A DNA stretch of 64,000 nucleotides, from the NCBI RefSeq assembly GCF_036227225.1, contig NZ_CP109444.1, forward strand, positions 3,887,501 to 3,951,500, read 5' to 3'. The translations under genes and the position numbers were made by a program. Below the pieces are notes generated by a model. It saw only the letters and a list, made by a program, of their open reading frames with translations, was not told the origin of the DNA and did not search any database. Of the stretch, positions 1 through 64,000 are shown piece after piece (the stretch's first letter is position 1; every line of letters starts with the position of its first letter). This DNA comes from Streptomyces sp. NBC_01478. GTDB lineage: Bacteria; Actinomycetota; Actinomycetes; Streptomycetales; Streptomycetaceae.

Positions 1-681
1 ACGGCCCGTCTGCTCGCCCGGCGCGGCGCCGCGGTCGTCCTCGCGGCCCGCCGCGGCGAGCGCGTCGACGCCATAGCGCGGGACATCCGGGAGGAGGGGG
101 GCCAGGCCGCCACCTGCGTCGTCGACGTCACCAAGGCCGAGGACCTACGGCGCCTGGTGTCCGCCACGGTCGAGCAGTACGGCCGGATCGACGTGCTGGT
201 GAACAACGCCGGCATCGCCCCCATCAGCCCGCTGGCCGCCCTCGACACCGAGGGCTGGTCGGCCATGATCGACGTGAACCTCCGCGGCATGCTCAACTGC
301 GTCGCCGCCGCGCTGCCCGTCTTCCACGAGCAGGGGTCGGGCCACCTGGTCAGCATCGTCTCCGTGGCCGGCCTGTCCGGCGCGACCCCCTCGATGGCCG
401 TCTACGCCGCGACCAAGAACGCGGTGCGCTCGGTCCACGAGGGCCTGCGCAGGGAGTCCACCGACGGGGTGGTGCGCACGACGGCCATTTCGCCGGGATA
501 CGTCCGCACCGATCTCGCCGGCTCCATGACGGACCCGCACATCCGCGACGCGACACGCAAGAACATGGACGCGATGGGCATCCCTCCGGCGGCGATCGCC
601 CGCGCGGTGGCCTTCGCCGTCGAGCAGCCCGGCGATGTCGAGATCGGCGAGATCAACGTCCGCCCCACCGTCCAGGCATGA
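1..681 (+). CDS. SDR-family oxidoreductase, 5' end outside window
   Basis: Classical short-chain dehydrogenase/reductase (NAD(P)-dependent oxidoreductase, cytosolic, substrate unknown). The frame is open from base 1, so the gene starts upstream. The visible part begins after the TGxxxGIG cofactor motif with the beta2 strand (AAVVLAARR), followed by the beta4 motif NNAG, a Ser/Thr-rich strand and the catalytic YAATK (Tyr-x3-Lys). Only about 20-30 N-terminal residues are missing. It converges on the LysR gene downstream and is not obviously part of that gene's operon. The family call is firm; the substrate cannot be read from the sequence. Confidence 0.9.
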   Translation, partial: TARLLARRGAAVVLAARRGERVDAIARDIREEGGQAATCVVDVTKAEDLRRLVSATVEQYGRIDVLVNNAGIAPISPLAALDTEGWSAMIDVNLRGMLNCVAAALPVFHEQGSGHLVSIVSVAGLSGATPSMAVYAATKNAVRSVHEGLRRESTDGVVRTTAISPGYVRTDLAGSMTDPHIRDATRKNMDAMGIPPAAIARAVAFAVEQPGDVEIGEINVRPTVQA

Positions 682-741
682 CACTCGCTGCCGCCGGCGA
701 CTTGGAACGGTCCCCGGCCGCTCGGAGGGCGGGGCTGCTGT

Positions 742-1641
742 TCAGAACGTCCCGTCGTCGCGCGTGTAGTTGGGGCTGAGCCGCAGCAAGGCGGCGACAG
801 CGGGACTCGGTTCGCGGCCCGCGCGGACCGCGAACGACAGGGCGAGCGAGGGCACGGGCCCGGACACCGGCTTGACGACCACCCCGGCCGTGCCCACCGG
901 CTCGTAACGGGGTACGACGGCGGCGCCACCGATGGCCCGCACATACGACGCGGCCGAGGCGATGTCCGTGATCTCGACGGACACGCGGCGCGTGATGCCG
1001 AGTTCGCCGAAGGCCCGGTCCATGGCGGCGCGCGACCCGAAGCCGCTCGCCCCCGACACGAAGTTCTCGTGGGCGAGGTCCTTCAGCGCGACGCGTTCCC
1101 GCCGCGCCAGCGGATGCTCGGACGGCAGGATCACCACGTACGGGATCGTCGCGAACTGCCGCAGGTCGAGGTCGCGCGCGTCGGTGGCGGCCAGGGCCAC
1201 GACGCCGACATCGAGGCGGCCGCGCCGCACGTCCTCGGCGATGCCGCCCGAGCCGTATCCGGAGACCTGGATCTGTATGTCCACCAGGGGGTGGCGTTGA
1301 CGGAAGGCCCCCACCAGGCGGGGCAGGTCGAGAGCCGTGATGCGGGTCATCGTGCCGATGCGCAAGCTGCCCCGCAGGGTTCTCGACGCCTGGCCGACCA
1401 CTTCCCTCGCCCGTTCCGCGGCTACGACGACCGACTTGGCCTCGGGCAGAAACGCCTCGCCCGCCGGGGACAAGGCCACCGCCCTGGTGGACCGGTCGAA
1501 GAGCGACACCTGCAGCTCCTCCTCCAGAACGCGGACGGCTGCCGACACGGTCGACTGGGCGGCGAAGAGGCGTGCCGCGGCGCGGGTGAAGCTGAGCTCT
1601 TCGGCCACGGTGATGAAATAGCGTAACTGCCGTAATTCCAC
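742..1641 (-). CDS. LysR-family transcriptional regulator
   Basis: LTTR of 299 residues, the usual family length. An N-terminal winged helix-turn-helix (about residues 1-60; ELRQLRYFITVAEE, then the recognition region AAQSTVSAAVRVLE) is followed by a periplasmic-binding-protein-like effector domain. The GTG at 1641 is chosen because it puts the canonical V/M-ELRQLRYF at the N-terminus; the reading frame extends far upstream, but only as a shadow. It is divergent from the SDR at 1759 across 117 bases that hold a perfect palindrome, so it probably regulates that SDR/oxidoreductase pair and itself. The effector is unknown. Confidence 0.9.
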   Translation of the reverse strand: MELRQLRYFITVAEELSFTRAAARLFAAQSTVSAAVRVLEEELQVSLFDRSTRAVALSPAGEAFLPEAKSVVVAAERAREVVGQASRTLRGSLRIGTMTRITALDLPRLVGAFRQRHPLVDIQIQVSGYGSGGIAEDVRRGRLDVGVVALAATDARDLDLRQFATIPYVVILPSEHPLARRERVALKDLAHENFVSGASGFGSRAAMDRAFGELGITRRVSVEITDIASAASYVRAIGGAAVVPRYEPVGTAGVVVKPVSGPVPSLALSFAVRAGREPSPAVAALLRLSPNYTRDDGTF

Positions 1642-1648
1642 CGGGTAA

Positions 1649-1667
1649 TTATCGATTTCTTCGATAA
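1649..1667. promoter_or_regulatory. Candidate LysR operator
   Basis: Perfect inverted repeat TTATCGA-tttct-TCGATAA lying 8 bases upstream of the LysR GTG, in the divergent region. LTTRs usually bind AT-rich interrupted dyads of the T-N11-A type, and this is the only AT-rich dyad here. Its closeness to the start codon suggests autorepression; it also lies about 92 bases upstream of the divergent SDR start. Binding is inferred. Confidence 0.6.
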
Positions 1668-1758
1668 CACCTGTCAATGTTTTTCGTTGGACTCGATATG
1701 CCTTTCTGCGCCAGGCTGCCATCGACAGCAACTCCCGCTGTCTGACGAAAGGAAGGTC

Positions 1759-2466
1759 ATGAGCAAGCAGGTTTTGATCGTTGGAGGTACCTCCGGCATC
1801 GGCCGCGAGCTGGCGGCGACTTATGCCCGCCAGGGCGCCTCCGTGATCATCGCCGGCCGCGACAGCGCACGCGCCGAGAAGATAGCCGCGGAAATCAATA
1901 CCGAGGTGAATTCCACTCATTACGTGCGGGGCATCCAAGCCGATCTCTCCAGGCCCGAGATTCTCAAGGACGCGCTGAGCGGCATCGAGCACATCGACTC
2001 GATCGTTCTCACCGGGATGCGGCGCGACAACAACACGATCGCCGCCTACGACATCGCCGGGGCGACGGAGTTGGCGATCGCCAAGATCGTCGGCTACACC
2101 ACGGTCGTCCACACCCTGCGGTCGCGCATCTCCCCCACCGGCTCCGTGCTGCTGTTCGGCGGCCTGGCCAAGGACGTGCCCTACCCCGGTTCCACCACGG
2201 TCACCACCGTGAACGCCGGCGTGACAGGCCTGGTGGCGACGCTGGCCAAGGAACTCGCGCCGGTCCGCGTCAACGCCATCCACCCCGGCATGGTCGGCGA
2301 CAGCCCGTACTGGGCCGGCAACCAGCCGGCCGTAGAAGCGGCACGCGCCCGGATCCTGACCGGTGCCGTCCCCACGATGCGGGACATCGTCGAGGGCTCC
2401 GTGTTCCTGCTGGAGAACCCGGCCGCGAACGGCGTGAACCTCGACCTCAACGGCGGCCACGCGTGA
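1759..2466 (+). CDS. Atypical SDR protein lacking the YxxxK catalytic motif
   Basis: 235-residue Rossmann protein. ATG 1759 is chosen over an upstream in-frame ATG because GAAAGGAAGG sits just before it and the protein then starts with the nucleotide-binding strand (MSKQVLIVGGTSGIG). The cofactor motif GGTSGIG is intact. The usual NNAG is replaced by LTGMRRD, and the position expected for Tyr-x3-Lys reads STTVTTVNAGVTGL, so the classical catalytic pair is absent. It may use another mechanism, as some atypical SDRs do, or bind cofactor without classical chemistry. It overlaps the next gene at GTGA, so the two are translationally coupled, and it is probably controlled by the divergent LysR. Confidence 0.85.
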   Translation: MSKQVLIVGGTSGIGRELAATYARQGASVIIAGRDSARAEKIAAEINTEVNSTHYVRGIQADLSRPEILKDALSGIEHIDSIVLTGMRRDNNTIAAYDIAGATELAIAKIVGYTTVVHTLRSRISPTGSVLLFGGLAKDVPYPGSTTVTTVNAGVTGLVATLAKELAPVRVNAIHPGMVGDSPYWAGNQPAVEAARARILTGAVPTMRDIVEGSVFLLENPAANGVNLDLNGGHA

Positions 2467-3407
2467 TCGACGCCCTGCCCACGCTGGCCGTGGTCGGCAT
2501 CGGCCGCATCAGCCGCCCCATGGTGGTGCGCCTGCGCCGGGCAGGGCACCGCGTGACCGTGACCAACCGGACCCGGGCGCGCGCCCTCGACGTCGCGGCG
2601 GAGACGGGCGCCGACGTGGCCGGCACCCCGCGCGAGGCGGCCTCGTCCGCCGACATCGTCATCGTCTGTCTGACCGACGACACGGCGGTGGGCGAGGTCT
2701 ACCACGGGCCCGACGGCGTCCTCGCCGGACTCCGCGAGGGAGCAACTGTCCTGGAGACCAGCACAGTTGCTCCGCAGACGACACGGGACCTCGCACCCCG
2801 GGTCCTCGAACGCGGCGCCACTCTCCTCGACACCCCGCTGTCCGGTTCCGTCGAACTCGCCACCCGCGGCGAACTCACCTTCCTGGTCGGCGGCCCCGAA
2901 GAAGCACTCGACCGTGTGCGTCCGGTCATGGACGTCCTGGCCACCCGCGTCCTGCACTTCGGGGCATCGGGCAACGGCAGCATCATGAAGCTGGCGATCA
3001 ACTCACTGCTGCTGTCGATGGCGACAGCACTGGCCGAAGCACTGGTCCTCGCCGAGCGCGCCGGCATCGACCGGGCCGCCGCCTACGACGCCTTCACCCA
3101 GAGCGCGGCCGCGGCCCCCTTCGTGCTGTACAACCGTGACAACTTCGTACGGCCACGCGAAGCGGCCATCCACATGACGCTGTCACTGGTCGCCAAGGAC
3201 CTGACACTGATCGACGCGCTGGCATCGTCCGTGGGAGCACCGATGGCCCAACTGGACGCGAACCGCAAGCTCGTCGACCAGGCGATGGCGGCAGGGCTGG
3301 AAGACCGCGACGGCGTCTCCGTACTGGCCGAACTGCTACGGCACAACGCCAGGGCCGAAGCGGGACAGCCATCGGGACAGGAGATCCGACCGCCCGGCTC
3401 TCCATGA
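2463..3407 (+). CDS. NAD(P)-dependent oxidoreductase, 3-hydroxyisobutyrate dehydrogenase family
   Basis: 314-residue beta-hydroxyacid dehydrogenase-type protein. The N-terminal Rossmann strand is VVGIGRISRPM: the family consensus GxGxMGxPM is recognisable but its second and third key positions are changed (Ile for Met, Ser for Gly). The substrate-binding strand (TSTVAP, about 98-103), the DTPLSGS motif and the all-alpha C-terminal domain with the conserved lysine (GSIMKLAINSLL) are present. The GTG at 2463 overlaps the preceding stop by 4 bases. Pairing with an SDR under a LysR suggests oxidation or reduction of a small hydroxy acid or imine; imine-reductase-type activity is possible. Substrate unassigned. 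Confidence 0.85.
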   Translation: MIDALPTLAVVGIGRISRPMVVRLRRAGHRVTVTNRTRARALDVAAETGADVAGTPREAASSADIVIVCLTDDTAVGEVYHGPDGVLAGLREGATVLETSTVAPQTTRDLAPRVLERGATLLDTPLSGSVELATRGELTFLVGGPEEALDRVRPVMDVLATRVLHFGASGNGSIMKLAINSLLLSMATALAEALVLAERAGIDRAAAYDAFTQSAAAAPFVLYNRDNFVRPREAAIHMTLSLVAKDLTLIDALASSVGAPMAQLDANRKLVDQAMAAGLEDRDGVSVLAELLRHNARAEAGQPSGQEIRPPGSP

Positions 3408-3410
3408 GGT

Positions 3411-3455
3411 GCATGACGTGTATGACGTGGACGATGTATATGACGTGCACGACGT
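3411..3455. repeat. Five tandem 9-base repeats around nnATGACGT
   Basis: Five consecutive 9-mers: gcATGACGT, gtATGACGT, ggACGATGT, atATGACGT, gcACGACGT. They begin 3 bases after the oxidoreductase stop and end 54 bases before the stop of the converging nitroreductase gene. The period of nine would encode an xDV tripeptide repeat, but no credible gene covers it. Function unknown. Confidence 0.8.
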
Positions 3456-3509
3456 GCTGGACACCCTCACCAGGACCCAGGCTCCGGTGTTCGGCCCTCT
3501 ACACCCGCG

Positions 3510-4490
3510 TCAGCCGCCGGAGGCCGACAGCGGGGCTGCGTCACAGCGCGGTGAAGCGGGTCCCTCGGGGCCGTATCCGAGGCGGATCACCATCTGCGCG
3601 TGCGCGGAGCGGGCGGGTGTCGGTGCCACGAGCTGTTCGCGCAGGTCGGACCATTCCAGTGCCTGGTGCAGGAGCGATGCCCGCACCCCCCGCGCGGTGG
3701 CCACGAGCAGGACCCTTTCGAGCGCCTGCCCCGCGCGCATCCAGTCGGCCCGGCGATCGTGCGCGGTGGACAGCACCGCGAGGGAGGGCCGCCTCTCGAA
3801 GGGGCGCGCGGTGAGCCCGTTCTGGTGGCGGTGGGCGCCGAAGTCGCGCATCGGGACGCGTTCCGTGGAGTCCTGGAGGCCGAGCACCTCCGACGGCATG
3901 CCCAGTCCGGTGTCGCACATCTCCCCCACCCAGCGGCGGCTGTCCTTGGCACGGTCCACGTCGGTGATGTTGCGGTGCTCCGCCTCCCTGGTCAGCAGCA
4001 GCACGCCGTCGGCCCGGCGGGGCGAGAGGCAGTGCAGCCGGGCCCCTTCGACATGGGCCGCTTCGGCCAGTTCGGTGAGCAGGGCGGTGGGCAACTGCCG
4101 TTCGGAGAAGGGGAAGCGGCTGCTGTGCCGGCGCCATACGGCCTCGTACAGGGAAGTGTGCGAGGGCATCCTGGCGGTGGCGCCGAGACGTACGGTGGCG
4201 AGCAGGTCCGGCTCGTCCGGGCGCGGTAGCAGCCGGGTCACCGGTTCCCAGCCGAAGTGCTCGACCGCGACGCGGAGGTTGAGTACGGCGCAGCCGACGG
4301 ACAGGTGCAGGGCGCGGCCCTTCGGGTCGATGTGGGGCAGGCCGCGGTGCTTGGCCGCGCGGATCTCGACCGTGAGGGTCTCCGGGTCCAGGCGGAAGCG
4401 CCAGGGCTGGGTGTTGTGGATCGAGGGAGCGGCTACGGCCGCGGAGACGAGCCTTTCCAGCGTTGTCCCGTCGAGGGCTGCGGTACGCAT
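3510..4490 (-). CDS. Acg-type nitroreductase-family flavoprotein
   Basis: 326-residue protein of the Acg family, related to the mycobacterial DosR-regulon protein Acg (Rv2032). The N-terminal half carries the nitroreductase-like FMN site signature SIHNTQPWRF (about residues 24-33); the C-terminal half is a second, degenerate nitroreductase-fold lobe. In Mycobacterium, Acg sequesters FMN rather than reducing nitro compounds, so flavin storage is as likely here as enzymatic activity. Upstream, between it and the devR-like gene, are two tandem GGGCC-N4-GGCCC boxes, consistent with DevR control. Start ATG 4490 gives the expected N-terminus for the family. Confidence 0.85.
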   Translation of the reverse strand: MRTAALDGTTLERLVSAAVAAPSIHNTQPWRFRLDPETLTVEIRAAKHRGLPHIDPKGRALHLSVGCAVLNLRVAVEHFGWEPVTRLLPRPDEPDLLATVRLGATARMPSHTSLYEAVWRRHSSRFPFSERQLPTALLTELAEAAHVEGARLHCLSPRRADGVLLLTREAEHRNITDVDRAKDSRRWVGEMCDTGLGMPSEVLGLQDSTERVPMRDFGAHRHQNGLTARPFERRPSLAVLSTAHDRRADWMRAGQALERVLLVATARGVRASLLHQALEWSDLREQLVAPTPARSAHAQMVIRLGYGPEGPASPRCDAAPLSASGG

Positions 4491-4582
4491 CGGGGCCTCC
4501 TGCCCGCCCTGCGCCGATGGTGGGCGGTCGGGCTTTCCGGTGGACCGGTCCAGCGTGGCGCCGGGCGCCGCGGGAGGGGCAG

Positions 4583-4616
4583 GGGCCGTCCGGCCCGGGT
4601 GGGGTCCGGTCGGCCC
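4583..4616. promoter_or_regulatory. Tandem DevR/OsdR-like boxes upstream of the nitroreductase gene
   Basis: Two 14-mers with centres 20 bp apart: GGGCCGTCCGGCCC (4583-4596, perfect half-sites) and GGTCCGGTCGGCCC (4603-4616, one mismatch). The nearer box is 93 bases upstream of the minus-strand start at 4490. The GGGnC-N4-GnCCC geometry is that of the mycobacterial DevR box. Confidence 0.65.
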
Positions 4617-4625
4617 GGCCCGTGC

Positions 4626-5327
4626 TCACTTCGCGGTACGGTCACCCGGCTGCGACTGCTCCAACTGCGAGGCCAGGACCGCGGCCTGGACCCGGCGCTG
4701 GACACCGAGCTTGGCCAGCAGCCGGGAGATGTGGTTCTTGACGGTCTTCTCCGAGAGGTAGAGCCTCTTGCCGATCTCACGGTTCGTCAGCCCGTCCCCG
4801 ATGAGGGCGAGGATGTCCCGCTCACGCGGGGACAGGCTCGCCAGCTCGGGCGACAGGGCCGGGGTCTCGACGGGCTCGGCGCGCAGCGAGCGCATCAGAC
4901 GGGCCGTGGTCGCGGGGTCCAGCATCGACTGGCCCGAGGCGACCGTCCGTACCGCCTCGACCAGGTCGGAGCCCCTGATCTGCTTGAGGACGTAGCCCGA
5001 GGCCCCGGCCATGATGGCGTCGAGCAGGGCGTCCTCCTCGTCGAACGAGGTCAGCATCAGACAGGCCAGCTCCGGCAACTGGCTGCGCAGCTCGCGGCAG
5101 ACCGAGATGCCGTCACCGTCCGGGAGCCGTACGTCGAGCACGGCGACGTCCGGGCGCACCGCCGGGCAGCGGGCGAGGGCGTGCTCGACGGTGCCCGCGT
5201 CGCCGACCACCGAGATGTCCGGTTCGGTGTCCAGGAGGTCGGTGATGCCGCGTCGTACGACCTCGTGGTCGTCCAGCAGGAAGACACGGATCGGGTTCTG
5301 CTCCGTGAAGGTGCGCGGCTCGGCCAT
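4626..5327 (-). CDS. devR: DevR/OsdR-like response regulator (NarL/LuxR family)
   Basis: 233-residue regulator. The receiver domain (about 13-130) has the acidic pair DDH (D19, D20), phospho-acceptor D65 in AVLDVRLPDG, Thr in MLTSFD and Lys in YVLK. The C-terminal LuxR helix-turn-helix has the recognition segment LSEKTVKNHISRLLAKLG, nearly that of mycobacterial DevR, whose DNA-contacting Lys/Lys/Asn are conserved here. ATG 5327 is preferred over an in-frame start at 5387 because AGGGG precedes it and the family begins shortly before the receiver. No histidine kinase is adjacent; only a kinase fragment survives at 21.8 kb. A box at 5409-5422 suggests autoregulation. Likely master regulator of the island. 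Confidence 0.9.
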   Translation of the reverse strand: MAEPRTFTEQNPIRVFLLDDHEVVRRGITDLLDTEPDISVVGDAGTVEHALARCPAVRPDVAVLDVRLPDGDGISVCRELRSQLPELACLMLTSFDEEDALLDAIMAGASGYVLKQIRGSDLVEAVRTVASGQSMLDPATTARLMRSLRAEPVETPALSPELASLSPRERDILALIGDGLTNREIGKRLYLSEKTVKNHISRLLAKLGVQRRVQAAVLASQLEQSQPGDRTAK

Positions 5328-5408
5328 GACGACCCCTGTTCCCCGGTGACGGACGGGCAGCGGGCTGCCCGTGAGGACGATCATCACGCGCCGGGCGTCA
5401 TTGCACTA

Positions 5409-5422
5409 GGGCCGACCGGCCC
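5409..5422. promoter_or_regulatory. DevR/OsdR-like box upstream of devR
   Basis: GGGCCGACCGGCCC, perfect GGGCC/GGCCC half-sites with a 4-base spacer, 82 bases upstream of the devR start codon. No convincing second copy lies 20-22 bp away. Suggests autoregulation. Confidence 0.6.
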
Positions 5423-5533
5423 CAGTCGCCCTCGAAACCCGTCCGCGCCGGTGTGCGGCATGGCGTCGCCGACGCTGTGCGGGGGCCGTACACAGCGGCT
5501 CCCGCTCGTTGTCGCTTCGGCCCGCGGGCCCGG

Positions 5534-5998
5534 TCAGACGGTGGTGCCGGCGCCGTACGGGGCGTACAGGTCCAGCAGCCGGGTCCGGGCGGAGCGGAGA
5601 CGGTGGGCGAGCACGTCACCGACCCACTGGGCGATGGCATTGCCCAGGGCCGGGTCCTCCCGGCACATCAGGCGGACGGCCGTGGCGTCGAACTCGTACG
5701 CCCGCACCGGGGTCGTCGCCTCGGCACCCAGATGCCAGGCGTGCGGGGCGAACAGCCAGGACCAGCCGACGAGTTCGTCGTGCCGGAGGGTCTCGATGAC
5801 GGCCGGGCGACGGCCCGGGACACGCATGTCGAGCTCGATCGTGCCCGTGCGGATGATCCAGAACCGGTCGGCCCGGCCGCCCTCCTCGAACAGGCGCGTC
5901 CCCTGCGGGAAGGAGACCTCGCGGGCGGTGCGCAGAAGCCGCTGCCGGTGTTCGGCGGGCAGCGCGCGCAGCATGCTGGGGGTGGGGGTGGTGATCAC
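5534..5998 (-). CDS. Stand-alone cyclic nucleotide-binding (Crp/Fnr-like sensor) domain protein
   Basis: 154-residue protein consisting almost only of a cNMP-binding beta-roll (LLRTAREVSFPQGTRLFEEG near 20-40, then WIIRTGTIELDM). No C-terminal DNA-binding helix-turn-helix follows, so it is probably a ligand sensor or partner protein rather than a transcription factor. The usual phosphate-binding cassette (GE..L / RxA) is weakly conserved (HDELVGWSWLF), so cAMP binding is not assured. GTG 5998 has an excellent GGGAGG six bases upstream. It is divergent from carbamate kinase, with two degenerate DevR-like boxes between them. Confidence 0.8.
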   Translation of the reverse strand: MITTPTPSMLRALPAEHRQRLLRTAREVSFPQGTRLFEEGGRADRFWIIRTGTIELDMRVPGRRPAVIETLRHDELVGWSWLFAPHAWHLGAEATTPVRAYEFDATAVRLMCREDPALGNAIAQWVGDVLAHRLRSARTRLLDLYAPYGAGTTV

Positions 5999-6067
5999 GG
6001 CGTGCCTCCCGACGGCGTTTCGGAACTGCCATGGCCAGCGTGCGTCCGGCGCCCCGCGGCGGACCAT

Positions 6068-6102
6068 GGGCCACCCGGTCCGTCGACCGGGCCGGTCGGC
6101 TC
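6068..6102. promoter_or_regulatory. Degenerate tandem DevR/OsdR-like boxes in the cNMP-protein/arcC divergent region
   Basis: GGGCCACCCGGTCC (6068-6081) and GGGCCGGTCGGCTC (6089-6102), one mismatch each from GGGCC-N4-GGCCC and centres 21 bp apart. The spacing equals that of the better pairs at 4.6, 7.2 and 11.2 kb, which is why they are listed despite the mismatches. Confidence 0.45.
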
Positions 6103-6245
6103 CGGCCGGGAGACTTCCGGCACCCTGTGCCCGCGCCGGTCCGACGGTTCGATGAGGGTGTGCCGCACTGGTCGTACGGCCGCGGCAACGTCGGCCGCCC
6201 GCCACGCGACTGCGCAGGACACCGCACACTCCGGAGGACCGAGCC

Positions 6246-7169
6246 ATGCGCATCGTCGTCGCCCTCGGCGGCAACGCCCTGCTGCACCGCGGCGAACGCC
6301 CCGACGCCGCCGTCCAGCAGGCGAACATCGACCGGGTCGCCACCGCGCTCGCGGCGCTGGCCCACGAGCACGAGCTGGTCATCACCCACGGCAACGGCCC
6401 CCAGATCGGTCTGCTCGCCATGGAGAGCGCGGCCGACCCCGCTCTCAGCGCCCCGTACCCGCTGCACCTGCTCGGCGCCCAGACCCAGGGCATGATCGGC
6501 TCCCTGCTGGCCCGCACCCTGCACGACGCGCTGCCCGGCCACCGTATCGCCGCCCTCGTCACCCACACCCTCGTCCGGGCCGACGACCCGGCCTTCGAGC
6601 ACCCCACGAAGTTCGTCGGCCAGGTCTACGGCGAGGACATCGCCCAGGCCCTCGCCCGGCACCGGGGCTGGCCCATGGCGCGGGACGGCAAGGGCCGGCG
6701 GCGCGTCGTGCCCTCACCGGTCCCGGAGCGGATCGTGGAGACCGACACCATCCACGAACTGCTCGGCGCCGGTGTCCTGGTGATCTGCGCCGGCGGCGGA
6801 GGCGTCCCCGTCACCGCCGACCACGACACGGGCGCGCTGACCGGAGTGGAGGCCGTCGTCGACAAGGACCTCACCGCGGCCCTGCTCGCCGAACACCTCA
6901 AGGCGGACTTCCTGCTCGTCCTCACGGACGTGCCGTGCGTCTACGAGGGCTACGGGAGCCCGGACCAACAGCCCCTCCTCGACGCCACCCCCGCACAACT
7001 GCGCGGCGGCGACTTCCCGGACGGCTCCATGGGACCGAAGACCGAGGCCGCCGCCCGGTTCGTCGAACGCACCGGCGCTCTGGCCGCGATAGGGGCCCTG
7101 GACGCGGCGTACGAGATCGTCCACGGCAGGTCGGGGACGCTGGTCCGCCCGGATCTCACCGTCGTGTGA
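6246..7169 (+). CDS. arcC: Carbamate kinase
   Basis: 307-residue amino-acid-kinase-fold enzyme that makes ATP from carbamoyl phosphate and ADP. Signatures: the N-terminal VVALGGNALL, THGNGPQIGLL, and the late ICAGGGGVPV nucleotide-site glycine motif followed by EAVVDKDLTAALLA. Length is typical (about 310). GGAGGA precedes ATG 6246. There is no arginine deiminase or ornithine carbamoyltransferase nearby, so the carbamoyl phosphate source is not encoded here. Its place in a low-oxygen island suggests substrate-level ATP formation when respiration fails. Next gene is pflB, separated by a boxed promoter region. Confidence 0.95.
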   Translation: MRIVVALGGNALLHRGERPDAAVQQANIDRVATALAALAHEHELVITHGNGPQIGLLAMESAADPALSAPYPLHLLGAQTQGMIGSLLARTLHDALPGHRIAALVTHTLVRADDPAFEHPTKFVGQVYGEDIAQALARHRGWPMARDGKGRRRVVPSPVPERIVETDTIHELLGAGVLVICAGGGGVPVTADHDTGALTGVEAVVDKDLTAALLAEHLKADFLLVLTDVPCVYEGYGSPDQQPLLDATPAQLRGGDFPDGSMGPKTEAAARFVERTGALAAIGALDAAYEIVHGRSGTLVRPDLTVV

Positions 7170-7180
7170 GGGCGGTCGTG

Positions 7181-7216
7181 GGGCCGCACGGCCGCTGGGG
7201 CAGGGCCGCATGGCCC
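7181..7216. promoter_or_regulatory. Tandem DevR/OsdR-like boxes upstream of pflB
   Basis: GGGCCGCACGGCCG (7181-7194, one mismatch) and GGGCCGCATGGCCC (7203-7216, perfect half-sites inside the longer palindrome CAGGGCC-gcat-GGCCCTG). Centres are 22 bp apart; the nearer box ends 104 bases before the pflB ATG. Confidence 0.65.
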
Positions 7217-7319
7217 TGCCCCCGGACTCCGGTCGGCACTCCCCTCCGGCACGGCCGCTGACCAGGATCAGAAGCGGAAGGCGCACTCGCGCGGGAACGA
7301 GCACGAGAGGGAACCGGCG

Positions 7320-9578
7320 ATGACCATCACCACGGCAGCAGAGAACCGGACGGCCGACGCCTGGCGGGAGTTCGCGGGAACCGGCTGGCGCGAGGGCGTC
7401 GACGTGCGCGCCTTCATCCAGGCCAACTACACCCCGTACGAAGGTGATGCGACCTTCCTGACCGGTCCCACCGACCGCACGCGCGCCGTCTGGGAGAAGG
7501 TCAGCGCCCTGTTCCCGGAGGAGCGGCGCCTGGGCGTCCTCGACGTGGACGCCGCCACCCCCTCCACGATCACCTCGCACGCGCCCGGATACATCGACCG
7601 CGAACGGGAGTTGATCGTCGGCCTCCAGACCGACGCCCCGCTGAAGCGCGCGATCATGCCCAACGGCGGCCTGCGCATGGTCGAGAACAGCCTGAAGGCC
7701 TACGGCTACGAGCCCGACCCGTTCGTCACGCGCGTCTTCGGCACCTACCGCAAGACCCACAACGACGGTGTCTTCGACGCCTACACCCCCGACATGCGCG
7801 CCGCCCGCAAGGCGGGCATCATCACCGGACTGCCCGACGCCTACGGCCGCGGCCGGATCATCGGCGACTACCGGCGCGTCGCGCTGTACGGCACGGACCG
7901 GCTGATCGAGGCCAAGAAGGCCGAGCGGGCCCTGCTCGACGCCTGCGCGTCGTCCGCCGAGGTCATCCGCGACCGGGAGGAACTCGCCGAGCAGACACGC
8001 GCGTTGGGCGAACTGACACGCATGGCGGCGACCTACGGCTGTGACGTCTCCCGGCCCGCCGCGACCGCGCACGAGGCGGTGCAGTGGCTCTACCTCGGCT
8101 ACCTCGCCGCCGTGAAGGAGCAGAACGGCGCCGCGATGTCGCTCGGCCGCACCTCCACCTTCCTGGACGTCTATCTCCAACGCGACCTGGACGAAGGCGT
8201 GTTGGACGAGTCCCGCGCCCAGGAACTGATCGACGACTTCGTGATCAAGCTGCGGATCGTACGGTTCCTGCGCACCCCCGAGTACGACGCCCTGTTCTCC
8301 GGCGACCCGACCTGGGTGACGGAGTCCATCGGCGGCATGAGCGACGACGGCCGCACCCTCGTCACCCGCACCTCCTTCCGCTTCCTGCAGACCCTCTACA
8401 ACCTCGGCCCCGCCCCCGAACCCAACCTGACCGTCCTGTGGTCGCCCCAACTTCCCTTCGCCTTCAAGGAGTTCTGCGCCCAGGTCTCCATCGACACCAG
8501 CGCCCTCCAGTACGAGTCCGACGACCTGCTGCGCCCGGGCACCGGCGACGACACCGCGATCGCCTGCTGCGTGTCGGCGATGCAGGTCGGCCGCCAGATG
8601 CAGTTCTTCGGCGCCCGCGTCAACCTCGCCAAAGCCCTCCTCTACGCGGTCAACGGCGGCCGCGACGAGATGACCGGCGACCAGATCGCAACCCCGACAC
8701 CTCCGCTGACCGGCGACTACCTCGACTACGAGGAACTCTCCAAGGCCTACGACCACGTCCTGGACTGGCTGGCCCGGACGTACGTCAACGCGCTCAACGT
8801 CATCCACTACATGCACGACAAGTACGCCTACGAACGCATCGAGATGGCCCTGCACGACTACCCCGTGCACCGCTTCATGGCCTGCGGCATCGCCGGCCTG
8901 TCGGTCGCCGCCGACAGCCTGTCCGCCGTCAAGTACGCCCGGGTGAAGGTGTTCCGCGACGCCACCGGCCTCGCCGTCGACTTCCGCACCGAGGGCGACT
9001 TCCCCGCGTACGGCAACAACGACGACCGCGCCGACAGCATCGCCGTAGAACTCGTCGAGTCCTTCATGGCGAAGGTGCGCCAGTACCCCACCCACCGGGG
9101 CGCCGAACACACCCAGTCCGTCCTCACCATCACCTCGAACGTCGTCTACGGCAAGCACACCGGCAACACCCCCGACGGCCGCCTCACCGGACAGCCCTTC
9201 GCCCCCGGCGCCAACCCGATGAACGGCCGCGACCGGCACGGAGTCGCCGCCTCCGCCCTCTCGGTGGCCAAGCTGCCGTACGAACAGGCCCGTGACGGGA
9301 TCTCGTTGACGACGACGATCACGCCCGAGGGACTGGGGCACGCGCCCGACGAGCGCGCCGGGCACCTGGTGGGCATCCTCGACGCCTACACATCGGCCGG
9401 CGGCTTCCACATGAACGTCAACGTGTTGGACCGGTCCACGCTGGAAGACGCCATGCAACACCCGGACAAATACCCGGACTTGACCATCCGCGTCTCCGGC
9501 TACGCCGTCAACTTCGTCCGCCTGACCCGCGAACAGCAACTCGACGTGATCAGCCGCACCTTCCACGGATCACTGTGA
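7320..9578 (+). CDS. pflB: Pyruvate formate-lyase (formate C-acetyltransferase)
   Basis: 752-residue glycyl-radical enzyme converting pyruvate and CoA to acetyl-CoA and formate. All hallmarks are visible: the adjacent catalytic cysteines C416-C417 in [11 protein letters not shown], the following [13 protein letters not shown], and the glycyl-radical loop RVSGYAVNF with G727, 25 residues from the C-terminus as in E. coli PflB. The alternatives (glycerol dehydratase, choline lyase) lack the Cys-Cys pair. It overlaps the activase gene pflA by 4 bases. The radical is destroyed by oxygen, so the enzyme only makes sense in microaerobic or anoxic cells, unusual for a Streptomyces-like aerobe. Preceded by tandem DevR-like boxes. 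Confidence 0.97.
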
Positions 9579-10321
9579 AAACCGTACGGACCGCGACGAC
9601 CGGCCGGATCCACTCCTGGGACCTGTCCACCGGCGTCGACGGCCCCGGAACCCGGTTCGTCCTCTTCGTCTCCGGCTGCCCGCTGCGCTGCCTGTACTGC
9701 GCCAACCCCGACACCTGGCACATGCGCGACGGACAGGAGATGAACGTCGACGAGGTGATGGCGGAGATCGACAAGTACCGCGCCTTCATCACCACGGCCG
9801 GCGGCGGAGTGACCGTCACGGGCGGCGAGCCGCTGCTGCAGTCCGCCTTCACCGGCGAGATCCTGCGCCGCTGCAAGGAGGCCGGACTGCACACCGCCCT
9901 CGACACCTCCGGCTTCCTCGGCGCCCGCGCCACCGACGAACTCCTCGCCGACACCGACCTGGTGCTCCTGGACATCAAGTCCTTCGACATCGCGGCCTAC
10001 CGCCATCTCACCGGCGGCGAACTCGCCCCCACCCTGAACTTCGCCACCCGCCTCGACCGACTCGGCATCCCGATGTGGGTCAGGTACGTCCTGGTCCCCG
10101 GCTGGACCGACGATCCGGAGGCCGTCGACGCGCTGGCCGACTTCGTCGCGGGACTCGGTACGGTCGACCGCGTGGACGTCCTGCCGTTCCACAAGCTGGG
10201 CGCGGCCAAGTACGAAGCCCTCGGCATTCCGTTCCAGTTGCGCGACAACCCCGTTCCCGGGGCCGACCTGACAGAGCGCGTCCGTGACCAGTTCCGGGCG
10301 CACGGTCTGTCGGCCTACTGA
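9575..10321 (+). CDS. pflA: Pyruvate formate-lyase-activating enzyme (radical SAM)
   Basis: 248-residue radical-SAM activase that installs the glycyl radical on PflB. The [4Fe-4S] motif CPLRCLYC (C35, C39, C42), the SAM-binding [14 protein letters not shown] and the DIKSFD strand are present; length matches E. coli PflA (246). The GTG start at 9575 overlaps the pflB stop (GTGA), giving translational coupling and fixing the partner. The electron donor is not encoded next door; a flavodoxin-like remnant at 18.5 kb may once have served the island, which is speculative. Confidence 0.95.
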
Positions 10322-10394
10322 GCGACAGCCTCGGCGGCCGGCCCTTCGGCATCCGCGAAGCGCCGGCCGTGCACCCCAACAGTCCCTGCGGACA

Positions 10395-10430
10395 GGGCCG
10401 TTCAGCCCTGCGGTCGCGGACCTTCGGCAT
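10395..10430. promoter_or_regulatory. DevR/OsdR-like box(es) upstream of doxX
   Basis: GGGCCGTTCAGCCC (10395-10408, one mismatch), in the longer dyad CAGGGCCGTTCAGCCCTG, ends 109 bases upstream of the doxX ATG. A much weaker element, CGGACCTTCGGCAT (10417-10430), lies 22 bp centre to centre downstream. Confidence 0.5.
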
Positions 10431-10516
10431 CCGGCGCCCGCCGTCCCACGGGACGAGAGTGAGAGACGTCAGACACCGAACAGACAGTCCCGCTCCTCCC
10501 CGAAGGGATCACCACC

Positions 10517-11143
10517 ATGGCCGTGCACGAGCACCCGCACCGCACCTCCGGCTTCCACCTGCCCGCGTTCCGCAGGAACGGCTCGGCGTCGGACGGCGCC
10601 GTGACGGCAGCCGCTACGACGGCCACTTCGGCGCGTGCCTACGCCTTCGCGTCCCTGCGCCTCCTCACCGGGTTCGTCTTCCTGTGGGCCTTCCTCGACA
10701 AGACCTTCGGCCTCGGCTACGCGACTCCGTCGGGCAAGGGCTGGATCGATGGCGGCTCGCCGACCAAGGGTTTCCTGAGCTCTGTGGCGGCCGGTCCGAT
10801 GGAGTCCACGTTCCATGACTGGGCCGGTGCGGGCTGGGCGAACTGGCTGTTCATGCTCGGTCTGCTCGGTATCGGTGTCGCGCTCGTCGCCGGCGTCGCG
10901 CTGCGCTTCGCGGCCGTCGGGGGCACGCTGATGATGGCGTTCATGTGGCTGGCCGAGTGGCCGCCGGCCAGGCACCTCTCGGACGGCTCGCCGAGCATGT
11001 CGTCGAACCCGTTCGTGGACTACCACCTGATCTACGCCGTCGTCCTGATCGCCCTGGCCGCCGTCGCCGCCGGCGACACCCTCGGCCTCGGCAAGGTCTG
11101 GGCCAGGCTCCCGCTCATCCGTGACAGCCGCTGGCTGCGGTGA
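10517..11143 (+). CDS. DoxX-family membrane protein
   Basis: 208-residue integral membrane protein of the DoxX/MauE-like family. A cytoplasmic N-terminus of about 40 residues is followed by TM1 (LRLLTGFVFLWAFLDKTFGLG), two central TM segments around WANWLFMLGLLGIGVALVAG and VGGTLMMAFMWLAEW, and a fourth (IYAVVLIALAAVAAG). In actinobacteria DoxX proteins are linked to redox and thiol stress; the exact activity is unknown. GAAGGGA precedes ATG 10517. The DevR-like box upstream and the terminator after it suggest a single-gene transcription unit. Confidence 0.85.
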   Translation: MAVHEHPHRTSGFHLPAFRRNGSASDGAVTAAATTATSARAYAFASLRLLTGFVFLWAFLDKTFGLGYATPSGKGWIDGGSPTKGFLSSVAAGPMESTFHDWAGAGWANWLFMLGLLGIGVALVAGVALRFAAVGGTLMMAFMWLAEWPPARHLSDGSPSMSSNPFVDYHLIYAVVLIALAAVAAGDTLGLGKVWARLPLIRDSRWLR

Positions 11144-11156
11144 CCGCGGGAGGTGC

Positions 11157-11180
11157 GGCGGGCCCGTCGGTGGGCCCGCC
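11157..11180 (+). terminator. Stem-loop after doxX
   Basis: Perfect 9-bp stem GGCGGGCCC-gtcggt-GGGCCCGCC starting 14 bases after the doxX stop. There is no U-tract, as usual for Streptomyces intrinsic-type terminators. It lies just ahead of the tandem boxes for the next gene. Confidence 0.6.
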
Positions 11181-11197
11181 GTGCCGGACACCGGACA

Positions 11198-11231
11198 GGG
11201 CCGTTCGGTCCCGGGCAGGGACCTGCGGCCC
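11198..11231. promoter_or_regulatory. Tandem DevR/OsdR-like boxes upstream of USP1
   Basis: GGGCCGTTCGGTCC (11198-11211, one mismatch) and GGGACCTGCGGCCC (11218-11231, full match to GGGnC-N4-GnCCC), centres 20 bp apart. The second box keeps the exact mycobacterial half-site GGGAC. It ends 65 bases before the USP start codon. Confidence 0.65.
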
Positions 11232-11295
11232 CTGCCCGGCGCCCCGTCCGAGCACGAAGCTCGAATCAGGACCCCCGATCCAGGAGGTAGACATC

Positions 11296-12189
11296 ATGAC
11301 CCGCACCGTCACCGTTGGCTTCGACGGCTCCGCCGAGAGCCGCGCGGCGGCCGAGTGGGCCGCCCGTGAGGCACGACTGCTCGGCCTGCCGCTGAAGATC
11401 GTCCACGTCTGGGAGCCCGTGCCGGTACCCATGGCTCAGGCCCCGCTGCTGGGAGCGGAGACGCAGCAGCACTGGAGCGAGCGGATTCCGCGCGAGGCGG
11501 GCGAGGGCCTGCGCCTGCGCCACCCCGGCCTGGACGTGACCGAGGAGCAGGTGACCGGCTCGCCCGCGGACGCGCTGGTGGATGCGGCGAAGGACGCCGA
11601 GCTGCTGGTCCTGGGCTCGCGTGGGCTGAGCGGCGTCGGCGGGTTCCTGGTCGGTTCGGTCGGGCTTGCCGTGGTCGCGCACGCCGAGCTGCCCGTGGTC
11701 CTGGTCCGGGCCGGCGAGCAGACCGTCGCCGCGGACGGGACGAGCCCCGCGTCCGCCACTGCGTCCCGGCCGGTGGTGCTGGGCGTCGATGCCGGCGCTC
11801 CGGCCGACGCGGTGATCGAGTTCGCGTTCGCCGAGGCCGCCCGGCGCGGCACCGCGCTGCGGGTCGTCTACGGCTGGGGCCTGCCGCCGTATTACGCCTA
11901 CGGTCTCGCGTTCGACTCGGGTCTGAACGACGGGCTGTTCCGCGAGGAGGCGGCGGCTCTCACCGAGGCTTTGCGCCCCTGGCGCCGGAAGCACCCCGCG
12001 GTCGAGGTCGTGCTGGAGCCCCGTGTGGGCAGTGCCGCCGACCATCTGGTGGATGCCTCCCGTGAGGCGTGTCTGGTGGTGATCGGCCGCCGGATCCGCC
12101 GTGGCGGGCTCGGCGCGCACATCGGCCCGGTCGCGCACGGCGTCCTGCACCACTCCACCGCCCCCGTGGCGGTCGTCGCCCACGACTGA
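11296..12189 (+). CDS. Universal stress protein, tandem UspA domains (USP1)
   Basis: 297 residues, two UspA domains (about 1-150 and 160-297). The first starts VTVGFDGSAES and has a perfect ATP-binding signature G-x2-G-x9-GS (GSRGLSGVGGFLVGS), so it should bind ATP. The second (VVLGVDAGAPADAV) has a degenerate signature (GRRIRRGGLGAHIGPV). Start ATG 11296 follows a strong AGGAGGT; an in-frame start at 11140 would include the terminator and operator region. Tandem USPs are abundant in DosR/OsdR-type regulons, where they help survival in hypoxic stasis. First gene of a run with adh, USP2, xfp and gap. Confidence 0.93.
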   Translation: MTRTVTVGFDGSAESRAAAEWAAREARLLGLPLKIVHVWEPVPVPMAQAPLLGAETQQHWSERIPREAGEGLRLRHPGLDVTEEQVTGSPADALVDAAKDAELLVLGSRGLSGVGGFLVGSVGLAVVAHAELPVVLVRAGEQTVAADGTSPASATASRPVVLGVDAGAPADAVIEFAFAEAARRGTALRVVYGWGLPPYYAYGLAFDSGLNDGLFREEAAALTEALRPWRRKHPAVEVVLEPRVGSAADHLVDASREACLVVIGRRIRRGGLGAHIGPVAHGVLHHSTAPVAVVAHD

Positions 12190-12235
12190 CCCACGACCGA
12201 CTGATCCACCCCCGTCCCCCTGAGGAGCAGCAGTC

Positions 12236-13258
12236 ATGAAGGCAGCAGTTGTCCGGGCCTTCGGTGAACCCCTGGTCATCGAGGAGCGTCCCGATCCCGA
12301 GCCCGGCCCCGGGCAGGTCCGTGTCCGCGTCGAGGCGTCGGGGCTGTGCCACACCGACATCCACGCCGCGCACGGCGACTGGCCCGTCAAGCCGAAGCCG
12401 CCGTTCGTGCCCGGTCACGAGGGCGTCGGCCTGGTCGAGGAGCTCGGCGACGGCGTCACCCACCTGACCGTCGGGCAGCGGGTGGCGGTGCCGTGGCTGG
12501 GCTGGGCCTGCGGGCGGTGCGAGCACTGCCTGTCCGGCTGGGAGACGCTGTGCGAGCAGCAGGTCAACACCGGCTACGGCTGCGACGGCGGGTACGCGGA
12601 GCAGATGCTGGCCTGGGCGGACTTCGCCCAGCCGGTGCCCGACGGCGTGTCCGCCATCGACGCCGCCCCGCTGACCTGCGCGGGCGTCACCACGTACAAG
12701 GCCCTCAAGGTCGCCGGTGTGCGGCCCTCGCAGCTCGTCGCGATCTCCGGGGTGGGCGGGCTCGGCCACCTGGCGGTGCAGTACGCGAAGATCGCGGGGG
12801 CAACGGTCGCGGCGATCGACGTCACCGACGAGAAGCTCGAACTGGCCGCCGAACTCGGCGCGGACCTCGTGATCGACGCCCGCAAGGACGACGTGGGCGA
12901 GGTCCTCAAGCGGCACGGCGGTGCGCACGCGGCCATCGCGCTCGCGGTGAACGAGGGCGCGTTCGCCGCGGTCAACTCGGGTCTGCGGCGCGGCGGGAAG
13001 CTCGTCATGGTCGCCCTGCCCGCGCACGGCAGCATCCAGGTCCCGATCTTCGACACCGTGCTGAACGGCACCTCGGTGATCGGCTCGATCGTCGGCACCC
13101 GCCAGGACCTCACCGAGGTCTTCCAACTGCACGCCGCCGGACGGACCGAGGTCATCTCCGAGACCCGGCCGCTGGACACCGTCAACGAGTCCATCGACGA
13201 GGTGCTGCGCGGCGAGGTCAAGGCCCGGATCGTCTTCGACCTCACGTCGGGGCGGTGA
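12236..13258 (+). CDS. adhP: Zinc-dependent alcohol dehydrogenase (AdhP type)
   Basis: 340-residue medium-chain dehydrogenase. Catalytic-zinc ligands lie in SGLCHTDIHAAHGDW and PGHEGVG; the structural zinc site is CGRCEHCLSGWETLCEQQ; the Rossmann motif is GVGGLGHLAVQYAK. It likely interconverts ethanol or other primary alcohols and aldehydes with NAD(H), providing NAD+ regeneration beside PFL and phosphoketolase. GAGGAG precedes ATG 12236, 46 bases after USP1; the USP2 gene starts 5 bases after its stop, so USP1-adh-USP2 is probably one operon. Confidence 0.93.
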   Translation: MKAAVVRAFGEPLVIEERPDPEPGPGQVRVRVEASGLCHTDIHAAHGDWPVKPKPPFVPGHEGVGLVEELGDGVTHLTVGQRVAVPWLGWACGRCEHCLSGWETLCEQQVNTGYGCDGGYAEQMLAWADFAQPVPDGVSAIDAAPLTCAGVTTYKALKVAGVRPSQLVAISGVGGLGHLAVQYAKIAGATVAAIDVTDEKLELAAELGADLVIDARKDDVGEVLKRHGGAHAAIALAVNEGAFAAVNSGLRRGGKLVMVALPAHGSIQVPIFDTVLNGTSVIGSIVGTRQDLTEVFQLHAAGRTEVISETRPLDTVNESIDEVLRGEVKARIVFDLTSGR

Positions 13259-13263
13259 GGGTG

Positions 13264-14142
13264 ATGACGAAGGCCCTGCCGATCGTCGTCGGCGTCGACG
13301 GCTCCGAGCCGAGTCTGCGGGCCGTGGACTGGGCGGCCGACGAGGCCGCGTTGCGCGGACTGCCGCTGCGGCTGGTGTACGCGTCGCTGTGGGAACGCTA
13401 CGAGGGCACCTCGCTCGCCGACGACGTCGGCAAACCCGACGAGCAGGTGCTGGCCGAGGACGTCGTCGACAGTGCCGCACGCCGGGCACGTCGCCGCCGT
13501 CCGGACCTCGACGTGAGCGTCGACGTGCTGCCCGAGGAACCCGAGTACGCCCTGGTGCGCGAGAGCCGGCTGGCGACCGCCCTCGTCCTCGGCACCCGGG
13601 GGCGCGGCGGCCTGACGGAGATGCTCCTGGGCTCCGTCAGCCTGACCGTGGCCGCGCACGCGGACTGCCCGGTGATCGTGCTGCGCGGCAGCCACGACGA
13701 CCGGGCCGCCGCCGGCACCCGCGGCCGCGTCGTGGTGGGCGTCGGAGAGGACGGAAAGGACTCCCCGGCCGTGCGTTTCGCGGCCGACGAGGCCCGGCGT
13801 CGCGGGGTGCCCCTGGAGGCCGTACGGGCCTGGCGCTGCCCCGCGTACGAGACCACCGACCATCCGCTGATGTCCGGAGAACCGGCCCGGCTGCACGAGG
13901 AACGGGCCGTGGAGGCACTGGACACCGCGGTCGCGGACGTTCCGGCCGACGTGGAACTGCACCGGCACACCGTCGAGGGCCACGCCCGCCGGGTGCTCCT
14001 CGACGCCGCGGCCGACGCCGGCCTCCTGGTCGTCGGGGCCAAGCGCCGCGACGTCACCTTCGGGCTCCAGCTCGGCCGCGTCGCCCACGCGGTGCTGCAC
14101 CACGCCACCTGCCCGGTCGCCGTCGTGCCACACCGTGTGTGA
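13264..14142 (+). CDS. Universal stress protein, tandem UspA domains (USP2)
   Basis: 292 residues, two UspA domains. The first begins PIVVGVDGSEPSLRAVDWA and has an intact ATP motif GTRGRGGLTEMLLGS (G-x2-G-x9-GS). The second begins RVVVGVGEDGKDSPAV and its signature is degenerate. Start is ATG 13264; a GTG three bases upstream is a possible alternative. It is separated from adh by 5 bases and followed by 63 bases before the phosphoketolase gene, so co-transcription with the metabolic genes is likely. Role inferred: ATP-binding stress or dormancy protein. Confidence 0.92.
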   Translation: MTKALPIVVGVDGSEPSLRAVDWAADEAALRGLPLRLVYASLWERYEGTSLADDVGKPDEQVLAEDVVDSAARRARRRRPDLDVSVDVLPEEPEYALVRESRLATALVLGTRGRGGLTEMLLGSVSLTVAAHADCPVIVLRGSHDDRAAAGTRGRVVVGVGEDGKDSPAVRFAADEARRRGVPLEAVRAWRCPAYETTDHPLMSGEPARLHEERAVEALDTAVADVPADVELHRHTVEGHARRVLLDAAADAGLLVVGAKRRDVTFGLQLGRVAHAVLHHATCPVAVVPHRV

Positions 14143-14205
14143 AGGCCGCGGCCGTGTCCTGCTTCGCCGCTCGATGACGTCACCTCGAGGACTTACGGAG
14201 TCACC

Positions 14206-16587
14206 ATGACCAAGGTCGAAGACCAGCAGAGCACCGCGCTCTCCGACGACGAACTGCGCACCCTGGACGCGCACTGGCGGGCTGCCAACTACCTTGCCGC
14301 GGGCCAGATCTACCTGATGGCGAACGCCCTGCTCACCGAGCCGCTGAAGCCGGAGCACATCAAGCCGCGGCTGCTCGGGCACTGGGGCACCTCGCCCGGC
14401 CTGAACCTCGTCTACACCCACCTCAACCGGGTGATCAAGGCGCGCGGCCTGGACGCGCTGTGCGTGTGGGGCCCCGGCCACGGCGGCCCGTCCGTGCTCG
14501 CCAACTCCTGGCTGGAGGGCAGCTACAGCGACACCTACCCGGACGTCTCCCGCGACGGGGCGGGCATGGAGCGGCTGTTCAAGCAGTTCTCCTTCCCCGG
14601 CGGCGTGCCCAGCCACGTGGCACCGGAGACACCCGGTTCCATCCACGAGGGCGGCGAGCTCGGCTACTCCCTCGCCCACGCCTACGGCGCCGCCTTCGAC
14701 AACCCCAACCTCCTGGTCGCCTGCGTGATCGGCGACGGGGAGGCGGAGACCGGACCGCTCGCGGCCGCGTGGCACTCCAACAAGTTCCTCGACCCGGTCC
14801 ACGACGGCGCGGTCCTGCCGATCCTGCACCTCAACGGCTACAAGATCGCCAACCCGACCGTCCTCTCCCGCCTGCCCGAGTCCGAGCTCGACGAGCTGCT
14901 GCGCGGCTACGGCCACGACCCGATCCACGTCACCGGCGACGACCCGCTCCAGGTGCACCGGGCGATGGCCGCCGCGTTCGACGACGCGCTGGACCGCATC
15001 GCCGTCATGCAGCAGTCCGCCCGCGAGGACGGCGTCGCCGAGCGCGTGCACTGGCCCATGATCGTGCTGCGCACCCCGAAGGGCTGGACCGGTCCCGCCG
15101 AGGTCGACGGCGTCCCCGTCGAGGGCACCTGGCGCGCCCACCAGGTCCCGCTCTCCGAAGTACGCGAAAACCCCGAGCACCTGCGGCAGTTGGAGACCTG
15201 GCTGCGCTCCTACCACCCCGAGCAGCTCTTCGACGCCGACGGCCGGCCCGTCACGGACGTCCTCGCCTGCCTGCCCGAAGGCGCCAAGCGCCTGGGCTCC
15301 AGCCCGTACGCCAACGGCGGCCTGCTGGTCCGCGACCTGCCGGTCCCGTCCCTGGACCGTTTCGCCGTCCCCGTCGACAAGCCCGGAACCACCCTGCACG
15401 AACCGACCCGCGTCCTGGGCGACCTGCTGGAACAGGTCATGCACGACACGTCGGCGAGCCGCAACTTCCGGGTCGTGGGCCCCGACGAGACCGCCTCCAA
15501 CCGGCTGCAGGCCGTCTTCAACGCCAGCGGCAAGGCCTGGCAGGCCGGGTTCCTCCCGGTCGACGAACACCTGGACCGGCACGGCCGCGTGATGGAGATC
15601 CTCTCCGAACACACCTGCCAGGGCTGGCTCGAGGGCTACCTGCTGACCGGCCGGCACGGACTGTTCTCCTGCTACGAGGCGTTCGTCCACATCGTCGACT
15701 CCATGGTCAACCAGCACATCAAGTGGCTGAAGACATCACGGGAGCTGGCGTGGCGGGCACCGATCGCCTCCCTCAACTACCTGCTGACCTCGCACGTGTG
15801 GCGCCAGGACCACAACGGCTTCTCCCACCAGGACCCCGGTTTCGTCGACCACGTCCTCAACAAGAGCCCCGAGGTCGTGCGGGTCTATCTCCCGCCGGAC
15901 GCCAACACCCTTCTCTCCGTGGCCGACCACGTCCTGCGCAGCCGCGACTACGTCAACGTGGTCGTCGCCGGGAAACAGCCCTGCTTCGACTGGCTGTCCA
16001 TGGACCAGGCCCGCGCCCACTGCGCGCGCGGCGCCGGGATCTGGGAATGGGCCGGCACCGGGAACGACGGCGAACCCGACGTCGTCCTCGCCGCGGCCGG
16101 TGACGTTCCGACCCTGGAGGTGCTGGCCGCCGCCCAGTTGCTGCGCCGCCACCTGCCCGACCTCGCCGTCCGGGTCGTCAACGTCGTCGACATGACGCGG
16201 CTCATGCCGCGCGACGAACACCCGCACGGGATGAGCGACTTCGAGTACGACGGCCTGTTCACCACCGACAAGCCGGTCATCTTCGCCTACCACGGCTACC
16301 CGTGGCTCATCCACCGCCTCGCCTACCGCCGCACCGGCCACGCCAACCTGCACGTGCGCGGCTACAAGGAATCCGGCACCACGACCACACCCTTCGACAT
16401 GGTCGTCCGCAACGACCTCGACCGCTACCGCCTCGTCATGGACGTCATCGACCGCGTGCCCCACCTCGCCGTCCGCGCCGCCGCCGTCCGCCAGACCATG
16501 GCCGACGCCCGCACCCGCCACCACGCCTGGATCCGCGAACACGGCACCGACCTGCCCGAAGTCGCCGACTGGACCTGGAACGCCTGA
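14206..16587 (+). CDS. xfp: Xylulose-5-phosphate/fructose-6-phosphate phosphoketolase
   Basis: 793-residue ThDP enzyme that splits xylulose-5-P or fructose-6-P with phosphate to acetyl phosphate plus glyceraldehyde-3-P or erythrose-4-P. Family signatures: [51 protein letters not shown] and the ThDP motif [16 protein letters not shown]; length fits the family (about 790-800). GGAG precedes ATG 14206. The adjacent gap gene can use the glyceraldehyde-3-P formed. Acetyl phosphate gives ATP through acetate kinase, which is not in this window. A carbon route that avoids respiration fits the island. Confidence 0.96.
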
Positions 16588-16630
16588 CCTCACCCCGCAA
16601 CATCCCTGCCCTGCAAAGGAGTTCACCGCC

Positions 16631-17644
16631 ATGACCGTTCGTGTCGGCATCAACGGCTTCGGCCGGATCGGCCGCACCTATCTGCGCGCGGCACTGGACC
16701 GCGCCGAGGCGGGCACCCAGGACGTCGAGGTGGTCGCGATCAACGACATCACCCCGGCCGCCACCCTCGCCCATCTCCTGGAGTACGACTCCACGTTCGG
16801 CCGCATCGGACGCGAGGTCAGCCACGACGACAGCTCGATCACCGTCGACGGCAAGCGCATCGCCGTCAGCGCCGAACGCGACCCGGCCGCCCTGCACTGG
16901 TCCGACTACGGCGCGAGCGTCGTCGTCGAGTCCACCGGCCGCTTCCGCGACCGCGACTCCGCCGCCCTGCACCTCAAGGCCGGCGCCCACACCGTGCTGC
17001 TGTCCGCCCCGGGCAAGAACGCGGACGCCACCATCGTCATGGGCGTCAACGACACGACCTACGACCGCCACCACGACCGCATCGTCTCGGCCGCCTCCTG
17101 CACCACCAACTGCGTCGCCCCCATGGTCAAAGTCCTCCACGAGACCTTCGGCATCGAGCGCGGCATGATGACCACCATCCACGGCTACACCAACGACCAG
17201 TCCCTCCTCGACGCCCCGCACAAGGACCTGCGCCGGGCCCGGTCGGCGGCCCTGAGCATCATCCCCACCAGCACCGGCGCCGCCCGCGCCGTGGGCCTGG
17301 TGCTGCCGGAGCTGGCCGGTGCCCTGGACGGCATCGCGGTGCGCGTGCCCGTCGAGGACGGCTCGCTCACCGACCTCGCGGTCGTGCTGCGGCGCGAGGT
17401 GACGTCCGAGGAGGTCAACGCGGTCTTCGACGAGGCCGCCGCAGGCCCGCTCAACGGCATCCTCCGGGTGTCGAAGGCCCCGATCGTCTCCCGCGACGTC
17501 ATCGGCGACCCCTCATCCTGCATCTTCGACCCCGCCCTGACCCAGGCACACGGCACCCTCGTCAAGGTCTTCGGCTGGTACGACAACGAATGGGGCTACA
17601 CCAACCGCCTCCTCGACCTGACGGCACTGGTCACCGACGACTGA
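16631..17644 (+). CDS. gap: Type I glyceraldehyde-3-phosphate dehydrogenase
   Basis: 337-residue GAPDH. NAD-binding VGINGFGRIGRTYLRAAL, catalytic motif SAASCTTNCVAPM with the reactive cysteine, KDLRRAR and the C-terminal WYDNEWGYTNR are all present. AAGGAG precedes ATG 16631, 43 bases after xfp. Probably a second, condition-specific paralogue of the housekeeping enzyme, since it sits in a hypoxia-type gene set rather than with pgk and tpi (inference). Converts glyceraldehyde-3-P to 1,3-bisphosphoglycerate. Confidence 0.96.
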   Translation: MTVRVGINGFGRIGRTYLRAALDRAEAGTQDVEVVAINDITPAATLAHLLEYDSTFGRIGREVSHDDSSITVDGKRIAVSAERDPAALHWSDYGASVVVESTGRFRDRDSAALHLKAGAHTVLLSAPGKNADATIVMGVNDTTYDRHHDRIVSAASCTTNCVAPMVKVLHETFGIERGMMTTIHGYTNDQSLLDAPHKDLRRARSAALSIIPTSTGAARAVGLVLPELAGALDGIAVRVPVEDGSLTDLAVVLRREVTSEEVNAVFDEAAAGPLNGILRVSKAPIVSRDVIGDPSSCIFDPALTQAHGTLVKVFGWYDNEWGYTNRLLDLTALVTDD

Positions 17645-17769
17645 CACATCCCGAGGACCCCCCGCGGGCATGGACCGCATACGACTGCTCGTCAGGGAAC
17701 CGCGGACCTGGACCGACTCGTGTCCTGATGCGGGTGGAAGCGCAACCGGGCGAGGTTCGCGGGGGGATC

Positions 17770-18471
17770 ATGCAGATCATCGAGGTGACCGGGTATGCCG
17801 TCAGATCCGCCGTGATCACCATGCGGCGGAAAGGGAAGCCACTTGAATTCGTGATCTTCCCGATGGTGCATGTGGCGTCCCCGACGTTCTACTCCCAGGT
17901 CCGCCTCAGGCTCAGGGAGTGCGACCTCATCGTCCTTGAGGGAATCCGGGGGAAGTCGGCGGGAGTGAGTGCCCTCACGCTCGCCTACCGGTTCGCCCCG
18001 CGCCGGCGGCGCAACGGCCTGGAGGAGCAGCGCGACGACGTGCTGCTCCCGGAGGGCGTGCCGGTCGTCAACCCGGATGTGACCGCGGCGGAGGCGATCG
18101 AGGATCTCAAGACGCTGCCGCGGTGGATGTACCTGCTGCTCATGGTCGCGGCCCCGATGATGGGCCTGGTGTTCGCGCTGCGCGGTCCGCGCGCCTTCCT
18201 CGACGAGGACCAGGAGCTCGAGGATCTGCCGTCGACGCTGCGGGCGGAGATGCTGGCCGACAGTCCCGTGGAGCACGCGCTGTCCGATCGGCGCGACCAG
18301 CGGTCGCTCGACGCCCTCGGCGAGATCCACGCGGAGCACGGCGACGAGCGGTTCCGGGTCGCCGTCGTCTACGGAGCCGGCCACGTCCCGGCGATCGTGT
18401 CGGGACTGTGGGACCGCTACGGATACCGGCCACGCGAGGCGGAGTGGCTCACGGTCGTCGTCCCGGCGTAG
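17770..18471 (+). CDS. TraB/GumN-like (Tiki-superfamily) domain protein with one TM segment
   Basis: 233 residues from ATG 17770, chosen for the adjacent GGGGGG; an in-frame ATG at 17728 is an alternative. The early segment VIFPMVHVASPTFYSQV followed by CDLIVLEGIRG, and the late VVYGAGHVPAIVSGLWDRYG, resemble the paired His- and Glu-containing strands of the TraB/GumN superfamily of putative metal-dependent hydrolases. A central hydrophobic stretch (MYLLLMVAAPMMGLVFAL) is a likely membrane segment. Function unknown; it follows gap by 125 bases with no DevR-like box. Confidence 0.6.
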   Translation: MQIIEVTGYAVRSAVITMRRKGKPLEFVIFPMVHVASPTFYSQVRLRLRECDLIVLEGIRGKSAGVSALTLAYRFAPRRRRNGLEEQRDDVLLPEGVPVVNPDVTAAEAIEDLKTLPRWMYLLLMVAAPMMGLVFALRGPRAFLDEDQELEDLPSTLRAEMLADSPVEHALSDRRDQRSLDALGEIHAEHGDERFRVAVVYGAGHVPAIVSGLWDRYGYRPREAEWLTVVVPA

Positions 18472-18515
18472 CGGCGTCGCGGCCGGCGGGGGGGCGAGAT
18501 CCCGGTCCGGCCAGT

Positions 18516-18659
18516 GTGCCGGTCGCCTACGGCACGGCCAACGGCTCCACCGCGAGGATCGCCGAGGCCGAGGCCGTCGCCGAGGTCCTGCGCAAGGAGG
18601 GGCTCATCCCCGACCTGTCGCCGGTGAGTCGACCGGCAGTCAGCAGCCACATGGCGGCG
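18516..18659 (+). pseudogene. Flavodoxin-domain remnant
   Basis: From GTG 18516 the frame reads VPVAYGTANGSTARIAEAEA, then VAEVLRKEGLIPDL, which matches the FMN phosphate-binding loop and first helix of flavodoxins (YGSxxGSTxxIA). After about 48 codons the similarity stops and the frame runs antisense into the converging USP3 gene. No full flavodoxin follows, so this is a truncated gene, probably cut by the rearrangement that brought in the 3' end of USP3. A flavodoxin would have been a plausible electron donor for PflA; that link is speculative. Confidence 0.6.
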
Positions 18660-18662
18660 GGG

Positions 18663-19319
18663 CTACGAGGGCACCACGGCGACGGGGCACCGTGCATCAC
18701 GCGAGAGCGCCCGCGCGACCGTGCCCGGCTCGCTCTCCGATCGCCGGCCCACGACGACCAGCCCGGCACCCGTCGACCGCTCGACCAGGGCATGGGCCGG
18801 AGTGAACAGCCGTACATCCTCCAGTACTTGTACCTCGGGGTACTTCTCCCGCCACGGCCGCAGCACGTCGGCCAGTTGCCGCACCTCTTGGTCCTCCCAT
18901 GCGCCGCGGTCCTCCTCCGGTACGCCGAAGGGCGGTTCGGCGGCGCGGGAGGGGAACTGCCACGCGTGCACGACGCGCAGTCGTACACCTCGCAGCCGGG
19001 CGGCGTCGAAGGCGAAGTCGACGGCGCCCGGGGCGGGTCGGCGGGCGTTCAGACCGAGGACGACCTCGGGTACGGCATGCGCGGCGCGCCGAGCCGTGCA
19101 TCGTTCGGGGACCAGCACGAGGGGGTGGGCCGAGAACGCGGGTACGTCCAGCCCCGGCACGGCCGCCACGACGAGCCTCGTCGTGTCCGGGACGTCGGGC
19201 GGTGAGCCATGGACGTCCCGCAGCGACAGCCCGCGCAGTGCGGCCTCCCGAGCGGCCCAGCGGATGACGGCCCGGCCGTTCACCGAGCCGTCGGCGTAGG
19301 AAACGATGACGCGTTCCAT
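18663..19319 (-). CDS. Universal stress protein, degenerate tandem type (USP3)
   Basis: 218 residues, shorter than the usual 280-300 for tandem USPs. ATG 19319 begins MERVIVSYADGSVNGRAVIR, so the first domain starts normally (DGS) but is shortened to about 70 residues and loses its ATP signature. The second domain (EVVLGLNARRPAPGAVDFA) runs to AVVPS, and its signature is replaced by GRRSESEPGTVARAL. ATP binding is therefore doubtful. It lies 117 bases downstream of the Rv1733c-like gene on the same strand and is probably co-transcribed from the boxed promoter near 20.15 kb. Confidence 0.8.
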   Translation of the reverse strand: MERVIVSYADGSVNGRAVIRWAAREAALRGLSLRDVHGSPPDVPDTTRLVVAAVPGLDVPAFSAHPLVLVPERCTARRAAHAVPEVVLGLNARRPAPGAVDFAFDAARLRGVRLRVVHAWQFPSRAAEPPFGVPEEDRGAWEDQEVRQLADVLRPWREKYPEVQVLEDVRLFTPAHALVERSTGAGLVVVGRRSESEPGTVARALSRDARCPVAVVPS

Positions 19320-19436
19320 GACGGTGTGCCTCTCTACGCGAGGACTGGTGCCTTCATACAGGTGAGCCGAAGTCGCCCGACCCACTGGGTAGTTGAGAGC
19401 GTGCGGGGGAACGGCCGCTGCCGCCCGCCTCGGCCG

Positions 19437-20018
19437 TCAGGCGGTTCTGTGACCCCAGGTGGGCCCCACTGTCTCCCACTCCCGGCCCCACTTCTCGATG
19501 CGCCGCTGTTCGAGCCGCCACCGTGCTACAGCACCCACGCCTTGGACGGCGCCGGTGAGGGCGAGCCCGGCGAGTGCGCCCAGGAAGCCCGCCTCGACGG
19601 CGGCGTCCCCCGGGCTCGGCGGTGCGGTGGTCAGCGCGCCACGGCTGTCCTGCCAGACCACGACAGCGGTTCCTGCCGTGCGGCCGGTGCCGACCAGGGT
19701 GCGACCGGTGCGGAGGGAACCATCTGGAGCGGTCCAACGGACCGGCGCCTGGACCTTGTCGCCCGCGGACCAACCGGCTCCCGCCGGCTTCGGCACGTCG
19801 CCGAGGAGCACGGCACGGACGGTACGCCGCTCGGCGCGCTGCCGTGCGAAGGTCACGTCGGCGGCGTGCGCCGTGACCAGGCCGGCGAGCACACCTCCGA
19901 CGGCGATCGCAGTCCACACCGCCAGCACGACCCAGGCCTCGACGATGTCGTCCCGACGCCGCAGCGGGTTGCTCCGCCAACGCCAGCACCACTTCCTCGT
20001 CGGCTCGCACCCGGTCAT
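19437..20018 (-). CDS. Rv1733c-like two-TM membrane protein
   Basis: 193 residues. The layout matches mycobacterial Rv1733c, a DosR-regulon membrane antigen: an RxNPL motif followed by an acidic residue and TM1 (RSNPLRRRDDIVEAWVVLAV, continuing to AVGGVLAGLVTAH), an extracytoplasmic beta-rich middle with PVRWTAPDGSLRTGRT and WQDSRGALTTAP, and a C-terminal TM2 (AGFLGALAGLALTGAVQGV) ending in a basic tail. Molecular function is unknown in any species. The boxed region 20150-20163 lies 132 bases upstream and is shared with divergent USP4, again pointing to DevR control. Confidence 0.75.
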   Translation of the reverse strand: MTGCEPTRKWCWRWRSNPLRRRDDIVEAWVVLAVWTAIAVGGVLAGLVTAHAADVTFARQRAERRTVRAVLLGDVPKPAGAGWSAGDKVQAPVRWTAPDGSLRTGRTLVGTGRTAGTAVVVWQDSRGALTTAPPSPGDAAVEAGFLGALAGLALTGAVQGVGAVARWRLEQRRIEKWGREWETVGPTWGHRTA

Positions 20019-20149
20019 GGCCCCTCATCTCCTTCCGTCGCGTTCCGTCGCGTCATCACATCGAAGGTGGCAGCCCCGGGACCACGCTCACAGAGGTCGA
20101 AGGGGGCCCTGTCGATGGGCCGCTCGGGACCGGATCCCGGTGTCGGGCA

Positions 20150-20163
20150 GGGCCGTTCGGCCC
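20150..20163. promoter_or_regulatory. Perfect DevR/OsdR-like box between the Rv1733c-like gene and USP4
   Basis: GGGCCGTTCGGCCC, inside the 18-bp palindrome CAGGGCCG-tt-CGGCCCTG, in the 326-base divergent region 20019-20344. It is 132 bases from the minus-strand start and 182 bases from the USP4 ATG. A half-site copy (GGGCCGTTCGGCGT) occurs at 20227-20240. The rest of the region shows no gene. Confidence 0.65.
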
Positions 20164-20344
20164 TGGGGACGGCAGGTACGGCTCTGTCCGGCAGCCCTCG
20201 TCCTCGCCGAACGGCTCTGTCTCAAGGGGCCGTTCGGCGTTCCGACGGGTCCCCTCGGCTCCTGCCCCTCGCGCCGGCGGGCGACGAGCATCGTCGCTGG
20301 GAACACACCCCCGGCTCGCGCCGCGCACAGAAGGAAGCAGGCCC

Positions 20345-21091
20345 ATGACTCTCCACCACGTGGTCGTCGGAGTGGACGGCTCACTGGTCTCCGTACGGGC
20401 GTTGGACCAGGCCGCGGAGGAAGCCGCGCGGCGCGGCGCCACGCTGCGTGTGGTGTACGCCGTGCCCGATCGCGACGAGGCCGGTCCGATTCTGGCGTCC
20501 GCCGCCTCACGAGTGCGCGAACGGCATCCCGACATACCCGTGGTGACCAGGGCCGTGGAGGACGGCGCCGTGCGGGCGCTGGCCCGCGAGAGCGCGGACG
20601 CGGTGCTCACCGTCGTGGGCACGCGGGGGCTCGGCGAGCTGGCCGGGCGGGTGTGCGGCGCGGTGAGCTCGCGGCTCGCCGCGCAGGTGCGGGGCCCGTT
20701 GATGGTCGTACGCGGGGAACGCCTGCACGACGACCCCCGTGACGTGCTGCTCGGTCCGGGGACCGACACCGATACGGAGGCAGCCCGCTACGCCCTTGAG
20801 GAGGCGGAGTTGCGCGGTGTGCGCCTGCGTGTCCCGGGCGGCCGGGCCGAGGAGGCCCTGGCGCGCTTCGCCGTGGCCGGGGCACGGGAGCAGCACCTCG
20901 GGGCCGAGGCCGAGAGCCGGACGGCGCGCACGGCTCCGGCGCACGCCTTGGTGGACGCCACCCGGGACGCCTCGGTGGTGGTCATCGGATCGCGTCGGCC
21001 GGGCGGGCGGCACAGCGGCCACCTGAGTCCGGTCGTACACACCCTCCTGCACCACTCACACTGCCCCGTGGTCCTCGTCCCCATGGGCTGA
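20345..21091 (+). CDS. Universal stress protein, tandem UspA domains (USP4)
   Basis: 248 residues. Domain 1 begins HHVVVGVDGSLVSVRALDQA and has a near-consensus nucleotide motif (GTRGLGELAGRVCGA, with Ala instead of the final Ser). Domain 2 is shortened at its N-terminus (VLLGPGTDTDTEAARYA) and ends with the usual LHHSHCPVVLVPMG. AAGGAAG precedes ATG 20345. Its last 36 bases overlap the 3' end of the converging PPOX gene. Divergent from the Rv1733c-like gene and sharing the perfect palindrome between them, so probably DevR-controlled. Confidence 0.9.
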   Translation: MTLHHVVVGVDGSLVSVRALDQAAEEAARRGATLRVVYAVPDRDEAGPILASAASRVRERHPDIPVVTRAVEDGAVRALARESADAVLTVVGTRGLGELAGRVCGAVSSRLAAQVRGPLMVVRGERLHDDPRDVLLGPGTDTDTEAARYALEEAELRGVRLRVPGGRAEEALARFAVAGAREQHLGAEAESRTARTAPAHALVDATRDASVVVIGSRRPGGRHSGHLSPVVHTLLHHSHCPVVLVPMG

Positions 21092-21541
21092 CCGGCCGTC
21101 GGCGGTGAGCAGGGTGCCGGTGACCAGGTCGGGGCGGATACGGATCGTGTGAGCCATGTTCGTCTCCACCCACGGCCGCACCAGCGCCTCGCAGCGGGCC
21201 AGTTCACCGGGGTCGGTCACACGCTGGGCGTAGCCCGTCACCACCACACTCCACCCGAGGTGCGAGTCCGGGTCGATGAGGTCGGCCTCATAGGCGACGA
21301 CGACACCGGGGCCGTCCGCCGGCTGGGTGCGTGAGATCAGCGCGGAACCCTCGTGGGTGCGGATGACGATGTCGCCGTGGTCGAGGACGTGGTTGACCGG
21401 GCGTACGGTCGGCAGCGCGTGCCGGGTGAAGACGATCCTCCCCAACGACACGCTGCCCAGCAGCCGCAGTGCCTCGGCGCTGTCCAGCTCGACTCGGCGG
21501 CGAGGCCACGGAGGGATCGGTCGGTTGTCGTCATTGGCCAT
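21056..21541 (-). CDS. PPOX (pyridoxamine 5'-phosphate oxidase-like) flavin split-barrel protein
   Basis: 161 residues. The split-barrel pattern is clear: LLGSVSLGRIVFTRHALPTVRPVNHVLD near the start (shown here only as a landmark for strands 1-2), IVIRTHEGSAL, VVAYEADLIDPDSHLGWSVVVTG, and a C-terminal PWVETNMAHTIRIRPDLVTG. Such proteins bind FMN or F420 and many are redox enzymes of unknown substrate. Start ATG 21541 is chosen over the in-frame 21607 because the family begins close to the first barrel helix. DevR-like boxes at 21666-21700 lie 125 bases upstream. Confidence 0.85.
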   Translation of the reverse strand: MANDDNRPIPPWPRRRVELDSAEALRLLGSVSLGRIVFTRHALPTVRPVNHVLDHGDIVIRTHEGSALISRTQPADGPGVVVAYEADLIDPDSHLGWSVVVTGYAQRVTDPGELARCEALVRPWVETNMAHTIRIRPDLVTGTLLTADGRSAHGDEDHGAV

Positions 21542-21665
21542 GATGGATTCCGTACCGTTCTCGGTACTCGTTTCCTCGCATCGGCGGATACGCGGGCGGA
21601 GCGACACCGCGGGGGATCGGTGCCGCTCCTGCCTCTACTGTCTCCCCGGCCGCGGCCCGAACACA

Positions 21666-21700
21666 GGGCCGATGGGCCCCGATCGGAGACCGGACGGCCC
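21666..21700. promoter_or_regulatory. DevR/OsdR-like boxes between the PPOX gene and the kinase remnant
   Basis: GGGCCGATGGGCCC (21666-21679, perfect half-sites) and AGACCGGACGGCCC (21687-21700, right half perfect, left half weak), centres 21 bp apart. The region could drive the PPOX gene on the minus strand and, on the plus strand, the truncated kinase/USP5 transcript. Confidence 0.6.
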
Positions 21701-21779
21701 TGATGCCGACTGCCGAACCCCGTCCCGGGTGTGTGTCACGACGGCCTCGGCGACGGTCCCCAGGCCCGAGGAGACACAG

Positions 21780-21870
21780 GTGGGAAGCCCCGAGGAGGCC
21801 CGTGCGGCCCGCTTGCGGTTGCCGCAACTGAAGCTGGACGAGCTGCTGGCGGAGCTCCAGGCACGGCTCG
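21780..21870 (+). pseudogene. N-terminal remnant of a DevS/DosT-like sensor histidine kinase
   Basis: GTG 21780 has GAGGAG at good spacing and reads VGSPEEARAARLRLPQLKL, then DELLAELQARL. The pattern LPQL+LDELL.ELQ.RL is the characteristic start of actinobacterial DevS-type GAF kinases. After ARL the sequence switches to a USP gene in a different frame. The join falls in acggctcg (21863-21870), which fits both the expected kinase codons (gca cgg ctc g) and USP codons (gac ggc tcg for DGS), suggesting a deletion across 8 bases of microhomology. GAF, HisKA_3 and ATPase domains are absent. Confidence 0.65.
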
Positions 21871-21879
21871 CAGTCGGGG

Positions 21880-22653
21880 ATGGCCGCGGTGGAGGCCGCG
21901 GCGCACGAAGCCGACCGCATCGGGGTGGAACTCCGGTTGGCGCACGCCTATGAATGGCCAACTGCCCATGTGTCGCCCGGTGTTCCGCCCTGGGACCGAA
22001 GTGGCGCGGGCGCGTACCGAGTGGTGAAGGGCGCGTTGACCGAGGCCGAACGATGGGCCGTCCGTGCCGAGCCTCAGCTCCGTGTGACACACGAGGTCCT
22101 GATGGGTTCCCCCGTGGCGGTGCTGGAGTCCGAATCCCGTGAGGCGTCCCTCCTCGTGGTCGGCGGCCGTCCGCCGGGCAGGTCCGGGTCGCTGCGACTC
22201 GGCTCGGTCGCGAGGCGGTTGGCGGCCCACGGACGTACTCCGGTGCTGGTGGTGCGAGGCAGGCCGGACCCGACCGGTCCCGTCGTGCTGGTCGGCGGCC
22301 CCGCGCAGGAGGTCCGGGAAGCGGTGGAGTTCGCCTACGCCGAGGCGTCGGCGCGTGGCGCGGACCTGGTCGTGCTGGACAGGACAACCGCGTGGAACAG
22401 CCGGTCGCACAACGCCTTCGCCGACGCCCTGTCCGTACAGAGCGAGAAGCACCCGGACGTCACCACGCACCGCTCCGTCGTCCGAGGCGGGTTCCGCCGG
22501 GCGCTCGTGAAGGCGAGCACCCGGGCACAACTGGTCGTGGTCGGTGTGCGCAGCCGGGGCGGCCGGAGAGGCGCGCCGCTGAGCCCGGCCGGCCGGGCGG
22601 CACTGCACCGGGCGGACTGCCCTGTCGCCGTGATCCGCTCGACGGGGAGGTGA
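21880..22653 (+). CDS. Universal stress protein lacking its N-terminal strand (USP5)
   Basis: 257 residues from ATG 21880, the first methionine after the kinase-USP join. The first USP domain starts inside helix 1 (MAAVEAAAHEADRIGVELRL); the usual GVDGS strand is lost, although the out-of-gene codons just before still read xGSQSG. Its ATP signature is broken (GGRPPGRSGSLRLGS, Pro for the second Gly). Domain 2 ends ALHRADCPVAVIRS. Translation would need a fortuitous start with no obvious ribosome site, so it may be a decaying gene. Kept as CDS because the frame is long and USP-like throughout. Confidence 0.65.
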   Translation: MAAVEAAAHEADRIGVELRLAHAYEWPTAHVSPGVPPWDRSGAGAYRVVKGALTEAERWAVRAEPQLRVTHEVLMGSPVAVLESESREASLLVVGGRPPGRSGSLRLGSVARRLAAHGRTPVLVVRGRPDPTGPVVLVGGPAQEVREAVEFAYAEASARGADLVVLDRTTAWNSRSHNAFADALSVQSEKHPDVTTHRSVVRGGFRRALVKASTRAQLVVVGVRSRGGRRGAPLSPAGRAALHRADCPVAVIRSTGR

Positions 22654-22726
22654 CCTTGGCTACGGCATCGTTCTTCAACCGTCGTCAAGGCCCCCACCCG
22701 ACAGTGCTCGTGACGATTCCGCCGGG

Positions 22727-23149
22727 TCAGTCGCCGACGAGGCGGCCGTGGTCCTCGACCTGTCGGCGTACGAGGTAGACCCCCGGGGCGTGGCCCATGG
22801 CCCCGTGTTCGGGATGCAGGACATAGGCGGTGGCGCTCTCGTGGACGGTGAAACAGCCGACGTCGGCGCCGCCGTCACGTATCGGAGCCCAGGTCACCCT
22901 TCCGTCGGCCACGAGCAGGTGGGTGTGCGCGCCGTCGCCGGACGACACCAGCGGTATTCCGGCGGCGGGGACCGGCTTGCCGCCCTTCGGGGGCTTGTAC
23001 CCGATGAGGCCGACCGGGATCAGCCCGACATCGCCCTGACGCTGCAGACCTGAGGAGACCGGGATGGCCGCCTGCCGGTCGAGGTGTTCCAGGACGTCGG
23101 TTCCCGCGAGGGTGGTGACGTATCCGAGGGTGCGCTGTTGCTGGGCCAT
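22727..23149 (-). CDS. Conserved hypothetical protein (partner of the DUF6745-like gene)
   Basis: 140 residues, no signal peptide or membrane segment. It starts MAQQQRTLGYVTTLAGTDVL after GGAG at good spacing; the longer open frame upstream is a shadow of the preceding gene. The C-terminal half has VGCFTVHESATAYVLHPEHG and GVYLVRRQVEDHGRLVGD, which read as a compact alpha/beta domain. I do not recognise a family. It lies 13 bases after the DUF6745-like gene, so the two form an operon and probably act together. Confidence 0.75.
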   Translation of the reverse strand: MAQQQRTLGYVTTLAGTDVLEHLDRQAAIPVSSGLQRQGDVGLIPVGLIGYKPPKGGKPVPAAGIPLVSSGDGAHTHLLVADGRVTWAPIRDGGADVGCFTVHESATAYVLHPEHGAMGHAPGVYLVRRQVEDHGRLVGD

Positions 23150-23162
23150 GGGGCTCTCCGAT

Positions 23163-24404
23163 TCAGGTGGCGCGGTCGAGGGTGAGGTACTGCTCGCGGG
23201 TGAGGCCGAGCATGCCGGCCGCCGCGGTGACCGGATCGGGGGTGTCGACGGGCACGAAGAGCCCGTACTGGCGGCGGGTGCCGTCGCGCTCGGGTGTGGC
23301 GTTGGTGCACAGCAGGACCCGTGAGGTGCTGGAGGGGAACGCCCCGGCGGGCAGTTCGTAGAGGGCGAGTCGGCACCCCGGGTTGCCGGGATCGGGCTCG
23401 CTGGAGCCGATCTGAAGCAGGCCCGCGGCGGCGATGAACTCGCCCCAGCCCATGCGTTCGATCGCGGCGCGGCGTATCTCGCTGTTGCTCTCCTCCAGGA
23501 TCCGGTCGGCGTCCCAGTACCCCTCGACCAGGCTGCCGGGAGCCTCCCTGCCGTGCCAGGCATGGATCACCCAGCCGTCGGGCCACACCGCCGCCGGTCC
23601 GTCGGCGCAGTGGAGATTGCCCTGGGCGTCCTGCCGCAGGACGTCGGGGCGGGGGGTGAGGACGGCGTAGTCGCGGTAGGCCCACCACAGGCCCGCGTGC
23701 CGGCTCACCTGCTGCTCGGCACGGACGATATCCAGACCGGTGACGCCGATGAGTTCCATGGCGTCGGCCCACGCGAACGTCGCCACGTCCCTCCCTTGCG
23801 GAAATTCGTACCGCCAGCGGTGGGGCAGCCGGAACAGCGGCACCTCGGGTACCGGGGCGATGCCTGCCTGGGCGGCCACCTGCGCGGCCAGTTCCTCCTG
23901 CACCCGAGGCTGAGCCCACGGCTCGGGTTTCCTGCCGTCGGCGGGCCACACCATCGCGCTCTGCGCCACCGTCCGCCAGGGGTACCCGCGGGACAGCTCC
24001 CCCACGACCGTCGACCCCACTCGCCTGTCCAGCGCGCGGGTCACCTGGGCCTTGGCCTGGTCGACGACCTCTGCGTGGAGGAAATCCCCTCCGGTGCGCA
24101 ACTGCCCACGTATCCGTCGGCGGAACCGGGCGCGCAGCCGGGCATGTCTTCCTCCCGTCACCGAGGCGATGACACCGGGAAGCACCGCCTGCCCGATCAG
24201 GCCGGCCCATGGGGAGTCGAGCCAGACGATGAACCGTGGGGGCGGCAGCCCGAGGCCCCGGTAAACCTCCCGGACCGCGTCCTCGGCGGCAGCGCGGTCA
24301 CCCGGCCCGGTCGCCCGGTCGACCGCGTTCCAGTCCTTCCCGATCTCGCGGATGTTCGTTTCCTGCTCTTCGGTGATCCTCGCGATCCGCTTACTGGGTG
24401 TCAT
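23163..24404 (-). CDS. DUF6745-like protein
   Basis: 413 residues, cytosolic. The diagnostic part is the C-terminal segment LHCADGPAAVWPDGWVIHAW followed by HG and the later RMGWGEFIAAAGLLQIGS, a pattern seen in actinobacterial DUF6745 proteins (LHxxDGPAxxWPDGW-type repeats that also occur in leucine-rich/pentapeptide contexts). The N-terminal half is helix-rich (ITEEQETNIREIGKDWNAVD). GGGAGGT precedes ATG 24404. It is the first gene of a two-gene unit with the 140-residue protein. Biochemical role unknown. Confidence 0.7.
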   Translation of the reverse strand: MTPSKRIARITEEQETNIREIGKDWNAVDRATGPGDRAAAEDAVREVYRGLGLPPPRFIVWLDSPWAGLIGQAVLPGVIASVTGGRHARLRARFRRRIRGQLRTGGDFLHAEVVDQAKAQVTRALDRRVGSTVVGELSRGYPWRTVAQSAMVWPADGRKPEPWAQPRVQEELAAQVAAQAGIAPVPEVPLFRLPHRWRYEFPQGRDVATFAWADAMELIGVTGLDIVRAEQQVSRHAGLWWAYRDYAVLTPRPDVLRQDAQGNLHCADGPAAVWPDGWVIHAWHGREAPGSLVEGYWDADRILEESNSEIRRAAIERMGWGEFIAAAGLLQIGSSEPDPGNPGCRLALYELPAGAFPSSTSRVLLCTNATPERDGTRRQYGLFVPVDTPDPVTAAAGMLGLTREQYLTLDRAT

Positions 24405-24829
24405 GGCCGTACCTCCCGGGGACGTTTGGTCATTCTTCCCCGGTCGATGGCCGTCCGACCGTCCCACCACGGAAGGTCTGCTTCGGGCGGACCAGGCACC
24501 GCATCCGCACCGCTACCGCCGATCGTCCCCAGGCACGTCCGCCGCATGGGCTTCGGCATGCTCCTGGAGGCCCAACCCGACGAACTCGTCGCCGGCATCT
24601 CACCCGGCCCGACCCGCAAAACGGAACGCGTCCCCGATGAACACGCACACCCGGTTCGAGACCCTCTCCCCAGTTGGGGAGAGGGTCTCGAACCCATGCG
24701 CAGCGGATTTCCTTTCCAACGCCCCGCGTACTCAAAGGCGAGTGGCCTCCAAGTACGCGGGGCGGCACTTACGCCTGCGCCGCGACGACGGCTACCGACG
24801 AAACGCGGTGCGCGAGGTGACGGAATACC
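24405..24829. other. Gene-free stretch with a long hairpin
   Basis: No convincing gene. It holds the perfect 17-bp hairpin at 24655-24692 and, immediately after, a segment (cgaacccatgcgcagcgga, then tttccttt) that recurs in similar form near 59.14 kb. These point to residual mobile or recombined DNA between the DUF6745-like operon and the surface-protein gene. Confidence 0.5.
24655..24692. terminator. Perfect 17-bp hairpin with 4-base loop
   Basis: Arms TTCGAGACCCTCTCCCC and GGGGAGAGGGTCTCGAA around loop agtt. It is 138 bases past the stop of the minus-strand LAxTG-protein gene and could terminate it. The length and perfection of the arms also fit a mobile-element end. No U-tract on either strand. 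Confidence 0.5.
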
Positions 24830-26416
24830 TCAGCGGCCGCCCTGCGGCCGCGACCTCCGCGCCGCCAGGAACACCAGCGCGCCGCCCGCCACCAGCAGGA
24901 CGGCGGTGCCCGCCCGCAGCAGGACTCCGTCCGCGCCCGTGGCGGCGAGCCCGCCGCCGGTCGTCGTCCCGCCGCTGGTTCCCGCCCCGGAGCCTGACGG
25001 GCTCGCGGTGGCCGTGGCCGTGGCCGACGGGGAAGCGGAGGCGCTGGGCGACGGGCTGGACGTCGCCGAGCCGGTGGCCTTCACCGCGATCGCCGCGGTG
25101 TCGTTCGCCGCGTCGTCGTCACGGTTGGGGTACTCGGGGTTCTCCACCGCCCGCACGCTGCCCCGCGCGTCGGGGACGACCCGGTCGATCCGCACCGTGA
25201 ACTCCTGGGTCACGGAGTCGCCCGGCCGGAAGTCCGTGCTGCCGATGTCGCAGGTGTAGCTCTTCGCGCCGGCCTTGCCCGGTGTGCAGTTCCACAGCGG
25301 CCCGGGGTCGCCCTGCTCGCCGGCGCCGGGAGCACCGGTGATGGTGGTGCCGGCGGGCGGGGTCACCACGAACGTGCCGGAGTTGTCGGCGTCCCCCCAC
25401 TGGAAGTCCATCCGGCCCGGCCCGTTGTTCCGCACGCCCACGGTGATGCTCACCGTCTCGCCGACCTTGCCCTCGACCGTGTCGGCGAGCGCCTGGTAGT
25501 CGGCGTGCTGGGTGGTGGCGAAGGTGCCGTACCCGGAGCCGGTGAATCCGGAGCCGGAGGCGACGGACTTCAGGCCGAGCGGCGCGCCGGTGCCGGTCCC
25601 GGGGAAGTCGGACGGGTCGAAGGAGTCGGGCGCGGTGCCGCCGACCGGCCACACGACGTAGGTGTTGTAGCCGTACATCGTGTCCTTGGAGGCGGTGTAG
25701 CGCAGCGGCGCGTCCGTCTCGTAGGCCGCGCCGGGCGCGACCGTGGTGTCGAACCGGCACCAGGCGCCGACGTCGGACTGGTCCGAGTAGTGGCAGTTGG
25801 AGTGGTCACGGGCGAGAGAGACGCCTTCCGAGTCCTGCACCAGCAGCATGACGCCCTTGTCTGCGGGGGCTGCGCCGGTGTTGGCGAAGGCCGGGGTGCG
25901 CTCGAAGACGGCACCGGGCGCGATGCCCTTCAGCGCCGGGTAGGGCCGGGCGACGAGCTTCGGCCCGCCGACCAGGACGTCCGTCTTCCCCGTCACGGTG
26001 GCCGCGTCGGAGGCGGTGGCGGTGTAGGTGATGGCACCGGTGTCACCCGCCTTGGCGGCAGCGGTGGGCTTCAGGAAGAACGGGTCGATCGACTCCCCGC
26101 CCGACAGCGGGCCCACGTCGCACCTCACCTTCAGGGTGCCGGTGCTCACACAGTCCCCCGTGACCACCATCGTCGCCTTCCCGGCGAGGGACGACGCGTC
26201 GACCGCGACCGAGACGTCATGGGCGTCCCCGCCCGAGGCGGTGATGCCGAGGTCCAGGTTCGGGCCCTCGCCCTCGGTGGGGAGGTAGTAGTTCTCCTGG
26301 GCATCCAGGACGAGCGTCGTTCCGGCGGCGTGCGCGGCCGGGGTCGCGACCGCCATGACGGCGGTCGCGAAAGCGGCGGCCGCCGCCGTACGCCATGTTC
26401 TACGTATCGTCAGCAC
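24830..26416 (-). CDS. Sortase-anchored cell-surface protein (LAxTG signal)
   Basis: 528 residues from GTG 26416. An N-terminal signal peptide (basic RRTWRT, hydrophobic AAAAAFATAVMAVA, then PAAHAA cleavage) is followed by an Ala/Thr/Gly-rich extracellular region with DUF11-like beta domains (VGETVSITVGVRNNGPGRMD; DSVTQEFTVRIDRVVPD). A Ser/Pro/Ala/Thr-rich wall-spanning linker follows, then the sorting signal LAATG, a hydrophobic stretch and a basic tail (RRSRPQGGR). LAxTG is the class E sortase recognition motif of streptomycetes. No sortase gene is adjacent. The ligand or function of the exposed domain is unknown. Confidence 0.85.
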   Translation of the reverse strand: MLTIRRTWRTAAAAAFATAVMAVATPAAHAAGTTLVLDAQENYYLPTEGEGPNLDLGITASGGDAHDVSVAVDASSLAGKATMVVTGDCVSTGTLKVRCDVGPLSGGESIDPFFLKPTAAAKAGDTGAITYTATASDAATVTGKTDVLVGGPKLVARPYPALKGIAPGAVFERTPAFANTGAAPADKGVMLLVQDSEGVSLARDHSNCHYSDQSDVGAWCRFDTTVAPGAAYETDAPLRYTASKDTMYGYNTYVVWPVGGTAPDSFDPSDFPGTGTGAPLGLKSVASGSGFTGSGYGTFATTQHADYQALADTVEGKVGETVSITVGVRNNGPGRMDFQWGDADNSGTFVVTPPAGTTITGAPGAGEQGDPGPLWNCTPGKAGAKSYTCDIGSTDFRPGDSVTQEFTVRIDRVVPDARGSVRAVENPEYPNRDDDAANDTAAIAVKATGSATSSPSPSASASPSATATATASPSGSGAGTSGGTTTGGGLAATGADGVLLRAGTAVLLVAGGALVFLAARRSRPQGGR

Positions 26417-26506
26417 ACTACGTGGACACGTCAGAACACCGGAAGGTTGCGCCCGAGCGTCCGTCAGATGACAGACGGGTTCCGCCCGGGGAACCTCTGC
26501 GGCGGC

Positions 26507-26604
26507 ACCACATCTTCGCAGGTCAGGCCGGTCAGAACGTTTCCCCAGGTCAAAGACCTGCACAGGTCGGGCGGGTGGGACTCCAACCCACGGCCGACGG
26601 ATTA
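26507..26604. repeat. Degenerate tRNA-half/att-like repeat, copy A
   Basis: Contains ttcgcaggtca (26515 region) and, at about 26567-26604, tcgggcgggtgggactccaa continuing cccacggccgacggatta. This matches the minus-strand 3' half of the CAT-anticodon tRNA found in copies at 55.06 and 58.93 kb, with substitutions in the T loop. The conserved flank tttgaggatcttggcgg is absent here. Probably an old attachment-site remnant. The surrounding 26417-26680 interval has no gene. Confidence 0.45.
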
Positions 26605-26680
26605 CCCCTCGGTCCGCCAACCGGTTGACCTCCGTGGCGGGTCGCGGATCGCCCTCCGGGACGGCTGGGAGCATGCGCGC

Positions 26681-28309
26681 ATGGCACCCGACGCAGGTAC
26701 TGCTGAGAGTTCGAAATCGGCGCGACTCGTCCTGCTGACACTCGCCGCCGGTCAGTTCCTGATGGCGCTCGACAGCTCCGTCATGAACGTCTCGATCGCG
26801 ACGGTGGCCGAGGACGTGGGCACGACGGTGACAGGTGTCCAAGGCGCCATCACGGCGTACACCCTCGTGATGGCGATGTTCATGATCCCCGGCGGCAAGG
26901 CGGGCGCACTGATCGGACGCAAACGCGCGTTCATGATCGGCTGCGTCATCTACGGCTGCGGCTCCCTCACCACGGCGCTCGCACCGAACCTGTCCGTACT
27001 GCTGCTCGGCTGGTCGTTCCTGGAGGGGATCGGGGCAGCTCTCATCCTGCCCGCGATCGTGGCGCTGGTGGCAAGCAACTTCGCCACTGAACGCCGTCCC
27101 GCCGCCTACGGGCTCGTCGCGGCCGCGGGCGCCGTGGCGATCGCGGTCGGGCCGCTCATCGGGGGTGTCGCGACGACGTACTTCTCCTGGCGGTGGGTCT
27201 TCGCCGGTGAGGTCGTGATGGTGCTCGGCATCCTGGTGCTGGGCCGCCACATCGCGGACGCGCCGATCGGCGAACGCCCGCGCATCGATCTCGTCGGTGC
27301 CACGCTCTCCGCCCTCGGGCTCGGGATCTTCGTCTACGGAGTCCTCCGCTCGGACGAATGGGGCTGGTTCCAGCCGAAGCCCGACGCACCTTCGTGGCTC
27401 GGGGTTTCGCTGACCGTGTGGCTGATGCTGGCCGGTCTGCTGCTGGTCTGGCTCTTCCTCCGCTGGGAGGCCCGCCTGGTGGTGCGACACAGGGAGCCGC
27501 TCGTCGACCCGGACATGCTGCGCAACAAGCAGCTCACCGGCGGACTGACGATGTTCTTCTTCCAGTACCTCGTACAGATGGGCGTCTTCTTCGTCGTACC
27601 GCTCTATCTGTCCGTCGCCCTGGGCCTGTCCGCGCTCAAGACCGGCGCCCGTATCCTGCCGCTCTCGCTGACACTGCTGGCGGCCGCCGTTCTGATCCCC
27701 CGCTTCTTCCCGGATGTCTCGCCGCGGCGGGTGGTGCGGCTCGGGATCCTCGCGTTGCTCGCGGGCGCGGTGGTCCTGATGGCCGCGCTCGACGCGGACG
27801 CGGGCGCCGAAATCGTCACCGTCCCCCTCCTGTTGATCGGGCTCGGCATGGGCGCGCTGGCGTCCCAGCTCGGGTCGGTCACCGTGTCCGCGGTGCCCGA
27901 GGCACAGAGCGCGGAAGTCGGCGGCGTCCAGAACGCCGTCACCAACCTGGGTGCCTCGATCGGCACGGCACTCGCCGGGTCGATCATGATCGCCACGCTG
28001 ACGACCTCCTTCCTGACCAGCGTGGAGCAGAATCCGGCGATCCCGGCCGCGGTCAAGAGCCAGGCGACGGTCGAACTCCAAAGCGGTGCGCCGTTCCTGT
28101 CGGACGCCCAGCTCAAGTCCGCCCTCGACGAAGCGGGCACGAGCACGGAGGTGGCCCAGGCGGCACTCGACGCGAACACCGACGCCAGGATCGACGGGCT
28201 GCGCGCCGCACTCGCCGTCCTCGCCCTCACCGCTCTCCTCGCGCTGTTCTTCACGCACAGGATCCCGACCACCCAGCCCCGCTCGACGGAGCCCCGGGGC
28301 CGCGGCTGA
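26681..28309 (+). CDS. DHA2-type MFS drug exporter
   Basis: 542 residues, 14 predicted TM helices typical of the DHA2 (EmrB/QacA) family of proton-driven multidrug exporters. TM1 has the family start LTLAAGQFLMALDSSVMNVS, motif A is GGKAGALIGRKRAFMIG, and motif C-like glycines follow in VAIAVGPLIGG. An extracytoplasmic loop near residues 445-495 precedes the last TM and a short cytoplasmic tail. ATG 26681 has GGGAG ten bases upstream; the long upstream extension of the frame is spurious. No regulator is adjacent, so the substrate cannot be guessed. Confidence 0.92.
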   Translation: MAPDAGTAESSKSARLVLLTLAAGQFLMALDSSVMNVSIATVAEDVGTTVTGVQGAITAYTLVMAMFMIPGGKAGALIGRKRAFMIGCVIYGCGSLTTALAPNLSVLLLGWSFLEGIGAALILPAIVALVASNFATERRPAAYGLVAAAGAVAIAVGPLIGGVATTYFSWRWVFAGEVVMVLGILVLGRHIADAPIGERPRIDLVGATLSALGLGIFVYGVLRSDEWGWFQPKPDAPSWLGVSLTVWLMLAGLLLVWLFLRWEARLVVRHREPLVDPDMLRNKQLTGGLTMFFFQYLVQMGVFFVVPLYLSVALGLSALKTGARILPLSLTLLAAAVLIPRFFPDVSPRRVVRLGILALLAGAVVLMAALDADAGAEIVTVPLLLIGLGMGALASQLGSVTVSAVPEAQSAEVGGVQNAVTNLGASIGTALAGSIMIATLTTSFLTSVEQNPAIPAAVKSQATVELQSGAPFLSDAQLKSALDEAGTSTEVAQAALDANTDARIDGLRAALAVLALTALLALFFTHRIPTTQPRSTEPRGRG

Positions 28310-28568
28310 CGGACGCCTGCGACAGGGGAACCCGGGCTTTCCGCCGTACGCGTTCGCAGGAAGCCCGGCCGGCGAGGGCCTCGCCCTGTCGTTCGGCCGC
28401 GAGGCACGGATCCGCATCCGAGGCGACGGCTCGATCCGTCCCGCCGCAGGGGCACCGGTGGCCAAGATGCCTGCCGCTACGGAGTGTGAAACCGTGGGGG
28501 TGAGTGGGGAGCATGGTCCGGGTCGGGGCAGACGCTCCGTCCGGCCGCTTCCCCCAGGAGGTGGCGTC

Positions 28569-29969
28569 ATGCCTGACCAGGCCGACGGAAGGCTTCCGGA
28601 GGAACGGGCGGCAAGGGGCCGTGCAGCACGGGCGGACGCGCCACGCTCCGCCCACGCCGAGTACCAGCCCTCGGCGAAACGACCGGACCCCGTGGACACC
28701 ATCGAGGCGCAGTCCGCCGCCCGGCTGCCGGAACTCGTACCCATCCGCTACGGCCGGATGCTGGAGTCCCCCTTCCGCTTCTACCGGGGCGCCGCCTCCA
28801 TCATGGCCGGAGACCTGGCCGACACCCCCCGATCGGGAATCACCGCCCAACTGTGCGGGGACGCGCATCTGCTGAACTTCCGGCTGCTCGCCTCGCCCGA
28901 GCGGCGCCTGGTGTTCGACATCAACGACTTCGACGAGACCCTGCCCGGCCCCTGGGAGTGGGACGTCAAGAGGCTGGCCGCGAGCCTCGCCATCGCCGGA
29001 CGCGAAAACGGTTACACGGATGCCGAACGGGCCTCCGTCGTACGAGCCACCGTGCGGTCCTACCGCAAGAACATGCGCGGCTTCGCCGGCCTGGGCAACC
29101 TCGACGTCTGGTACACCCAGGCCGGCGCGGACATGCTGCAGGCACTGGCGGACCGGAAACTGGGAGCGGACGCCCGCAGGCGTGCCCGGCGGGCCATGGC
29201 CAAGGCCCGCGGCCGCGACAGCCTCCAGGCCTTCGAAAAGCTCACGCGGGTGGTCGACGGCCGGCGCAGGATCGCCCCCGACCCGCCCCTGATCATGCCC
29301 CTCCAGAACCTGCTGCCGGGCACCGAGCGCGACGCCCTGGAGGAAGGACTGCGCGAGCTGATCGAGCGGTACGGCCACAGCCTGCAGTCCGACCGCCGCC
29401 ACCTGCTGGGGCAGTACCGAATCGTCGACATGGCCCGCAAGGTCGTCGGGGTCGGCAGCGTCGGCACCCGCTGCTGGATCGTCCTGCTGCTCGGCAGGGA
29501 CGACGAGGACCCGCTGCTGCTGCAGGCCAAGGAGGCCGACCTGTCGGTGCTGGCCCCGTACGCGGGCACGAGCACCTACGACAACCAGGGCCAACGGGTC
29601 GTCGCCGGGCAACGCCTCATGCAGGCCACCAGCGACATCTTCCTCGGCTGGGAACGCGTCATCGGCATGGACGGACGCCAACGCGACTTCTACATACGCC
29701 AGTTGCGGGACTGGAAGGGCATCGCCGAACCCCAGCTCATGGTCCCCGAGGACATGCGCGCCTTCGGTCAGGTCTGCGGCGCCACCCTCGCCCGCGCCCA
29801 CGCCCGCTCCGGAGACCGCATCGCCATCGCCGCCTACCTGGGCGCGAGTGATGTCTTCGACCGCGCGCTCGCCGTCTTCGCCGAACGCTACGCCGACCAG
29901 AACGAACGCGACCACCAAGCCCTCACCGACGCCGTGGAGGCCGGCCGAGTCCCCGCCCAGAGCGCATAA
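28569..29969 (+). CDS. DUF2252-family protein
   Basis: 466 residues, cytosolic. DUF2252 hallmarks: PIRYGRMLESPFRFYRGAAS near residue 60, then CGDAHLLNF, VFDINDFDETLPGPWEWDVK and RLAASLAIAG. These resemble the nucleotide- and metal-binding segments of kinase-like folds (HxDxxxxN-type and DFD), so a phosphotransferase-like activity is suspected but unproven for the family. AGGAGGT precedes ATG 28569. Followed after 14 bases by the PLDc_N/SHOCT gene, likely one operon. Confidence 0.88.
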   Translation: MPDQADGRLPEERAARGRAARADAPRSAHAEYQPSAKRPDPVDTIEAQSAARLPELVPIRYGRMLESPFRFYRGAASIMAGDLADTPRSGITAQLCGDAHLLNFRLLASPERRLVFDINDFDETLPGPWEWDVKRLAASLAIAGRENGYTDAERASVVRATVRSYRKNMRGFAGLGNLDVWYTQAGADMLQALADRKLGADARRRARRAMAKARGRDSLQAFEKLTRVVDGRRRIAPDPPLIMPLQNLLPGTERDALEEGLRELIERYGHSLQSDRRHLLGQYRIVDMARKVVGVGSVGTRCWIVLLLGRDDEDPLLLQAKEADLSVLAPYAGTSTYDNQGQRVVAGQRLMQATSDIFLGWERVIGMDGRQRDFYIRQLRDWKGIAEPQLMVPEDMRAFGQVCGATLARAHARSGDRIAIAAYLGASDVFDRALAVFAERYADQNERDHQALTDAVEAGRVPAQSA

Positions 29970-29983
29970 GTAGGAGGACGACC

Positions 29984-30400
29984 ATGAGCGACAACCTGTA
30001 TCTGGCGTACGACTATCCGCTCCTCGACGCGTTCTGGACGATGATGATGATCTTCCTCTGGATCCTCTGGTTCGTCCTGCTGTTCCGCGTCATCGGCGAT
30101 ATCTTCCGCGACGACTCGCTGAACGGGTGGGCGAAGACGGGATGGACCCTCTTCGTGATCGTCCTGCCGTTCCTCGGCATCTTCGTGTACCTGATCGCCC
30201 GGGGCCGTGGCATGGGCAGGCGCGAACAGCAGTACGCCAGGGCGCAGCAGGATTCGCTCGACACGTACATCCGCCAGACCGCCGGAAGCGCGGGCAACGG
30301 CCACGCGGACGAGCTGGCCAAGCTGTCCGAGCTCAAGAGCAAGGGCGACCTCACCGAGGCGGAGTTCCAGCACGCCAAGGAGAAGGTCCTCACGTCCTGA
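29984..30400 (+). CDS. PLDc_N/SHOCT small membrane protein
   Basis: 138 residues. Two TM helices (FWTMMMIFLWILWFVLLFRV and WTLFVIVLPFLGIFVYLIA) form the phospholipase-D-nuclease N-terminal type hairpin without any nuclease domain. A cytoplasmic linker leads to a C-terminal SHOCT helix-turn-helix (ELAKLSELKSKGDLTEAEFQ). Such proteins are common in actinomycetes and often accompany stress genes; function unknown. GGAGGA precedes ATG 29984. The 3' end overlaps the converging antiporter gene by 11 bases. Confidence 0.85.
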   Translation: MSDNLYLAYDYPLLDAFWTMMMIFLWILWFVLLFRVIGDIFRDDSLNGWAKTGWTLFVIVLPFLGIFVYLIARGRGMGRREQQYARAQQDSLDTYIRQTAGSAGNGHADELAKLSELKSKGDLTEAEFQHAKEKVLTS

Positions 30401-31673
30401 CGGACCCCTCGGGTACAGGTGGGCCCTCGCGCAGATCGGGCGTGGCCGCCGCGGCCTTCCTGTGCCAGCGGCCGTACCGCTCGGCGAGGGCCACGGCCGA
30501 GACGCCGTGCAGGAGGACGCTGAGGCCGACGGTGAGCGCGACCACCCTGCCCAGCAGTTCCACCCCGGGTACGTGTTCCTCGACCACGAGCAGCGCCAGC
30601 ACCACGGACGCGAGACCGCGGGGTCCGAACCACCCGACAAAGGCCACCGTGGGAAGCCGCAGCCCGCTCCCGGCCAGCGCGAGAGCCACCGGCAGCATCC
30701 TGACGACGGTGAGACTGAGCACCGCGTACAGGACGATCCGCCAGTTCAGGTGCTCCAGCGCGGGACCGAGCAGCACCGCCCCGAAGACCAGAAGGCTGAT
30801 CGCGGCGAGCAGTCGAGCGAGGTTCCCGGCGAACTCGGCCGTGCCCTCCGGGCCGTCGCGCTCGACGCCGGCCGGATGACGGCGCAGGGCGAACCCGAAG
30901 GCGAATCCGGCGGCCCAGGCGGCGATGAAGCCGCTGCCGTCCGTCAGGACGGCGAGTTCGTACGACGCCGCCGCGACGGCCAGTGGGTAGACCTGCCGCC
31001 ACTCCCCCGTCCCCCGTTCCCCGGCCCGGGACCACTGCAGCAGCCGACCGCCCAGCCCACCGGCCAGCAGACCCAGCGCGGTGCTCAGCACGAGTGCGCG
31101 CCAGAAGACACCCGTCACACCCTCTTCCGCGTAATGCGTGCCCGGGACGGCTGCCAGGAACAGCACGAAGAGGGGCAGCACCATGCCGTCGTTCAGGCCG
31201 CTTTCGGCATTGAGGCCGTGCCGGACGAGTGCCGGAACGCGGGGACTGGTGATGGCGGTCTTTTCGAGGGCGACGTCGGTGGGCAGGAGGACGGCGCCGA
31301 CGAGTGCGCACTCCCACACCGTCAGCCCCGGCAGCAGGAACAGGGCGAGCAGCCAGCCGGCCCCGAGACTCAGCGGCAGTCCGATGCCGAGCAGGCGGCC
31401 CGGCAGAAAGCCGCCGGTCACCAGGTCACCTCTGCGGACCGTCATGGCGTCGGTGAACAGCACGAGCGTCAGGGTGACTTCGAGAAGCGCGAGGATCGGT
31501 GCGGCGTCGCGCCGCAGGTCGACGATGTTCAGCACGGCCGGCCCGAGGAGGATCCCGGAGCCGACGAACACGATCGCCGGCGTCAGCGGCGTCGAGGACA
31601 GCCGACGCGAACCCAACGCGTACGCGGCGGTGACGCCCGCCACCGCCAGACCGGTCCAGCCCCCACTGCTCAT
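30390..31673 (-). CDS. Na+(K+)/H+ antiporter, CPA1/NhaP-like
   Basis: 427 residues, about 12 TM helices. The ion-binding motif NAESGLNDG (about residue 160) is the Asn-Asp signature of NhaP-type antiporters, and the later GWFGPRGLASVVLALL is typical of the second discontinuous helix. A short cytoplasmic tail and no regulatory domain. GGAGG precedes ATG 31673; the upstream open frame is a shadow of the divergent gene. Expected role: cation and pH homeostasis at the plasma membrane. Ion specificity cannot be read from the sequence. Confidence 0.9.
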   Translation of the reverse strand: MSSGGWTGLAVAGVTAAYALGSRRLSSTPLTPAIVFVGSGILLGPAVLNIVDLRRDAAPILALLEVTLTLVLFTDAMTVRRGDLVTGGFLPGRLLGIGLPLSLGAGWLLALFLLPGLTVWECALVGAVLLPTDVALEKTAITSPRVPALVRHGLNAESGLNDGMVLPLFVLFLAAVPGTHYAEEGVTGVFWRALVLSTALGLLAGGLGGRLLQWSRAGERGTGEWRQVYPLAVAAASYELAVLTDGSGFIAAWAAGFAFGFALRRHPAGVERDGPEGTAEFAGNLARLLAAISLLVFGAVLLGPALEHLNWRIVLYAVLSLTVVRMLPVALALAGSGLRLPTVAFVGWFGPRGLASVVLALLVVEEHVPGVELLGRVVALTVGLSVLLHGVSAVALAERYGRWHRKAAAATPDLREGPPVPEGSVRT

Positions 31674-31860
31674 GTTCCGGCCCTCCGGATCCACCCCGCC
31701 GTCCGCGTGAACGCGCCGCTGGCCTCCTTCTACAGGCCGGCGACGGGCTGCCCCTGGAACGGCGGGGCGCAGTCGCCCGTCTGGCCCACCTGGGCGGGCA
31801 GGGTGATCGTGGAGCAGCGGCAATGGAGGGAAACGATCCCCCAGGAGCTCTGGAGCGCCC

Positions 31861-33201
31861 ATGGCCACCCCGCACCAGCCGTCCGAGCCCGATGCCACCG
31901 CGGAGGGGAACGCGGGTGATGCTGCGGGAAGTGAGCGCCGGCACGGCTCGGCGGCCGTACGGATCACGCGGAAGACCGCCTCGGCGGTGCTCATCGTGCT
32001 CACCTGCCTCCTGGTGCCCGTCGCGCTGCTCACGGTGTGGGTGCACGACATCGCGCTGGACACCGACCGGTACGTGGCAACGGTCTCGCCGCTGGCCTCG
32101 AACGCGGCGATCGAGGACGCGGCGGTCAAACGCATCACCGCTGCCGCCGACGTGCGGGTGGACGGCAGCCAGGCCGCCGCCGACATCGCCGCCTGGCTGC
32201 AGTCGCAGGGCCTGCCACCGCGTGCGGCACAGTCGCTGAAGGGGCTGGGCCCGCAGCTCGACTCCGCGGTCAACGACACGGTCGAGAAGGTGGCCACCCG
32301 TTTCGTGCGCGGCGACCGCTTCGAGCGCATCTGGACGAACGCCAACCGGCGCGCCCACAGCGCGGTCGTGCACGCGCTCACCGGCGAGGGCCGTGGCGCC
32401 GTGAGCACGAACGACGGGACGGTCACTCTCGACGTGGGCGAAGCCGTCGACCAGGTCAAACAATCACTCGTGGACGCCGGCCTGTCCCCGGCCGCCAAGA
32501 TCCCCGACGTAGACAAGCAGATGGTGCTGCTCCAGTCCGACCAACTGAAGAAGATCCGCAAGGGCGCCCATCTGCTGGACGTGATCGGGAACTGGTTTCC
32601 CGTGTTCGTCGTGGTGATCGGCGCGGCCGGCGTGCTGCTGGCCCACCGGCGCCGCCGCGCCCTGGCCCGTACGGCTCTCGGTGCGGCCTTCGCCTGCCTG
32701 GTCGTGGCCGTCGTCCTGGTCGTCGCCCGCCGCTACTACCTGGATCATCTCCCGCCCCAGGTTCAGTCGGAGGCCGCCGCGGCAGCCGTCTTCGACACCC
32801 TGCTGCGCTTCCTGAAAGTCAGCCTGCGCACGGCGATCGTGCTCGGTGTGGTCATCGCGCTCGGCGCCTACCTGATCGGCCCCGGGCGGCTGCCCCGCGC
32901 CGTCCGGGGCACATCCGAGCGCACGGCCGACTCCGCGGCACGGTGGGCGTACGCCCACCAGGTCCGCACCGGTCGCGCGGGGAGCTGGGCCGAGACCCAC
33001 CGCCGGTGGATCGCGCTGGCCGCCCTGCTGATCGTGGCCCTGGTGTTCGCACTCTGGAACCACCCGACGGTCCTGACCATCCTGGTGCTGGTCGTCGTCC
33101 TGCTGGCCGTGCTCGCGCTGCTCGCGCTCCTGGCCGCCTCCGGCCGCACCACCGTCGATGCCGAGCGGACGGCACCACCGCGACCGGAAGACGGCGAGTG
33201 A
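31861..33201 (+). CDS. Conserved multi-pass membrane protein with large extracytoplasmic domain
   Basis: 446 residues. A cytoplasmic N-terminus is followed by TM1 (SAVLIVLTCLLVPVALLTVW), an extracytoplasmic helical domain of about 180 residues (VATVSPLASNAAIEDAAVKR; GDRFERIWTNANRRAHSAVV), then five more hydrophobic helices (WFPVFVVVIGAAGVLLA onwards) and an acidic tail. The layout is conserved among actinomycetes but has no known function to my knowledge. Divergent from the antiporter gene across 187 bases. Transport or envelope-integrity roles are possible. Confidence 0.75.
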   Translation: MATPHQPSEPDATAEGNAGDAAGSERRHGSAAVRITRKTASAVLIVLTCLLVPVALLTVWVHDIALDTDRYVATVSPLASNAAIEDAAVKRITAAADVRVDGSQAAADIAAWLQSQGLPPRAAQSLKGLGPQLDSAVNDTVEKVATRFVRGDRFERIWTNANRRAHSAVVHALTGEGRGAVSTNDGTVTLDVGEAVDQVKQSLVDAGLSPAAKIPDVDKQMVLLQSDQLKKIRKGAHLLDVIGNWFPVFVVVIGAAGVLLAHRRRRALARTALGAAFACLVVAVVLVVARRYYLDHLPPQVQSEAAAAAVFDTLLRFLKVSLRTAIVLGVVIALGAYLIGPGRLPRAVRGTSERTADSAARWAYAHQVRTGRAGSWAETHRRWIALAALLIVALVFALWNHPTVLTILVLVVVLLAVLALLALLAASGRTTVDAERTAPPRPEDGE

Positions 33202-33262
33202 CATTCAGCGCCGTCGATCACCCCCGAAGCCCTCAAATGCGCTGATCGGGCGGTGGCCGACG

Positions 33263-34156
33263 TCAGTCGGCCGACGGCCCGGGCAAGGTGTCGACGAGGC
33301 CGAGGAGCCCTCTCAGTGCCGGCGCGACGCTTGCCGGACGGTGGGCCAGGGCGAGGTCCACGGTGGGCATGGGTGCGGTCACCCGCTTGAGCCGCACTCC
33401 TGGTATGCGCAGCGCACGAGCACGCCCCTCGGGCACCGGGGCGATGCCGGTGCCCGCGGCGACGCTGAGGAGAAGCTGTTCGTCGTCGGGTTCCTCCCGC
33501 ACGATGCGCGGCCCGCCGTCCGGCCACAACTGCCGGGTGATCAGGTCGTGCATTCCGGGGGCGTTCTCGCGCGGCCAGAGGATCACGGGTTCCGCGGCGA
33601 TGTGCCTGCGGGTGACCCTTCGCGCGTGGGCGAGGGAATGATCCGCGGGGACGGCCACGAGAAGTTCCTCGCGGGCGATGTGCCGGCACTCCAGGCCCGT
33701 GTCGTCCAGCGGAGGGCGTACGAAGGCGGCATCCAGCCTCCCGGCCAGCAGCTCGGTGATGTTGTGCGCGGTCCACCCCGTCCGTACGACGAGATCCACG
33801 TCCGGATGGAGCGTACGGAACGCGGCGAGGAGGGCGTCGACGGAGCCGCCGCGGGCGGAGCGGGTCAGGGCCAGCCGCAGTTGTCCCTGTCGTCCGCCGA
33901 CGGCCGCACGGATCCGTTCCTGCGATGCGTCCGCGTGGGCCAGCAGTTCGCCGGCTTCACGGGCCACGACCTCACCGACGGGGGTCAACCGGCAGCCCCG
34001 GCTGCCTCGTTCGAGCAGTGGAGCGCCGATGTCCCGCTCCAGCGCCCTGATCTGCTGGCTCAGCGCGGGCTGGGCGATGTGCAGCCGGCGCGCGGCCCGG
34101 GTGAAGTTCAACTCCTCGGCCAGCACGAGGAAGTACCGCAGCCGCCGCAAGTCCAT
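33263..34156 (-). CDS. LysR-family transcriptional regulator
   Basis: 297 residues. The N-terminal winged HTH begins MDLRRLRYFLVLAEELNFTR and has the recognition region IAQPALSQQIRALERDIG; the effector domain follows. ATG 34156 is the family-standard start. A -10-like TATAGT (minus strand, 34168-34163) ends six bases before the ATG, so the transcript is probably leaderless. A perfect palindrome (34166-34180) overlaps that promoter element, suggesting autorepression. Divergent from the D-amino-acid-oxidase-like gene, its likely target. Confidence 0.9.
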   Translation of the reverse strand: MDLRRLRYFLVLAEELNFTRAARRLHIAQPALSQQIRALERDIGAPLLERGSRGCRLTPVGEVVAREAGELLAHADASQERIRAAVGGRQGQLRLALTRSARGGSVDALLAAFRTLHPDVDLVVRTGWTAHNITELLAGRLDAAFVRPPLDDTGLECRHIAREELLVAVPADHSLAHARRVTRRHIAAEPVILWPRENAPGMHDLITRQLWPDGGPRIVREEPDDEQLLLSVAAGTGIAPVPEGRARALRIPGVRLKRVTAPMPTVDLALAHRPASVAPALRGLLGLVDTLPGPSAD

Positions 34157-34165
34157 CCGCCAACT

Positions 34166-34180
34166 ATAAGCGCGGCTTAT
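34166..34180. promoter_or_regulatory. LysR operator overlapping a leaderless promoter
   Basis: Perfect dyad ATAAGC-gcg-GCTTAT in the divergent region. It overlaps TATAGT (minus strand), which is placed as a -10 box for a transcript starting at the lysR ATG itself. About 86 bases remain to the divergent oxidase ATG, so the same dyad could regulate both genes. Confidence 0.6.
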
Positions 34181-34265
34181 GGCTTGGAACATGGCTGGTC
34201 TTGGACAGGTCGTCAACTCCCCGCCGACAGTGGGAAACACACGGGTCAGCGATCAAGGGGGAGAC

Positions 34266-35255
34266 ATGGGCGACAGGTTCGACGCGGTCGTCGTCGGCGC
34301 CGGGGTCATCGGGCTCACCACCGCACTGCGCCTGCAGCAGGCCGGTGCCCGCGTCGCCGTGCTCACGGCCGAGCAGTCGACCGAGACGACGTCCTCCGTC
34401 GCCGCGGCGGTCTGGTATCCGGCCCACACGCGGTTCGAGCCGCGCGTACTGGAGTGGGCCACCCGCACCCACGACGAGTTCGCCCGTCAGGCGGCGGAGG
34501 GGGTGCCCGGCGTGGTCATGCGCCCCACCCGGATGCTGCTGCGCGGCCGGCCCCATGACAACCCCTGGTGGGCCGCGGCCCTTCCCGACTTCCGCGTCCT
34601 GCGCGGGGACGACGTACGGGCCCCGTTCACCGGCGGCTGGGCGTTCACCGCCGCGACCGTCGAGATGTCCCGCTACCTGCCCTGGCTCCAGCAGACCTTC
34701 CGCACGGCGGGCGGCACGCTGATCCGTCGCCGTGTCGACGCCCTGGAACAGGCAGGCATATGGGCTCCCGTGGTCGTGAACTCGTCCGGCCTGGCCGCCC
34801 GCGCCCTCTGCGGCGACACCGAAGTACGGCCGGCGCGAGGGCAGTTGGTCCTCGTCGCCAACCCCGGGCTGCACACATCCGTGCGCGACGCGGACAACGC
34901 CGACGGCTACACCTACGTCCATCCCCGCAGCACGGACGTCGTCCTCGGCGGCACCTTCGAGCTCGGCGAGTGGGACACCACACCGTCCCCGGCCACCGCC
35001 GCCGCGATCCTGCGCCGCTGCACCGAACTGGTGCCGGAACTGGCAGGCGCCCCGGTCCTGGGCCACCGGGTGGGCCTACGGCCCCACCGGGACAGTGGCG
35101 TCCGCCTCGATACCGATCCACGCCCGCCCGACCGGATACGACAACTGGTGCACAACTACGGCCACGGAGGCGCCGGAGTCACCCTGACCTGGGGCTGCGC
35201 GGACGCCGTGACCGCCCTTGTGCACCAACCCCGTCAGCACTGCTCCCCTACGTGA
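34266..35255 (+). CDS. D-amino-acid oxidase-like FAD oxidoreductase
   Basis: 329 residues of the DAO family. The N-terminal FAD Rossmann motif VVVGAGVIGLTTALRLQQAG, the DAO-type segment SVAAAVWYPAHT, strand VVVNSSGLAARAL, and a C-terminal VHNYGHGGAGVTLTWG, the family's FAD-contacting glycine loop, are all present. D-amino-acid oxidases convert D-amino acids to keto acids with H2O2; D-aspartate oxidase is the close alternative. AAGGGGG precedes ATG 34266. Probably controlled by the divergent LysR. No secretion signal. Confidence 0.9.
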   Translation: MGDRFDAVVVGAGVIGLTTALRLQQAGARVAVLTAEQSTETTSSVAAAVWYPAHTRFEPRVLEWATRTHDEFARQAAEGVPGVVMRPTRMLLRGRPHDNPWWAAALPDFRVLRGDDVRAPFTGGWAFTAATVEMSRYLPWLQQTFRTAGGTLIRRRVDALEQAGIWAPVVVNSSGLAARALCGDTEVRPARGQLVLVANPGLHTSVRDADNADGYTYVHPRSTDVVLGGTFELGEWDTTPSPATAAAILRRCTELVPELAGAPVLGHRVGLRPHRDSGVRLDTDPRPPDRIRQLVHNYGHGGAGVTLTWGCADAVTALVHQPRQHCSPT

Positions 35256-35272
35256 GAACAGGGTGTACGCCG

Positions 35273-36370
35273 ATGGATTCCACCGAACCCGCAGAGACCG
35301 ACACGCCCGCCACGCCGGCCGGTGGGACACCGCCACCCGGCGGGCCACCGACGAGACCGCGCGCCAAGGTGCGGCGCCGCACCCTGCTGCTCGCCGCGCT
35401 CGGCCTGACAGCCGGCACCGTCACGTTCGCGGAGATCGAGTCGAGAGCGAGCGACGACGACCCCCGCGAGCGCGTGTTCACCGTGCCCGACGGCCACGCC
35501 CGCAGCGTGGCGTTCAGCCCGGACGGCAGGACGCTCGTCGCCGGGCTGTCCGGGGTCCGGGGCACCGGCAGCACGCTGCGTTCGTGGAACGTGGCCAAGG
35601 GCATCTCGACCACCCCCTGGCCCGACGAGGTCGAGGAGGTGACGAAGGTGGCCTTCAGCCCGGACGGCAGGACGCTGGCCGTGGCCGGCACCCTTCAGGT
35701 GGCCCTGTGGAACGCGGCGAAACCCACCGGCGTCGCACTGCCCCTTTCCGCCCTGGACCTGGCGTTCTCGCCGGACGGCAGGACGCTGGCCACCGGGGGC
35801 CGCGACGGAGCGGCCCGGCTGTGGGACCTGGCCACCGGCACCGTCACCGACACGCTGACGGCCAAAGGCATGACCGTGGTCAACACGGTGGCGTTCCGCT
35901 CGGACGGATACGCGCTGGCCACCGGCAGCGAGGACCTCACCGACAGCCAGGTACGGCTGTGGGACCTGCAAGCCCTGTTCTCCCCCACCGTCGACGCCAC
36001 CCTCGAAGCCCCGCACTGGCAGGGCTTCAAGCCCGTCGCGTTCCAGCCGGTCACCTATCTGATGGCCACCGGCGGCGACGACGGCATCGTCCGCGTGTGG
36101 GACTCGGTGTCCGGCACCCTGCAGTTCACGCGCACGGGCCACACCGGCCCGGTGACGGCGGTGGCGTTCAGCCCGGACGGGGACACCTTGGCCACCGGCA
36201 GCGAGGACAGGACCGTGCGGTTGTGGGACACGAGCACGCTCGACGTCGTCCCCGTCGACATCCTCACCGGCCACACCGACGAGGTGACATCAGTGGCCTT
36301 CAGCCCGCACGGCAGGACCGTGGCCTCGGCAAGCCTTGACAGCACGGTGCGGCTGTGGCCGATCCCGTGA
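35273..36370 (+). CDS. Membrane-anchored seven-bladed WD40 protein
   Basis: 365 residues. A Pro/Thr-rich N-terminus is followed by basic RRR and one hydrophobic segment (TLLLAALGLTAGTVTFA), a signal anchor or possibly Tat-type signal. The rest is seven WD40-type repeats (HARSVAFSPDGRTLVAG; ...LATGGRDGAARLWDLATG; ...LATGSEDRTVRLWDTST; ...VASASLDSTVRLWPIP), enough for one closed propeller. Repeat 5 is the most degenerate. A scaffold for protein contacts outside the membrane is the natural inference. 17 bases after the oxidase gene, so probably co-transcribed. Confidence 0.85.
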   Translation: MDSTEPAETDTPATPAGGTPPPGGPPTRPRAKVRRRTLLLAALGLTAGTVTFAEIESRASDDDPRERVFTVPDGHARSVAFSPDGRTLVAGLSGVRGTGSTLRSWNVAKGISTTPWPDEVEEVTKVAFSPDGRTLAVAGTLQVALWNAAKPTGVALPLSALDLAFSPDGRTLATGGRDGAARLWDLATGTVTDTLTAKGMTVVNTVAFRSDGYALATGSEDLTDSQVRLWDLQALFSPTVDATLEAPHWQGFKPVAFQPVTYLMATGGDDGIVRVWDSVSGTLQFTRTGHTGPVTAVAFSPDGDTLATGSEDRTVRLWDTSTLDVVPVDILTGHTDEVTSVAFSPHGRTVASASLDSTVRLWPIP

Positions 36371-36421
36371 CCCCAACTCCCTTGGAAACCACGTCAGTCG
36401 ACCATGGGGAGGACCCCCGTC

Positions 36422-37303
36422 ATGACTGTCAGAGACGCGGAGCCCGCGGCCGGAACGATGTTGCGCGGCAGAGGCGGAACCGCATACCTGGAACGCGAGA
36501 GCGTCGAACTGGACCGGGCAGGGATCCGGCTGGTCATCCCCCTCGACGCGATCGAGACCGTCCACGTCACCAGGGACGGGCGCCCGACCGCCGAGATCCT
36601 GCTGAACTCGGCGGTCGCCCGAGCCGAACCGGCGACGGTCTGCGCGATCAGCTCCCGCAGCGCCGAGGAAGTGGAGGCCTTCGCGTGCGCCGTCAACGCG
36701 GCGCTCCCACGACAGGACAAGGCGGAAAGACGCATCGACGGCGCGGCCCTCGTGACGGCCAGGGAGCACCCCTGGCCGCCCAGGCCGCGGCCCAGAGCAT
36801 TCCTTTCCCCGGGCCGGTGGTGGGCCTGCGCGACGCTCGCCTGCCTTTTCGCCGCCGGGCTGCTGCTCCCCGTGTCGGCAGGCGACGGGCGCCTCCCCCA
36901 GCTCTGGGCCGACGCCTTCCCGGGCTTCGTCCTCGGCTGCCTCGTCGCCCGCAGCACGTGGCGTGCCACGGTGACCTGGTGGCTGCTGCACCGCTACGGC
37001 GTGACGACCGTCGCCAAGATGGCGGGCTACCGCAGCGGGCCCGAGAACACCGAACCCGGAACCGTCGTGTTCGCGTTCACCGACACCGGCGGAACGTCTC
37101 ACCATTTCGAACGCGCGGGCTACCCGTCGTCGCCCGACAGAAGGATCTCGTACGACCCGGCCAGACCCGACTTCGCCGTGGGGTCGGCACAGCCGTGGGT
37201 CAGAACCCTGGCCCTGCTGATCCGCCTCCTCGTCGGCGTGCCGGTCGTGCTCGCCATGGCGGCCTATTTGCTGTGGTACTTCACCACCGCGTCTCACTGC
37301 TGA
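36422..37303 (+). CDS. Conserved membrane protein with PH-like N-terminal region
   Basis: 293 residues from ATG 36422 (GGGGAGGA eight bases upstream; an ATG at 36404 is an alternative). The N-terminal 90 residues are beta-rich (AYLERESVELDRAGIRLVIP, then IETVHVTRDGRPTAEILLN), resembling a small PH/GRAM-like domain. Then come two TM segments (WWACATLACLFAAGLLLPV; ALWADAFPGFVLGCLVA-type), a soluble loop (TVVFAFTDTGGTSHHFERAG) and a last TM (LLVGVPVVLAMAAYLLWYF). No family assignment. It ends 13 bases before repeat copy B, at the presumed island border. Confidence 0.7.
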   Translation: MTVRDAEPAAGTMLRGRGGTAYLERESVELDRAGIRLVIPLDAIETVHVTRDGRPTAEILLNSAVARAEPATVCAISSRSAEEVEAFACAVNAALPRQDKAERRIDGAALVTAREHPWPPRPRPRAFLSPGRWWACATLACLFAAGLLLPVSAGDGRLPQLWADAFPGFVLGCLVARSTWRATVTWWLLHRYGVTTVAKMAGYRSGPENTEPGTVVFAFTDTGGTSHHFERAGYPSSPDRRISYDPARPDFAVGSAQPWVRTLALLIRLLVGVPVVLAMAAYLLWYFTTASHC

Positions 37304-37316
37304 ACCCACGCGCAGC

Positions 37317-37430
37317 TCCTTTGAGGATCTTGGCGGCCCTTGCCGATCAATGCCAATGTTGGCCGTTTTCCCAGCTCAGAAGAGGATTAGCGCCTCACCC
37401 TTCTCAGCCCTTGTCGGTCTTTTCCGGTCC
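37317..37430. repeat. att-flank repeat, copy B
   Basis: tcctttgaggatcttggcgg then ccttgccgatcaatgcc (37317-37353) matches the flank at 55.1 kb and 58.98 kb. The following ~80 bases (cgttttcccagctcag, ccttctcagcccttgtcgg, tctttt) also parallel copy C. The tRNA half seen in C and D is missing; only accccacg-like traces precede it. The interval 37304-37624 has no gene. Interpreted as the left border of the island carrying both conflict modules. Confidence 0.6.
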
Positions 37431-37624
37431 TTGTGTCCAACCTGCGTCCGGAACACGCCCTGGAAGGACAAGCCCGGCCAGCACTTCCGAGACAAGACGG
37501 TGATCAGCCCCAAGAAGCCAGGGTGTCCGGTGGCAACCCTCCGTGAAACCGTCCCGATGACATCACTCCTTTACTACACTGTGCGCACGGCCGATTACAT
37601 GCCGTACCTTCCGGGGGGAACGGG

Positions 37625-38029
37625 ATGGAGATCCGCATCAGCGTGCCTGGGACGGCGCGCGATGACGACCTGCGGGAACTGCGCCGCAGACTGACCGACG
37701 TTGAGGAGCTACGGGGCCGGATCCGTGGCGTGGACGCTGAAGCTCGACCCGGCTCACTAGGTGCGCTTCTGGAAGCCCTGGCTGTCAACGTGCTTTCCGC
37801 CAGTGCCGTCACCGCCCTCGCGGGAGTAGTGGTGTCTTGGATCCGGCATAAAACGGCCGACACAGTCATCAAACTGCGGCGACCGGATGGTACGGAAGTC
37901 GAGGTGACCGCCGAGCGAGTGCGGCGGCTGGACTCGGCCGCCGTACGCACCATCGTCGCCGAGCTTTCCAGCCTCACCGAGGATCTGGGGAGTCACCAAG
38001 ATGACGGGCGGGCGCCCTCCGGTGAGTGA
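37625..38029 (+). CDS. EACC1 (effector-associated constant component 1) domain protein
   Basis: 134 residues matching the EACC1 pattern: a beta-strand start (MEIRISVPGTARDDDLRELR), a leucine-rich helix, one TM-like hydrophobic helix (VLSASAVTALAGVVVSWIRH) and a C-terminal beta unit (VIKLRRPDGTEVEVTAERVR). EACC1 proteins are known from computational surveys as constant partners of variable effectors in actinobacterial conflict systems. The downstream caspase-nSTAND gene overlaps it by 29 bases, fixing the pairing. Likely a membrane-tethered adaptor. ATG 37625 has GGGGGGAACGGG just upstream. Confidence 0.8.
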   Translation: MEIRISVPGTARDDDLRELRRRLTDVEELRGRIRGVDAEARPGSLGALLEALAVNVLSASAVTALAGVVVSWIRHKTADTVIKLRRPDGTEVEVTAERVRRLDSAAVRTIVAELSSLTEDLGSHQDDGRAPSGE

Positions 38030-41000
38030 CGGCACACCCCGTTGGAGCGACATCCCCGGGGCCCGGGTGCTGCTGATGGGCACTGGACGCCACGCACCGG
38101 GCTCTTCCCTGTCCGATGTACCGGCCGTCGCCGGCACCCTCGCCGACCTGGCCCAGGCGTACGTGGAACGCTGCGGCATTCCCAGCCACGCGGTCCACAC
38201 GTCGCTGGACCCAGCGACGCCCCTGGAGATGGGCGACGCCATCGCGGCCGCCGCCGAGCAGGCCACCGGTCTGCTCGTCGTTCACTACGTCGGCCACGGG
38301 CTGTTGAGCGACGAGGGAGTCCTGCATCTCGCGACCCGCTCGACCGACCCTCGGCCCACCCGCCTGCCGCACACTTCCCTGCCGTACGCGACTGTGCGGC
38401 ACTGCCTTCGGCAGTATCTGAACGGCGGTCCTCACCGGCGCCTGGTGGTCGTTCTCGACTGCTGTTACTCGGGCCGGGCGACGGAGGGTCTGGACGGCAT
38501 GGACGAAGTGATGCCGCTGGCCGACATCTCCGGTGCATATGTCATCGTCTCGGCCGGGCGTGACGAACTCGCCCTCGCCCCCGAAGGCGCGAGACACACC
38601 GCGTTCAGCGGTGCCCTTCTGCGTCTGCTCACCGCCGGCGACCCGGACGGCCCGGCCGAGATCACCCTCGACCATGCCTTCCGCCACCTTCAGCGCGAGT
38701 TACCCGCCGCAGGCTTCCCGCGCCCTCGGCATCTCACCGAGGGCCGTACCGGCGAATTCGTCGTCGCCGCCAATCCCGCATACCGACCTGCCTCATCGGC
38801 CCCGCCCTCCCCCGGCGGCGGCAACCACAGCGGCGCCCTGGCGGCGGACATCTGTCCCTACAAGGGGCTAGCCGCGTTCGAAACGGCGGACTCGCCTTGG
38901 TTCTTTGGTCGGGAGTCACTCACCCGCACCCTCACCGACGCCCTCGCCCGCAGCCACGACGACGGCCGAGTGCTCGCCGTACTGGGAGCCTCTGGTTCGG
39001 GGAAGTCCTCGCTACTGCGTGCGGGGTTGCTGCCCGTCCTGAGCCGAGGCGAGCTATGTGTCGCCGGGTCGGCCACTTGGCCACGTGTACTGCTCACCCC
39101 GACCGCCGAGCCGCTGGCTGCGCTGGCGGCGGCGCTGTCCCGGCTCACGGGAGTCCCCGCCCCCCGCCTGGCAGAGATCCTGGCCGACGATCCACTCCGG
39201 CTGCCCGCCGCGCTGCGCGCGGGGGGTGGTACTACGCCGGTCGTGATCGTCGTCGACCAGTTCGAGGAGGTGTTCACCCTCGGTAAGAGCGCCGGTCTCC
39301 GGGAAGCCTTCGTCCGCGCATTGCGCGCCGCGGCCCACGGGGACGAGCACGGACCGGCCGCACTCGTCGTCCTCGGTGTCCGCGCCGACTTCTACGCGGA
39401 GTGCATGGCCGTTCCCGAACTCGTACCCTCACTGCGCGAACAACCCGTCGTTGTAGGGCCGATGTCCACCACCGAACTCCGCAACGCCGTGGAAAAGCCG
39501 GCTGCACGAGCCGGATTCACGCTCGAACCCGGCCTGGTCGACGTACTTCTCGGCGATCTGGGGGCATCGCCCCTCGCCAAGGGCCGGCACCAAAGGTCCT
39601 ACGAAGCGGGCCGGTTGCCGCTGCTGTCGCACGCCCTGAAGACCGCCTGGCAGCAGCGCACCGGTCCCACGATCACCGTCGCCGGGTACAAAGAGACCGG
39701 GCGTATCCACGGGGCGCTCGCTGCCACGGCCGAGCTCGCGATGTCACGCCTGGACGAAGGGGGCCGCGACGCCGCCCGGAGCCTTCTGCTGCGTCTTGTG
39801 CGCATCGGCGAGGGCACCGAGGCGACCAAACGCCGAGCCCCCCGCTCCGAACTGCTCGCGGAGGTCCCCGACCCTGAGCGGGCCGCCGCCGTCCTCACCG
39901 CTTTCACGATGGAGGACACCCGGCTCATCACCATGGAGCGCGACAGCGTGGAGATCATCCACGAGACGCTGCTGCACGCCTGGCCTCAACTGCGCGGCTG
40001 GATCGACGAGAACAGGGCGCGACTGCGCACAGAACAGCATCTGACGGAGGCGGCCCACGCCTGGGAGAGGGCGGGCCGCGACCCGTTGCTGCTCCACACC
40101 GGAAGCCGCCTTGCCCGCGCCGAGGTCTGGGCTGCCGACGAACCGGTGGACAGCGGCAACCCGCTGGCCCTGGAATTCGTCCGGGCAAGCGAGCATCGAC
40201 AGCGCCGATCCGCCCGACGGCGCCGGACCGCCGTGGCAGTGGTGCTGTGCGTTCTGGTGGCCGTCGCCGCATCGTTGGGCGCACTCCTCCAGAGCGCCGA
40301 CTCACAGCGCCGCGAGGCCCAGTCCCAGCACCGTACGGCCACCGCACGCGGGCTGGTGTTCCAGGCCGAGTCGCTGCGCGCGACCGCCCCGGACACCGCC
40401 CTACGCCTGGGCATCGCCGCCCAACGACTCGGCCCCAGCGACAACGCCAGGGCGAGCCTCATGACGACCCTCCTGAGCCGTCACGAACCCGATTTCCTCA
40501 CCGCCCACACCGGTCCCGTCAAGGCCGTCGCGTGCAGCGACGACGGCCGTACCATAGCGACCGCGGGCGCCGACCGCGCCGTCCTCCTCTGGGACACCAC
40601 CGACCGTGCCCATCCGCGCCGCATAGCCCGCCTGACCGGCCATCACGCACCGGTGAGGACCCTCGTCTTTGCACCGGGCGGCACGCTACTCGCGACCGGT
40701 GGCGAGGACCGCACCATCATCCTTTGGGACGTGTCCGACCCCTCCCGGCCCCGTCGCCTGACCAGCATCACCGGCGCTACCAGCACCATCGAGGCCATCG
40801 CAGTCAGCCCCGACCGGCACACCCTGCTCAGCGGCGGAGCCGGCCGCTTCGGCATCATGTGGGACATCACGGACCTCGACCACCCGCGAAAGCTCGCCAC
40901 GATGGAGGGCGGCACGTACCGGCAGGTACACAGCGTGGCCTTCACCCCCGACGGTCGCACCGCCGTAATCGACGGCGCCGGAGAGAGCCCGTGCATCTGG

Positions 41001-42572
41001 AACATCAGCGACCCGGAGCACCCGCACAGAATCGGCATCGCCCCCGGACGAGGTGCCGAGGAGGTCTACGCAGTCGCCGTCGCGCCGGACGGACGCACTC
41101 TCGCCGTCGCGTACAGCGGCAACGAGGTCGTCCTGTGGGACATCCGGGAGCTGACAACCACCAACAACCAACGCCAGATGTCGGTCATCCGCGCCCACAC
41201 CCGTCCCGTGCACGGGCTGGCCTTCAGCCCGGACAGCCTCACTCTCGCAACCGCGTCCGCCGACCACACCGCCCTGCTCTGGAATGTCACCAACCAAGCC
41301 CGCCCCCGGCGCCTGGCCGTCCTCAACGGTCACACCGCCCCGGTCAACTCAGTCGCCTTCACCCCGGACGGCCGCACCGTGGTAACCGGCAGCGACGACG
41401 GTACGGCCGCCCTTTGGGACGCCACTGAACAGGTACTCCCCCACCCCACGGCCGCCCTCAGCGCCCCCGACGGCCGTGTGCTGGGTGTTGTCCTCCCAGC
41501 CGGCGCACCCGCCCTGGCGGCCACACGGGACGGCGCCGGACATCACATCGTTCTGTGGGACGTCACCGAGCCCGACCGGCGGCGCCGCCTCGCCTCCATC
41601 ACGGCAACCCAACCCCTCTCGGTCGCCTTCAGTCCAGACGGTAAACGGATGGCCGTCGTCGACTACGAATCCGCGAAGGTGGTGCTCTACGAACTCACCG
41701 ATCCGACCAACCCGCAGCACACATCGACCCTCACCAGCGACCACGGCCGGGTGACCTCGGCGGTCTACGGACCCGACGGCCGCACCCTGGCGACCACGAC
41801 GGAGGGACCCCTGGTCAAGGACAGCAACTTTGACGGACCCGTCATCGACGCCGACAAGTCCGCCACCATCCTCTGGGACGTCGCCCGCCCCACCCGCCCT
41901 CAGCGCGCCGCAGACATCCCCGCTGGACTGAACGGGTACGTCGTCTTCAGTCCGGATCAACGCGCCCTTTTCTCGGCCGCCGATGGCGAAGCAGCCATCC
42001 TGTGGGACGTGCGCAACCTGGCGAAGCCTCGCCGACTGGGCAGCCTCAGTGCATCCGGGGGCACCTTCGCGGGCAATCTCGCTGCGGCCTTCACTCCGGA
42101 CGGAAAGATGCTCGCCCTGGCCCGCGGCGACCGCCAGGCCGCCGTCCTGTACGACATCAGCGAGCCAAGCCGGCCCAGGGAGGTGGCGAGCCTCGCCGGC
42201 CACGCCGACTCCCCTTGGTCCTTGGCCTTCGGCGCCCACGGCCACCTGCTCGCTACCGCGGCGAACGACGGAACCATGATCCTCTGGGACGTCACCGTCC
42301 CCTCCACCCCACGTCAACTCACCACCGTCACCGGACCGACGACTGGCTTTTTCGGGCACCTGGCCTTCTCCCCGGACACTCGCACCCTTGCCAACGTCGA
42401 AACCGACTACGACCAGCCCCGAACAGGGTTCCTCTGGGACATCACGCCCATCACACGGTCCCTTACGGACCCCACCATCCGCGCCTGCACCCTCGTACAC
42501 CGCGGTCTCAACCGCGGTGAGTGGAAAAGAGCCACCGCCGGCCTGCCCTACCAGCGGACGTGCCCCAACTGA
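38001..42572 (+). CDS. Caspase-like protease / nSTAND NTPase / 14-WD40 fusion protein
   Basis: 1523 residues. Residues 15-260: C14 caspase-like domain with the dyad His in VVHYVGHG (H99) and Cys in VVLDCCYSGRA (C155). Residues 285-730: nSTAND NTPase starting CPYKGLAAFETADSPWFFGR, Walker A GASGSGKS (329-336), Walker B VVIVVDQFEE (414-423), then a helical winged region. Near residues 740-765 a TM helix (TAVAVVLCVLVAVAASLGAL). From about 830 to the end, 14 WD40 repeats (LLWDT, ILWDV, IMWDI ... FLWDI), enough for two propellers. Expected logic: the propeller senses a ligand, STAND oligomerises, caspase cleaves targets, giving cell suicide or defence. ATG 38001 follows GGGGAG; GTG 38022 is an alternative. 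Confidence 0.93.
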   Translation: MTGGRPPVSDGTPRWSDIPGARVLLMGTGRHAPGSSLSDVPAVAGTLADLAQAYVERCGIPSHAVHTSLDPATPLEMGDAIAAAAEQATGLLVVHYVGHGLLSDEGVLHLATRSTDPRPTRLPHTSLPYATVRHCLRQYLNGGPHRRLVVVLDCCYSGRATEGLDGMDEVMPLADISGAYVIVSAGRDELALAPEGARHTAFSGALLRLLTAGDPDGPAEITLDHAFRHLQRELPAAGFPRPRHLTEGRTGEFVVAANPAYRPASSAPPSPGGGNHSGALAADICPYKGLAAFETADSPWFFGRESLTRTLTDALARSHDDGRVLAVLGASGSGKSSLLRAGLLPVLSRGELCVAGSATWPRVLLTPTAEPLAALAAALSRLTGVPAPRLAEILADDPLRLPAALRAGGGTTPVVIVVDQFEEVFTLGKSAGLREAFVRALRAAAHGDEHGPAALVVLGVRADFYAECMAVPELVPSLREQPVVVGPMSTTELRNAVEKPAARAGFTLEPGLVDVLLGDLGASPLAKGRHQRSYEAGRLPLLSHALKTAWQQRTGPTITVAGYKETGRIHGALAATAELAMSRLDEGGRDAARSLLLRLVRIGEGTEATKRRAPRSELLAEVPDPERAAAVLTAFTMEDTRLITMERDSVEIIHETLLHAWPQLRGWIDENRARLRTEQHLTEAAHAWERAGRDPLLLHTGSRLARAEVWAADEPVDSGNPLALEFVRASEHRQRRSARRRRTAVAVVLCVLVAVAASLGALLQSADSQRREAQSQHRTATARGLVFQAESLRATAPDTALRLGIAAQRLGPSDNARASLMTTLLSRHEPDFLTAHTGPVKAVACSDDGRTIATAGADRAVLLWDTTDRAHPRRIARLTGHHAPVRTLVFAPGGTLLATGGEDRTIILWDVSDPSRPRRLTSITGATSTIEAIAVSPDRHTLLSGGAGRFGIMWDITDLDHPRKLATMEGGTYRQVHSVAFTPDGRTAVIDGAGESPCIWNISDPEHPHRIGIAPGRGAEEVYAVAVAPDGRTLAVAYSGNEVVLWDIRELTTTNNQRQMSVIRAHTRPVHGLAFSPDSLTLATASADHTALLWNVTNQARPRRLAVLNGHTAPVNSVAFTPDGRTVVTGSDDGTAALWDATEQVLPHPTAALSAPDGRVLGVVLPAGAPALAATRDGAGHHIVLWDVTEPDRRRRLASITATQPLSVAFSPDGKRMAVVDYESAKVVLYELTDPTNPQHTSTLTSDHGRVTSAVYGPDGRTLATTTEGPLVKDSNFDGPVIDADKSATILWDVARPTRPQRAADIPAGLNGYVVFSPDQRALFSAADGEAAILWDVRNLAKPRRLGSLSASGGTFAGNLAAAFTPDGKMLALARGDRQAAVLYDISEPSRPREVASLAGHADSPWSLAFGAHGHLLATAANDGTMILWDVTVPSTPRQLTTVTGPTTGFFGHLAFSPDTRTLANVETDYDQPRTGFLWDITPITRSLTDPTIRACTLVHRGLNRGEWKRATAGLPYQRTCPN

Positions 42573-42635
42573 TCTGTGTCTGGCCTACCGCGTCGAACTC
42601 CCAGGACTGACCATCCACCCGGATTCCCAACGCAC

Positions 42636-42836
42636 AGGGCCCGCCACCGGCGGCTGCGCGCACTCGAAGAAGGCCGCGAACTGACAGCCGACGGTGCTCT
42701 GGACATGGACCTGTTCCTGGACAAGTGCCCCTACCGCCCAACAAGCGCGTACGTGGCGAGCGACGACCGCCATACCGGTGCGGACAGTGACCGCCGCCGT
42801 ACCTCGTCGACACCTCCGGCCTCGTCGTGCGGGCAG
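42636..42836 (+). pseudogene. VapB antitoxin C-terminus plus VapC start, degraded
   Basis: Reads RHRRLRALEEGRELTADGAL, then DMDLFLDKCPYRPTSAY, the C-terminal pattern of streptomycete VapB antitoxins (compare RRLRALDQTRELVAEGAPDI at 58.04 kb). At 42787 a GTG and, after a one-base shift, LVDTSGLVVRA, the start of a PIN-domain VapC, follow. No further PIN sequence remains; the frame passes directly into sedolisin-like sequence. A scar of at least two deletions. Confidence 0.6.
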
Positions 42837-43104
42837 CGGCTACCGCCAGGTCCAGGACGTCTCGGCACACGCGAACCCCAGCCCCGGTGCGACCCTCTAC
42901 AACCAGCAGGCGGCGGCCGGCAAGTCCGACCTCGCCTTCGCCAACCCCGCCCTCTACGCGGCAAAGGGCACCGACTTCCACGGCATCACCAGCGGCGGCA
43001 ACGGCGCCGCCCGCAGCCACCGGCTGGGACTTCACCACAGGCTGGGGCTCGTACAACGCGGCGACACTGCCGAGCAAGGTGCTCGGCCGACGTCTGACAC
43101 CTGA
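42835..43104 (+). pseudogene. Sedolisin (S53 peptidase) C-terminal remnant, frameshifted
   Basis: One frame gives SGYRQVQDVSAHANPSPGAT, then KSDLAFANPALYAAKGTDFH and GITSGGNGA; a second frame then gives ATGWDFTTGWGSYNAATLPS. Together they match the end of the sedolisin catalytic domain (DVSAxADPxTG, LYA..FHDITSG.NG, GWDxxTGWGSxNA). The catalytic SGTSA region is missing. Non-functional. The rest of 43105-43256 shows no gene. Confidence 0.65.
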
Positions 43105-43256
43105 CGCGCGGTCCCGTCGTGCGCCGAGGCGTGTATCGGGACCTCATGTCGCATTCCCCGGTCCGTCATCGGAGAGGGGGCGGCCAGGACCGGAGCGCGG
43201 AGTTCGCCTGTGCCCTACGGGATCAAACTGACGTGGAGATTGGCGACTCAAACTCT

Positions 43257-44867
43257 TCAGCCTTGGATGTCAAGACATCGTTCGTCATAGGCACCCGGTG
43301 AGCAGAAGACTCCCACCACCGAGTCGCCAATGGAGAGACTGACGGCGCTGTACTCGTCGCGCCTGACAACAACCGACGTTCCCGGTCGGTATGGCCGGTC
43401 GGGTGCGTTGGAGGACATCACTCGGCCTCTGAAGACGCCCGTGGCCCCTTCCGCCACCCTGCCGGTGACTACACCGCCCCAGGTCGGGGTGTCCACGTCG
43501 TCACACGGAGGCCCGTCGGTGGCGCAGTCCCGGAAGATCCGGAAACGGTAGGTAAATTCGCCCTGCCGCGAGATCTTGAGTGACCCCTGCGCCCAGCCCC
43601 ATGAACCGGCGACCCCCTCCAACCCTGCACCCCTGGTGGGGATTGGCTTCGGCGTGACGCCTGGAGAGCTTCCCAGCCACACACGGGTGCGAGAGGGCGG
43701 GTGCCCGTCCGGGGCCGGATCGGTACCGAAGGCGAGGACCGTGCCGTCGTACTCGGCGACCGTGTCCACCCGCACCGACTGCCCGAAGCCGTCCTTGCCG
43801 CCCGTCACCCTGTTCCAGCGTCGCCCGTCGCCGGAGGACCACATGGCGCCGGTGCTCCTGGCCTCAGTCTCGGCCGACCCCACGGCAAGGTATCCGCCGG
43901 GCACTATGACCACATGGTCGATGAATCGGCGATCGCCTTCCGTACCACCGAGGCTTCCGGCCTTACGCCAGCCTGAACCGCCAGAGACGTTCCTGATCCA
44001 GGCCTCAGGGGACCGCGCCGTCGCACCGGCGGACGCTAGGGGCCCCGTCAGGACGACGGAGTCCGACGGTCCGGCGGCGGCCGCCCGCAAAGGGAGTTGT
44101 GCCCGGAGTCCGGTCGCTGTGCGCCACTTCGTGCCGTCCGGGCTCTCGATGACGAAGGACGCTGAGGGGCCCCACGGATCCTCGCACTTCGCCCACACGG
44201 TGAAACCACGCTCGTCAGCGATGACCCCCACCTCAGGTTCCTGGTCCTGCCATTGCGGACAGGCCACGTTGTGTGGCGCACCGAACGGATCCTTGTTCGC
44301 GGAGACCCACACCCGCAGGCTCCGGCCCCGCTTGCGTTCCGTGGCCTGCACGAACGGCCCGCCGTTGTGGCCCACCACGACAGTGCCGCGCGGGCCCTGG
44401 GCCGCGGCCAGCACGACATCGGAGGAGACCCCCTCGGGCAGGTACTCAACAGCGCCCCACCGCCCCCTTCCGCGGTAGCGGGTGACCGCCGGGGAGTCAT
44501 CACCGTCACGCAGCACCTTGCCCCCCGCAATCACCTCTCCGTTGTACGCGGTCAGGGAACCGACCGACATGGTTCCCCCCGGCAACCGGGAAACCCGCCA
44601 GTGGATTCCGTCAACCGAGCGGTACATCTCTGATCCGCCGCCCTGCGTGCGCCCCTCGAACAGAAATCCGTCCTTCGAAGAGACGACTGTTTCAGCGGTC
44701 AGCCCGAAGAAAACAGAGGGGAGGTCGGCAAGGGGAATCTGCTGCCAGTTCACTGCGACGGAATCGGGACGGGGCTTGTCGTCACTTCCTCCGCCCTGGC
44801 ACGCAGAGAGCAGTATCGCCACGCAGAGCAGGCACACAAGCCACCGAGGACTCCAGGCAAGGGGCAT
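43257..44867 (-). CDS. Secreted lipoprotein of unknown function
   Basis: 536 residues. Signal peptide (SPRWLVCLLCVAILLSAC) with lipobox LLSAC, so a diacylglycerol-anchored exported protein. The body reads as repeated beta-strand units (GSEMYRSVDGIHWRVSRLPG; ASFVIESPDGTKWRTATGLR; GAMWSSGDGRRWNRVTGG), the look of a BNR/sialidase-like or photosystem-assembly-type beta-propeller, followed by a C-terminal beta domain (GSLKISRQGEFTYRFRIFRD). No catalytic motif recognised. Divergent from the Lon-like operon across 299 bases, so it may be co-regulated with that system. Confidence 0.8.
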   Translation of the reverse strand: MPLAWSPRWLVCLLCVAILLSACQGGGSDDKPRPDSVAVNWQQIPLADLPSVFFGLTAETVVSSKDGFLFEGRTQGGGSEMYRSVDGIHWRVSRLPGGTMSVGSLTAYNGEVIAGGKVLRDGDDSPAVTRYRGRGRWGAVEYLPEGVSSDVVLAAAQGPRGTVVVGHNGGPFVQATERKRGRSLRVWVSANKDPFGAPHNVACPQWQDQEPEVGVIADERGFTVWAKCEDPWGPSASFVIESPDGTKWRTATGLRAQLPLRAAAAGPSDSVVLTGPLASAGATARSPEAWIRNVSGGSGWRKAGSLGGTEGDRRFIDHVVIVPGGYLAVGSAETEARSTGAMWSSGDGRRWNRVTGGKDGFGQSVRVDTVAEYDGTVLAFGTDPAPDGHPPSRTRVWLGSSPGVTPKPIPTRGAGLEGVAGSWGWAQGSLKISRQGEFTYRFRIFRDCATDGPPCDDVDTPTWGGVVTGRVAEGATGVFRGRVMSSNAPDRPYRPGTSVVVRRDEYSAVSLSIGDSVVGVFCSPGAYDERCLDIQG

Positions 44868-45166
44868 GGACGCTTCTGCACTCCTTCGGTCGTGAACAGT
44901 CCGGGAAAGAATGGCAGAGCTCCGCGCCTCCTGGGACGCATATGCTCACAAACGAATGATTCGAGCGATCACAGGCGATCAGATGTGTGATTTCTGTTTC
45001 TCTTGGTGCTGGTGATGCGCATGGTGTCTTCTTCCGGCATCTGAAAAGAGGCCGTCCACGAAATTCGACTTTCTCCTTCTCGTCAGGCTTCGGTTGATGC
45101 CAAGATGACCTCCCGCCGATCGTGGAGTAATAACTGCCACGCGAGGAAAGCGAACGAAAGGCAGCC
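44868..45166. promoter_or_regulatory. Divergent regulatory region, unusually AT-richer
   Basis: 299 bases between the lipoprotein gene and the Lon-like operon, with visibly lower GC than its flanks (for example catatgctcacaaacgaatg and gtggagtaataactgcc). No gene is apparent and I could not place a confident -35/-10 pair. AAAGG before GTG 45167 supports that start. The composition suggests acquired DNA. Confidence 0.45.
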
Positions 45167-48100
45167 GTGGCTGTGGAACGCCCGCAAACTCCCGAGGTAC
45201 GCGACCTGCTGCGTCGGCTGCCCGTCGGCGCGAGCGCGACCAATCTGCATTCCTGGCTCACCGGCGCGGACCAGCCCTTGTGGGCTTTACTGACCGAGTG
45301 CGTCGCTGCGGATGACGAGGAGACGCTGCGCCTGCTCATGGAGGGGCAGACGCCCCTGCACGACGTCCTCGACGAGGCACCGGCCTGGCTCGGGCTGAGC
45401 GAGCCCGTGGACGCTCCCTTCGTCGAGGACGAGTCGGCTCCGGCGCGCGCGTTACGCGCCTACGCCGCGCTCGGGCTCGCCCTGGTCGGGGCCCGCGCGA
45501 CCGCCGAGGAGCGGCTCCGTACGGGAACGTCCTGGCTCCTGCGCAGCGGCGCCGCGGCATCAACGGCCCCAGCGACGACTCTGTGGGTCCCGGAGCCGGA
45601 ACTACGCCATGGAGAACGGCTGAGCGGACTCCTCACCAGCGAGTCCCTCTCCGCCTCCGTCAGCGGACACCTCTCCCTCATGCTCCTCGCACTCGACGGA
45701 GGACTGCCGAAACCCCTGCGCGGGCCCCATCTGACGGTACTCGCCGACCGCGGTGACGACGGGCCGGGGGCACGCTTCAGACTCCAACTGGACCTGGTGC
45801 GCGGACTGCCGGCCAGTCTCCTGCCGGATCCGCGCTGCATGACCTCGTTTCTCGGCGACGAAGGATTTCGCCGCTCTCTCACCGACGCCTGGGCGACCGC
45901 CAGGCCGGCGAAGCTGAAGGGCACCGTCCTCTGGTCGCTGCGTGACGGTGACGGACCCGTCGACCACGTGAGCGGTTCGTCCTTCGGCGCGGCCTTCGCC
46001 GTACTCCTCACGGATCTCGGCAGAACCAGGACCGGGGTCCGGGGACCGCTCCGGCTTCGTAGGACCAACCCGAGCACGGCCGTGGTCGGCGCTGTGTCCG
46101 CGGCGAACCCCCGAGTCGTCGAGTCCGTTACCGGATACGACAACAAGCTCAGTGTGCTGAAGGCCCAGAACCGGGTCGTCGTACCGAAAAGGGACGAGGA
46201 GCAAGCTCGGGCGGCCAATCAACACGGAGCGGTCATCGTCGGTGTGGTCACAGTGGAGGAGGCCGCGAAGGCGGCACGGCGTTTGGACGTCAGGGCGACA
46301 TCGCGCCTGGTGGCCACCACGCTGGCCCTGTGCCTCACCATCTCCCTCACGGCGTGGTACTCGGCCAGAGACGAGAGCCAGCGCAACAGCGACAAGGCGG
46401 TCGCCGCAGGGCTGGCCGCGAAAGCGGTCAAACTCAGCGCCACCGAACCGCGCACGGCCGGTCTGCTGGCGCTCGCCGGGTACCAGATCGACAGCGGGAA
46501 CGAAGACGCCAAGGAAGCCATGCAGGAGGTCCTGGAGACCAACCGCAACACCGTCCGCAGTTGGGTGGCCGACAAGACCGCCGTCGAGGCCCTCGCAGTG
46601 GACGACACCGGCCGCCGGGCGTACACCTCGGGCATCGACGACGCCATCCGCGTCTGGGACACCCGGTCCGGGCGGAAACTCGCCGAGGTCAGGGGGCGGG
46701 CCGCCGAACTCGTCAGGAACACCGAATCCGGCACGCTCGCCGCGCATGACGGCAGGAACCTGAGATTCTTCGACGCGTCGGGCGACATCCCGAAGCCGAT
46801 GGGCACGCTGAAGGCACCGCCCTGCGTGGGAGAGTTCAGCGAGATCGTCAGGATGGCCTTCACCTCGCACAGCGCCGCGCTCACCGCAGTATGGAACGAC
46901 GGCAGCATGACGAGCGTCGATCCTGTCAGTCTCACGGTGACATCGTGCGTGCACCTCAAGGACATCGCAGGGCAGCAGATCGCCGGGCAACTCGCACCGA
47001 ACCGGCCGGTGCTGAGCGCGGACGTCGTGCCCCCGGGCGCCAGCCTCGCCAACGGGGCGGACGAGGCAGTCCTCCTTCTCACCACGAACGACGTGGTGAG
47101 TGTGAATCTCCGGACGCAGAAGGTGTCGCGGGTCGTGCCGGCTGCGGACGTGCCCCGTAACGCCTCTCTGGTGCGTGCGTCGGAGGATGTGGTGACACTG
47201 GCCACCGAGGGCGGCGTCCTGGCCTGGGACCGCAAGCAGAAGAGCCGGATCGCCTACCCCTTGGGCGGTCTGTCCACCCGGCCCAAGGGGCTGCAGCAGG
47301 ACGGCGACCAGGTGGTGATCGCTGGAGCGAGCGGGACTGCGGTGATTCCCGTGCGCTCCTCTACCGACAGCGCCGCCGCTCCCTTGTCCGTGCCCAGCGG
47401 CGGGCGCTCCGTAGCCGCGGTGCGTGCGAGTGACGGAACGGTGATCGCGGCCGGGGACGGCGCACGCGTCACCGTGCTCGCCAACACATCCGTCCAGCGG
47501 GCGCTCCCCCCGGCCAAACCCTCCACGGGTGAGGCTTTCGGCCCTGGGCACCGGCTGCTGCTCTCCGACTACTTCATGTCCAACGACTCCTACGGCGCCT
47601 ACACGATCAACGTCGACTCGACGCCTGACTGGACCAGCCCTGCGGGCTCCTCGTACAAGACTGTGGTCGACTACCCTGCCTCGGCGTCGTACATCAACTC
47701 CCTGGCCGTGTCGGACAAGTTCGTCGGGGCCGCCGGTCTGGCCGGGGGGCTCGGAGCCGTGACGGTGTGGAAGAAGGACGGCACCTTCCTCCAGCAGATG
47801 TTGATGTCTCCTCAAGAGGACCGGAAGCGCAAGTCGACCGACCGCATCGTCACCCAGGTCGGTTTCGTCCCGGAGCCCGGCCTCATGGTGGCGCGGCACG
47901 TCTCCGGAGCGGTCGGCATCTGGTCGACCAGGAACTGGGACCGCTTGGGCACGATCTCCCTTCGCCCCGGCACGACAGCCATGGCGCTCCACGGACGCAC
48001 CGGGTTCTTCATCGAGGGCGAAGCACAGGCCGCCCGACTCGTCGAGGTGGATCTCGTCACCCGCAAGAAACTGCGCTCGATCCCCGCTCCGGAAGTGACC

Positions 48101-48589
48101 CGACTGTCGCTCTCGGCGGACGGATCCCGGCTCCTGACCCTCACCTGGGACGGCAACACCATCGGACTCCTGGACAGCAGGAAGCTGACTCCGTTGGCCA
48201 AGCCGCTACAACTGCCCACCGGCGAGTTCGTCGCCGACGCCGAGATCTCTCCGGACGGCCGACTGGTAGCCACCGCGCTGGGGGACCAAGTCCTCGTCCA
48301 CAACCTGACCACCGGTCGCCAGACCATGCCCGCGCTGCGCGACATGAACGGCAATGATGTGGTGTCCCTGGCCTGGTCACCCGACGGCGCCTATCTCGCC
48401 GGAGGCTCGCTGCCCCCCGTGAGGGAGACCAGGGGACCCGGCCCAGTCGACATCTGGAAGATGACCGAGGGATCCCTCAGGAAGCGGATGTGCGACTGGA
48501 CGGACGGCGGCCTCTCGCGGGAAGACTGGAAGAAGTACGTCGCCCACTCGGTGGCCTTCATCGACCTCTGCAAGGGTGTCACCAAATGA
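45167..48589 (+). CDS. Lon-like (S16-fold) domain / TM / beta-propeller protein
   Basis: 1140 residues. Residues ~150-370 resemble the Lon protease fold: HVSGSSFGAAFAVLLTDLG aligns with the Lon serine loop (GPSAG; here S272 in the Ser position), then VRGPLRLR, VVGAVSAAN, GYDNKLSVLKAQNRVVVPKR and VIVGVVTVEEAAKAAR, parallel to Lon's GGLKEKLLAA, vIPkeN and vxVxxleEaL. The usual catalytic Lys position appears to be Asp325, with Lys327 two residues on, so activity is uncertain. A TM helix (LVATTLALCLTISLTAWYSA, ~381-400) is followed by a helical segment seen before WD40 propellers (AAGLAAKAVKLSATEPRTAG) and about 700 residues of degenerate WD40/propeller repeats. GTG start; ATGA overlap with the next gene. 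Confidence 0.7.
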   Translation: MAVERPQTPEVRDLLRRLPVGASATNLHSWLTGADQPLWALLTECVAADDEETLRLLMEGQTPLHDVLDEAPAWLGLSEPVDAPFVEDESAPARALRAYAALGLALVGARATAEERLRTGTSWLLRSGAAASTAPATTLWVPEPELRHGERLSGLLTSESLSASVSGHLSLMLLALDGGLPKPLRGPHLTVLADRGDDGPGARFRLQLDLVRGLPASLLPDPRCMTSFLGDEGFRRSLTDAWATARPAKLKGTVLWSLRDGDGPVDHVSGSSFGAAFAVLLTDLGRTRTGVRGPLRLRRTNPSTAVVGAVSAANPRVVESVTGYDNKLSVLKAQNRVVVPKRDEEQARAANQHGAVIVGVVTVEEAAKAARRLDVRATSRLVATTLALCLTISLTAWYSARDESQRNSDKAVAAGLAAKAVKLSATEPRTAGLLALAGYQIDSGNEDAKEAMQEVLETNRNTVRSWVADKTAVEALAVDDTGRRAYTSGIDDAIRVWDTRSGRKLAEVRGRAAELVRNTESGTLAAHDGRNLRFFDASGDIPKPMGTLKAPPCVGEFSEIVRMAFTSHSAALTAVWNDGSMTSVDPVSLTVTSCVHLKDIAGQQIAGQLAPNRPVLSADVVPPGASLANGADEAVLLLTTNDVVSVNLRTQKVSRVVPAADVPRNASLVRASEDVVTLATEGGVLAWDRKQKSRIAYPLGGLSTRPKGLQQDGDQVVIAGASGTAVIPVRSSTDSAAAPLSVPSGGRSVAAVRASDGTVIAAGDGARVTVLANTSVQRALPPAKPSTGEAFGPGHRLLLSDYFMSNDSYGAYTINVDSTPDWTSPAGSSYKTVVDYPASASYINSLAVSDKFVGAAGLAGGLGAVTVWKKDGTFLQQMLMSPQEDRKRKSTDRIVTQVGFVPEPGLMVARHVSGAVGIWSTRNWDRLGTISLRPGTTAMALHGRTGFFIEGEAQAARLVEVDLVTRKKLRSIPAPEVTRLSLSADGSRLLTLTWDGNTIGLLDSRKLTPLAKPLQLPTGEFVADAEISPDGRLVATALGDQVLVHNLTTGRQTMPALRDMNGNDVVSLAWSPDGAYLAGGSLPPVRETRGPGPVDIWKMTEGSLRKRMCDWTDGGLSREDWKKYVAHSVAFIDLCKGVTK

Positions 48590-50214
48590 ACCGGATCCGC
48601 GGAGCGGTGAGATGGGCAGCAGTCCTGGCCGCGGGAATGGTTCTGCTCGGGGCGAGTTGCAGTGCGCCGAGTGGGGACGACGCCACGCCGGGCGGAAAGG
48701 CGCCGGGCGCGACCGGCCACGGCACCCCGGTTCTCGCATTCGTCCGGCCGAAGGCACGGGAGATGGTCCTGGCGGACGCGGCAGGCCGGACATGGCGGGG
48801 CGCGCGGCTGAGCGCACCCGCGGACGCTGTCCGCTGGTCACCCGACGCGACCGCGCTGGCGTGGATCGACGCCGAGTACGACAGCCCGGACGGCCGGAAA
48901 CTGCATGTCCTCGACGTCGCCACCGGGCGCGAACGGGCAACGCCCTGCCCCTGCCGGGGCATTGGCTTCCTCGGCGACGACGTGGCCACGGTGACCACGG
49001 ACGGTGACGCGCTCCTGCTCTTCCCACTCCGCGGACAGCCCCGTCGTCTGCCGCTCAGCAGCGCCCAGCCTCCCTACGCCAAGGTCGCCGCCGGCGGTCG
49101 GGACCAAGTGACCGTGGCCAGCCCGCTGCCCGAGTTACAGGCGGGCCGCGGCCAGTACCAACTGGTCGCCGTCGACGGATCGGGCGTCGTGTCGCCGTTC
49201 CGGCCTGCCGGAACCCCCACCTCGTTCCTGGAGGGCCTCCAGTCTCCCGGCGGACAGGACATCGCCTGGAGTTTCTACGACTCCGGAGGTGCCTGCTGGA
49301 ACGTCTCCGGCATCCGCCTCGCGACTTATGGCCGGGAGGGCCGACAGGCACCGGATCGTCCCACCGACGCGGCGATGGTCCGGGCCCTACTGAAGGATCG
49401 TGTCACGGTCCAATCCTTTGCCTGGGCAGGCCAAGGGCTAACAGTGACCTTCGGCCCGCAGGTGAACTGCCAGGTAGCGCAGACGAAGCGCTTCGTCTCG
49501 TACTACTTGAAGGACGGCAGGTGGCACTACATCGGATCAGGAATGCTGGCGGTCGGCTACGGCGCCCGGGGACGCGCGGTACGGCTCCTGGCGCCCCAGC
49601 GGCCGCAGACCCAACCGCCGGAAGAACTCCCCGTGCCGGTCGGGGACCTGGAGTTCACCGACCAGCAGGGCAAACGGCGTGTCATCAGCACAGGGGTGTC
49701 GTCGTTCTCCTTCACGCCTACGGAAAGCACGAGAGCGAACGAACCCAAGACCACGCCCCAGCCTGAGCAGACCGAAGTCGCCCGCACGGACGACCGTGGA
49801 GGTCCCGTCCCGCAGCCACTGCGCGCGCTGGCTCAGCGCATCAGGGATGCTGCGCGAGCCGGCGACGTGTCACTCCTGCGGTCACTGTGCGACCTGTGCG
49901 ATGAGGAGACCCTTGCGGCCCTCCCGACCGCCGCGGGACGCCGCGAGCTGGTACGGCTGTTGAGCAGCCACCCCGGCCGTACCGGGAACGGCATCGTGTT
50001 CCCCGGCCTAGCGGCCCACCACTGCGTCGACGAGCCCGGCCAGGACGTCAGCTGCACCTCCGAACAGATCGAGGACATCGGCCTGTTGGACATTCCGCAG
50101 GAGGACGACGACTCGTACGACGGCACCACGTACGCGCCTGACCTCGACCACAGGCTGCAACTGCGGCTGGGGGCGGGCGGCAAGGCTCTCTGGGTGGGGA
50201 GGTACACACCATGA
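48586..50214 (+). CDS. Probable lipoprotein with beta-propeller-like body
   Basis: 542 residues. Signal peptide RGAVRWAAVLAAGMVLLGAS followed by Cys, an imperfect lipobox. The N-terminal two thirds have propeller-like repeats (ADAVRWSPDATALAWIDAEY; DVATVTTDGDALLLFPLRG; VASPLPELQAGRGQYQLVAV). The C-terminal 120 residues form a distinct region (PVPQPLRALAQRIRDAARAG, DVSLLRSLCDLCDEETLAAL) rich in Cys and acidic residues. ATG 48586 overlaps the preceding stop (ATGA) and its own stop overlaps the nucleotidyltransferase start, so it is translationally coupled on both sides. Likely the extracytoplasmic partner of the system. Confidence 0.8.
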   Translation: MNRIRGAVRWAAVLAAGMVLLGASCSAPSGDDATPGGKAPGATGHGTPVLAFVRPKAREMVLADAAGRTWRGARLSAPADAVRWSPDATALAWIDAEYDSPDGRKLHVLDVATGRERATPCPCRGIGFLGDDVATVTTDGDALLLFPLRGQPRRLPLSSAQPPYAKVAAGGRDQVTVASPLPELQAGRGQYQLVAVDGSGVVSPFRPAGTPTSFLEGLQSPGGQDIAWSFYDSGGACWNVSGIRLATYGREGRQAPDRPTDAAMVRALLKDRVTVQSFAWAGQGLTVTFGPQVNCQVAQTKRFVSYYLKDGRWHYIGSGMLAVGYGARGRAVRLLAPQRPQTQPPEELPVPVGDLEFTDQQGKRRVISTGVSSFSFTPTESTRANEPKTTPQPEQTEVARTDDRGGPVPQPLRALAQRIRDAARAGDVSLLRSLCDLCDEETLAALPTAAGRRELVRLLSSHPGRTGNGIVFPGLAAHHCVDEPGQDVSCTSEQIEDIGLLDIPQEDDDSYDGTTYAPDLDHRLQLRLGAGGKALWVGRYTP

Positions 50215-51347
50215 CCTGCACGGAGGATGCCGGAGGTCCGCACTCCGAGTGCTCCGGCAACCACGGCACGGAACAGCGTGCTCCGGCCGGCCCGGTGATG
50301 GTCGGAGACATGGTCGACGGGGAACGTGTCAGCGGATTCGGATACGCGCCACCCCCGGCGCCCATGTTGCCCAGCTCGCACAACGACCGCCTGCTGACGG
50401 AGAGCGACCGCGGCGAGGCCGTGCCTCCGCGGCGCCTCGTCCCCGCGTCCAGGGCGCCGGGCCCGTACGACGAGCGGTTGCCCCACCAAAGGCTCCCGCA
50501 GCACTGCGTAGTGCCCGCCGCCTGCGGCTTCCCGTCCCTCCCGGCAGCCGTGAACGACCTTCTGACGACCGTGTCCTCGCCCTGGGCACGTGTCGTCGAC
50601 CCCATCGCCACGACAGTGCGCACGGCCGGACACGAAGTCTGGCTGAGCGGCGGAGCTCCCCGGGAGCTCCTGTCCGGTCGTGGGCCCGAGGCGGTGCGCG
50701 ATCTGGATCTGACGGGCACCGCGCCGGCGGGCCGCTTCGCGGAGCTGACCCGTCAGGCGCTGGACGAGGACGGCGAGACCTACGAACTCCGCATCCCCGT
50801 GAGCCCTGACACCCTGGTCTGCTCCGTACTCGGCAGCGATCAGTCGGCGCCCTTGGTCGAGTACCGCGGTCTGGGCCTCGGCGGTTTCGAGTTCCCTGCC
50901 ACCGGCACCGATCTCGTCGCGGACAGCCGGCAACGGGACTTCACGGTCAACAGCCTCCTCTACGACTTCAAGCGCCACCTGGTCATCGACGCGAGCGAAC
51001 GCGGCCTGAAGGACCTGGCGGAACCGGGGCGAGCGCTGGTGCCCGTCGACACCTCGCCCGATCCTCTGGTCCAGGCCTCCACGGCCCTGCGAGCCGTGAA
51101 ATTCCTCGTTCGGTGGGAGACGGACGGCCCGGCGAACATCCGCGAGTTGCGCGCGTGGTCGCTCGGGTTCCCCGACGATCTGGCCGACCGCGTCCGCGCA
51201 CGAGGGCCACACATCTGGGGCCAACTGCGCACGCTGCACGACGAGTGCGTGGACGGCTTGCCGGAGGACCGCCAGACAGCCGCCGGGAGCATGCTCGGGC
51301 AAGGCGTGGAGAAGCTGTTGAAGGCACTGCGGCAGGAAGCAGAGTGA
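50211..51347 (+). CDS. Class II nucleotidyltransferase (CCA-adding/poly(A) polymerase head-like)
   Basis: 378 residues. The catalytic head (about 115-300) shows the class II NTase pattern: GHEVWLSGGAPRELLSGRGP, then VRDLDL with the metal-binding D164/D166, and SRQRDFTVNSLLYDF followed by VIDASERGLKDLA, as in CCA-adding enzymes (GGxVRD, DxD, RRDFTINAL, D..G..DL). The neck/body/tail tRNA-binding domains are replaced by only about 90 residues, and a Pro-rich 100-residue N-terminus is added. It is therefore not a standard tRNA CCA enzyme; nucleotide or RNA modification as a signal or toxin is plausible. ATGA overlap upstream, GTGA overlap downstream. Confidence 0.8.
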   Translation: MTCTEDAGGPHSECSGNHGTEQRAPAGPVMVGDMVDGERVSGFGYAPPPAPMLPSSHNDRLLTESDRGEAVPPRRLVPASRAPGPYDERLPHQRLPQHCVVPAACGFPSLPAAVNDLLTTVSSPWARVVDPIATTVRTAGHEVWLSGGAPRELLSGRGPEAVRDLDLTGTAPAGRFAELTRQALDEDGETYELRIPVSPDTLVCSVLGSDQSAPLVEYRGLGLGGFEFPATGTDLVADSRQRDFTVNSLLYDFKRHLVIDASERGLKDLAEPGRALVPVDTSPDPLVQASTALRAVKFLVRWETDGPANIRELRAWSLGFPDDLADRVRARGPHIWGQLRTLHDECVDGLPEDRQTAAGSMLGQGVEKLLKALRQEAE

Positions 51348-52669
51348 ACGGCTCCGCGTCGGCTCGGCACCGGCCTCTCGCACGCTGGGTCGCTCACACC
51401 ACCGTCTCCAGTTCCGGGACGCACCTCGTCACGGGACCGGTGAACGACGGTGCGGAGCGGACCGACGCCCGAGTGCTCCCGCTGTTCGAGAACGGGGCGT
51501 GGCGCAGGACAAGCGTGCTCGCGAGCCGGGAGGGCGCCTCAGTGGCCCGCGTTCTGGCCCTTCACCACCCGGTACTCGGCATGACCTACGTCGAGTTGGA
51601 CGACCAGGGCAGGCCCCTGCAGGTGAGCCCGGAAGGCACGGAACTGATCGCCCGGATGGAGACGGACTGGAACGCTCCGGCAATGGGACTGGATCTCCTG
51701 GGCATCCTGGCCGGGGAAAGCCCGGACCTCCGCTACTTTCTGCTGCACCGGCTCGACATGGAGACCGATCCGCCTCCGGTGCTCTTCCACACGCTTCCCT
51801 GGGCCGCGTTGGACACGGTCGCGGAGAACGTTCTGACCCTGCTCGACGGGACGCCCTCCGTCGAGCCCCCCGTTCACGAACTGCGTCACTGGTTCGCCCC
51901 CGCGGTGACCAGGGTCGCCGGTCCCCTCGCGGTTCTGGAACGCGGGATGCGGGAGGGCCGTGACCCCGCAGTCCTCCGCCATGAGGCCGTCTCCCTGATG
52001 ACAGGCCTGCTGGCGGCCCGAGCCGATCGGATTCCTGGTTCGACAGCCCACTTACTCGGTCATCTGGTGGAGCGGCTGAGCACGCAGGACGCGCTGCTGG
52101 GACACACCGCCCGGGTGATCAGATTCCGTCTGCGCCCCAGCTCCGGAGCCCGCCACCAGCCTTCCCTGACTCTCCGGTTGGAGTCGGCGCTGCCGGCCGC
52201 TGCGCGGACGGCCGGAACCTCTCACGAGCGAACCGTCCGGGACGGCCCGTTCGAAGCAGCGGTGCAGCAGACTTCCGGGGGCCGATTGAAGGTGACGTTG
52301 ACCATGCCGGCTCCCACGCGTGCCGTCGGGGGCGCCTGGGCCGTTCCGGACGGTCTCGTCGCACCGCTCGTCCTTCATGCGGGAAACACGAAACCGCGTC
52401 GCTTCTGGGTCGCTCTGCGTGGCACAGAGGAACACGCACAAGGCAACGTGACCCTGCGCACCCCGCCGGAGCGCTTCCAACTGGTGGCAGACGAGCCCGC
52501 CGTGCCGTTCGCGGCTCTCCGGCCCGTCCCGCCAGCGGAGTTGGTGCCTTCGCTGCGTGCTTCCTCCGTGGCGACTTTGCGCCTGTGGAAGCAGGCATCG
52601 GAGGCTCTCCCACCTGACCATGCGGTCCCCGTGGCCCTCAGGCTCCACCGGGAGGAGCTCAGCCGCTGA
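51344..52669 (+). CDS. Hypothetical protein of the NTase-SLATT operon
   Basis: 441 residues, no signal peptide or TM segment, not recognised. Visible: an N-terminal beta-rich part (YVELDDQGRPLQVSPEGTEL), a central helical part (ETDWNAPAMGLDLLGILAGE; HLLGHLVERLSTQDALLGHT) and a C-terminal part with RFRLRPSSGARHQPSLTLRL and VVPDGLVAPLVLHAG-like strands. The GTG start at 51344 overlaps the NTase stop (GTGA), so it is made in fixed ratio to the NTase and probably binds it. 43 bases separate it from the SLATT gene. Confidence 0.75.
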   Translation: MNGSASARHRPLARWVAHTTVSSSGTHLVTGPVNDGAERTDARVLPLFENGAWRRTSVLASREGASVARVLALHHPVLGMTYVELDDQGRPLQVSPEGTELIARMETDWNAPAMGLDLLGILAGESPDLRYFLLHRLDMETDPPPVLFHTLPWAALDTVAENVLTLLDGTPSVEPPVHELRHWFAPAVTRVAGPLAVLERGMREGRDPAVLRHEAVSLMTGLLAARADRIPGSTAHLLGHLVERLSTQDALLGHTARVIRFRLRPSSGARHQPSLTLRLESALPAAARTAGTSHERTVRDGPFEAAVQQTSGGRLKVTLTMPAPTRAVGGAWAVPDGLVAPLVLHAGNTKPRRFWVALRGTEEHAQGNVTLRTPPERFQLVADEPAVPFAALRPVPPAELVPSLRASSVATLRLWKQASEALPPDHAVPVALRLHREELSR

Positions 52670-52712
52670 CTCCGGACCTGGCCGGTGGCTACCGATGACA
52701 AGGAGGCACACA

Positions 52713-53279
52713 GTGGCAGAGAGCTCCCAGGACAGTGCGCGAGCCCGGCGGTCAGCGATAGTCGACGAGCTCCGCAGGCTGGAGGAAAGCGCCATGTACA
52801 GCGCCCAAATGCAGTTCGAAACTGCGAAGTACTGGCGCGGAGTGCATCTGATGATGGGCATTCCCACTAGCCTGCTGGCCGCTGTCGCCGGTACGACCGC
52901 GCTGGTGGAGTCGACGGGACGCATCGCCGCCGGGATACTCGCGCTGGTCTCGGCCGGCCTCGGCGCCGTTATGACCACCGTGAACGCACCCCAGCGGATG
53001 GCCCATGCCACGACCTGCGCGAACACCTACCTGGAGGTACAGACGGCCGCCCGCCAAACCCGTGCCGTTGATCTTCCGTCGATGCCCATAGCCGACGCAC
53101 GAGCCACCCTGGCAGAGTTGACCGCGCGCCGTGACGAACAGAACAGAGCTGCGGATCCACCGACCCGGCGCGCGTACGGACGGGCCCAAGCAAATATCAG
53201 GTCGGGGGGGCAGACGTACGTGGTGGATGATGAAGCAGTGGCGCACCCCGGTGCGACCGGACCCAGCACATCTGGCTGA
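52713..53279 (+). CDS. SLATT-domain two-TM protein
   Basis: 188 residues. The SLATT pattern is visible: an N-terminal helix (RSAIVDELRRLEESAMYSAQ), MQFETAKYWRGVHLMMGIPT leading into TM1 (PTSLLAAVAGTTALV), a short turn, TM2 (GRIAAGILALVSAGLGAVMT) and a conserved post-TM helix (AHATTCANTYLEVQTAARQT). SLATT proteins are predicted pore-forming effectors linked to SMODS nucleotidyltransferases and SLOG proteins in conflict systems. GTG 52713 has AGGAGG six bases upstream. As last gene of an operon with a nucleotidyltransferase it is the probable effector. Confidence 0.8.
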   Translation: MAESSQDSARARRSAIVDELRRLEESAMYSAQMQFETAKYWRGVHLMMGIPTSLLAAVAGTTALVESTGRIAAGILALVSAGLGAVMTTVNAPQRMAHATTCANTYLEVQTAARQTRAVDLPSMPIADARATLAELTARRDEQNRAADPPTRRAYGRAQANIRSGGQTYVVDDEAVAHPGATGPSTSG

Positions 53280-53936
53280 CCTCAGGTGCGCTGGCGGATC
53301 CGGTTCGATGCCACTCTGGCCAGCGCATTTTGGCGACTGTGCCCCCATTGCCTCTTCGTAGACCCACCTCGAAGTCATTGGCCACATGCATGATGGTGTG
53401 GTCATGGTGCACCCCTGTCGCGCACACCAGCAGATCGATCGAGCCCGCCACGCGATGCACCCTTACCACCCAGATAGCCGTGCTTGTCAGTGCCGCCGAG
53501 CGCGCGGCACTGACATCGAGAACCACCACTCGCCCTCGGATCCCGCTACGCCGTCTCCGGCTGTCCCAGCCAGGTGGAAGACGCCTCACCCGGCTCCAAG
53601 CGCTGACCCACCGCTGTGGCTCGATGGGGAGACGAACACGCGGACACGGTCGGGCTCGCTGGTGACCATATGCCGGGAGTGGCACAACATCATGTAGCTC
53701 CGCGCCGTCATCACACCAGTTCTGTCCGCGGGCAGAGGTGGTCCGGCGACCGCAGGCTGGGCCAGCACCATCTGCCCGTGTTCTTTGCGCAAGCGGAGAT
53801 GATCGCTCTGAGCGCGTTCGCCGAAGGCATCGACTGTCACACGCCAACAGTGACAGGGCATCGGAACACATTCAGCTTTCGGCGGTCCGAAACCCGAGCA
53901 ACTGCCTGGGACACCGCCGCCGCTGAGACACGCGGG
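53280..53936. other. Gene-poor stretch with toxin-antitoxin debris
   Basis: 657 bases between the SLATT gene and the HigBA pair. No intact gene. It includes a PIN-domain fragment on the minus strand (listed separately) and otherwise open frames without recognisable similarity or ribosome sites. Confidence 0.55.
53350..53457 (-). pseudogene. VapC (PIN-domain) C-terminal fragment
   Basis: The minus strand reads RVAGSIDLLVCATGVHHDHT then IMHVANDFEVGLR, matching the end of VapC toxins (R..GAVDLLVAATA..H.L.VLHxDxDFE). The last catalytic Asp (in NDFE) is present. The N-terminal half of the PIN domain is not recognisable upstream. Non-functional remnant, one of three VapBC scars in the island. Confidence 0.6.
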
Positions 53937-54275
53937 CTAGCCAAGGACGTAGGTCTCATCACCGAAGTCAGCGACGATCTTCAGCTTGCCGCCGAGCGCC
54001 TTGACGTAGGCAGCCAGGGTGTCGACCTCGCTGCGCTCCAGTTGGCCCTTCTCGATACGCGAGACGCGAGCCTGAGTGACGCCCATGGCCGCGGCAACCT
54101 GAACTTGTGTGGTGTGCTGCCGCTTCCGCAACTCGGCGAGCCGGTGGACACGGGACGCGAGGACCAACGCCTGCGCCCCCTTCTGGATCTGGTCCTTCTC
54201 AGCATCAGTGAAGGAGAAGTCCTCGGCCAGATCTTCCCAGGAGACGGCCTGCGGGTCCTTGAGGTGATCAGTCAT
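53937..54275 (-). CDS. higA: HigA-like antitoxin (XRE helix-turn-helix)
   Basis: 112 residues. The C-terminal XRE-type HTH is VHRLAELRKRQHTTQVQVAA, then MGVTQARVSRIEKGQ, ending in a strand (GGKLKIVADFGDETYVLG) typical of HigA-type antitoxins. The N-terminal 45 residues are helical and acidic and would contact the toxin. ATG 54275 overlaps the toxin stop by 4 bases, so toxin precedes antitoxin, the HigBA order. Expected to neutralise the toxin and repress the operon through the palindrome at 54688-54702. Confidence 0.88.
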   Translation of the reverse strand: MTDHLKDPQAVSWEDLAEDFSFTDAEKDQIQKGAQALVLASRVHRLAELRKRQHTTQVQVAAAMGVTQARVSRIEKGQLERSEVDTLAAYVKALGGKLKIVADFGDETYVLG

Positions 54276-54649
54276 CGTTCCCCGTCCTCTCCATCGATTC
54301 GCTTCAGATGCTCTGCATACGCCTGCTCCGCCTGGGGCACCGCGACGCGGTACCAACCGGACCAGTTGCCCGCCTTGTCACCGCCGACCAGGATCACGGC
54401 CTGGCGGTCCGGGTCGAACACGAACAACAAGCGCACTTCCGTGGCCCCCGCCGAACCGGGGCGGAGTTCCTTCAGGTTGGGCAGCGCCGAGCCTTTGATC
54501 GTGTCCACCAGAGGCCGGCCCAACGCAGGACCTTCCTCCTGAAGGGCGGTGACAGCCTGGCTGACCTGAATCAGAGTGTCGCGGTCAGTGCGGCGCAGAC
54601 CGTGCAGCCACGAAAGAGCCGGCTCGACCACGACAATCTTCCAAGCCAT
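54272..54649 (-). CDS. higB: HigB/RelE-type (Gp49-like) toxin
   Basis: 125 residues. RelE-superfamily pattern: helical N-terminus with ALSWLHGLRRTDRDTLIQVS, then PLVDTIKGSALPNLKELRPG, EVRLLFVFDPDRQAVILVGG and DKAGNWSGWYRVAVPQAEQA (the K-W/R-x5-Y ending seen in phage Gp49-like toxins). Predicted ribosome-dependent mRNA endonuclease. GATGGGGG precedes ATG 54649. Intact, unlike the VapBC pairs around it, so it could stabilise the island by addiction. Confidence 0.85.
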   Translation of the reverse strand: MAWKIVVVEPALSWLHGLRRTDRDTLIQVSQAVTALQEEGPALGRPLVDTIKGSALPNLKELRPGSAGATEVRLLFVFDPDRQAVILVGGDKAGNWSGWYRVAVPQAEQAYAEHLKRIDGEDGER

Positions 54650-54687
54650 GCACGCGCCCCCATCTGCACTTTATTACGCCTATAGCA

Positions 54688-54702
54688 TACACCACTGGTG
54701 TA
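54688..54702. promoter_or_regulatory. Operator/promoter of the HigBA pair
   Basis: Perfect palindrome TACACCA-c-TGGTGTA 39 bases upstream of the toxin start. Next to it on the minus strand is TATGCTATAG, a good -10 candidate, in a distinctly AT-rich patch (54671-54705). HigA binding is inferred from position. Confidence 0.65.
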
Positions 54703-55063
54703 ATAGACGGCACGGATCGCGTTCACCTCGGCGGACATCCGTTGCTCAGCCTCGCCACCGAACCGGTCGGGACCCACCAGCACCGCGTCACACCGACAGA
54801 GGGAAGCGACCCCCAGTCAACTGATCGCAGCTCACGAAACCTTCAATGACACCCACGCGATCAGGAACGACCAGGGATGGCAGTACGCCGACCACCGGGC
54901 CTGGGTGCCGGTCGACTCCGGCAATGTCACAGCCTCACAAGCGTCACCCTGGACGTAGGCAAAGCAGGATCCACTGCACCACGCGCAGCGTTCGCTGCAC
55001 GCCACACACTCTCGGAAAACCATGTTTTCGCAGGTCAGAAGGTTTCTTCCCGAGTAGCGAAGG
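54703..55063. other. Gene-free stretch before repeat copy C
   Basis: No supported gene. A short plus-strand frame reads QLIAAHETFNDTHAIRNDQG followed by WQYADHRAWVPVDS and then stops near 54958; it has no start with a ribosome site and no family I recognise, so it is probably debris. The last 40 bases (ttttcgcaggtcagaaggtt) belong to the att-like repeat. Confidence 0.5.
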
Positions 55064-55200
55064 TGGGGCGGGTGGGACTCGAACCCACGGCCGACGGATT
55101 ATGAGTCCATTGAGGATCTTGGCGGGCCTTGTCGATCCATGCTCATCTTGGTCCTTTTCCCAGTTCAGGCAGGTTTTGGTGCCTCTGTTCCTCTGCCCTT
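55026..55200. repeat. att-like repeat with tRNA 3' half, copy C
   Basis: Minus strand 55108-55064 reads ggactcataatccgtcggcc, then gtgggttcgagtcccacccg and cccca: a CTCATAA anticodon loop (CAT), variable loop, T arm and acceptor 3' strand of a tRNA, but no 5' half. Instead the flank attgaggatcttggcgggcc then ttgtcgatcc follows (55109-55138), shared with copies B and D. This is what one end of an element integrated in a tRNA gene looks like. Upstream (ttcgcaggtca) is also shared with A and D. Confidence 0.65.
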
Positions 55201-55333
55201 GTCAGTCTTTTCGACGACACCGAAGTTCTGGAACAGGTCGGCCAGGAAACCCTTTCCGTGCTGTCAGTGGTCTCTGTTAGCTTCAGGCGCTCGTGTGATC
55301 CACGAGCATCAAGCGCTCACAGGGGAGGGCCAC

Positions 55334-57484
55334 TTGACCAGGTTCACAAGGACAGGCAGACGCAGACGCACGGTGGTGGGGAGCTGTGCGGCGGCGCTGT
55401 TGGTCACGGCTGCCGGGACGGCGTACGCGGTGGACAACCTGCCGCCGAATCAGCCGCTTGTCCAAGACCTCCAGTCGGGAGGCAAGGCATGCGCGACCGG
55501 TGACGACACACCATACGTTTCGACGCCGCCCAGGCTCAGTGCAGTGCTGTACGACCCGGAGGAGGACAACCAGCCCTCCGAATCCAGCCCGCTCAGTGGC
55601 GAGTTCGAAGCCTGGTGGACGGACGCGGCCGGAGTGAAACAGCAGCGTACCTACACCTCCATCACTCTTTCCTCGGGGTCGCGCCAGTACTGGACGATGC
55701 CGAACGACATCCCGGCGAACACCGTCGTCTCCTGGCATGTCCGCGCGAACGACGGCAAGGCGACCTCCACGTGGAGCGACGAGGGCGACGGCTCGGTCTG
55801 CTCCTTCGTGTACGACGACGTGAGCCCGGAGAAGGCGACGATCACCTCTCCCGAATACCCCAACCCGGAGGACGTGTTCTGGGTGGACGGAGTGGGCGTC
55901 TACGGCCACTTCACCATGGACTCGCCTTCCGACGACGTGGTGTCGTACACGTACGGCTTCACGGGCGGCCCTTACGGCACCGTCTCCGCGGAGCGGCCGG
56001 GCGCGGCCGTGACCATTCCGTACCTGCCGCTCTCCGCGGGACCCAAGTCGCTGACGGTCCGCGCGATCGACCGGTCGGGCCGAAGCAGCGGGGAGTCGCG
56101 TTACGACTTCAACGTGCAGGCCGGCCGCGCTCCCGTCGCCCGCTGGAAGCTGGACGACCCGGCGGACTCCGGCTCGGCCGCCGCCGAGACCGGCACCGCC
56201 GCCCGTGCCGGGACCGGCGTGACCTTCGGCGGCCCGGCGCCCACCGGCACCACGGCCACCACCACGGTCGGCCTCGACGGCAGCGACCACGCCTTTCTGA
56301 CCCCGGACGCCCCGGCGACCGACATCCGTAAGACCTTCGCGGTGAGCGCGTGGGTACGGCCCGCCGAAACGGGCCGGAACATGACCGTCGTCAGCCAGGA
56401 TGCCGACGGGGCACCCGGCTTCGACCTCGGGCTGCGCCACGAGGACTCCGGGCCCGCCTGGTCGTTCGCGATCGGCGGCGCGCAGGTGTCCGGCGGCGCC
56501 CCCGAGACCGGCGAGTGGGCCCATCTGCTGGGGCTGTACGACGCCGAGACCGGAAAGGCGCGGCTGTACGTCAACGGCCACGAGGCCGGGACCGCGGCCG
56601 ACGCGACTCCCGCCGAGGCGGCCGGCGCCTTCCAGATCGGGCGCGCCCTCGGTGCTGCCGACTATGGGGACCAGTGGCACGGGGACATCGGTGACGTACA
56701 GGTTCACGACCGGGTCGTGGTGCCGGACGAGGTAGCCGAACTGGCCTACCGCAAGCCAACGTTGCTCGGCCACTGGTCGCTGGAGAACGCGACGGACGGT
56801 GTGAGCCCCGCGCAGTCGGGCGGCGCGCCGCTGCGGCTCGGCGCGGGGGCTTCGATCTACCGGGGCTCCGACAGTTCCTGTATCCCGGAGATCGACCCGG
56901 ACTGCACCTACGTGCCGCCGCCACTCGTCGGTGACGGGCATCTGCTGCTGGACGGCGAGAGCGGGTACGCCGCTGCCGACGGGCCCGTCGTGGACACCGG
57001 GGACAGCTTCACTCTCGGCGTCGTCGTACGCCTCGCGGACTCCGAGCCCGCCCACCCGATGACCGTGCTCTCGCAGGCAGGCGAGCACACCGACGCCTTC
57101 AAGGTGCGCTACGAGCCGTCCACGCACACCTGGCAACTGGTGATGCCGGAGAAGGACGAGGCCGGAGCCCCCGAGAAGGTGGTGTCCCAGATCGTGGGCG
57201 CGGACGGAGGCGAGGGCCAAGGCCATCGCCTCGCCGTGGTCTACGACGACGCCACCGACACGATCAAGCTCTACGTCGACGGCTACACCAACGCCCAGGC
57301 GACCGCGAGCCTCCCCAACGGCTGGCACAGCACCGGTGCCCTCCAGATCGGCCGGGCCAGGTCCGGTGACGGCTGGGGCGAGTACCTGCATGGCGACGTG
57401 GACGAGGTACAGGCCTACTCCGGCGCGCTGAGGGACGGCGACGTCTCGGGCCTGGGGTCGGGTACGGATCCTTGTCTGTGCTGA
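55334..57484 (+). CDS. Secreted protein with two LamG-like domains
   Basis: 716 residues from TTG 55334, chosen because GGGGAGGG lies just upstream and the protein then begins with a basic stretch and signal peptide (RRRRTVVGSCAAALLVTAAG, cleavage near AYA). Residues ~30-260 are Ig/fibronectin-like (VVSWHVRANDGKATSTWSDE). Two concanavalin/LamG jellyrolls follow (KTFAVSAWVRPAETGRNMTV ... WHGDIGDVQVHDRVV; DSFTLGVVVRLADSEPAHPM ... LHGDVDEVQAYSGAL). Exported adhesin or carbohydrate-binding protein is likely. The end (GTDPCLC) is abrupt and larger relatives often continue, so it may be a truncated version. It sits between att-like copies C and D. Confidence 0.85.
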   Translation: MTRFTRTGRRRRTVVGSCAAALLVTAAGTAYAVDNLPPNQPLVQDLQSGGKACATGDDTPYVSTPPRLSAVLYDPEEDNQPSESSPLSGEFEAWWTDAAGVKQQRTYTSITLSSGSRQYWTMPNDIPANTVVSWHVRANDGKATSTWSDEGDGSVCSFVYDDVSPEKATITSPEYPNPEDVFWVDGVGVYGHFTMDSPSDDVVSYTYGFTGGPYGTVSAERPGAAVTIPYLPLSAGPKSLTVRAIDRSGRSSGESRYDFNVQAGRAPVARWKLDDPADSGSAAAETGTAARAGTGVTFGGPAPTGTTATTTVGLDGSDHAFLTPDAPATDIRKTFAVSAWVRPAETGRNMTVVSQDADGAPGFDLGLRHEDSGPAWSFAIGGAQVSGGAPETGEWAHLLGLYDAETGKARLYVNGHEAGTAADATPAEAAGAFQIGRALGAADYGDQWHGDIGDVQVHDRVVVPDEVAELAYRKPTLLGHWSLENATDGVSPAQSGGAPLRLGAGASIYRGSDSSCIPEIDPDCTYVPPPLVGDGHLLLDGESGYAAADGPVVDTGDSFTLGVVVRLADSEPAHPMTVLSQAGEHTDAFKVRYEPSTHTWQLVMPEKDEAGAPEKVVSQIVGADGGEGQGHRLAVVYDDATDTIKLYVDGYTNAQATASLPNGWHSTGALQIGRARSGDGWGEYLHGDVDEVQAYSGALRDGDVSGLGSGTDPCLC

Positions 57485-57570
57485 GACGTCATCCGCTTGT
57501 CGTTCACGGGGCTGGCCTGGTCGAACAGGGTTCCTGATCGAGTGATCGCGTGAGGGCCGACGCATGACAG

Positions 57571-57625
57571 CAGGGCCTCTTGGTAGTTCGGGGTTGCGAA
57601 CCGAACCGATCACCAGGAGGCCCTG
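57571..57625. repeat. Inverted repeat of an IS remnant
   Basis: cagggcctcttggt (57571-57584) pairs with accaggaggccctg (57612-57625) with one mismatch, and a second stem (gttcg/cgaac) is nested inside. It stands just upstream of an IS5-like transposase start, so it is most likely an IS terminal structure or its transcription-blocking hairpin. The flanks 57485-57570 have no gene. Confidence 0.45.
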
Positions 57626-57699
57626 TTGTCGCGGTCTTTCGCATCCACGCGCGTGTGGAGTCCAACTCGGCGTCCCTGTCGTGTGACTGCCTCGTGCAC

Positions 57700-57815
57700 A
57701 GGTTCGGCAACGCGGCGGACGGGCCGGACCGCATCCCGAGTTATGGCTCCGCATGACGGAGGCGGAGTGGCGGGTGGTGCGGCCGTTGCTGTCGGTTCCG
57801 GCCTGGCTGTTGGCC
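57700..57815 (+). mobile_element. IS5-family transposase N-terminal remnant
   Basis: From ATG 57753 the frame reads MTEAEWRVVRPLLSVPAWL, preceded in frame by RIPSYGSA; IS5-type streptomycete transposases start with YPSDMTDAEWxVVRPLLPxPAWL. It stops after about 25 residues at a tag in unrelated sequence; the DDE catalytic domain is absent. Inactive. Confidence 0.65.
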
Positions 57816-57819
57816 GGCA

Positions 57820-57990
57820 GCGTCTCGTAGTCACGCACCAGGTGACGCAGCCCCTCCGCCTCGCCGGGACGACCTCCAGCCCCAGCACTGCGGCCAGTTG
57901 CCGGCAGCGCATGCCCTCCCGGCCGGCTTCCGACTCCAGCACCGCCACGATCCGCCGGTAATCCGGCCCAAGGACCGACGCCGCCATGCC
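57820..57990 (-). pseudogene. Remnant of a transposon-associated regulatory protein
   Basis: The minus strand reads VLGPDYRRIVAVLESEAGRE, then GMRCRQLAAVLGLEVVPAR, a pattern (GPDYxRIxxVL...G.RCxxLAxxLGLxxVPA) found in small winged-helix-like proteins that accompany streptomycete transposases. Frame is lost afterwards. The assignment is from pattern memory only. Confidence 0.4.
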
Positions 57991-58010
57991 CTCCACCCGC
58001 CGCGGCACCC

Positions 58011-58187
58011 AAAACCGCGCTGCGAGAAGTCACGGCCCGCTACCGACGCCTGCGGGCACTCGACCAGACCCGCGAACTGGTGGCCGAGGGCGCTCCGGAC
58101 ATCGACCTACTGCTGGACAAGAGCGCATACCGCCCCACGAGCGCGGGCGCGACGACCGACGACCGCGGCACCGGGGCACACGGGTGA
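58011..58187 (+). pseudogene. VapB antitoxin C-terminal fragment
   Basis: KTALREVTARYRRLRALDQT, then RELVAEGAPDIDLLLDKSAY and RPTS, ending at TGA 58187. The KxTxxxALREx helix and LLLDKSAYRP tail are those of VapB. The N-terminal DNA-binding part is missing; debris of another gene lies directly before KTALRE. GTGA overlap with the following VapC shows the original operon order. Confidence 0.65.
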
Positions 58188-58600
58188 CCGTCGCCGGCCA
58201 CCTCATCGACACCTCCGCCCTCGCCCGCGTCCTCCTCCGCCAGAACACCGCCCAATGGGACGACACGATCGCAGCCGACCTCGTCGCGATCTGCGACCTC
58301 ACCGAACCGGAAGACCTCTACTCGGCCCGCTCCACTACGGACCGCACCCGCGTGAAGGCGGCCCTCGACGCCCACTACCCCTGGTGCCCCATGCCCGACG
58401 GTGTCTACCGCCGCTCCCGCATCACCCAGGAACAGTTGACCACCAAGGGAGAACACCGCAGCGCAGGCCCCATGAACCTCCTGATGGCCGCAGCCACGGA
58501 AGAAGCGGGACTCCCCCCACCACGACGACCGCGACGACCGCGACTTCGAAACCATCGCCCGCACGATCGACCTCAAGCAGCAGAGCCCGCGCGGCACCGA
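58184..58600 (+). pseudogene. vapC: VapC toxin (PIN domain) with one frameshift
   Basis: GTG 58184 starts VTVAGHLIDTSALARVLLRQ with the first catalytic Asp. DLTEPEDLYSARSTTDRTRV carries the conserved acidic residue and YSAR motif; GEHRSAGPMNLLMAAATEEA the RSxxxxxLL motif. At the run of six C (58512-58517) the frame breaks; removing one C restores HHDDRDDRDFETIAR with the last catalytic Asp. So a single-base insertion (or sequencing error) inactivates the gene. With its antitoxin truncated, loss of the toxin would be required for viability. Confidence 0.7.
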
Positions 58601-58904
58601 CGAACACCGAGCTTCCGACCGACCCGGCCGCCTGGCGGTCAGTCCGCTACGGCCCGGGCCGTCTCCCGACACCCAGAGGTCACCGGACGACACCACTTCC
58701 GGACCCTCACGTCCAGCCAGCGTCCAGAATCCGACGTCCAGACGCTCGCACAACCCACCCACGACGCCATCCTCCAGCCGTGGGCTGACACATCTACGCA
58801 GGTCAAAGTGACCTCAACTAACGCTGACGGCAACGGAGTCGAACTCACGAGCAGCGGATTCAGCCCCGTGGACTAACGCCCGGAATCCGCACCCCAGATG
58901 AGAC
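58601..58904. other. Gene-free stretch before repeat copy D
   Basis: No supported gene. A plus-strand frame runs to a stop at 58876 (ending VELTSSGFSPVD), without a start or recognisable family. cgcaggtca recurs at about 58798, echoing the motif that precedes the tRNA half in the att-like repeats. Confidence 0.45.
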
Positions 58905-59050
58905 GTTTCCGCAGGTCACAAGCCTGCACAGTGGGGCGGGTGGGACCCGAACCCACGGCCGACGGATCATGAGTCCTTTGAGGATCTTGACGGTCCTTGT
59001 CGATCAGTGTCAGTCCTGGGTGGTGCCTGTCGATGCGCTCCTGTCCTTGT
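58905..59050. repeat. att-like repeat with tRNA 3' half, copy D
   Basis: Minus strand about 58975-58932 reads ggactcatgatccgtcggcc, then gtgggttcgggtcccacccg and cccca: the same tRNA 3' half as copy C with two or three substitutions. The flank tttgaggatcttgacggtcc then ttgtcgatca (58977-59006) matches copies B and C. All copies point the same way. Marks the right border of the composite island. Confidence 0.65.
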
Positions 59051-59336
59051 GGCCCCTCAATGGCCCCTGGGGGCCGCCGAGTTGAACGCTCACCACAGCA
59101 GCAGCCGCGTCCGCCCAGTTCAGCCGAGGAGAGCGAACCCTCGCGCAGCGGATCCCCTTTCCTGTGTGCAGAGTCTCCGCCCCGGCGCCGGGAGGGCTGA
59201 GGGGGACCACCCGTCTCCGACCGGACCGACGGCTCGCCCTGTGAGATCCGTCCGTCCCGGTTCACCGACGCGGCGGTTACGACGATCACCGGGAGAGAAT
59301 GATATGTGAGGGGAATGTAAAGACAGGGGGGCAACT
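59051..59336. other. Intergenic region before the LuxR gene
   Basis: No gene. Contains a segment near 59135-59165 (gcgaaccctcgcgcagcgga, then tcccctttcc) similar to one after the 24.66 kb hairpin. Just before GTG 59337 there is GGGGGG as ribosome site; tgatatgtg near 59300 is a possible -10 element. Confidence 0.4.
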
Positions 59337-62297
59337 GTGGGAGCGGACGGGGTAGTTGGGGACAGCGGGAACGGGGCTCCGTTGCTGGGCCGCTCCGTCG
59401 AGCTGGCCCGGTTCGACGCGCTGCTCGACCGTGCGGCACGCGACGCGCGCGGCACGGCGAGGGGCAAGGAGTTCGGGGACAGCGGCCGCTCCCGGCTCGT
59501 CGACATCACCGGTGAGGCAGGCATCGGCAAGAGTCGGCTGCTCGGCGAGGTCTGCGCACGGGCGCGCCGACGCGGAATGACGGTACTGCGCGGCAGAGCC
59601 ACGGAGTACGAGCGGCAGGTGCCGTTCCAGGTGTTCACCGACGCGCTCGCCCACCTCGACCCGCACGCCCTGGACGGCTTTCAGGAGACCGACGCGGTGG
59701 CGCCCCTTCTTCAGCGGAGCGGCGCGGTCGACCGTTTCGGCCTGCACCGGTCCGCGGCCGTCCTGCTCGCCCGGCTCGCCACCCCGGCGGGGCTGCTGCT
59801 GGCCCTCGACGACCTGCACTGGGCGGACCCGGCGTCACTGGAGCTGCTGGACCATCTCGTACGCCATCCCCTGCACGCCCCCGTCGTCCTGGCCGTGACA
59901 CGCCGTGACCGCCAGAGTCCCGAGTCCCTCGCCGCCAGGCTCACCCGGGAACTCGACACCGGCACAGTCATCAGACTCGGCCTGAGACCGCTGAGCGCAC
60001 GCGACTGTGCCGAACTGGCCGGCCCCGGCCTGCCGCCCGCCGAGACCGCCGCGCTGTACGCCGCGAGCGAGGGCAATCCGTTCTACTTCCTGACCCTCCT
60101 TCAGGCCCACCGCGGGCGGGCGACGCCCGAGCCCTCGGCGCCGCCCGGGCTCGGCAGCCTACTGCTGGACGAACTGACCGTGCTCGCCCCCTCCCGGCGC
60201 GGCATCGTCGATGCCGTGGCGGTACTGGGCGAGCACGCCACCCCGGCGATGGTGAGCCGGGTGACCGGCCGGTCCGGCACCGCGTTCACGGCCGACGTCC
60301 ACGCTCTCACCCGACGCGACCTGCTGCGCTCAGCCCCGCAGGGCCTGCTGACCCTGCGGCATCCGGTCGTGCGAACCCTCGTCCACGAAAGCACGCCCTT
60401 CTTGAGGCGCGTCGAGATCCACCGGCTCGCCGCGCAGGAACTGGCCCGCGCGGGCGCCTCCGCCGCCGAGCGGGCCCACCATGTGGAACAGTCGCTGACC
60501 GCCTGGGACCCGGCGGCGGTGGCCGTACTCGAAGAGGCCGCCGCACGAACCGCCCGAACGGCCCCGGCGAGCTGCGCGCACTGGCTCGATGTGGCACTCC
60601 GCCATCTTCCGCACACTCCCGAACACGCTTCCCGGCGCCGTGAGTTGGTCCTGAGGCGGGCCCGTGCCCTGGCTGCGTGCGGTGGTCTGCGCGAGAGCCG
60701 CGACCTGCTCCAGGAGCTGATCGCCACCCCGCGGCGGTCATCCGGTGGCCCGGCCACCGGCGAGAACCAGGGCCTCAGAGTGCGCGCGGTCGTCCTGTGC
60801 GCGCTGGTGGAGCGTCATCTGGGGCGCTGCACCGAGGCAGTCGCGCTGTTACGCCGCGAGCTGGCCCGCGACCCCGCTCCGGCCGACGTCGTCCGGCTCG
60901 GTCTGGAGCTGGGCTCGGCCGCGCCCCAGGACAGCGACACCTCGTACACCCAGGTGCGCACGGAGGTCGAGGGGGCGCTCGCGGCGGCCCGGTCCATGGG
61001 GGACGAGGTCGGGGAGGCGGGCGTCCTCGCCGTAGCAGCCTTGGGAGAAGCGTACGAGGGCAACATGACCGCGGCGCACGGATTCGCCCGGCAGGCCGCC
61101 GCCCTGGTCGACTCCCTGCCCGACAACGATCTCACCGCGTTGTGCGAACCACTGGCCCGACTCGGCTGGGCGGAGGCCTTCCTGGAGCACTACCCGGACG
61201 CCGAGCGGCACGCGGAGCGCGGCCTCGACATCGCCCGCCGCAGCGGTCAGCTCTATGTAGTGCCCCATCTACTGCTGTGCCTGTCCCATGTCCGGGTCCA
61301 GACCTGCCGGATCTCCTCGGCGCTGGAACTCGCCGACCAGGCCGAGGACATCGCCCGTGGGATCGGCAGCGACCAGTTGCTCGCGTTCGTACTGGCGAGC
61401 AAGGCCGCGGCACTCGTCGCCGCCTGCCCGCCGGGCGATCCGCGCCCTCTCGCCGTCGCCGAGGAGGCGGTGGCCGCGGCCGGTACCGGGGTCGACTGGT
61501 GGGCCTCCACAGCCTGGTGCATCTTCGGCTGGGCCGCGCTCATGGCCGGCGACCCGGTCCGCGCCCGGGACGCGATGCTCCGGGCGGGCGGCCCAGAACT
61601 GCAGCGGATCCAGCCCTCGATGCGGCCGCTCTACCTGGAGATCCTGGTCACGGCCGCACTGGTGACGGGCAGGTCCGAAGAGGCCCGCGGCTGGGCCGAG
61701 CGAGCGTGCAAGGAGGCGGAACAACTGGGGCTGCCGATGCTGCGGGCGTCCGCGCTGCGCAGCACCGCCCATCTGCCGCTGGCGCAGGGGGACACGGCAG
61801 CGGCGGCGGATCTGTTCGCGGAGGCCGCGGCGGAGAGCGCCCGCTGTGGCGCGGTCTTCTGGGAGGCCTACTCGCTGCTGCTCGGCGCCCCGCTGGAAGC
61901 GGCGGCGGGCCATGGCCAAGACGGCACGCGCGCCTGGCTCAGGGGTCGCCGGCTCGCCGAGGCGGGCGGCAGCGGAATCCTGGTCGGCCTCGCCGACGCC
62001 ACCCGTCCGCCCGGCGGCGGCTCCGAGACTCCGTACGGTTCCCCGGACCGCGCCGAACTCACCGAGCGGCTGGCCACCCTGACCGCCCGGGAGCTGGAGA
62101 TAGCCGAACTGGTGGCGCAGGGGCTCACCAGCCAGGCCATAGCGGACCGGCTCTACGTCAGCCGCCGTACCGTCGAGACCCATGTCTCCCGCGCCTTCCG
62201 CAAGACCGGGGTCTCCTCGCGTACTGCCCTGGCCACGCTGATGGCCCGCCGACGCACCGGGAGCCGTTTCGGGGGCGCTCGCACGGAGCAGGACTGA
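59337..62297 (+). CDS. Large LuxR-family (LAL/MalT-like) ATP-dependent regulator
   Basis: 986 residues from GTG 59337 (GGGGGG upstream). N-terminal AAA/STAND-type ATPase: LLGRSVELARFDALL, Walker A ITGEAGIGKSRLL, Walker B LLLALDDLHWADP. The long middle is TPR-like helical repeats. The C-terminal LuxR HTH (about 910-970) is LTARELEIAELVAQGLTSQA, then IADRLYVSRRTVETHVSRAF. Such LAL regulators usually activate nearby secondary-metabolism or secreted-enzyme genes after binding a ligand through the TPR region. No biosynthetic cluster is visible in the window; targets unknown. Confidence 0.93.
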   Translation: MGADGVVGDSGNGAPLLGRSVELARFDALLDRAARDARGTARGKEFGDSGRSRLVDITGEAGIGKSRLLGEVCARARRRGMTVLRGRATEYERQVPFQVFTDALAHLDPHALDGFQETDAVAPLLQRSGAVDRFGLHRSAAVLLARLATPAGLLLALDDLHWADPASLELLDHLVRHPLHAPVVLAVTRRDRQSPESLAARLTRELDTGTVIRLGLRPLSARDCAELAGPGLPPAETAALYAASEGNPFYFLTLLQAHRGRATPEPSAPPGLGSLLLDELTVLAPSRRGIVDAVAVLGEHATPAMVSRVTGRSGTAFTADVHALTRRDLLRSAPQGLLTLRHPVVRTLVHESTPFLRRVEIHRLAAQELARAGASAAERAHHVEQSLTAWDPAAVAVLEEAAARTARTAPASCAHWLDVALRHLPHTPEHASRRRELVLRRARALAACGGLRESRDLLQELIATPRRSSGGPATGENQGLRVRAVVLCALVERHLGRCTEAVALLRRELARDPAPADVVRLGLELGSAAPQDSDTSYTQVRTEVEGALAAARSMGDEVGEAGVLAVAALGEAYEGNMTAAHGFARQAAALVDSLPDNDLTALCEPLARLGWAEAFLEHYPDAERHAERGLDIARRSGQLYVVPHLLLCLSHVRVQTCRISSALELADQAEDIARGIGSDQLLAFVLASKAAALVAACPPGDPRPLAVAEEAVAAAGTGVDWWASTAWCIFGWAALMAGDPVRARDAMLRAGGPELQRIQPSMRPLYLEILVTAALVTGRSEEARGWAERACKEAEQLGLPMLRASALRSTAHLPLAQGDTAAAADLFAEAAAESARCGAVFWEAYSLLLGAPLEAAAGHGQDGTRAWLRGRRLAEAGGSGILVGLADATRPPGGGSETPYGSPDRAELTERLATLTARELEIAELVAQGLTSQAIADRLYVSRRTVETHVSRAFRKTGVSSRTALATLMARRRTGSRFGGARTEQD

Positions 62298-62370
62298 GCG
62301 TGCTCCAGGTGCCCTCGGCGGTGATCGGTGCGCCTCTGACCGGCCACAGCCGTCTCGGCCGGGAAGCCGC

Positions 62371-63228
62371 CTACCTGACGTCGACGAAGTCGCCGGGCGC
62401 CGTCGCGGCGCCGGTCGTGGTGGTGCCGGCGAAGACGAAGCGGTAGTAGCCGTCGGAACCGGCCTTGGTGGTGGTGCTCAGGGTGCCGGTGCTGCTGGTC
62501 TTGACCGTCTTGAGGGTGGTGTAGGTGCTGCTGCCCTTCTTGCGGAACTGCAACTTCACTGGCTGGGACACGTAGCCCGCGTACTTGCCCGTGGTCCAGT
62601 TGGCGCGACTCAGCTTGCCGGTGACCGTGATGGTCTTGCCCTTCTTCACCGGCTCCGGGGAGGCGTTGACGGTCAGCTTGGCGGCACGCTTGATACTCGC
62701 CCTGACGACGTCGTCGTCGATACTGACGTTCAGGTAGAGGTCGAAGGCGCCCAGGAAGAGCTTCCAGGGTCCAGCGGTGCCGTTGCCGTCCTTGAAGTCG
62801 ACCGCGGGGTCGATGGTGAAGACCGTCTTGCAGCTGTAGCTGTAGCCGCCCTGAACCGTCGTCTCCGTGCAGACGGGGTCGTCGTCCGTCCCCAGGGCGC
62901 CGGTGATGGTGTCCGTGTTCGAACTGTCGGTGCCCTGCCACAGGAACGCCTGGGTGAGGGCCAGGCCTTCCTCGTCGAAGGCGGTGAACGTGACGGGAAC
63001 GGCCTTCTTGCCCGTCACGCCGAGAACGACGTCCTTGCCCTTGTTGACGACCCCGTCCTTGAAGGTGGTGCCGCCGATGGCGTCCCTCGGCCGGACGTTG
63101 TGGGAGGCGAGGGATCTGAGATCCGTCGCCGCATCGTAGTGCTCCGCTCCCTGGGCGGCGCCCGGAAGAACGAGCGCCGAGAGGACGAGGGCGCCGGAAA
63201 GGACGGTGGCGGCGGTGTACGTACGCAT
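62371..63228 (-). CDS. Secreted protein of unknown function with Ig-like C-terminal domain
   Basis: 285 residues. Signal peptide MRTYTAATVLSGALVLSALV with cleavage near AQGA. The middle (GTTFKDGVVNKGKDVVLGVT) and the strand SYSCKTVFTIDPAVDFKDGN suggest beta domains. The last ~95 residues (VKKGKTITVTGKLSRANWTT; PVKLQFRKKGSSTYTTLKTV; YRFVFAGTTTTGAA) match the bacterial Ig-like fold common at the end of streptomycete exported proteins, used in binding or presentation. Two cysteines (CTETTVQGGYSYSC) could form a disulfide. Function unknown. Upstream of it on the same strand is the truncated gene at 63307. Confidence 0.8.
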   Translation of the reverse strand: MRTYTAATVLSGALVLSALVLPGAAQGAEHYDAATDLRSLASHNVRPRDAIGGTTFKDGVVNKGKDVVLGVTGKKAVPVTFTAFDEEGLALTQAFLWQGTDSSNTDTITGALGTDDDPVCTETTVQGGYSYSCKTVFTIDPAVDFKDGNGTAGPWKLFLGAFDLYLNVSIDDDVVRASIKRAAKLTVNASPEPVKKGKTITVTGKLSRANWTTGKYAGYVSQPVKLQFRKKGSSTYTTLKTVKTSSTGTLSTTTKAGSDGYYRFVFAGTTTTGAATAPGDFVDVR

Positions 63229-63306
63229 GTGATTTCCCCAAGGTGAAGTGAAGAGGTCAAGAAGTCGGTGCGCGCCCGGCCCCGCGGAAGGGGCTCAGGC
63301 AGTGGC

Positions 63307-64000
63307 TCAATGAATGGCTGAGGGCGCGGCTGAGGGCGCGGAAGTGCCGAAGATGTCGCCGAGGTCGAAGCTGCTTTCGGGCGTCGGGTACAGGTCCGTC
63401 GGCTGGGAGCCCGGTGCGGGTACATCGGCCGGGTCGGCGGTGGGCTTGCCGTCCGGGCTGCACACCTGCGGTGCCGAGGGCTCGGACAGTTCGTAGTCGG
63501 CGACCCGCTGCGACCGGAAGTCCACCGTGGCGCGCCCCGAGACGTCCCGTGCGCCGTCGACGTCGACCTCCTTGGGCAGTTCCTTGCTCGTCAGCGGCTT
63601 GCCCACGGTGATCGAGAGAAGGGCGCCCTCGCAGGGGCTGCGGTCCGTCGCGTAGAGGGACGCGGGCAGGGCGATCTTCTGGTCGACGCCCGCGTCCGTG
63701 TGGAGTTCGACGCGTTTCACCCGGCGGATGTCGAAGTAGTAGCTGGGCCGCAACCCGTTCGAGAGGCGTTCGCCGTCGGCGCCGTCCGCGACTCCGTACA
63801 CCAGCTTCCAGAACTCGACCTGCACAGTGATCTTCCGGCAGAGCGGTCCGTCGTACCCCGGCAGGCTGACGACCGTCAGCGACCCCTTGTCCACATAGTT
63901 CTCCTGGGGCGTGTCGACGACGAACCGAACCCAGTCCTTGGAATCCTCGGCCGTCCACCCCGTGTTGTCGTGGCAACCGGACGCCCCGGTCGGATACGGC
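63307..64000 (-). CDS. Hypothetical protein, 5' end beyond the window
   Basis: The minus-strand frame stays open to base 64000, so the gene starts outside; the visible 230 residues end SSFDLGDIFGTSAPSAAPSA. Upstream of the internal GTG at 63894 the frame continues as WVRFVVDTPQENYVDKGSLT, coherent protein, so 63894 is not the start. Content: beta-rich with paired cysteines (GPLCRKITVQVEFWKLVYG; RSPCEGALLSITVG; PQVCSPDGKP) and a Pro/Ser/Ala-rich tail, the look of an exported protein. No family recognised. It lies 78 bases before the secreted-protein gene and may share its operon. Confidence 0.7.
   Translation of the reverse strand, partial: PYPTGASGCHDNTGWTAEDSKDWVRFVVDTPQENYVDKGSLTVVSLPGYDGPLCRKITVQVEFWKLVYGVADGADGERLSNGLRPSYYFDIRRVKRVELHTDAGVDQKIALPASLYATDRSPCEGALLSITVGKPLTSKELPKEVDVDGARDVSGRATVDFRSQRVADYELSEPSAPQVCSPDGKPTADPADVPAPGSQPTDLYPTPESSFDLGDIFGTSAPSAAPSAIH

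Follow-up and report, generated by a model that had tools for sequence, protein, structure and literature searches.

Five linked Streptomyces genes appear to encode an undescribed membrane alarm system with a Lon-type protease, a nucleotidyltransferase and a predicted pore protein

The operon and the proteins it encodes

Within the window, the whole 64,000-nucleotide stretch of Streptomyces sp. NBC_01478 DNA that was analysed, five genes follow one another on the plus strand. P1 (45167..48589, 1140 aa) encodes a protein with a helical N-terminal part, a Lon-like protease domain, a single transmembrane (TM) helix and a WD40-type propeller. P2 (48586..50214, 542 aa) encodes a predicted exported lipoprotein with no family match, P3 (50211..51347, 378 aa) a class II nucleotidyltransferase (NTase) head protein of the poly(A) polymerase (PAP)/CCA type, P4 (51344..52669, 441 aa), adjoining P3, a protein with no assigned family, and P5 (52713..53279, 188 aa) a SLATT protein. 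A divergently transcribed gene on the minus strand, P6 (43257..44867), encodes another predicted lipoprotein, an optional partner of the operon. The original prediction of four chained genes followed by a SLATT gene was confirmed: the P1/P2, P2/P3 and P3/P4 junctions in the window are 4-nt overlaps, the gap between P4 and P5 is 43 bases, and an AGGAGG ribosome site, read from the sequence (52701..52706, plus strand), lies six bases 5' of the P5 GTG. In-frame starts permitting a 4-nt overlap were present at P2/P3 and P3/P4 in 7/7 and at P1/P2 in 5/7 of the loci examined. Database labels for the operon proteins are mostly hypothetical or WD40 protein.

The Lon protease domain of P1 (45719..46285, residues ~185-373) has the Lon (S16) proteolytic fold. 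Ser272 (45980..45982) is in register with the Ser of the Lon GPSAG motif, the nucleophile position, and Lys327 (46145..46147), the other half of the Ser-Lys pair, with the Lys of GGxxxK. The pair is invariant in 29/29 aligned relatives and 5/5 distant P1 proteins, giving 34/34 sequences that are not all independent. RadA and ComM, which both have Lon-like domains, are among the fold matches, and the fold by itself is therefore no proof of proteolysis by P1. An ATP-dependent Lon protease was considered and rejected, because Pfam gave no AAA match in the P1 chain at E<=0.1. In the structure model, the first 177 residues are mostly helical. The TM helix (approximately 46304..46363) was placed by its position in relatives, 28 of which show it by hydropathy; the window copy falls below the 1.6 cut-off. 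Its N-terminal side is richer in Lys/Arg in 25 of these 28 relatives (window copy left out) and the remaining three tie, a modest charge bias from which we infer the membrane orientation. The propeller region (46553..48409) was recognised by WD40-type Pfam matches that fall within residues 460-1081. The S16-like fold and the propeller of the original prediction were thus recovered in P1, and its TM helix was recovered in the relatives.

P2 begins with a single N-terminal hydrophobic segment followed by a Cys, as seen by hydropathy and sequence. This agrees with the predicted exported lipoprotein; the propeller ascribed to P2 remains an impression, and Pfam gave no match at E<=0.1. P2 is present in 8/8 five-gene loci. 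Relatives of P6 lie upstream in four of these eight (the window, L026, L027 and L030), so that its suggested membership applies to one group of loci.

For P4, Pfam, PADLOC and NCBIfam all gave no match at E<=0.1. Its structure model has a pLDDT of 88.7, and Foldseek found no PDB match to it at E<=0.001. No activity could be assigned to P4. A CATRA-like protein was rejected as a candidate (hhalign probability 0.1%). P5 scored 97.8 bits against the SLATT_4 model NF033632 (cut-off 55) and 232.6 bits against the PADLOC 2TM effector PDLC00710. Two hydrophobic segments, residues 47-65 (1.58) and 71-89 (1.91), exceed the hydropathy cut-off of 1.4, confirming a two-TM SLATT protein; P5 is a predicted pore protein.

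The PolyA_pol head of P3 (50640..51020, residues 144-270) scored 33.3 bits against PF01743 (cut-off 23). It contains the DLD metal-binding motif (D164 and D166, 50700..50708) and an RDFT-type motif, QRDFTVN in the window, with R242-D243 at 50934..50939. The DxD and RD residues are invariant in 22/22 relatives and 12/12 loci. With a profile of the 22 relatives, the best solved relative was E. coli poly(A) polymerase (3aqk, E 7.1e-7). These results support the class II-type NTase with a DLD motif proposed originally. P3 is not the housekeeping CCA-adding enzyme, scoring 13.1 bits against tRNA_CCA_actino (cut-off 438.8), and the genome's own CCA enzyme sits elsewhere (C1:5945688, 820 bits). No PADLOC model matched P3 at E<=0.1. 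P3 probably builds nucleotide chains.

Class II enzymes grip tRNA through their body and tail. Only 108 residues follow the P3 head, and most of the tRNA-holding body and tail is therefore missing. This speaks against a toxin-like module in which P3 would tail or cap tRNA or mRNA and halt translation, with SLATT as an independent second effector, and the strict linkage with a membrane protease is not like that of toxin-antitoxin systems. Such a module would fit the kinship of P3 with poly(A) polymerase and has a precedent in MenT3-type NTase toxins, which are known to extend tRNA ends (PMC11541572, in the part available). We consider it improbable.

Distribution and the conserved core

The genes and their order are identical in 8/8 five-gene loci, and together with the overlap-type junctions this arrangement exceeds chance. 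P1, P3 and P4 occur together in 12/12 loci, chosen by P3 or by P4, and P3 was found in every locus holding P4. P4 is patchy, occurring in 6/297 family genomes (its own genome included), and P4 and clear P3 relatives were found in the same 3/394 class genomes. Loci with all five genes, one of them on a plasmid, were seen in Streptomyces and, within its family, in a single sister genus, but nowhere else; the two loci from other families have P1, P3 and P4 only. SLATT was found in 7/7 five-gene loci and nowhere else in the 19 stretches scanned, and additionally at L091. Taken together, sequences and structure models indicate that the conserved core is P1, P3 and P4, to which one subtype adds the predicted lipoprotein P2 and the SLATT protein P5. 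SLATT was not found in 4/4 core-only loci; the core thus seems able to function in its absence, and the NTase P3 need not act directly on SLATT.

At 5/6 clear loci, distant P1 relatives have CATRA proteins no more than 10 kb away; of P1, P3 and P4, only P1 was found in these CATRA-linked loci. This observation, like the invariant Ser-Lys pair of P1, favours activation by proteolysis, in which the P1 Lon domain would cut SLATT or a SLATT inhibitor while P3 and P4 merely modify or gate the protease and no nucleotide messenger acts on SLATT. However, the metal-binding residues of P3 are kept in all 12 loci and P3 accompanies P4 wherever the latter occurs, and we rate this explanation as unlikely.

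The flanks of the operon differ among the seven loci compared, except for an upstream stretch common to the window and L027 and for P6 in four. The anticipated co-occurrence of the five genes was found at differing loci but was not seen in unrelated actinomycetes. Their expected vicinity to defence genes was not supported: in the flanks, inspected by eye and partly by Pfam, recognisable defence genes did not recur consistently. In the window, the operon lies between partial tRNA-Met 3'-end repeats on the minus strand, a short one on the left (26564..26604; 41 bases, 95%) and one on the right (55055..55130), a putative island setting that we count as pointing to a conflict role. An ordinary Streptomyces operon for envelope-stress or developmental signalling, free of any conflict role, would also combine exported and membrane parts in multicellular hosts and would not call for consistent defence neighbours. 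The presence in so few family genomes, the plasmid copy and the tRNA repeats argue against it, as do the SLATT and CATRA links, which speak for conflict. We regard it as very unlikely.

Proposed mechanism

Together, the five genes appear to make up a membrane alarm system that has not been described before. Its best explanation, held tentatively and at somewhat under even confidence, is a membrane-anchored conflict system of the cell-suicide type. The P1 propeller and the P2 lipoprotein would be located on the outer side of the membrane, where they would detect an event at the envelope, for instance phage adsorption, and the P1 TM helix would relay this to the cytosolic, ATPase-less Lon domain. 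This domain may then cleave or release P3/P4. P4 would hold P3, standing in for the missing tRNA-binding body, and P3 would add nucleotides to a primer, which may be a protein, an RNA or an oligonucleotide. The product would open the SLATT pore, or its loss would un-gate the pore, and the membrane would depolarise. In subtypes that have no SLATT, the effector would be the protease or another membrane protein. The full chain, from outside sensors through the membrane Lon and a freed minimal PAP-type enzyme, with P4 as its primer-holder, to a polymer gating SLATT, is a possibility that we lean against as a whole; if true, envelope sensing would be turned by proteolysis into a polynucleotide signal.

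The sign of this signal could also be inverted. Under a guard logic of the Hailong kind, SLATT would be kept shut by the P3 product as long as the cell is healthy, and this product would be removed upon infection or by the action of Lon. The oligodeoxyadenylate of Hailong is described as a negative regulator of immune activation (PMC12265719, available part), and the authors of the DRT10 study raise the same option for SLATT (PMC12632851, available part). This logic fits the data as well as the best explanation, from which it differs in sign alone, and we consider it quite improbable.

If the conflict-system reading is true, membrane Lon-propeller proteins would gain a role, and S272, K327, D164 and D166 would provide a clean genetic handle on the system.

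Comparison with known systems

In P1, unlike other Lon/S16 proteins, including the C-terminal domain of BrxL of BREX, a TM helix and a WD40-type propeller follow the protease domain and AAA+ was not found. CBASS with 2TM/SLATT effectors likewise pairs an NTase gene with a 2TM effector, and the PADLOC 'Effector, 2TM' models matching P5 presumably stem from CBASS. However, P3 has a PAP/CCA-type head and the operon adds the Lon-propeller protein, the lipoprotein and P4. An assignment to CBASS was rejected, as P1-P4 and P6 had no PADLOC match at E<=0.1 and P3 is a PolyA_pol protein by Pfam. Hailong reportedly consists of the NTase HalA and the membrane protein HalB. By this description, both systems pair a Pol-beta-superfamily NTase with an adjacent membrane protein, with a polymer signal possible, whereas the protease, the propeller and P4 belong to the present operon.

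CATRA caspase-dependent systems, said to have been described by Burroughs and Aravind in 2020, have P1 relatives as neighbours, whereas no CATRA protein was found at the operon loci (the window and L026-L036) at E<=1e-3 with an HMM from four CATRA proteins. One Lon-propeller module would thus have two partner sets, the NTase and P4 with or without SLATT, and CATRA. In the available part of PMC8195603, CATRA is mentioned once.

In GAP1-N1/DO-GTPase conflict systems, SLATT genes sometimes accompany nucleotide-related effector domains (PMC7159879, available part), a likeness to the present operon; none of their core components was among its general Pfam, PADLOC and NCBIfam matches. DRT10, composed of a reverse transcriptase, an ncRNA and SLATT, similarly joins a polymerase-type enzyme to a SLATT partner; its phage defence requires SLATT, which its cDNA is proposed to modulate (PMC12632851, available part). 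The enzyme of the present operon is a PAP/CCA-type NTase and not a reverse transcriptase; if our reading is true, a class II polymerase of this type would join the enzymes that drive SLATT pores.

Architecture of the operon

Re-reading of the sequence returned the five predicted frames at their original positions: P1 (Lon-like domain, TM helix and WD40-type propeller) at window 45167-48589, P2 (a predicted lipoprotein) at 48586-50214, P3 (a class II nucleotidyltransferase) at 50211-51347, P4 (441 aa) at 51344-52669 and P5 (SLATT) at 52713-53279. The host genome (G000) is one 12.1-Mb contig, C1, of which the window covers 3887501-3951500. The predicted chaining was also found, with 4-base overlaps at P1/P2, P2/P3 and P3/P4, and P5 follows a 43-base gap with AGGAGG 6 bases ahead of its GTG. 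Overlap-type starts are available for P2/P3 and P3/P4 in 7/7 loci and for P1/P2 in 5/7; the annotated gene starts of a plasmid-borne locus (L091) differ from them.

The class II polymerase-type head proposed for P3 lies at residues 144-270, where the poly(A) polymerase head model scores 33.3 bits (cut-off 23), and the best match of a 22-sequence P3 profile is E. coli poly(A) polymerase (E 7.1e-7). Residues D164, D166, R242, and D243 are invariant in all 22 alignment rows and at 12/12 loci. The chain continues for only 108 residues after the head. With 13.1 bits against the actinobacterial CCA model (cut-off 438.8), P3 is not the housekeeping CCA enzyme; the full CCA enzyme of this genome is encoded separately at C1:5945688 (820 bits).

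P5 contains two hydrophobic segments, and its SLATT assignment was upheld by NCBIfam SLATT_4 (97.8 bits, cut-off 55); it scores 232.6 bits against the PADLOC 2TM effector model. Another SLATT_4 protein is encoded elsewhere in the host genome (L059, C1:2094543-2095010, 135.6 bits). Beside the P5 gene, a small HTH protein gene overlaps a RelE/HigB-like small-protein gene (window 53937-54649, minus strand; families assigned by reading), and the two are probably a toxin-antitoxin pair.

Recurrence and distribution of the operon

The window proteins were compared by tblastn with 12 fetched stretches, representing 11 distinct loci including the window's own. P1-P5 are all present in identical order in the window, L026, L027, L028, L030, L032, and L033. 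A plasmid search added L091, which Streptomyces sp. NBC_01717 carries on a linear plasmid of 799 kb whose record labels the five genes as a WD40 protein, three hypothetical proteins and a SLATT protein. The order is therefore common to 8/8 five-gene loci. P4 was found at every locus picked by P3, and P3 at every locus picked by P4; P1 is present in 12/12 loci. The operon is real and recurring.

L029, L034, L035, and L036 carry P1, P3, and P4, with P2 and SLATT undetected by tblastn; L035 and L036 belong to two other families (f17 and f18). A SLATT search of 19 stretches (the window, L026-L036 and L051-L057, the last holding distant P1 relatives) gave matches confined to five-gene loci. In L034, where SLATT is absent, a 998-aa frame (4643-7639) stops 7 bases ahead of the longest P3 frame. 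It has a pentapeptide-repeat match below threshold as well as hydrophobic segments in its C-terminal part, and its product is possibly an alternative membrane effector. The P4 match of L029 (11083-12325) is split in two pieces without a common open frame, which is a disrupted gene or a sequencing error.

In L028, L032, L033, and L091, SLATT is 65-69% identical to the window copy and P1-P4 just 36-46%, so that the predicted pore is much better conserved than the remaining parts.

P4 is rare and patchy, occurring in 6/297 family genomes and 3/394 class genomes, the same three having clear P3 relatives. Among the seven five-gene loci compared, flanks vary except for two shared parts: an upstream stretch (window ~33.3-35.2 kb) common to the window and L027, and the divergent predicted lipoprotein P6 (43257-44867, minus strand), common to the window, L026, L027, and L030, which favours the suggestion that it may belong to the system.

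Apparent island setting and the wider P1 family

Five partial tRNA-Met 3' ends of uniform orientation span 71 kb, at window 26564 (41 bases, 95%), 55055, and 58931 and at C1:3964388 and C1:3977919; an intact tRNA-Met(CAT) lies at about C1:3985212, and one additional weak match is far away. Judged from these repeats, the region looks like a stacked-integration island. The operon sits inside the 28.5 kb bounded by the pieces at window 26564 and 55055. These two repeats also enclose, upstream of P6, a gene (38001-42572, plus strand) for a 1523-aa protein with an nSTAND1 NTPase (394 bits) and a WD40 propeller, whose N-terminal 285 residues may be caspase-like. A repeat of about 190 bases (42635-42824 and ~58031-58223, 77% identical) flanks the operon region on both sides, and a 781-aa frame with laminin-G/concanavalin-like domains (55139-57484, plus strand) directly follows a tRNA-Met fragment.

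A profile of the P1 N-terminus matched 9/296 class genomes. No P3 or P4 was detected among the called frames of the six clear P1 loci (L051-L056). CATRA is mentioned in the literature as a ternary conflict system that depends on a caspase (PMC8195603). A CATRA protein lies within the fetched stretch (about 10 kb each side) in five of the six, L051, L052, L053, L055, and L056, and none was found in the fetched stretches of L054 or the weak locus L057. Four of the five are Pfam CATRA-N, CATRA-C and EAD1 proteins; the fifth was matched by an HMM built from the other four. The Lon-propeller module therefore has at least two partner sets. The hosts of these five loci are other actinobacterial families, and the Lon-TM-propeller and CATRA neighbourhoods represent a module worth separate study.

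Proposed mechanism and comparison with known systems

The analysis demonstrates which genes make up the operon and in what order, together with their folds and conserved residues. Because Lys/Arg residues favour the N-side of the P1 TM in 25/28 relatives (the other 3 are ties), P1 may sense outside the membrane. The further putative steps would be proteolytic switching, nucleotide addition and gating of SLATT. The absence of SLATT from four loci counts against this mechanism, as does the 998-aa frame that precedes P3 in its stead in L034. Parallels in print are DRT10, whose phage defence requires its SLATT (PMC12632851), GAP1-N1 systems, in which SLATT is accompanied by nucleotide effectors (PMC7159879), and Hailong, whose nucleotide signal is inhibitory (PMC12265719). 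The operon is apparently undescribed, and no description of it was found in the open-licence literature among the matches listed. We infer a new form of nucleotide-signal/pore conflict system, a distinction drawn from CBASS and CATRA systems only, the operon being placed outside the membership of each.
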